A stretch of DNA of 22,088 nt from a virus, in the IMG/VR virus record IMGVR_UViG_3300048835_000451, positions 1 to 22,088 of that record; one strand, given 5' to 3'. Of the stretch, positions 1-22,088 are shown one piece after another (the first letter of the stretch is position 1; every line of letters begins with the position of its first letter). Both the position numbers and the translations under genes were made by a program. The notes beneath the pieces are model-generated. The model did not search any database. It had not been told where the DNA came from and saw only the letters and a program-made list of their open reading frames with translations.

Positions 1-332
1 ACGCACTGGCCCAGACCCTGCTCAAGCACGGCACCAACCGCCTCGGCCCGGTCGAGTTCTCGCTGTCGCAGGCGCTGCCGATCGCGCTGCGCATCCTCGG
101 CGACTGGCCGTTCCTGCTCGGGTTCGCGTGCTACGGCGTGAGCCTCGTCGTGTGGATCGCCGCGCTCACCCGCGTGCCGGTCACCCTGGCGTACCCGATG
201 CTGTCGATCGGCTACATCATCAACGCGCTGATCGCGCGCTACTGGCTGGGCGAGACGATGGGTGCCGGCGGCTGGCTGGGCATCGCGCTGATCGTCGTCG
301 GCGTGACGTTGATCGCGCGGCAAGGCGGCTGA
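1..332 (+). CDS. EamA/SMR-like small multidrug/metabolite transporter, 3' part
   Basis: The reading frame is open from base 3 and stops at 330-332, so the 5' end lies outside the window; about 109 residues are visible. They form hydrophobic membrane segments, including a stretch around WPFLLGFACYGVSLVVWIAA and a C-terminal segment ending near LIVVGVTLIARQGG. The spacing of segments and motifs such as PVTLAYPMLSIGYIINAL and ETMGAGGWLGIALIV are typical of the short four-helix drug/metabolite transporter superfamily (SMR, EamA and ArnE-like flippase subunits). These act in the inner membrane on small amphipathic or lipid-linked substrates; the substrate here cannot be told. It is the only clearly chromosomal protein gene in the window and marks the left border of the mobile DNA, which begins just after its stop. 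Confidence 0.8.
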   Translation, partial: ALAQTLLKHGTNRLGPVEFSLSQALPIALRILGDWPFLLGFACYGVSLVVWIAALTRVPVTLAYPMLSIGYIINALIARYWLGETMGAGGWLGIALIVVGVTLIARQGG

Positions 333-557
333 GCGACTGGCGGGAGGGACCGTCGAACTGCCGCGCCAGCAAAGGCTTTCCGGCCTATCGGTGCCTTTCG
401 TACCCGTATGGATACCCGATCCCGCTATGGAGGGTCGCCGGCCGCGCGCAGGTGGAAATGATCCCGCGCCGCCGGCTCTCGGGGTTGTCGCCCACTCGCC
501 GAGTAACAGCAGCCGTTCGGACGGGATCAAGGAACCGTCCACGGTGGCCGGCCGTTT
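333..557. other. Left junction region, no gene seen
   Basis: This 225-base stretch lies between the convergent ends of the transporter gene and terL. I see no credible gene or U-tracted terminator. It should contain the left attachment junction of element A. Two TACCCG hexamers at 401-406 and 413-418 lie 12 bases apart, the same period as the (CG/TA)CCCGG repeats beside the element A integrase at 10,792-10,823, so they may be arm-type integrase sites. GACTGGCGG at 334-342 recurs at 10,955-10,963, but a 9-base match is too short to call an att core. Confidence 0.4.
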
Positions 558-2168
558 TCAGACGAACCCAAGCACCTGGTCGATGCTGTCGATCCGCAAT
601 GCCTGCTCGGCAGCACTGAGCCGGCCGATCGCCATGATCGTGGCGACGATGCCGTCGATCCGACCCGACGACTTGCTCTTGTCCGGCTTCACGTTGCCGG
701 CCGCGTCCTGCGTCGCCGACACGTTCGCCGCCATCCATCGCAGCACCGCGTTCCCGCCGTGCGCGAACTCTTTGGCCAGCAAGCGCCGCTCCAGCTCTTT
801 CATCGGCCCGGACATCGACGCCATCCCCTGCCCGAAGCCGACCATCTCGAAGCCGTCGCCGGTTAACTGCGTGCTGATCTGCGTCGCGTTCCAGCGATCG
901 ACCGCGATTTCGCGGATGCGGTACTGCTCGGCCAGCTCGTTGATGCGCCTGCGGATCACGTCATAGTCGATCACGTCGCCGTCGGTGGCCTCGATCAGGC
1001 CCGCGCGTACCCAGGCGTCATACGGAACCCGATCGCGCTCGGAGCGCCGCTTGATGCCTTCGGCCGGCACCCAGAAGAATGGCCTGACGTACAGCCGGCC
1101 TTCCACCTCGAAGACCAGCGACAGCGCCGCGATGTCGGTCGTGCTCGCCAGGTCCAGTCCGGCGAAGCACTCGCGGCCGTCCAGCTCCGGCAGCTCGCCC
1201 GCGCAGGCGTCCCAGGTGTCCAGGCTGATCCAGCGCGATTCCTGCTCGGTCCACTGGTTCAAGTAGAGCCGCCGGAAGGTGTTCTCGAAGCTCGGCAGGT
1301 GCTGCGCCTTCACGCACTCGTCAGCGAGGAATTCTTCCTTCACGCTCACGCCCAGGCCCGGATGCGCCTTCCTCCAGGTGGCCGGCTCTTTCCAGTCGTC
1401 GTCTTCGCCCGCCTCGAAGATCACCGGCAGGAAGTGCGGGTCGTCGATCAAGCCGTCGCGCACCTTGCAAGCGTGGTCGTACAGCTCGAAGCACAGCGAA
1501 TGCCGGTCGTACCCGGCCGTCGTGATCGCCACCGTGAGCGGTTGCCGGCGAGCGCCGACACTGGTCGTCAGCACGTCCCACAGCTCGCGGTTCGGCTGCG
1601 CATGAACCTCATCGAAGATGATCCCGTGCGCCGACAGTCCGTGCTTCGTGTACGCGTCCGACGACAGCACCTTGTAGCTGCTCGCCGTCTGGTTGACGAC
1701 GATCGCACGCTTGAACGCCTCGGCGCGCTTGGCCAGCATCGGCGACGCCGCGACCATCTGCTTGGCCATCTCGAAGACGATGCCGGCCTGCTCGCGGTCC
1801 GCAGCGGCCGAGTAGATTTCCGCTCCCGGCTCGCCATCGGCAAAGAGCAGGTACAGGCCGATCCCGGCCGCAAGCGTGCTCTTGCCGGCCTTCCTCGGGA
1901 TCATGATGAACGCGGTTCGGTAGCGCCTGGTTCCGTCCGGCCGCTTCCATCCGAACAGCGGTCGGATGATCCGGTCGGCCTGCCAGTCCGAGAGCGCCAG
2001 CGGCTGCCCGGCCCACTCGCCTTTGGTATGCGTCAGGCAGTCGGCGAAGAATCCGACAGCGCGCTCCGCTGCGGCCTCGTCATACCAGTAGCCCTCAGGC
2101 GCGCCAGAATCGCCGCTGTGGCGTTTCTTCGCCTTAGGCGACGCCGAAGTAGCGGTCTTCTTTCGCAT
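558..2168 (-). CDS. terL: Phage terminase large subunit (TerL), HK97/P27-partner type
   Basis: The 536-residue product is the ATP-driven DNA packaging motor with headful or cos-cleaving nuclease. The N-terminal ATPase shows a Walker A-like PRKAGKST at residues 91-98 and Walker B FDEVH with D186-E187. The C-terminal RNase H-like nuclease begins with GLDLASTTD near residue 337, giving D339 and D345 as metal-ligand candidates. Length is normal for the family, so the gene looks intact. It is the last gene of the leftward head operon of element A and overlaps terS by 35 bases, suggesting translational coupling. The ATG at 2168 is kept because it gives a basic N-terminal tail before the conserved GYWYDEAAAERAVGFF region. 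No clear terminator follows it. Confidence 0.95.
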   Translation of the reverse strand: MRKKTATSASPKAKKRHSGDSGAPEGYWYDEAAAERAVGFFADCLTHTKGEWAGQPLALSDWQADRIIRPLFGWKRPDGTRRYRTAFIMIPRKAGKSTLAAGIGLYLLFADGEPGAEIYSAAADREQAGIVFEMAKQMVAASPMLAKRAEAFKRAIVVNQTASSYKVLSSDAYTKHGLSAHGIIFDEVHAQPNRELWDVLTTSVGARRQPLTVAITTAGYDRHSLCFELYDHACKVRDGLIDDPHFLPVIFEAGEDDDWKEPATWRKAHPGLGVSVKEEFLADECVKAQHLPSFENTFRRLYLNQWTEQESRWISLDTWDACAGELPELDGRECFAGLDLASTTDIAALSLVFEVEGRLYVRPFFWVPAEGIKRRSERDRVPYDAWVRAGLIEATDGDVIDYDVIRRRINELAEQYRIREIAVDRWNATQISTQLTGDGFEMVGFGQGMASMSGPMKELERRLLAKEFAHGGNAVLRWMAANVSATQDAAGNVKPDKSKSSGRIDGIVATIMAIGRLSAAEQALRIDSIDQVLGFV

Positions 2169-2535
2169 CGCCTTGTGGCTTGTCTGCGATGATCCGCGAG
2201 CGCGTCGCTGGCGTCATGCCCATCTCGCCGAGCATTTGCCGAAGTTGGCCGAGCAGGCCCACGTTGATCTTGCCGGCGCGCACAGCGGCCAGGTGCGCGA
2301 CGTAGCCTTCGCAGAACAGCGTGAGGATGTCGCGGTCGGACTGTTTCAGCACGCCAGTCTTTGCGAGCATCGGAACCAGTCGGTTCCAGTGCGTCACCGC
2401 TTCGGCCGACAGCTCGGCCGGCGGCGTCAGATCAAGCGCGCCAGGGTCCGGCTCGCGGTCGTTCAAGGCTCGCTTGCCGGGATTGCCGGCCAGCAGCTTG
2501 AGCGCGGTCGGCTTGCTCGGACGGCCGGTCATCAT
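2134..2535 (-). CDS. terS: Phage terminase small subunit, P27 family (TerS)
   Basis: The 133-residue product should recognise the packaging site and load TerL. The N-terminus contains GRPSKPTALKLLAGNPGKRA followed by DREPDPG, the signature opening of P27-type small terminases (Terminase_4). The rest is mostly helical, with a central AVTHWNRLVPMLAKTGVLK segment also typical of the family. The start lies in an ATGATGA cluster overlapping the HNH stop codon, so either of two tandem ATGs (2535 or 2532) may be used. P27 TerS with an upstream HNH gene is usual for cos-type HK97-like packaging systems. Identity is firm; which ATG is used is not. Confidence 0.9.
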   Translation of the reverse strand: MMTGRPSKPTALKLLAGNPGKRALNDREPDPGALDLTPPAELSAEAVTHWNRLVPMLAKTGVLKQSDRDILTLFCEGYVAHLAAVRAGKINVGLLGQLRQMLGEMGMTPATRSRIIADKPQGDAKEDRYFGVA

Positions 2536-2978
2536 GTTACTGACCCGCCGGTAAGTTTCGCGGTCGCGTCCGCGAGGCTGCGCGCCCGGTTCGCGCCGCT
2601 CGGTTGCTGGCGATTTTCGTTCCACGAGTGCGCCGGATCGAGCGGCGTCCCGTTCACGTCGCAGCCGTACACAGGCGCGCTGCCGTTGCGCACTCGCATG
2701 GTCTTCGTCGAATGGCAGGAATGGCACAGGCTGACCAGATTGCTGCGCTCGTTGTTACTCGGGTCTTCGTCGGCGTGGTCAACCTCGGTGGCCATCGTCA
2801 CCCGGCCATGCTCGAAGCAGTGCGCACACAGCGGTCGTTCGGCGAGCACCATCGCGCGCAGCTTCCTCCACTTCGCGCCGTTCAGACTGAGCGTGCGCGC
2901 TCCCTGCCGCTCCTTGAGTGTGGCGTGACGCTTCGGCAAGTGAAGCGTCGGCCTGTGGGTCTTGATCGCGTTCGGCAT
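2532..2978 (-). CDS. HNH endonuclease of the packaging module
   Basis: This 148-residue protein carries a classic zinc-supported HNH core: C51 and C54, then EVDH with D67-H68, N80 in RSNL, and C85, C88 and H89 in LCHSCHS. HNH proteins next to terS and terL in HK97-like phages take part with TerL in specific cos cleavage, which is the likely role here. The gene starts in a TGATG overlap with the portal stop and ends overlapping terS, so the portal-HNH-terS-terL block is tightly coupled. HNH genes can also be homing endonucleases, but the position inside a coupled packaging operon argues for the packaging role. Confidence 0.92.
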   Translation of the reverse strand: MPNAIKTHRPTLHLPKRHATLKERQGARTLSLNGAKWRKLRAMVLAERPLCAHCFEHGRVTMATEVDHADEDPSNNERSNLVSLCHSCHSTKTMRVRNGSAPVYGCDVNGTPLDPAHSWNENRQQPSGANRARSLADATAKLTGGSVT

Positions 2979-4132
2979 CAGGCGGCCTGCCGAGCAGGAA
3001 GGTTTTCGAGCCTGCGCACTTCATCGACCCCGAGCCACCCATCTGCAATGCCTCGCTCGTAGAACTGCGCGCGGTTCAGACTGTCGCCGCGCAGCAGTCC
3101 TTCTACCGAGTGCTCCGCGTAGTAGGTGCGCCGGCCGGCGTCGGTCAGCAGTTGACGGCTGATCGCCTGTTCCCACATGGCCAGGTGCCGGCGCAGGGTC
3201 AGCGTCACGAACTGGCGCGCCATCTCGACGCTGTTCGAGTAGTTGCCGTGGCGCAGGTCGCCGATCACGGTCGGCGGAACCCGGAACAGCCGCGCGACTT
3301 CCTCGACTGAGAATTGTCGCGCTGCGATCCATTCGGCGTCTTCGAGCGTCATGCTCACCGGCTTGAACTCGACGCCTGCGCCGAGCACGGCCGTCTTCCC
3401 GGCGTTCGACGGGTCGGCGTAGCGCTGCGCCCATGTTTCCCGCAGTCGCTGTAGCTGCTCGTCGCTCAGGTTGCCGGCCGTCTGCAATACCCCGGTTAGC
3501 TTCGTCCCGTTGCGGAACGTGCTGACGCCGTGGTCGCGCTCGGACAGCGCCAGCTCCAGCACTTCGCGCGCGGCCTGAATCGGCGAGATACCGACCTTGC
3601 CGTCTTCCGATCGGTGCCGGAGGTGAAAGACTTCTTCTTGCACGAGTCGGCGCACGCGGCCCTTGCCGTCGATCACGTCATAGCCGAGCCGACCAGTGTC
3701 GTGTTCGAGCACGGTCACGCGGTCGTTGTGGAGCGGGACCAGCTCGCGGACTTGGCCATCCCATCCGAAGCGAATCTCGGCGAAGGCGTTCCCGCGCAGC
3801 AGCACCGCCGCCTGCATCTGCTCGCGGAACTCCAGCGCCGATTGCTGCGCGTTCGGCGCGTCATGCAAGACGCGGTACAGCGGATGGTCGGTGGCCCGCT
3901 CGCGGTCGTCATACGGTGCGCGCCGGTAGAGCACCAGCGGCAAGGATGCGATCGTCTCGCTGATCGCCGCCACGCACGCGTATACGGCGGACACTGACTC
4001 GGCGCGCTTCGGCGTGACTGCGCCGCCGCTGCGGGTCGCCAGGAAGTCGCTCCAGTAGCGGTCGAACCCGCCTTCCTTGAGCGAGCGCCGCTCGAAGCCG
4101 AATCGGGACAGCACGCGTTGGACGATGCTCAT
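2978..4132 (-). CDS. HK97-family phage portal protein
   Basis: The 384-residue product would form the dodecameric ring at one capsid vertex through which DNA enters and tails attach. The N-terminus MSIVQRVLSRFGFERRS leads into AVYACVAAISETIASLPLVLYRR, typical of HK97 portals. Later conserved parts include HPLYRVLHDAPN, VLLRGNAFAEI, FHLRHRSEDG-GISPI, and the region around ARLFRVPPTVIGDL and NSVEMARQFV. The ATG at 4132 overlaps the protease stop as ATGA. The frame stays open further upstream, but that extension is the protease gene read in another frame and is not portal-like. Length is near the family norm. Confidence 0.94.
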   Translation of the reverse strand: MSIVQRVLSRFGFERRSLKEGGFDRYWSDFLATRSGGAVTPKRAESVSAVYACVAAISETIASLPLVLYRRAPYDDRERATDHPLYRVLHDAPNAQQSALEFREQMQAAVLLRGNAFAEIRFGWDGQVRELVPLHNDRVTVLEHDTGRLGYDVIDGKGRVRRLVQEEVFHLRHRSEDGKVGISPIQAAREVLELALSERDHGVSTFRNGTKLTGVLQTAGNLSDEQLQRLRETWAQRYADPSNAGKTAVLGAGVEFKPVSMTLEDAEWIAARQFSVEEVARLFRVPPTVIGDLRHGNYSNSVEMARQFVTLTLRRHLAMWEQAISRQLLTDAGRRTYYAEHSVEGLLRGDSLNRAQFYERGIADGWLGVDEVRRLENLPARQAA

Positions 4133-4680
4133 AGGACGGTGGAGAGATAGAGCCGCGCGAGGATCAGGCTCGGCGCGGCCTGCGCGTACCAGTGTTCGAG
4201 CGAGCGCTTGGCGACCGACGTATCCGGGTAGGCCGGATTCGCCGTGATCGTGATTTCGGAGAGCGTCACGTCGAGCAGCTCGCGGATCAGGTGGTCGCCG
4301 CGCTTCTCCCAGCGCTGGCCCTCGGCCGTCACGCTGAAGGCGAACGAACAGCCGGCCACGTCGCCGCGTTCGACAAGCGCCGCCAGGTCGCGCGCGTAGG
4401 TGGTCGCGGGAAGATCCACCTCGAAGGCGAGTCCGCGAGTGTCTTCCCGAAGGCGCAGCGTGCCCGCGCCGACCCGCCCGAGCACTTGCCCGCTGTCGTG
4501 ATCGTAGAGCGCACGCACCTGGTCGGCGTCCGCCAGCGAGCGCCGAAACGCTCCCGGCCGGATCACCTCCACGAACCCGCCCAGGTCGTGCGAAGGCGAG
4601 TCGAAGACGGCGGCGTAGCCGGCCAGCTTGTTGCTGCCGGCCGCGCGCAGCTCGCCGAAGGTGCGCCGCTCGATCGTCAT
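4129..4680 (-). CDS. HK97-family prohead (head maturation) protease
   Basis: The 183-residue protein is a serine peptidase of the HK97 prohead protease family (S78/U35-like), which cleaves the capsid delta domain during maturation. Visible signatures are the opening RRTFGELRA with GYAAVFDSPS, FVEVIRPGAF, H61 in the YDHDSGQVLG motif, S112 in the GCSFAF motif, and LSEITITANPAYPDT near the end. It follows the major capsid gene with a one-base TGATG overlap and precedes the portal gene with an ATGA overlap. In ordinary HK97-like phages the order is portal, protease, capsid; here it is reversed. Confidence 0.93.
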   Translation of the reverse strand: MTIERRTFGELRAAGSNKLAGYAAVFDSPSHDLGGFVEVIRPGAFRRSLADADQVRALYDHDSGQVLGRVGAGTLRLREDTRGLAFEVDLPATTYARDLAALVERGDVAGCSFAFSVTAEGQRWEKRGDHLIRELLDVTLSEITITANPAYPDTSVAKRSLEHWYAQAAPSLILARLYLSTVL

Positions 4681-5912
4681 CAGATCGTGATGTCGTCGGC
4701 GACCACGAAAGCGTCAGCGTGCCGGACCGCGACATCGACCGTGCTCATCGCTCGCACCTGGACGTTGCCCTTGCTGAAGGCCGTCGTCTCGTAAGGGTTG
4801 GCGAGGATGTCGATTTCCGACCAGATGCCGAGCAGCACTTGCGACCAGTCGCCAGCGATCAGCCGGCCGGTGTTCGGCGAGCCGGACTTCTCGGGAACCT
4901 GATTGCTGAAGTAGGTCGGCAGGTCGCCGATGCGGCCGTTCTCGTAGATGTACCCGGCGATGCCGGTGGCCTTGAGCGTGCCGGCGACCTTCGCCTTGAC
5001 CTTCATGCTGGCGACGATGTTCGCGGCCGGCGCGTTCACGATGTCCAGCTTCTGGAGCAGCGCCAGGACGTTGGCCCAGCTCAGGGTAGCGAGGCTCGAA
5101 GTCTGCGGCGTCGAACTGAGCACGCCGTCGGGTTCGTTCGAGCCGCCGCCGAGGATCGTTGCCGAGTCGATCGCCTGCGCCAGAATCGCGGCCAGGTCGT
5201 CACGGACCAGTTGTTCGATGTCCGGCGACGATTGCTGGATCAGTTGCCGCGACAGCTCGGTCAGCCCGCCCGCGTGCTTCGGTGCGAGCGTCACGGAATC
5301 GAACGCCATGTCCGAAGGCGTCAGCGCCGCATTCTCGGCGACCCATCCGGCCGTCAGCGACGTTTGGTGCTTCGGAATGCTCAGGTTCCCGCTCAGGCCC
5401 GAGAGCACCCGGACGCCCAGCCGGCGCGTGAGCAGCGCATTGCGCAGCGGCCCGATGTACTGGTCCGGCCGGTGATCGGTCGGGACGACTTCCGGTGCGC
5501 CGCTCGTCGTGCTGACCCGCTGCTCGATCGCAGCCATCGGCACGAAGACGCCTTGAGCCTTGCGGCCGGTGCGGCGTTCCGTCTCGGCGTGGTACTCGCG
5601 CGCCGCGCCGTCGAGCGATCGGCCTTCCATCTGCGCGCGGATCACGTCCACGACGCTGACCCGGCTTTGCAGGTCGGCAAGCGAGCGGTCGCCGCCGCCG
5701 GCCGGCGTGCCCATCATGCGCCGCTCGGCTTCCACGAGGAACGAGGCTCGCGCTTCGTCGGCCTCGGCCTTCTCGATCGACGCCTTGAGCGCGTCGAACT
5801 TCGTCTGTTCGTCCGCCGTCAGCGAGCGCTTCTCGCCTTCGGCTTTGTCGAGGATGTTGCGCATCTCGGCGACGTGGCCGGCGCGCTGCTCGCGGATAGC
5901 TTGAAGATTCAT
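4680..5912 (-). CDS. HK97-family phage major capsid protein
   Basis: The 410-residue product starts with about 90 charged helical residues (MNLQAIREQRAGHVAEMRNI and on), the delta/scaffold domain removed by the prohead protease. An HK97-fold shell domain follows, with RRLGVRVLSGLSGNLSIPK, GWVAENAALTPSD, FDSVTLAPKHAGGLTELSRQL, the GGGSNEPDGVLS loop and a C-terminal RAMSTVDVAVRHADAFVVA strand. Length and layout fit HK97 gp5 relatives, so a functional shell protein is expected. A purine-rich GGGGA about 8 bases before the ATG is a good ribosome-binding site. It is the first gene of the head block, separated from the upstream TOPRIM gene by about 110 bases. Confidence 0.95.
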   Translation of the reverse strand: MNLQAIREQRAGHVAEMRNILDKAEGEKRSLTADEQTKFDALKASIEKAEADEARASFLVEAERRMMGTPAGGGDRSLADLQSRVSVVDVIRAQMEGRSLDGAAREYHAETERRTGRKAQGVFVPMAAIEQRVSTTSGAPEVVPTDHRPDQYIGPLRNALLTRRLGVRVLSGLSGNLSIPKHQTSLTAGWVAENAALTPSDMAFDSVTLAPKHAGGLTELSRQLIQQSSPDIEQLVRDDLAAILAQAIDSATILGGGSNEPDGVLSSTPQTSSLATLSWANVLALLQKLDIVNAPAANIVASMKVKAKVAGTLKATGIAGYIYENGRIGDLPTYFSNQVPEKSGSPNTGRLIAGDWSQVLLGIWSEIDILANPYETTAFSKGNVQVRAMSTVDVAVRHADAFVVADDITI

Positions 5913-5974
5913 CGTGTCGTTCCCCAGGGATAACGATTCCCGGATAGCACAGGGAAACGCCCGATGGAACGGGT

Positions 5975-5994
5975 CGATGATCGAAAAATCGTCG
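5975..5994. other. Small inverted repeat upstream of the capsid gene
   Basis: A 7-base stem with one G-T mismatch (CGATGAT / ATCGTCG) and a 6-base A-rich loop lies in the 108-base gap between the TOPRIM gene and the capsid gene. It could be an operator or processing site at the head of the late block. The stem is short and there is no U-tract, so it is only a candidate. Confidence 0.25.
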
Positions 5995-6020
5995 GCGAAC
6001 TGGCGCGGACGAACAGTGCG

Positions 6021-6899
6021 TCACGCACCCAACATCCGAGCCATGCGCTCGATATGCTCGCGCTCGGACTGCTCTGCGACCTTCGCCGCCGCAAGTGCGC
6101 CTTCAGGAAGCAGGTTCTCGATCCGCTCGCGCAACATTCGGCGCAGGATCTTCGCCGGCATCGCCTCGGCCTCGACCGTCTCGGCGACGTGAAGTGATCG
6201 CCGGTCCGAGTCCTTCCGTGGCTTCGTCGGCAGATCGTAGAACTCGATCTGCTCCGCGTTGATCCCGATCCGATTGAAGATCAGGTTAATGCTCGGCTTC
6301 AGGTGCCGGCGCAGCTCGCGTTCAAGCGCCTGGTCGATCAGCACGCCCGCCGGATCGTAGTCGCCGACGTACAGCACGCACAATGGCCGGTCGTCGTCGC
6401 GCTCGTTGTGTTCCTCGGCCGCCGAGTGAACGAAGCTCAGGCTGCTGAACCCGCCGCAGGGGAACAGCGACACGGCCAGCTCGTCGCAATCGTCGATCAG
6501 CACGGACGCGATCGAGCGCGACTCGACCCACACTTCGCAGCGCAGCAGCGCATCGCGCCACAGGTCGGCGCGGTACAGCCCGCGCATCCGGCGCAAGAAA
6601 TCGCCCGCGCCGTCGAAGGTGTTGACGTAGTACCCGCGCCTGCTCATGTCTGCGATCCAGCCGTAAGGGATCGCACCCGATCGGCGCAGCTTCACGCAAC
6701 GATCCTGAACGTGCCGGTAGCCGCGATCCGACTTCTCGACGGGTTCCTGCAGGCGCGGGTCGGTCATCCGGTAGAAGACGTGGCGGACTGACTGCGGATG
6801 ATCTTCGCGCAGCACGCCGATGATCTGCGCGTCGAGCAGCTCGACCCGATCGCGCGTGCGGCGTTCGCGCTGCTTTATCGTGCTGGCACGATATGTCAT
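6021..6899 (-). CDS. TOPRIM / Topo VIA (Spo11)-like protein of unknown role
   Basis: The 292-residue protein is not recognised by name. Its layout recalls topoisomerase VI subunit A and Spo11: an N-terminal winged-helix-like part with VRHVFYR, where Y43 sits like the catalytic tyrosine of 5Y-CAP domains. A TOPRIM-like part follows, with E126 in VESRSIASVL and the acidic pair D180/D182 in YVGDYDPAG. The C-terminus is charged and helical. Such proteins could nick, rearrange or resolve element DNA during replication or packaging; no partner Topo VIB gene is visible. Its ATG overlaps the stop of the preceding small gene (ATGA), so it belongs to the same operon. The fold is inferred from motifs only, and catalytic activity is unproven. 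Confidence 0.6.
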   Translation of the reverse strand: MTYRASTIKQRERRTRDRVELLDAQIIGVLREDHPQSVRHVFYRMTDPRLQEPVEKSDRGYRHVQDRCVKLRRSGAIPYGWIADMSRRGYYVNTFDGAGDFLRRMRGLYRADLWRDALLRCEVWVESRSIASVLIDDCDELAVSLFPCGGFSSLSFVHSAAEEHNERDDDRPLCVLYVGDYDPAGVLIDQALERELRRHLKPSINLIFNRIGINAEQIEFYDLPTKPRKDSDRRSLHVAETVEAEAMPAKILRRMLRERIENLLPEGALAAAKVAEQSEREHIERMARMLGA

Positions 6900-7159
6900 G
6901 ACGCCCGATCCTCGAAGACCACTTCCGCCGCAGTGTGGAACTCGCCGGCCCGATCGACCAACAGGATGCTGATCTGCGCATCCCTGCCAGGCCCGCCCGC
7001 GATGAACCGCAGCCCCGGCCGGCACCCCTGCTCGTCGAACACGATGCGCAGGTTCTCGCGCTGCTCGGTGCTCAGTTGCGCAGCCCAGGCAGCCCAGACG
7101 CGACCGATCGCGTCGGCGGCGTCGCAAAGTGCTTGTTGAACGTCGTGCGTGTCGCTCAT
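6896..7159 (-). CDS. Small protein of unknown function (87 aa)
   Basis: The product (MSDTHDVQQALCDAADAIG and on) is acidic and appears to have an N-terminal helix followed by strands (PGLRFIAGGPGRDAQISILLVDR). I do not recognise the family. A GGAGA sequence 5 bases before the ATG at 7159 gives a strong ribosome-binding site. It is the first gene after the repeat-bearing gap at 7160-7372 and is coupled by ATGA overlap to the TOPRIM-like gene, so the two probably act together. Confidence 0.65.
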   Translation of the reverse strand: MSDTHDVQQALCDAADAIGRVWAAWAAQLSTEQRENLRIVFDEQGCRPGLRFIAGGPGRDAQISILLVDRAGEFHTAAEVVFEDRAS

Positions 7160-7372
7160 GTCGTTCTCCGATGCGCCCGCCGGGTCTTCCCTGCTGGCGA
7201 GCGGTTGAAAAAAAAAGCGCAGAGATGGCTACTTCTAGAACATCCCCGCAGTACGGACCGATGAAAAAATAGGCAGCGCACTTCTCGCAAATCGTCGGAA
7301 ACCCGCGCCAGCATTGGCCTTGCGGCCGATTCGGCGTCGATTTCTGTCCCCCGTGCTGCGGACCGATAGAAC
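7160..7372. other. Non-coding gap with A-rich tract and repeats
   Basis: This 213-base stretch between two leftward genes holds no credible gene. It contains the A10 run at 7207-7216, the AT-richer segment around 7217-7240, and the outer two copies of the repeat family described at 7244-7455. A promoter for the downstream 6.0-7.2 kb genes may also lie here, though I cannot point to clear -35 and -10 boxes. Confidence 0.4.
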
Positions 7373-7455
7373 TCATTTTTGCGCGCCTATCTCCCCGTGC
7401 TGCGGGGGACAAACCGGCCTTTTTGGGGGTCTATCTCCCCGTGCTGCGGGGGACA
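7244..7455. repeat. Iteron-like repeats, candidate replication origin of element A
   Basis: Two identical 25-base copies lie at 7387-7411 and 7431-7455, 44 bases apart. Each contains a palindromic TCCCCG-TGCTG-CGGGGA core. A third copy at about 7343-7369 keeps the core CCCCGTGCTGCGG but has the flanking arms swapped. A fourth, more diverged copy (CCCCGCAGTACGGACCGAT) lies at 7244-7262 and shares CGGACCGAT with the third. The copies span the 3' end of the replication-like gene and the gap beside it. That gap also holds an unusually A-rich run at 7207-7216. An initiator gene with repeats at its end and an A-rich patch is the layout of an iteron origin; origin function is inference. Confidence 0.55.
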
Positions 7456-7897
7456 GAAACTGTTTTCCGTTGACCGGCTTTCGGCCCTCGTTCGGGTCGA
7501 TCCTCGCCTGCTCGATATCCACCATGTTCATGAACGGCCAGGCGGTCGCCGACACGTCCATGCTCTCGTGCCAGTCCAGCTTCCACCAAGTGAAGCCGAG
7601 CCACTCGGCAGTGCGCGGCGGATGGCCCATGCGCGTCTGAATGGCGAACTCGCACGCGAGCAGCTCGCGCTTGGCCTTCGCCAGCTGATCCTTCGATGCC
7701 CATCCGCTGCGGCGCATGACCTCGAAGCCGGGGCAGAGCCGACCGTTGTTCTTGCCGGTGTACTGGCCCATCAGGTCGAGTGCCAGCGCCCGCCCCCGGA
7801 AGGAAAGGCGCTGCCACTGTGGCGACGCGACCAGCAGCTTGGGGACCGCGATGAACTGGTAGCCGATCGCGCCCTTCGAGTAGCTACGCTTGCCCAT
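7373..7897 (-). CDS. Putative replication-initiation-like / HTH protein (174 aa)
   Basis: From the ATG at 7897 the protein reads MGKRSYSKGAIGYQFIAVPK and on. The core (WQRLSFRGRALALDLMGQYT, then NNGRLCPGFEVMRRSGWAS and ACEFAIQTRMG) looks like a winged-helix domain of the kind found at the N-terminus of phage and plasmid replication proteins. The arrangement RALALDLMxxYxGxNNG is recurrent in such proteins. The C-terminal tail is basic and rich in Pro and Arg, because the repeats at 7387-7455 are read through in two frames. It overlaps the Lar-like gene by 14 bases. Function as initiator is inferred from the fold impression and from the repeats in and beside its 3' end; it could instead be a regulator. 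Confidence 0.5.
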   Translation of the reverse strand: MGKRSYSKGAIGYQFIAVPKLLVASPQWQRLSFRGRALALDLMGQYTGKNNGRLCPGFEVMRRSGWASKDQLAKAKRELLACEFAIQTRMGHPPRTAEWLGFTWWKLDWHESMDVSATAWPFMNMVDIEQARIDPNEGRKPVNGKQFLSPAARGDRPPKRPVCPPQHGEIGAQK

Positions 7898-8090
7898 CGC
7901 GGCGGTTCCACGCCTGCGCGGCCAGCTCTGGCGATTGCATGGACCAGTTACGTCCGCCGCAGTGGAAGTCCTCGCATTGAACCTTCCACCAGTGCTCGGC
8001 GTTCGGCATCGGCGACAGCTTCGCCGGACCTCCACAGAACGGACACGGCTTCAGATCGCGCTGTAGCGCGTTGAGATGGTTCGCCTTCAC
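7884..8090 (-). CDS. Lar-like restriction-alleviation zinc protein (68 aa)
   Basis: The short product has the pattern of the Lar family: LKPCPFCGGPAKL with C16 and C19, WWKVQCEDFHCGG with C39 and C44, and the closing SPELAAQAWNRR. Four cysteines should bind one zinc. The founding member from the Rac prophage relieves type I restriction by favouring modification, so a protective role for incoming element DNA is possible. Many phage relatives are annotated only by similarity and may do something else. It overlaps the PC4-like gene upstream by 4 bases and the replication-like gene downstream. Confidence 0.75.
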   Translation of the reverse strand: MKANHLNALQRDLKPCPFCGGPAKLSPMPNAEHWWKVQCEDFHCGGRNWSMQSPELAAQAWNRRDGQA

Positions 8091-8314
8091 CGGGACACCT
8101 CCAGCGAAGCAAACGCGGCCTGTAGCGCCTCTATGACGGCTGCAATGGCATCCGGCCGCAGCGATACGCCTTTCGGTCCCGGCCGCAGCTCGCCGTCGCG
8201 GTCGAAGTACCAGACGCGGATGTCAACGTAGGTCGTGCCCTTGTACTCGGACGCTGTGACGCGCAGCACGTCGCGTCCGCGTGGCTGATCGAGGAAGACC
8301 GTCGGTTCAGACAT
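8087..8314 (-). CDS. PC4-like ssDNA-binding / transcriptional coactivator p15 domain protein
   Basis: The 75-residue protein has the compact PC4 domain pattern: DVLRVTASEYKGTTYVDIRV, WYFDRDGELRPGPKGVSL, then a C-terminal helix PDAIAAVIEALQAAF. In bacteria and phages this fold binds single-stranded DNA and can support replication, recombination or transcription. Here it sits between a winged-helix regulator and a Lar-like gene, so a role in element replication or expression is likely. Its ATG overlaps the preceding gene by 8 bases. The domain call is strong from the motif order; the role is inferred. Confidence 0.8.
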   Translation of the reverse strand: MSEPTVFLDQPRGRDVLRVTASEYKGTTYVDIRVWYFDRDGELRPGPKGVSLRPDAIAAVIEALQAAFASLEVSR

Positions 8315-8600
8315 GGCGACCTCCGGCGTAGGTGTAGCGCTTCACCCGAGCCGACTTGCCAAACCGAGTCGGGACTTCCTCCCATCGATCGACGATCAGA
8401 TGCCCTTCACCGCGCAGCACGGCAATGGTGCTGTTCAGTGCGTGGTCGCCGATCCGCTCGGCCTCGAAGCGGTTCAGGCTGCGGATGCGCAGCTCGGCCA
8501 GGACGCGTCCGATCTTGGTAGAATCGCCGTGCTGAGTCACTTCCTGAGCCGTCGCGCGATGCCAGTCGCCGACGGCTTCTTTCATGGTGCGGTCGTTCAT
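8307..8600 (-). CDS. Winged-helix DNA-binding protein (97 aa)
   Basis: I chose the ATG at 8600 because GAGGT lies about 7 bases upstream and 10 bases after the AlpA-like stop. The frame is open further upstream, but that part is the AlpA-like gene in another frame. The core TKIGRVLAELRIRSLNRFEA followed by ERIGDHALNSTIAVLR and GEGHLIVDRWEEVPTRFGKS forms a helix-turn-helix with a wing. Proteins of this type are common in proteobacterial prophages and satellites near replication genes and are probably regulators. Specific targets are unknown. Confidence 0.7.
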   Translation of the reverse strand: MNDRTMKEAVGDWHRATAQEVTQHGDSTKIGRVLAELRIRSLNRFEAERIGDHALNSTIAVLRGEGHLIVDRWEEVPTRFGKSARVKRYTYAGGRHV

Positions 8601-8610
8601 GGTCGGCACC

Positions 8611-8847
8611 TCACAGCACCACGAAGCCGCCGTCATGCGGGTTCGATTCGGCTTCCCGATCGCGCGCCCACTGAAGGTCGGCTTCTTCCGAGACATAGCG
8701 CCGCCGGCCGACCTTGTACGTCCGCAGCCGGCCGGATGCGATTTCTTCGAAGGCGCGAGTGCGACCGACTCGGCGGCGAGCGCACCATTCCGGGATCGTG
8801 AACGACTTGGGGTTGACCGCGAGTGCGGTCGAGATGATTTCTGCCAC
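8611..8847 (-). CDS. AlpA/excisionase-like helix-turn-helix protein (78 aa)
   Basis: The protein starts with GTG at 8847, preceded by GGGAG at a 7-base spacing. It contains a MerR-like helix-turn-helix: KSFTIPEWCARRRVGRTRAF, EEIASGRLRTYKVGRRRYVS, then EEADLQWARDRE. This is the arrangement of AlpA and excisionase proteins, which activate integrase or bend DNA at att for excision. In PICIs the AlpA-type activator is the switch read by helper phage. It lies downstream of int and the 202-residue gene, transcribed in the same direction, at the head of the block of small regulatory and replication genes. AlpA versus pure excisionase cannot be separated by sequence alone. Confidence 0.72.
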   Translation of the reverse strand: MAEIISTALAVNPKSFTIPEWCARRRVGRTRAFEEIASGRLRTYKVGRRRYVSEEADLQWARDREAESNPHDGGFVVL

Positions 8848-8940
8848 GGATTGACTCCCGAGACTGACCCGCGTTCGGCGCGGTCCGCCTGCGTTTGTTC
8901 AACGCATTGCGGTCAGAATCGGCGAATCAATCGAGCCGGC

Positions 8941-9549
8941 CTATCTCTTTCGCCGAATTGCCCAAAAGCGCGAAAGTGACTGCTGGCCGGTCAGCTCGGA
9001 TTGCGTGTCGTCGATCATCTTCACGAGCCGCGTCGCTGTCGTCTTCTTCACGCTCCACTTGCCGGTACTCAGCACGGCGTCGAGAGCCGGACTCAGCCCG
9101 TTGTGATCGGCCGCGACCTTCCAGACTGCCTTCCAGAGTCGCGCGCCAAGTTGCCATTCCCGCTGCGCTTTGGCGGCCTTCTCCGGCGTATTCGTCGGCA
9201 GGTTCCGGCTGTAGAAGATCGCATCGAGCGATGTCGGTCCGCCGACCTTCCCCATCGACGTGAACAGCTCATTGAACGCGACCGCGAGCCACTCCGGCAG
9301 CGGCAGGTTTTCTTCAGCACACAGCTTGACGGCGTGGAGCAGCTCCATTGTGTCGCCAGCCTGGTAGCGCCTGCGCCGCGCCTCGACCTCCTGATGAACC
9401 GCGATCAGCGATCGCGTTCGGATGCTGTCGCCGTGCCCGAATCGGTGCCCGGTTCGGAACGCGTGCGCAGCCTTCGCCCATGCAGGATCGAGATTGCGTA
9501 GCCGCTTCTCGTCGTCGTTGTAGCTGCTCTCAGCGTGGAAGGGGTTCAT
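8941..9549 (-). CDS. Hypothetical protein following the integrase (202 aa)
   Basis: The ATG at 9549 overlaps the integrase stop (ATGA), so the two are probably translated together. The product (MNPFHAESSYNDDEKRLRNL and on) is soluble, charged and helical. One segment reads LPLPEWLAVAFNELFTSMGK and the C-terminus is basic (RFWAIRRKR). I do not recognise a family and see no catalytic motif. Position next to int suggests a part in mobility, stability or replication control, but this is only context. The frame is open upstream into the integrase; that extension is out-of-frame integrase sequence. Confidence 0.65.
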   Translation of the reverse strand: MNPFHAESSYNDDEKRLRNLDPAWAKAAHAFRTGHRFGHGDSIRTRSLIAVHQEVEARRRRYQAGDTMELLHAVKLCAEENLPLPEWLAVAFNELFTSMGKVGGPTSLDAIFYSRNLPTNTPEKAAKAQREWQLGARLWKAVWKVAADHNGLSPALDAVLSTGKWSVKKTTATRLVKMIDDTQSELTGQQSLSRFWAIRRKR

Positions 9550-10769
9550 GCAGCACCCCGCGTCATCTTGAGCACCTTCGCGGTCGGCTTGCCTTCGAGC
9601 CACTCGGCCCATTGCCGCATCATCGACGTGCGTCGCTCCAGATGGACCCCGCGCAGGTACGCGGCGTCGGTCAGGTTGTCCTTCGCGTGCGATAGCTGCG
9701 CCTTCACGATCTCGACCGGAAAGCCCATTTCTTCGAGCCCGGTAGCGACCGTGGCGCGCAGTCCGTGGCCGGTCAGTCGGCCCTTGTACCCCATCTTTTC
9801 GAGCGCCTGCAGGACGACGTTTTCGCTCGCCATCTGCCCCGGCCCGTTCGGCGACGCGAAGGCGAGCGTCTCGGTGTTGACCTCGCGCAGCTCGCGCAGC
9901 ATCGCCACGGCCTGCGGTGGCAGCGGAACGACGTGCGGCCTGCGTTTCTTCATCCGCTCGGCCGGCACCGTCCAAGTGCCCGCGTCAAGGTCGAACTCGT
10001 CCCAGGTCGCGCCGCGAACCTCGCCGGTACGGCTCGCCGTCCAGAGGATCATGCGGATGATCCCCTTCGTACTCGGGTGCCCCTGATAGCCGTCCAGACG
10101 CGTCAGGAAGGCTTGCAGGTCCGCCGGCTTGATGCTGGCGAAGTGCGTGCGCTCGGGAGCCTCGAATGCGCCGGACAGCTCGCGCACAGGGTTGTCGGTG
10201 CGCCGGCCGGTCTGCACCGCGAAGGCGAAGACCGCGCCAACGCGCTGGCGCACCCGGCGAAGCGTCTCCAGCTTGCCGGCGCGCTCCAGCGGATCGAGCA
10301 CCGCGACGACATCCTGCGCATTCAGCGCTCCGATCGGCCGCTTGCCGATCTTCGGGAAAACGTAGTCGCGCAGGCTCTGCCGATTCTGCTCGATATGGCC
10401 CTCGGTCCACTTCTTCTGCCGCTTGGTGATCCACTCGCCCGCGACCGTCTCGAAGGTTTGTGCGGCTGCATGTACCCGCTGCGCGACTTCCTCGCGCTTG
10501 TGCTGTACCGGGTCGATGCCTTGCCGGACCAGATCGCGCGCCGCCGCCGCCCGCTCGCGCGCCACCTTCAGGCCCACGTCGGGGTACTCGCCGAGCGCGA
10601 GCATCCGCTCCTTGCCGGCGAAGGTATAGCGCAGTCGCCAGAGCCGCGCGCCGGTTGTCTTGACGACAAGGATGAGTCCGCGCCCGTCGTTCAGCTTGTA
10701 ATCGGCGGGTTGAGGCTTCGCGCCTCGCAGCTTGGCGTCGGACAACGCCTCGATGATCTTCTTCGGCAC
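9546..10769 (-). CDS. int: P4-type tyrosine integrase of element A (DUF4102 N-terminus)
   Basis: I chose GTG at 10,769, giving 407 residues beginning MPKKIIEALSDAKL, because AGGGA lies 9 bases upstream and the start matches the family. A TTG at 10,787 is an alternative. Residues 1-95 form the arm-binding DUF4102 domain (YKLNDGRGLILVVKTTGARL), residues 105-195 the core-binding domain, and the C-terminal catalytic domain carries R247, H335-x-x-R338, H361 and Y371. All signature residues are present, so the enzyme should be active. It would integrate and excise element A at its att site. Repeats at 10,792-10,823 directly upstream are likely arm sites. It is divergent from the second integrase at 11,107. 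Confidence 0.93.
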   Translation of the reverse strand: MPKKIIEALSDAKLRGAKPQPADYKLNDGRGLILVVKTTGARLWRLRYTFAGKERMLALGEYPDVGLKVARERAAAARDLVRQGIDPVQHKREEVAQRVHAAAQTFETVAGEWITKRQKKWTEGHIEQNRQSLRDYVFPKIGKRPIGALNAQDVVAVLDPLERAGKLETLRRVRQRVGAVFAFAVQTGRRTDNPVRELSGAFEAPERTHFASIKPADLQAFLTRLDGYQGHPSTKGIIRMILWTASRTGEVRGATWDEFDLDAGTWTVPAERMKKRRPHVVPLPPQAVAMLRELREVNTETLAFASPNGPGQMASENVVLQALEKMGYKGRLTGHGLRATVATGLEEMGFPVEIVKAQLSHAKDNLTDAAYLRGVHLERRTSMMRQWAEWLEGKPTAKVLKMTRGAA

Positions 10770-10791
10770 GGTTCGATATCCCTGCAATCAG

Positions 10792-10823
10792 CGCCCGGAA
10801 TCGGTACCCGGAACCGTACCCGG
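10792..10823. repeat. Three (CG/TA)CCCGG repeats, candidate integrase arm sites
   Basis: CGCCCGG at 10,792, TACCCGG at 10,805 and TACCCGG at 10,817 start 13 and 12 bases apart, close to one helical turn. They lie immediately upstream of the element A integrase. The same heptamer in the opposite orientation (CCGGGCG) occurs four times beside tRNA-Pro at 21,876-21,938. Arm-type sites of tyrosine integrases usually look like this. Confidence 0.5.
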
Positions 10824-10836
10824 ATAATTCTCGACT

Positions 10837-10939
10837 GTCAACGGACGTGCGCGAACGTCGCCGAAAGACTGCGGTATTTTGATCCCTTGAGAATCAGTAG
10901 GTTATCGGGGTTTTCTGGTCGTCAGCGGACATTTACGAA
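10837..10939. repeat. Pair of spaced direct repeats between the integrases
   Basis: GTCAACGGAC-N5-CGAA at 10,837-10,855 and GTCAGCGGAC-N5-CGAA at 10,921-10,939 are separated by 84 bases start to start and share the same internal spacing. They may be recombinase or excisionase sites, or the two half-junctions left by adjacent integrations. The match is 13 of 14 fixed positions. Confidence 0.4.
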
Positions 10940-10958
10940 TGCTGACGAATTGCTGACT

Positions 10959-10983
10959 GGCGGAGGGAGGGTAATCCTCCGCC
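10959..10983. other. Hairpin in the inter-integrase region
   Basis: GGCGGAGG and CCTCCGCC form a perfect 8-base stem with a 9-base loop. No U-tract follows on either strand, so it is not a standard terminator. It may be a relic of a host terminator, or a protein-binding site. Confidence 0.4.
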
Positions 10984-11076
10984 ATGTTTCCGGCTGTCGC
11001 ATGACGCTGCCGAAACCCGCGTTTTCAGAGGGAAACGCATAAACAGGTAGACCCATGCCGTCGCCGCCTGTACCAT

Positions 11077-11095
11077 CCAATTACACACTAATTGG
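11077..11095. promoter_or_regulatory. AT-rich palindrome just upstream of integrase B, candidate operator
   Basis: CCAATTA-CACAC-TAATTGG is a perfect 7-base inverted repeat with a 5-base spacer, ending 11 bases before the ATG at 11,107. Its AT-richness stands out from the surrounding sequence. Overlap with the probable ribosome-binding region suggests an operator for int or an integrase/AlpA site. Confidence 0.5.
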
Positions 11096-11106
11096 TGGGT
11101 AACAGG

Positions 11107-12357
11107 ATGGGCACGAAAGGCAGACGTTTGGCGGAGGAACTCTCCGCCATCGAGGTCAAGCGGTTGAAAGCCCCCGGCCTGCACTTCGTGGGGCACGTCG
11201 TCGGCCTGGCGCTGCAGGTGACGCCGGCCGGCACCCGGTCGTGGATTCTGCGGTACTCGGCGGGCACCCGGCGCCGCGAGATGGGCCTGGGCAACTACCC
11301 GAGCGTGACGCTCGCCGATGCCTGCACGGCCGCGCGAAAGGCGCGCGAGCTGCTGCGCGAAGGGATCGACCCGATCGAGGATGCGCGGGCCAAGCGCAGT
11401 CAACTGGGCGCCGTCCTGTCCCTCTCGTTCGACCAGTGCGTCGAGAAGTACATCGCCGCGCACGAGGCCGGCTGGAAAAACGCGAAGCACGGCGCACAGT
11501 GGCGCTCGACGCTCGACACCTACGCATCGCCGCACTTCGGCAAGCTGCAGGTCCGCGACGTGACGACCGGGCACGTCATGGCCGCGCTCGATCCGATCTG
11601 GACGACCAAGACGGAGACCGCGACCCGCGTTCGCGGCAGGATCGAGTCGGTACTGGACTGGGCGAAGGTGCGCGGCTACCGCGACGGCGAGAACCCGGCG
11701 CGCTGGCGCGGGCACCTGGACAAGCTGCTGCCGAAACCCTCGAAGGTCGCGCAGACGGAACACCATGCGGCGCTCCCCTACCCCGAGCTTGGCGACTTCA
11801 TGGTGAAGCTGCGCGCCGCCGCCGGCATGGGCGCTCGGGCGCTCGAGTTCACGATCCTGACCGCTGCGCGCTCGGGCGAGGTCCGCGGTGCCACCTGGTC
11901 CGAGATTGACCTGGAGGCCGGCATCTGGACGGTTCCCGGCTCGCGCATGAAGGCGGGCAAGGAGCACAAGGTGCCGCTGTCGGATGCGGCGCTCGAGCTG
12001 CTCGCGTCGCTGCCGCGCACCGATGAGACGGACCTGATCTTCTTCGGCACGAGGAACCGGCCGCTGTCGGACATGAGCCTGACCGCCGTGCTTCGGCGCA
12101 TGGGCCTGGACGTGACGGCGCACGGCTTCCGATCGACGTTCCGGGACTGGGCTGCGGAGACGACCGCCTATCCGTCGGAGGTGGTCGAGATGGCGCTGGC
12201 GCACACGATCGCCAACAAGGTGGAAGCGGCCTACCGGCGCGGCGACCTGTTCGACAAGCGCCGCCGGCTCATGGCCGACTGGACGAAGTTCTGCGGCACG
12301 TCGTCGGCGAAGACCGGCGCAGTCGTGCCGATGCGAAAACGCAAGACCGCCGCGTGA
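11107..12357 (+). CDS. int: P4-type tyrosine integrase of element B (DUF4102 N-terminus)
   Basis: The 416-residue enzyme begins MGTKGRRLAEELSAIEVKRL. The ATG at 11,107 has GGTGGG 7 bases upstream; an upstream TTG at 11,092 lies inside the palindrome and is less likely. The N-terminal DUF4102 domain contains LALQVTPAGTRSWILRYSAG and LGNYPSVTLADA. The catalytic domain shows R255, H339-x-x-R342, H366 and Y376, all expected residues. It shares domain layout but limited sequence with the integrase at 9,546-10,769, so the two are not recent duplicates. It would integrate element B. As the first gene of the rightward element it marks the left end of element B. Confidence 0.94.
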   Translation: MGTKGRRLAEELSAIEVKRLKAPGLHFVGHVVGLALQVTPAGTRSWILRYSAGTRRREMGLGNYPSVTLADACTAARKARELLREGIDPIEDARAKRSQLGAVLSLSFDQCVEKYIAAHEAGWKNAKHGAQWRSTLDTYASPHFGKLQVRDVTTGHVMAALDPIWTTKTETATRVRGRIESVLDWAKVRGYRDGENPARWRGHLDKLLPKPSKVAQTEHHAALPYPELGDFMVKLRAAAGMGARALEFTILTAARSGEVRGATWSEIDLEAGIWTVPGSRMKAGKEHKVPLSDAALELLASLPRTDETDLIFFGTRNRPLSDMSLTAVLRRMGLDVTAHGFRSTFRDWAAETTAYPSEVVEMALAHTIANKVEAAYRRGDLFDKRRRLMADWTKFCGTSSAKTGAVVPMRKRKTAA

Positions 12358-12439
12358 CGGACTCACGCAAAGAGCGGGCCGACCAGTGCGCGAACACCGG
12401 CCGGCCCTGACCACAACCCGATCACTGGGAGATCGAATC

Positions 12440-13090
12440 ATGGCTACCGAAACTGTAACCGACCCGAGCGCGCTGCCGCTTGAGCACCACGAATACGACC
12501 ACGTCGAGCGCTTCGTCGGCACAAAGGAGCAGCTGCAGGCCGTCGGCATCGGCGTGGGCGTGGCGTTTCCGGGTGAACCCGGCGCGCAGCCGCGGCAGAT
12601 CACAGTGCGCGATCCCCGCGGATTCAAGGCGCAAATCGCGCGAGCCTACCCGTGGCAAGGCGCCGGCCGGTATCGCGTGAACATTCACTTTCCGCCGGCT
12701 GAGTGGGAAAGCAGGCGCGCGGAGCGCCAGGAGCGCAAGCGGCTCGAGAGATTGCGCGCGACCGCGCAGGAGGCCGGCATGACGGTGGAGCAATGGCTAC
12801 TGCGGGACGTGCCGGAATCGGCCGCGGCGTTCCGGGCCCAGAAGTGCGTCGTCGCTGAGTTCATCACCGCGCTGATCTGGGCACACGTTGACGGCCGCGA
12901 CGGATATTCGTTCGACGCGGCGGCGCGCGCTCAGTGCGAGGCGCTCACGGCGAACCTGGTGCGCCTGTTCGAGCATGGCGGCATCGTATTCGACAAGGCT
13001 GCGCATGAGCAGGCGATCGCCGAGAAGCTGGCCGCTGCTGGCATCGTGCGCCAGGCCCAGAGCCGGCCGACGCTGCGGGTCGTCAAGTGA
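12440..13090 (+). CDS. Hypothetical protein of element B (216 aa)
   Basis: The ATG at 12,440 has GGGAG 8 bases upstream. The product has an N-terminal part with strands (AVGIGVGVAFPGEPG), a middle of basic helix (WESRRAERQERKRLERLRAT), and a C-terminal helical part (AAFRAQKCVVAEFITALIWA and on) ending in a basic tail. I do not recognise it. Its stop overlaps the next start (TGATG), so both form one unit between int and alpA. A role in regulation or replication of the element is possible by position only. Confidence 0.65.
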   Translation: MATETVTDPSALPLEHHEYDHVERFVGTKEQLQAVGIGVGVAFPGEPGAQPRQITVRDPRGFKAQIARAYPWQGAGRYRVNIHFPPAEWESRRAERQERKRLERLRATAQEAGMTVEQWLLRDVPESAAAFRAQKCVVAEFITALIWAHVDGRDGYSFDAAARAQCEALTANLVRLFEHGGIVFDKAAHEQAIAEKLAAAGIVRQAQSRPTLRVVK

Positions 13091-13503
13091 TGAACTTCAA
13101 GCTGAGGCCCGACCCGGAGACGCGCTGGCGGTGGGCGATCACCGCATGGGCTGATGGCGACACGGCCGGCGTTCTGCGATTGCTGGCCGTCGATACCCCA
13201 ATTCCAGGGTTCGCGCGCGCCTGGCTGGCCGATGCAGTGCTCGGCAAGGTCAAGCGCAGGCGGGGACCGAAGAAGGCCAGGCCCGATCTGGCGCGAGCCG
13301 TCCGCGAGGTTGAAATACGGGCCAACTTCGACCTTGCGCTGGCTGCGGCACGCTACCTTGCGGCCGAAGATGCCGAGGCCGGGCGCGTCGGCGACACTCC
13401 GACGACTCGCGCGATTGCGTCCCTCGCTCGCAAGCACGGGCTGTCAGAGGACGCGGTATCGCGCATCGTGTTCCATCGCAAGGCGCGCAATTCCAGGAAA
13501 TAG
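13090..13503 (+). CDS. Hypothetical small protein with C-terminal HTH-like segment (137 aa)
   Basis: Starting at the ATG that overlaps the preceding stop, the product is MNFKLRPDPETRWRWAITAW and on. A basic stretch KVKRRRGPKKARPDLARAVR is followed by helices, and the C-terminus TTRAIASLARKHGLSEDAVS reads like a helix-turn-helix, ending in basic residues. A DNA-binding role is likely but the family is not recognised. A perfect hairpin follows directly after the stop codon. Confidence 0.6.
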   Translation: MNFKLRPDPETRWRWAITAWADGDTAGVLRLLAVDTPIPGFARAWLADAVLGKVKRRRGPKKARPDLARAVREVEIRANFDLALAAARYLAAEDAEAGRVGDTPTTRAIASLARKHGLSEDAVSRIVFHRKARNSRK

Positions 13504-13564
13504 CCGCCGTGACCGGCGGGCGCATGCTCGCCAATATCGCCTCGAATCGTCGCAACCCGCGACG
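13504..13564. promoter_or_regulatory. Two hairpins upstream of alpA
   Basis: CCGCCG-TGAC-CGGCGG at 13,504-13,519 and CGTCGC-AACCC-GCGACG at 13,548-13,564 are both perfect 6-base stems in the 81-base gap before alpA. Neither has a U-tract. They could control expression of the alpA-rep unit, as operator or attenuator, or be chance in GC-rich DNA. Confidence 0.35.
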
Positions 13565-13584
13565 TGTCGAACCGAGGCGCAGCA

Positions 13585-13785
13585 ATGAAGATCATCCGCG
13601 ATAAGCGCGTAGCCGAGAAGATCGGCGCGGCGTCGCGCGCAACCGTTTGGCGCAAGGCGAAGTCTGAGCCGGATTTTCCGAAGCCGGTCAAGGTCTCCGA
13701 GGGAATCTCCGGCTGGGTCGAGGCCGAGATCGATACATGGCTCGAGCGGCGGGTCGCCACGGCGCGTGGCAAGCGACCGGCGTAA
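13585..13785 (+). CDS. alpA: AlpA-family transcriptional activator
   Basis: The 66-residue protein has the AlpA pattern: MKIIRDKRVAEKIGAASRAT, VWRKAKSEPDFPKPVKVSEG, and GWVEAEIDTWLERRVA. The MerR-like helix-turn-helix binds operator or att-region DNA. In P4-type satellites and PICIs, AlpA activates int or the lytic genes and is the usual induction switch. The ATG at 13,585 has GAGG 7 bases upstream; a GTG 21 bases earlier in the frame lacks the family's start. The next gene begins directly after the TAA, so alpA and the RepA-like gene are one transcription unit. Confidence 0.85.
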   Translation: MKIIRDKRVAEKIGAASRATVWRKAKSEPDFPKPVKVSEGISGWVEAEIDTWLERRVATARGKRPA

Positions 13786-15132
13786 ATGCCCGACGCCACC
13801 GACGCTCAGGTGCGTCTGGCCGACGAGGCCGTGCGCGACGCCCTGCGGGCGATCGGCCCCGCGGATAGCGATGCCGCGTTCGCGGCACAGGTCGTCGACT
13901 ATGGGCTCGAGCGGTTCGAGGAGAACCCGAAGCTTGTATTCGAGCGCGGATTCCTCAAGGCCCTCGAAGTACTCGAGCGAACCGATCGAGCTACTTTCAC
14001 GGACCGTCTCTCGCGGTTTCCGTATCGTACCGCGCAAGAGTTGCGCGGCGAGGTGGCGCGGCTGCGTAAGCGGGCCCCTATCAATCCGGCGCCCGCGACC
14101 GACAGCCGTGACGAGCTCCGCGCGCTCGACGGCGATGCGTTCCTCCAGGCGTTCGAGCCGCCGGCGTTCGTGGTGCGACCGGTCATCGTGCGCGGGCAAG
14201 TCACGGCGATCACAGCCCACCCGAACGGCGGAAAGACGTCGATCAGCATTCAGTTCTCGCTGCTGGTAGCCGGGCTTGTCACTCTCACCGGCCTCGAGGC
14301 CGACCCGGGGCGCGTGCTGTACCTGGCGGGCGACTCGGACACGAACTTCGCGGTACAGCTCATCGGCGCTTGCGAGCAGCACGGGATCGACCCGGCGCGA
14401 CTGAATGACCGCCTGGTGGTCGTGCCGCAGCGGTTCCCGCTGGCCGGGCGAGTCGAGCAGATCCGCGAGCTCGCCCAAGAGCGAGGCGGCTTTGACCTGG
14501 TCGTGGTCGACACCCGCCCCGCATACAGCTCGGCGATCGAGGAGGACGACAACCTGCAGGCGCTCGCCGATGCGCTGTCGTTGCGCGAGCTGACCCGAAT
14601 CGAGGGCGGACCCGCCGCCTTGGTGTTGTGCCACCCGCCGAAGAATGCGGCCCGCGACCAGCTCTACCCGCGCGGCGGCTCCGCCTTCCTGGGTGAGATC
14701 GACAACAACCTCGTCCTGTGGAACGACGACGGCATCGTCGAGTTGGGCGCAAACAAGCGGCGGATGCCTGAGTTCGACGCGCTGCGCTGGCGCTTCGAGG
14801 CGGTCGATATCTCCCGGGCCGACTCGCGCGGCGAACCGGTGCGCAGCGTAGTTGCCCGGATGGTCACCGACGACCACGGCGACCAGCGCGCCAAGGTGCG
14901 CCGGGAGGATGAGAACCGCCTGCTGTTCACGATGCTGCGGCACCCGGACGAATCACTCGGCGCGTGGGCGCGGCTGTGTGGCTGGATGCTGCGGGACGGC
15001 GGCGGCGAGCCCCACAAGACGAAAGTCGACCGCACGCTCAAGCGCCTGGCGGCCGACCGACTGGTCGAGAAGTACCGCGGCAGATACCGCCTGACGAAGC
15101 TTGGGAAGCGGGAGGCCGAAGGTGTCGACTGA
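13786..15132 (+). CDS. RepA-like AAA ATPase / replicative helicase with C-terminal winged helix
   Basis: The 448-residue product has about 125 N-terminal residues of unknown type and then a RecA-like AAA_25 domain. Walker A is AHPNGGKTS at 144-152 and Walker B is FDLVVVDT with D242. LYLAGDSDTN lies between them, as in RSF1010 RepA-type hexameric helicases. The C-terminal 90 residues (DENRLLFTMLRHPDESLGAW, then a basic KVDRTLKRLAADRLVEKYRG) look like a winged helix that could bind origin DNA. It would melt and unwind the element B origin. The GTAC repeat array starts 17 bases after its stop. The ATG follows the alpA stop immediately. Confidence 0.85.
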   Translation: MPDATDAQVRLADEAVRDALRAIGPADSDAAFAAQVVDYGLERFEENPKLVFERGFLKALEVLERTDRATFTDRLSRFPYRTAQELRGEVARLRKRAPINPAPATDSRDELRALDGDAFLQAFEPPAFVVRPVIVRGQVTAITAHPNGGKTSISIQFSLLVAGLVTLTGLEADPGRVLYLAGDSDTNFAVQLIGACEQHGIDPARLNDRLVVVPQRFPLAGRVEQIRELAQERGGFDLVVVDTRPAYSSAIEEDDNLQALADALSLRELTRIEGGPAALVLCHPPKNAARDQLYPRGGSAFLGEIDNNLVLWNDDGIVELGANKRRMPEFDALRWRFEAVDISRADSRGEPVRSVVARMVTDDHGDQRAKVRREDENRLLFTMLRHPDESLGAWARLCGWMLRDGGGEPHKTKVDRTLKRLAADRLVEKYRGRYRLTKLGKREAEGVD

Positions 15133-15148
15133 CCCCAAGAACGGGGCG

Positions 15149-15324
15149 GTACGGGGGCGGTACGACGAAGGGCCGTACCGCGCGGTACGGATGCCGGTAC
15201 GAGCCGCCCCGAAACCCGCGCCAGTCAAGGCTTTCAGCCGTACCGGCGCGCCCGGTACGCACCGGTACGGGGCCCGTACCGTACCGGGCCCCCTCCCTAA
15301 GGGGCCGGTACGGCGGAACGGTAC
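15149..15324. repeat. Array of 12 GTAC-centred palindromic repeats, candidate origin of element B
   Basis: GTAC occurs at 15,149, 15,160, 15,175, 15,185, 15,197, 15,240, 15,255, 15,265, 15,276, 15,281, 15,308 and 15,321. Nearly all are in CGGTACGG or CCGTACCG contexts, so the unit is a GC-flanked palindrome. Most start-to-start distances are 10-15 bases, near one helical turn. Fewer than one GTAC would be expected by chance in 176 bases. Two CGGACCA heptamers 10 bases apart follow at 15,334 and 15,344. Position right behind the RepA-like gene suggests an iteron-type origin. The sites could also be operators or methylation targets. Confidence 0.7.
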
Positions 15325-15613
15325 GGCTCGATTCGGACCACTGCGGACCATCCGGCGAAAGACCGTTCTAGCCCAGTCGGCATGGCCGGAAGGTCGTCGC
15401 TTAACCCCCTTACAACCCCCTCGCAACCAGCGAGCGCCCGGGCTTCACATGGCCCGCCCCCGGGCCCCCTGTCCAGGACCCGGAGGGCGCCTCGAGGCAG
15501 CGGGTCTAGGTTCTTCCCCAGCGCCAGACAGAGCGGGTGCGATGAGGCCCGGGCGCGCCCTAGTGGCTGCCCCGCCAGTTAAATCAACTCTATGGCACTG
15601 ATAGGTATTGACT
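15325..15613. other. Non-coding gap upstream of terS, candidate packaging site
   Basis: About 290 bases hold no convincing gene. They include the CGGACCA pair at 15,334/15,344, C-rich runs (15,400-15,425), the GC-rich palindromic stretch around 15,435-15,485 and a short AT-richer patch at 15,579-15,613 directly before terS that may carry a promoter. In lambda-like phages cos lies just before a Nu1-type terS, so a cos-like site may be here; I cannot identify it by sequence. Confidence 0.35.
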
Positions 15614-16186
15614 ATGGAAAGAGTCACCAAGGCGGACATGGCCCGGCGCCTGAACGTCACCCCTAGCGCGATCAGCAAGGCTATCGCAGCCGGGCGGCTG
15701 ACGGCCGACGCCGACGGCCTGATCGACCCCGTCGCCGGCGAAGCGCAGTGGGCGGCGAACCGGCGACGCCAGCGTCGTCGACATCGCGACGCGCCCCAGG
15801 GTGAGGGCGCGGCCGCGTCCCCCGCTGTGGCCGGCGCCGAGGGGTCCGACTACTGGTCGCACAAGACCCGGCGCGAGAAGGCCGAGGCGCAACTCGCCGA
15901 GCTCCGGCTCGCTGAGCAGGCCGGCACGCTGGTGCTGCGCGAAGCGGTCAACCGCACGCTCTTCACGGCCGCGCGCGTGATGCGCGACCAGATGCTGGCG
16001 ATCGCGCCGCGACTGGGTGCGTCGCTCGGCCCGGTGACCGATCCGAAGCTGATCGAGCTGCGGATCGCCGACGAGGTGCGCGTCGCGCTGCGCGCCTTCG
16101 CGCAGCAGCTGCGCGCCGGTGGCCTGCCCGATCCGTTTCCCGCGCCCCCCGACCCCTGTACCGAAGGAGACTCGCATGATTGCTGA
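15614..16186 (+). CDS. terS: Terminase small subunit, Nu1-like (DNA packaging)
   Basis: The 190-residue protein begins with a helix-turn-helix (TKADMARRLNVTPSAISKAI, AAGRLTAD) like lambda Nu1 and related TerS proteins, which bind the cos region. After a basic, low-complexity linker the segment SDYWSHKTRREKAEAQLAEL continues into helices with LVLREAVNRTLFTAARVMRD and TDPKLIELRIADEVRVALRA, the usual Nu1-type oligomerisation and TerL-contact region. The ATG at 15,614 is preferred over the TTG two codons earlier. No terL follows, which is unexpected: in phages the large subunit is next. In PICIs a solitary TerS redirects helper packaging, which is the likely function. Confidence 0.8.
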   Translation: MERVTKADMARRLNVTPSAISKAIAAGRLTADADGLIDPVAGEAQWAANRRRQRRRHRDAPQGEGAAASPAVAGAEGSDYWSHKTRREKAEAQLAELRLAEQAGTLVLREAVNRTLFTAARVMRDQMLAIAPRLGASLGPVTDPKLIELRIADEVRVALRAFAQQLRAGGLPDPFPAPPDPCTEGDSHDC

Positions 16187-16493
16187 CCCCGTCGCCACCG
16201 TGCACGCGCTGGCGGTCGACGCAGAGCTGGCGCTGCTCGCCAGCAAGTTCGACGAGTTCGCGCCGCGCTTGCGCCAGGCGCTCGCCGCTTGCCCGCCCGA
16301 CCGCCGCCCGGACGTCGTGTTGTCGCTCCCGCTTGTGGAGGCCCTCGCGCTTCCCGCCCTCGAGCGGATGCCGCTCGAGGAGTTCTACGCGCATCGCGAC
16401 ACATTCCTCGCGGCGGCCGGTGGCGACATGGCCCGCGCCTGGGCCGAGTTCGTCTTCGCCTGCGCCGCCGGCGAGGTCGGCTTCAATGGCTGA
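16176..16493 (+). CDS. Small hypothetical protein after terS (105 aa)
   Basis: A strong GGAGA lies 5 bases before the ATG at 16,176, and the gene overlaps the terS end by 11 bases. The product MIADPVATVHALAVDAELAL and on is acidic, helical and Ala-rich, with no cysteine-rich or catalytic motif apart from two isolated cysteines. I do not recognise it. It sits where terL would normally be, so it may be a packaging adaptor or hijacking factor, but this is context only. Confidence 0.6.
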   Translation: MIADPVATVHALAVDAELALLASKFDEFAPRLRQALAACPPDRRPDVVLSLPLVEALALPALERMPLEEFYAHRDTFLAAAGGDMARAWAEFVFACAAGEVGFNG

Positions 16494-16929
16494 GCGCCGG
16501 CGCGCACAGTGGTTCGATCCGATCGCGCCGGCCGCGCGCCCGGCCGAGCCGGACCCTTGCGCACGTGCCGAGCTCGTCCTGCAGGCGATCGAACTGCTGC
16601 GCCACTACGAACGGCCCGGCGCGCGCCTGGTCGCCGACGGTCTCGCACGCTGGCTCTCGGAGGGCGGCGACCTGGCGCGACTGCTCGGCCTGCGCGTGCG
16701 TCGCGGACGTCGCGCGCCGATGACCACCTTGCGCCTGCGCACTCGCAACGAGCTGCTGCGCGAGGTCGCGGCCACGAGCGGCGCCTCGCCCGCGGCACTC
16801 GCCGACGTGATCGCGACCGGCGAGACCGAAGCGGCCCGACGCCTTCGCGAGCTCGGTGCGCCGGGCTCCCCGCGCCAGGTGGCACGAATCCTCTCCGGCC
16901 GTGCGCGGCGCGGTGACACGAGTTCATGA
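16486..16929 (+). CDS. Small basic hypothetical protein (147 aa)
   Basis: The ATG at 16,486 overlaps the preceding gene by 8 bases. The protein is Arg- and Ala-rich: MAERRRAQWFDPIAPAARPA, a helical middle (CARAELVLQAIELLRHYERP) and a basic C-terminal half with LARLLGLRVRRGRRAPM and SPRQVARILSGRARRG. It could bind nucleic acid. No family is recognised. Overlap with its neighbours and correct codon use support it as a real gene. Confidence 0.55.
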   Translation: MAERRRAQWFDPIAPAARPAEPDPCARAELVLQAIELLRHYERPGARLVADGLARWLSEGGDLARLLGLRVRRGRRAPMTTLRLRTRNELLREVAATSGASPAALADVIATGETEAARRLRELGAPGSPRQVARILSGRARRGDTSS

Positions 16930-16981
16930 ACTGGTGTCATCGAGCGGCCGCGGTCGATCATCCACCCTCATGGAGACCTCC

Positions 16982-17194
16982 ATGCCCAACGAGCGCGACA
17001 TCGACTACCGCCTGCTGCTGAAACCGACCGGCGGCCTCTGGTTGCTGCTCCCCGACCGGACCCTGATCGACATCGACCTGTCGCCCGCGGACCTGCGCTC
17101 GCTGGCGAGCGACTTGCTCGAGCTCGCCGACCGCGTCGACGCGATGCCGCGCGGCTTGCCACATCCGAGCGCGAAGGCTCATTCGAAATGCTGA
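16982..17194 (+). CDS. Small hypothetical protein upstream of capsid fusion (70 aa)
   Basis: GGAG lies 6 bases before the ATG at 16,982, which is why I prefer it to the ATG at 16,970. The product (MPNERDIDYRLLLKPTGGLW and on) has strands LWLLLPDRTLIDIDL followed by helix PADLRSLASDLLELADRVDA. The size and place, just before the capsid gene, recall small head-assembly proteins such as gpW-like joiners, but I see no firm signature. Its stop overlaps the next start by 7 bases. Confidence 0.55.
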   Translation: MPNERDIDYRLLLKPTGGLWLLLPDRTLIDIDLSPADLRSLASDLLELADRVDAMPRGLPHPSAKAHSKC

Positions 17195-19131
17195 CGCCCT
17201 GGTATTCGATCCGCGCGCGCGCTCCGCGTGCGGCTGAGGTGTTCATCTACGGCGACATCGGCGAGAGCTGGTCCGAGGAGAGCGTGACCGCCGCCGCGTT
17301 CGTGCGCGAGGTCTCCGCCCTGGACGTCGACGCCCTGACGGTGCGCCTGAACAGCTACGGCGGATCGGTCACCGACGGCCTGGCCATGTTCAACGTCCTC
17401 AAGCGCCACAAGGCCAGCGTCACGGTCGCGATCGACGGCATCGCTGCGTCGATCGCGTCACTCGTCGCGATGGCCGGCGACACCGTCGAGATGGCCGAGA
17501 ACGCCCTGCTGATGATCCATGCGCCCTGGGGCGCGGCCGTTGGCAACGCCGCGGCCATGCGCGAGTTCGCCGACACCCTGGACACCTGGGCGCAGGCGAT
17601 GGCCACCAGCTACGCCGCGAAGACCGGGCGCCCGCTCGAGGAAATGCTCGCGCTGCTCACCGACGGCGCCGATCACTGGCTCGACGCCGAGCAGGCGCGC
17701 GCCGAGGGCTTCGCCGATAGCGTCGTCGCCGCGGTTCCGCTGGCGGCGTCGTTCGACCTTTCGCGTTTCAAGCTGCCGGCCGCGATGGCCGCTCACTTTC
17801 AAGGAGAGAAGATGGACACTGCCGAGATCGAGGCGCGCGGCCGCGAGGCCGAGGCCCGGCGCCGCAAGGAAATCGCCGAGGCGTTCGGACGGTTTGCGAA
17901 GCGCGAAGGCGTCGCTGCGCTACTGGCGAGCTGCCAGGACGACATGACTTGCACGCCGCAGGCCGCGCGCGAGAAGCTGCTCGCGCACCTGGCCGCCGGC
18001 GCCGAGCCGCTCGGCGGCCACTACGTCGCGAGGCCTGCCAGCATGGAGCACGAGAGCCCGGAAGGGCATCGCGCGCTGATGGCAGAGGCGCTCGCCTATC
18101 GGATGGGCGGGCCCGCGCCGCGCGACGGCAACCCGTACCGGCATGCGACCTTCGCCGACGCCGCGGCCGAAGTGCTCGCGCATCGTGGCGTTTCCACGCG
18201 CGACCTGTCGCGTTCGCAGATCGTGCGCGCGGCGCTCACGCACACGACGAGCGACTTCGCCATCCTGCTGCAGGACACGACGAACCGGACGCTGCGCCAG
18301 GCGTACGGCGCCGCGCCCAGCGGCATCATGCGCATCGCCCGCAAGGCGACCGCGCCGGACTTCCGCGCGAAGTACCGCGTGCAGCTGGGCGAGTGGCCCG
18401 AGCTGCTCGAGGTGCCCGAGGGCGCCGAGTTCAAGGCCGGCTCGATCGCGTCGAGTCAGGAGACGTACCGTCTGCGCACCTACGGCCGCACGTTCGGCAT
18501 CACGCGCCAGGCGCTGGTGAACGACGACCTGGGCGCGTTCGCCGACATGGTCCGGGCCTTCGGTCGCTCGGCCGCCGAGCTGCAGGCGAAGGTGCTCGCG
18601 GACCTGCTCACGACCGCGACCGGTGTCGGGCCGACGATGAGCGACACCAAGGCGCTGTTCCACGCTGACCACGGCAACCTGGCCGGCTCGGGCGCCGCGC
18701 TCGACGTGACGAGCCTTGGCGCCGCGCGTGCGGCGATGCGGCTGCAGAAGGGTCAGGACGGCGTGACGCCGATCAACGCCGAGCCGAGGTTCATCCTGGT
18801 GCCGGCCGCTCTCGAGACGAAGGCCGAGCAAGTGGTCGCGTCGATCGCGGCCGCCACCGCCGCCGACGTGAACCCGTTCTCTGGCCGGCTCGAGGTGGTA
18901 GTCGACCCGCGGCTCGACGGCGCCTACACGAACAGCGCGAAGGCCTGGTACGTGTTCGCCGACCCGGCGGCACTCGACACGATCGAGTACGCCTATCTCG
19001 ACGGCGACGAAGGCCCGGTGGTCGAGACCGAGCCGGGCTTCCGGATCGACGGCGTCGAGATCAAGTGTCGCCTGGACTTCGGCGCAGGCGTGCTCGACTG
19101 GCGCGGCGCCTACCGCAATCCGGGCGCCTGA
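17188..19131 (+). CDS. ClpP-like prohead protease / major capsid protein fusion
   Basis: The 647-residue protein joins two head proteins. Residues 15-190 are a ClpP-type serine protease: VRLNSYGGSVTDGLAMFNVL, S88 in GIAASIAS, H111 in LMIHAPWG and D162 in GADHWLDAEQARAEGF form the expected triad. Residues from about 209 begin with a charged scaffold-like helix (MDTAEIEARGREAEARRRKE). A Mu gpT-like major capsid domain follows, with FAILLQDTTNRTLRQAYG, the TYGRTFGITRQALVNDDLGA motif, KALFHADHGNLA, ARAAMRLQKGQDG and a C-terminal DYRGAYRNPGA-like end. Such fusions are known in prophages. Release of the shell by self-cleavage or internal initiation is likely. No portal gene precedes it. Confidence 0.88.
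   Translation: MLTPWYSIRARAPRAAEVFIYGDIGESWSEESVTAAAFVREVSALDVDALTVRLNSYGGSVTDGLAMFNVLKRHKASVTVAIDGIAASIASLVAMAGDTVEMAENALLMIHAPWGAAVGNAAAMREFADTLDTWAQAMATSYAAKTGRPLEEMLALLTDGADHWLDAEQARAEGFADSVVAAVPLAASFDLSRFKLPAAMAAHFQGEKMDTAEIEARGREAEARRRKEIAEAFGRFAKREGVAALLASCQDDMTCTPQAAREKLLAHLAAGAEPLGGHYVARPASMEHESPEGHRALMAEALAYRMGGPAPRDGNPYRHATFADAAAEVLAHRGVSTRDLSRSQIVRAALTHTTSDFAILLQDTTNRTLRQAYGAAPSGIMRIARKATAPDFRAKYRVQLGEWPELLEVPEGAEFKAGSIASSQETYRLRTYGRTFGITRQALVNDDLGAFADMVRAFGRSAAELQAKVLADLLTTATGVGPTMSDTKALFHADHGNLAGSGAALDVTSLGAARAAMRLQKGQDGVTPINAEPRFILVPAALETKAEQVVASIAAATAADVNPFSGRLEVVVDPRLDGAYTNSAKAWYVFADPAALDTIEYAYLDGDEGPVVETEPGFRIDGVEIKCRLDFGAGVLDWRGAYRNPGA
17801..17814 (+). promoter_or_regulatory. 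Internal ribosome-binding site and in-frame start inside the capsid fusion
   Basis: AAGGAGAG at 17,801-17,808 lies directly before an in-frame ATG at 17,812, at an ideal spacing. It is exactly at the boundary between the protease and capsid parts. Translation from here would give a free 439-residue capsid protein alongside the 647-residue fusion, comparable in principle to lambda's nested scaffold gene. Confidence 0.6.
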
Positions 19132-19230
19132 TCGACTGCGAGCGGCTGGCGAGAGTGCTGCCCATAGCCGGCCGCCGCGCGCGCCCTTCCGCCAAGGGTG
19201 CGCTTTTCATCGACCCATGGGCGGCACCCA

Positions 19231-19252
19231 GCCGGGCCCCTCCGGGCCCGGC
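19231..19252. other. Strong GC hairpin after the capsid gene
   Basis: GCCGGGCCC-CTCC-GGGCCCGGC is a perfect 9-base stem with a 4-base loop in the 198-base gap between the capsid fusion and the tail-Z-like gene. No U-tract follows, so it may slow transcription, protect the capsid mRNA 3' end, or mark a scar. Nothing else is recognisable in the gap. Confidence 0.5.
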
Positions 19253-19329
19253 ATGCGCCTCTGGGACGCCTGCTCCCCCTTCTTCGCAGGCAGCGCCGGC
19301 GCACCTTCTCACCGCAACGGGAGTCCGCC

Positions 19330-19920
19330 TTGATTCGCATGTCCATAAGCTCCGATCTGTCCGCCGTTCACAACGAGCTGCGGCGCATGGAAAAGGGTCT
19401 GCGCGAACGCGCGATCGCATTCGCACTGAATCGCACCGCCGAGCAGGCAAAGACGGCGGCCACGCGTGACATCGCATCAACGTACAACCTTCAGGCCGGT
19501 TACATCCGTGATCGCATCAAGATCCGCCGGGCGAAGGCGCGCGCGCAGTTGTTAGAGGTCGCGCTCGAGACGCCGGGCAAGCGTTCAGGGAATCTGATCC
19601 AATTCGCAGAGCGCAAGGTCACGATGGCACAGGCGCGGAAACGCACGAAGTCAGGCACGCACGGCGTGTATGTCAAGGTGCGGCGCAACGGCAGATACGT
19701 GCTGATCCCGGGAGCGTTCATCGCCAACGACGGGCGCACGGTGTTTCGCAGGATCGGCAAGGCACGGTTACCGATCGAGGCGTTGGCGGCCATCGACGTG
19801 CCGCAAGCGGTGTTCTCCAGTATTGGCGTGAGGAAGCTGCGGAAGGAAATCGAGTTGCGCTTCCCGAAGCGCATGGCGCACGAGCTCGAGCGGCTCATCA
19901 GGGGGTACGGGCCAACATGA
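19330..19920 (+). CDS. Minor tail protein Z-like (GPZ) protein
   Basis: I start at TTG 19,330 because GGGAG lies 6 bases upstream; the ATG at 19,339 has no well-placed site. The 196-residue product has MSISSDLSAVHNELRRMEKG, then RAIAFALNRTAEQAKTAATR and YNLQAGYIRDRIKIRRAKAR, typical of lambda gpZ-like proteins that join tail or neck to the head. The C-terminal half contains VYVKVRRNGRYVLIPGAFIA and PIEALAAIDVPQAVFS. In phages gpZ belongs to head-tail joining. As the only tail-related gene here it may connect the element B capsid to helper tails, or be a leftover of a lost phage. It is coupled by ATGA to the next gene. Confidence 0.7.
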   Translation: MIRMSISSDLSAVHNELRRMEKGLRERAIAFALNRTAEQAKTAATRDIASTYNLQAGYIRDRIKIRRAKARAQLLEVALETPGKRSGNLIQFAERKVTMAQARKRTKSGTHGVYVKVRRNGRYVLIPGAFIANDGRTVFRRIGKARLPIEALAAIDVPQAVFSSIGVRKLRKEIELRFPKRMAHELERLIRGYGPT

Positions 19921-20180
19921 CGCCGCGGCTACAGCGCTGGCTTCATGAAGCCGTCGAGATCGAGGCCGAGCTGCTGCAGGCGCCGCCGCTCGAGCTATCC
20001 GCGATCGACGCGGCCTGCGCAGCGCTCAATGCCGGCGGGCACCTCCGCCTGGTTGTCGACCTTCATCCGCCGCCCGGTGAACCGCGGCTGCGCGTCCGCG
20101 TGATCGAGCGCGGCTGTGCCTGGTGGCTGGCCGACACGGCGGGTCGCGTGGCCCCTGCGCCGACGCTCATGGGCGCCTGA
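19917..20180 (+). CDS. Hypothetical protein downstream of gpZ-like gene (87 aa)
   Basis: The start ATG overlaps the gpZ-like stop. The product (MTPRLQRWLHEAVEIEAELL and on) has a helical N-terminal half and strands in the second half (HLRLVVDLHPPPGEPRLRVR, GCAWWLADTAGRVAP). I do not recognise the family. The tight coupling suggests that it works with the gpZ-like protein, perhaps at the head-tail interface. Confidence 0.55.
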   Translation: MTPRLQRWLHEAVEIEAELLQAPPLELSAIDAACAALNAGGHLRLVVDLHPPPGEPRLRVRVIERGCAWWLADTAGRVAPAPTLMGA

Positions 20181-20201
20181 CCATCGCGCGCGGAGAAGCG
20201 G

Positions 20202-21185
20202 ATGGCCGCTGTAGAAGGGTGGTCGGAGATCTCACCCCCGAACCGAGCTGGGGTCGAATGGTTTTCCCGACTCCTCAGCGCGATCCGCCATATCGAAGGG
20301 GTCCCTATTCTGTTGAGGAAGGGCGACATAGACGCCGCACGGCGCGTGGTGGTGCCGTACCTGGCCCGGCACGGCCGCCAACACGCCCTGGTGCGGACAG
20401 ATCTGTCCAACGAGGAGCGCGAGGTTCCCCTCTGGACGGGTCAGCCGGTTCGCCGCCTTACCGCAATCATGATGGAAGGCGACGGCGACGCCCTGCATTA
20501 CGCGCGCTTCCTGACGGCGGCCCGCAAGCGCTGCTCGCACTTGGTGTGCGTCACCGTCGATCGGCTGGTCAGGACCTTCCGCCGCTGCGCGCCGGCTGAC
20601 GAAGTCGTTCCATTCTCCAGACTCGACCACGCACTGCGCGAGGCAGACGCCTTTGTCTCGATTGGCCTGGATCTCATGCTTGTTGCCTCAGATGGGCGCG
20701 AGGGGCCGTTTCGCGTCGACGCACCGGCAGATGGCACTCCGACCATCGACCGCTCGAGGATCAACGTGGGCCTTTGCTGGGCCCAAGGTCACCCGGGGCC
20801 TGACCGCTCAATTCGATTCGAGCTGCTGCGCCCGCTGTTGGACATGGGCGGCATCACGTTTCACTCACTCCAGGTGGGAAGGGCCGCCAACGACCACGGC
20901 GGCGAGTTGCGCTCCCACGCGATAGCCGACTATGACGACACCGCTGCGTTGATCGCCGCGCTGGACGCGATCGTAACCGTCGATACGAGTGTCGCTCATC
21001 TCGCGGCAACGATGGGCGCTCCGACTCACCTCTTGCTTCCAGAGGGCCCTTGTCAGCGCGCCGATGCGCGATGGGGGGACGGCGATCGGCGTACGCGGCT
21101 CTATTCAAGCGCGAGGCTGTATCGAGGCGCCCCCTCGGCGATCGTCGCCGACGTCTGCCTTGCGATCCGCGGACATGGTCGTTGA
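20202..21185 (+). CDS. GT9-like (ADP-heptose-type/TPR-associated) glycosyltransferase homologue
   Basis: GGAGAAG lies 6 bases before the ATG at 20,202. The 327-residue protein resembles the catalytic part of TPR-linked GT9-type glycosyltransferases. EGDGDALHYARFLTAA matches the loop of the first Rossmann half. RINVGLCWAQGHPGPDRSIR, ITFHSLQVG, and DDTAALIAALDAIVTVDTSV followed by AHLAATMGAPTHLLLP match the second half. The usual TPR repeats are absent and the normally conserved DWRW-like ending is altered to DARWGDGDRR. It has no role in head building. It could modify surface glycans (phage exclusion), glycosylate a virion part, or be inactive. It follows gpZ and may be cargo. Confidence 0.65.
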   Translation: MAAVEGWSEISPPNRAGVEWFSRLLSAIRHIEGVPILLRKGDIDAARRVVVPYLARHGRQHALVRTDLSNEEREVPLWTGQPVRRLTAIMMEGDGDALHYARFLTAARKRCSHLVCVTVDRLVRTFRRCAPADEVVPFSRLDHALREADAFVSIGLDLMLVASDGREGPFRVDAPADGTPTIDRSRINVGLCWAQGHPGPDRSIRFELLRPLLDMGGITFHSLQVGRAANDHGGELRSHAIADYDDTAALIAALDAIVTVDTSVAHLAATMGAPTHLLLPEGPCQRADARWGDGDRRTRLYSSARLYRGAPSAIVADVCLAIRGHGR

Positions 21186-21277
21186 CAGTTGACCCGCGCA
21201 CGCATGGAGCGGATGGATGAGTAATAGCCGATGATTCATCGGGTATTACAGTTGACCCGCGCACGCGTGGAGCGGAT
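21185..21277. repeat. Direct repeats flanking a near-perfect palindrome
   Basis: Two 30-base copies at 21,185-21,214 and 21,248-21,277 (63 bases apart) differ at one base. Between them, 21,222-21,248 is an inverted repeat with 13-base arms (TAATAGCCGATGA / TCATCGGGTATTA), one mismatch and a 1-base centre. The first copy begins at the glycosyltransferase stop codon. The structure could be an operator region, a regulatory RNA hairpin or a recombination site. Confidence 0.75.
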
Positions 21278-21335
21278 ACTCGACGCGCGCCGAGGTTTCG
21301 GCGCCCGGGCTTGGCGGCCTGGTCTGAAGGCGGGC

Positions 21336-21358
21336 AACCGCCGCAAAGGCGGTTTTTT
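21336..21358 (+). terminator. Rho-independent terminator after the glycosyltransferase region
   Basis: AACCGCC-GCAAA-GGCGGTT with a run of six T is a classic intrinsic terminator on the plus strand. It separates the upstream element B genes from the small gene at 21,478. Confidence 0.85.
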
Positions 21359-21477
21359 CATGCCCGCTCGCTGTGCTCCGCTATGGGCGGGCCGGCGGGA
21401 GGCTCGCGAGAGCCTGCCAGTCCTTCAGCTGGTCCGCCAACCCGTCGGTTCCGCTCACCCAACGAAGGAGCATCATC

Positions 21478-21831
21478 ATGGCGAAGAAAAAAACCGCGGC
21501 AATACCCGCGCCTGAGGGCACGCAGGCGCATGGCGTCGCCGAGCGCGATCTGCGCAACAAGATCGAATGGATCGATGCGCAGGTCCGGGGCGCGACAGAC
21601 TCCATCCGGGCGCTTGCTGCGGGCGCCGAAGCAGTCCTCTCAAGCGGCGGAAATGCATTGACGATCTACCATATGCTCATCGACATCATGTACTGGGCCG
21701 ATACCCTGGCGAACAACGTCGCCTACGAGGCCGAGGAGGTCGGCGCGAATCATCGCTCGAACAACGCGGCAGCAGAGGCCAGGATCATTCGAGGCTGGCG
21801 GTATAACGCTGAAAGCGTTGAGGCGGCCTGA
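21478..21831 (+). CDS. Terminator-bounded small hypothetical protein (117 aa)
   Basis: GGAG lies 7 bases before the ATG. The product starts MAKKKTAAIPAPEGTQAHGV and is then largely helical: ERDLRNKIEWIDAQVRGATD, ALTIYHMLIDIMYWADTLAN, NVAYEAEEVGANHRSNNAAA. No transmembrane segment or catalytic motif is clear and no family is recognised. It is isolated from its neighbours by terminators at 21,336-21,358 and 21,853-21,873, so it has its own promoter. An independently expressed gene at the end of a satellite is often a moron or defence/hijack gene; here that is inference only. Confidence 0.6.
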   Translation: MAKKKTAAIPAPEGTQAHGVAERDLRNKIEWIDAQVRGATDSIRALAAGAEAVLSSGGNALTIYHMLIDIMYWADTLANNVAYEAEEVGANHRSNNAAAEARIIRGWRYNAESVEAA

Positions 21832-21852
21832 TCGCCGCCACGACCGCGCTAC

Positions 21853-21873
21853 GCCGCCTTCGGGCGGCTTTTT
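21853..21873 (+). terminator. Rho-independent terminator with UUCG loop
   Basis: GCCGCC-TTCG-GGCGGC followed by TTTTT lies 21 bases after the stop of the 117-residue gene. Stem, stable tetraloop and T-tract are all present. It closes the last gene of element B. Confidence 0.9.
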
Positions 21874-21875
21874 CA

Positions 21876-21938
21876 TTTCCGGGCGCGGTTTCCGGGCGCC
21901 GCGGTACCGGCTGAATTTTCCGGGCGTATTTCCGGGCG
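21876..21938. repeat. Four TTTCCGGGCG decamers, candidate arm sites near tRNA-Pro
   Basis: Identical decamers start at 21,876, 21,889, 21,917 and 21,929, with spacings of 13, 28 and 12 bases. They lie between the last element B gene and tRNA-Pro. Multiple short direct repeats beside a tRNA att site are the usual form of integrase arm sites. The core CCGGGCG is the reverse complement of the first repeat next to integrase A. Confidence 0.6.
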
Positions 21939-21955
21939 TGCCGGCCCATAAAGGC

Positions 21956-21990
21956 CAACGGGCTAGCCCCTTGTGAGAGCTAACCCGTTG
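21956..21990 (-). terminator. Hairpin downstream of tRNA-Pro, probable terminator
   Basis: A 12-base stem with one wobble pair (GGGTTAGC / GCTAGCCC core) and an 11-base loop lies just past the tRNA 3' end. On the minus strand it is followed by GGCCTTTAT, a weak U-tract. It probably ends the tRNA transcript. It could also be part of the attachment region. Confidence 0.5.
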
Positions 21991-21997
21991 ATTTCGT

Positions 21998-22075
<78 letters not shown>

Positions 22076-22088
22076 GGCCGCGAATTAT

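Follow-up and report, generated by a model that had tools for sequence, protein, structure and literature searches.

The window analyzed here, 22088 bp in length, is one whole linear IMG/VR record (IMGVR_UViG_3300048835_000451), which comes without a host genome. From about 10.8 to 22.0 kb it is occupied by an element of about 11 kb, here called element B, that carries an integrase, AlpA, a replication protein with an iteron origin, a TerS with a cos-like site, a fusion of a ClpP protease to a major capsid protein (ClpP-MCP) and gpZ, without TerL or portal. Its features are listed below by window coordinates and strand.

10788–11091, no strand: junction between element A (left) and element B (right), whose integrase genes diverge here; presumed to be the left end of B; no convincing direct repeat shared with the right end
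11092–12357, forward: tyrosine integrase (PF22022, PF13356, PF00589 [1e-16]; phrog_1)
12386–13090, forward: orf234, an ORF with no convincing family match
13087–13503, forward: orf138, possible HTH regulator (sub-threshold HTH matches only)
13564–13785, forward: AlpA-type excisionase/activator (PF05930, 1.8e-10)
13786–15132, forward: RepA-like AAA_25 ATPase, replication (PF13481, 1e-15; phrog_906)
15133–15400, no strand: candidate replication origin with nine GGTACGG/CCGTACC-type iterons (repeat listing and shuffle test)
15500–15572, forward: cos-like site, GCGGGTCT...(59)...TAGTGGCTGCCC, first box degenerate (two-part motif search)
15608–16186, forward: TerS, Nu1 type (phrog_57, 4e-28)
16176–16493, forward: s105, all-helical in a weak model (no family; AF2 pLDDT 60)
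16486–16929, forward: s147, helical, conserved between terS and the capsid gene (AF2 pLDDT 76; no PDB fold match)
16982–17194, forward: s70, with a positional counterpart in L083 (25%)
17188–19131, forward: ClpP protease/major capsid protein fusion (PF00574 and PF25209; phrog_133, 2e-179)
19339–19920, forward: gpZ/tail-completion (Neck1) protein (PF06763, 2e-15; phrog_27, 1e-24)
19917–20180, forward: s87; L083 and L166 each have a homologue behind their capsid gene
20202–21185, forward: glycosyltransferase-9-like (GT9-like) protein, accessory (PF01075, at cut-off)
21379–21462, forward: C4 antisense RNA (RF01695, 46.5 bits; gathering 45)
21479–21831, forward: small ORF behind the C4 RNA (ORF within 21373–21831)
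21998–22074, reverse: tRNA-Pro(GGG) at the right end of B, presumed integration target by analogy (ARAGORN)

Gene Content of Element B

All of the genes that the initial annotation had assigned to B (integrase, AlpA, a RepA-like protein, TerS, ClpP-MCP and one gpZ) were found by family matches, and the origin by its iteron count: the interval 15133–15400 holds nine GGTACGG-type repeats against 0.9 expected, with a maximum of five in 300 shuffles. A pattern search with RepA patterns found no relative of B's replication protein. The annotation was likewise correct in placing three small genes between terS and the ClpP-MCP gene (16176–16493, 16486–16929 and 16982–17194) and in its claim that B is without TerL and portal, neither of which turned up when 10788–22088 was searched with a panel made up of 95 TerL and 112 portal sequences. 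Indeed, there is no room for either gene between terS and the capsid gene, as the gap measures 1.0 kb. Family searches of the window recognized no lysis or tail genes in B other than gpZ, and the order terS-terL-W-portal-capsid-tail of lambda-type prophages, which prophage relatives such as L086 retain, is absent from B.

Several hallmarks of Gram-negative PICIs are present: an AlpA/MerR regulator behind int (PF05930, 13564–13785), a replication protein followed by an ori (the AAA_25 protein and the nine iterons) and a small size (~11 kb) with an incomplete set of head genes. As in cf-PICIs, B has its own major capsid protein and protease, in the form of ClpP-MCP; the TerL and portal that cf-PICIs also have are absent from B by the panel search.

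The catalytic triad of the ClpP part, S88-H111-D162, is present in the alignment columns. In phages, a ClpP-protease/MCP fusion makes the whole shell. Of the genes downstream, gpZ has a homologue in L164, and the s87 homologues in L083 and L166 gave E values of 9e-4 and 2e-5, respectively, in a small comparison. A tree of MCP sequences grouped B with L083 (support 97–99); the placement of L166 and L164 in this clade is tentative because of their long branches.

Among the small genes, s147 scores 46% to its homologue in L083, with weaker matches in L164 and L166; no relatives were found in viral contigs by pattern search or in plasmids by tblastn. Weak matches in four genomes (G013, G017, G061 and G157) were dismissed, as they have stops inside and E values near 5e-4. 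It had been suggested that structure prediction might reveal a cryptic portal here, an expectation that failed: s147 was predicted to be helical (pLDDT 76), with no fold match in the PDB. Together with the size of the genes, this model rules out a cryptic portal, the model of s105 being too weak to use.

TerS and the cos-Like Site

The TerS of B scores 59% to that of phage L097. By thirds, the two proteins are 71% identical at the C-terminus and 41% identical at the N-terminus. Nu1 of lambda contacts DNA through its N-terminal domain and TerL through its C-terminal part; the pattern of identity thus suggests that B has a motor in common with the phage and a changed DNA site.

A two-part motif (GGGTCC, 52–53 nt, TAGTGGCTGC) adjoins B-type TerS in phages L003 and L097 and in the satellite L166. 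In the version in B the first box is changed and the spacing is 59 nt. Both parts together were found, in 2.29 Mb, only in B, L166, L003 and L097, each time upstream of a B-type terS. Some lambda-type prophages have the motif GCGGGTCCT[CT]CC upstream of terS, and it occupies the corresponding position in L083, L166, L164 and the E. coli elements described below. Two of the latter (L149 and L098) have the cos-like motif twice, before the capsid gene and before terS, and EcCICFT073 likewise has two cosN copies (PMC6092414). A PWM scan of B for the cosN core yielded background scores only and no match. We infer a cos role for the motif, and the degenerate core of B may not work.

L003 and L097, with a B-type TerS and the same cos-like site, are candidates for the helper. 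Among viral contigs, L003 also has the phage capsid protein closest to that of B (48%).

The Ends of B and the Neighboring Element

Of the integrase and att repeat expected of a PICI, B has the integrase; its att repeat was not found, and its relative L164 has a perfect one of 58 bp. Direct repeats of at least 12 nt with at most two mismatches between 10.7–11.1 kb and the right end, and att candidates of 9–12 nt between the left, middle and right ends of B, gave chance-like matches only, and conserved ends are not supported for the B copy itself. By analogy, tRNA-Pro(GGG) is presumed to be the integration target; a second copy of its 3' half was not found within the window. Since the att sites were not found and the cosN core is degenerate, this copy of B may be damaged or the contig rearranged. 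The words CCCGGAA and TTCCGGGCG recur near both presumed ends (10791–10830 and 21876–21936) and are possibly integrase arm sites.

The C4 antisense RNA is common to B, L083 and L166, and L083 has a similar arrangement of C4 RNA and then a small ORF. Ahead of the C4 RNA of B stands a 30-bp direct repeat (97%) with a start-to-start spacing of 63 nt (window 21185–21277).

Element A (window 558–10787, reverse strand) encodes TerL, TerS (phrog_83), an HNH-like ORF (recognized by eye), a portal, an S78 protease, an HK97 MCP and an integrase; tail genes were not recognized in it. Lying directly beside B, it looks from its gene content like a cf-PICI.

Relatives of B and a Prophage Control

The closest capsid relative of B among 84,980 species genomes (54%) belongs to L083, which contains int, a small AlpA-like protein (no Pfam match), a primase, two TerS, s147 (46%), an s70-like gene, ClpP-MCP, an s87-like gene, the C4 RNA and a tRNA-Leu. 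Sampling of genomes from the family and class of L083 yielded L166 and L164. L166 contains int, a primase, TerS, the C4 RNA, a distant relative of s147, an MCP that lacks the ClpP domain, and s87, and an 18-bp tRNA repeat at its ends gives it a length near 14.0 kb. L164 contains int, a 78-aa MerR-type HTH protein (by eye), a primase, an HTH protein resembling TerS (an uncertain assignment, made from the HTH only), a relative of s147, ClpP-MCP and gpZ, and a perfect 58-bp repeat of the 3' half of tRNA-Leu marks both of its ends exactly, for a length of 9706 bp. TerL and portal are absent from all three.

Two side observations concern L083. Within this single satellite two Nu1-type TerS genes stand in tandem (L083:4347–5325); the second matches Phage_Nu1 and shares 53% identity with the TerS of a Cupriavidus prophage. 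The integrase of L083 is 83% identical to that of L166 (G271), both elements being at tRNA-Leu(taa), and their capsid modules are only distantly related.

Four elements from separate records (B, L083, L166 and L164) share this capsid module, with neither TerL nor portal, on three different integrase/replication backbones: the integrases and replication proteins of B, L083/L166 and L164 are strongly divergent, while the capsid module is homologous. The module of this lineage, of which few members are known, thus moves as a unit.

As a control we used 102 capsid-relative loci whose capsid gene is preceded by 4.5 kb or more of sequence. Outside the satellites nearly all of them are prophages; most had both TerL and portal and a few had one of the two; neither was present only in the satellites, in L017 and in L095, a remote ClpP match. 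Although it is without TerL and portal, L017 was not counted as a satellite, since its gene order differs and its contig is short. That TerL and portal are both missing almost only in satellites among these 102 loci disfavors the view that B is a decayed prophage. The recurrence proposed beforehand as a test, namely the same module elsewhere with defined ends and never with terL, was found in L083, L166, L164 and the E. coli elements. Meanwhile, the only loci in which terL and portal still separate terS from the capsid gene, the arrangement that was to be taken as the mark of a degraded prophage, were prophages that do not belong to the satellite group.

A Parallel Lineage in E. coli

NZ_CP148328.1 (L098) is a 10,790-bp circle with int, an alpA-type HTH protein, a primase, ClpP-MCP, a tail fragment and a DUF1441 TerS. 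Closely related chromosomal copies sit between cspD and clpS, and a place covering at least 80% of NZ_CP148328.1 was found in 52 of 5,426 complete genomes, a count that reflects sampling. The record was deposited as an E. coli plasmid and looks like the circular form of the chromosomal satellite at cspD-clpS. The MCP gene of these elements has a dN/dS of 0.015–0.09, indicative of strong purifying selection, and resembles the primase and integrase genes in this.

Like B, the cspD-clpS elements (L149, L150 and NZ_CP148328.1) have int, ClpP-MCP, TerS and a cos-like motif before terS, without TerL or portal, and an alpA-type HTH, a primase and ori-like repeats follow the plan of B. Unlike B, they have the capsid gene before terS, a TerS of the DUF1441 type and no gpZ, and in the MCP tree they group with lambdoid phages, not with B. 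Since their MCP groups apart, the possession of a capsid gene without TerL and portal evidently arose at least twice.

Comparison with Known Satellites

A satellite with a shell gene and TerS that lacks TerL and portal is thus real and recurrent, with relatives of the same composition in several bacterial lineages, E. coli among them, as the initial annotation had held for the type itself; its further claim that this is an undescribed intermediate class did not stand, in view of precedents among PICIs and in SaPIbov5 (PMC10111431, PMC6092414, PMC8569155). According to PMC10111431, 21 of the 29 reference Gram-negative PICIs carry a major capsid gene, and transfer does not depend on it; PMC6092414 describes PICIs that have terS as well as PICIs that have a capsid gene, such as EcCICFT073 and PmCI172. 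PmCI172 has a capsid homologue and small heads (PMC6092414), and the capsid gene of EcCICFT073, c1499, is dispensable (PMC6092414, PMC10111431). In SaPIbov5, a homologue of the capsid protein, Ccm, is made and the helper's portal is used (PMC8569155); Ccm joins helper heads (PMC8569155, PMC5052747).

The capsid-bearing Gram-negative PICIs (EcCICFT073, PmCI172 and 11capE; PMC10111431, PMC6092414) resemble B in having int, AlpA (or MerR), a replication protein with a downstream ori and a capsid gene. They measure about 10–20 kb, sometimes have terS and use the motor and tail of a helper, as B presumably does. B differs from them in its ClpP-MCP fusion together with a Nu1-type TerS and gpZ, in its C4 RNA and in an MCP lineage apart from the E. 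coli group. With SaPIbov5 and other cos SaPIs that have Ccm (PMC8569155, PMC5052747), B has in common a satellite capsid homologue and, presumably, cos packaging and the use of the helper's portal, TerL and tail; these SaPIs differ in that their Ccm is without a protease and forms no heads alone, only the 3' end of terS is kept, and they are Gram-positive with unrelated genes. As summarized in PMC10690885, cf-PICIs have their own head protein and TerS and a borrowed tail, as B probably does, and, unlike B, also encode TerL, portal and connectors. The kind is therefore already known; within the searchable literature, the B lineage and its TerS-s147-MCP module look new.

A Model for Packaging, and Its Alternatives

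We read element B as a PICI-type phage satellite, and we assign a probability of about 0.6 to the full scheme in which its TerS recruits a helper's TerL and its own capsid protein is used on the helper's portal. The helper, the packaging and the composition of the head are inferred from sequence. A lambda-type helper phage would derepress AlpA and so induce B, which would excise and then replicate from its iteron origin. The N-terminal domain of TerS would bind B's own site and mark B DNA, and the conserved C-terminal part would recruit the helper's gpA-type TerL, which would package the DNA through the helper's portal. The capsid protein, after cleavage by the ClpP domain that it carries, would build or co-build on the helper's portal ring a head of ~11 kb capacity made wholly or partly of ClpP-MCP, and gpZ would help to join the helper's tail. 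We further propose, tentatively and as a possibility rather than a probability, that B forms with its relatives a satellite lineage of its own, with a whole self-processing shell and its own DNA recognizer, assembled on the portal and motor of a helper. This would be a stable intermediate between TerS-redirecting PICIs and cf-PICIs that selection has maintained and that arose on at least two occasions.

What the capsid protein does is the main point on which the alternatives turn. Strong purifying selection in E. coli, and the unrelated integrase and replication backbones elsewhere, argue that a satellite capsid gene does something; the dispensability of the EcCICFT073 gene (PMC6092414, PMC10111431) argues that it need not build the shell. 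It is conceivable, if rather unlikely, that the B protein is an interference or size-redirecting factor and not the main shell, mixing into or blocking helper heads so that the DNA travels in heads of mostly helper protein, as with SaPIbov5 Ccm, which occupies pentamers only and cannot make heads alone (PMC8569155). Purifying selection fits this equally well. B, however, encodes a complete fusion of ClpP protease and MCP whose triad is intact, whereas no protease was identified for SaPIbov5 (PMC8569155).

It is quite improbable that B is a lambda-like prophage in decay, stripped of TerL, portal and tails by deletions. Its TerS and MCP do derive from lambda-type phages, and the missing att repeat and degenerate cosN core would fit decay, but the same gene set recurs on unrelated int/rep backbones, among them an element with perfect ends (L164), and a parallel lineage is under purifying selection in many E. 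coli genomes; moreover, the AlpA and rep-ori plan is PICI-like, and the panel search found no recognizable fragments of TerL or portal in B. We consider it scarcely credible that B uses the TerL and portal of element A in place of those of a phage. A encodes TerL, portal, protease and MCP only 300 bp from B, but its parts are of HK97 type (TerS phrog_83, portal PF04860, MCP PF05065) and those of B of lambda type (phrog_57, phrog_133), and the complete L164 stands alone, without an A element.

The habit of Gram-negative satellites of keeping a capsid gene without a portal or motor is unexplained, and the elements described here turn it into a testable question. If a satellite shell does assemble on a foreign portal, this would show how loose the coupling between shell and portal is, and it may mark an evolutionary route to cf-PICIs.
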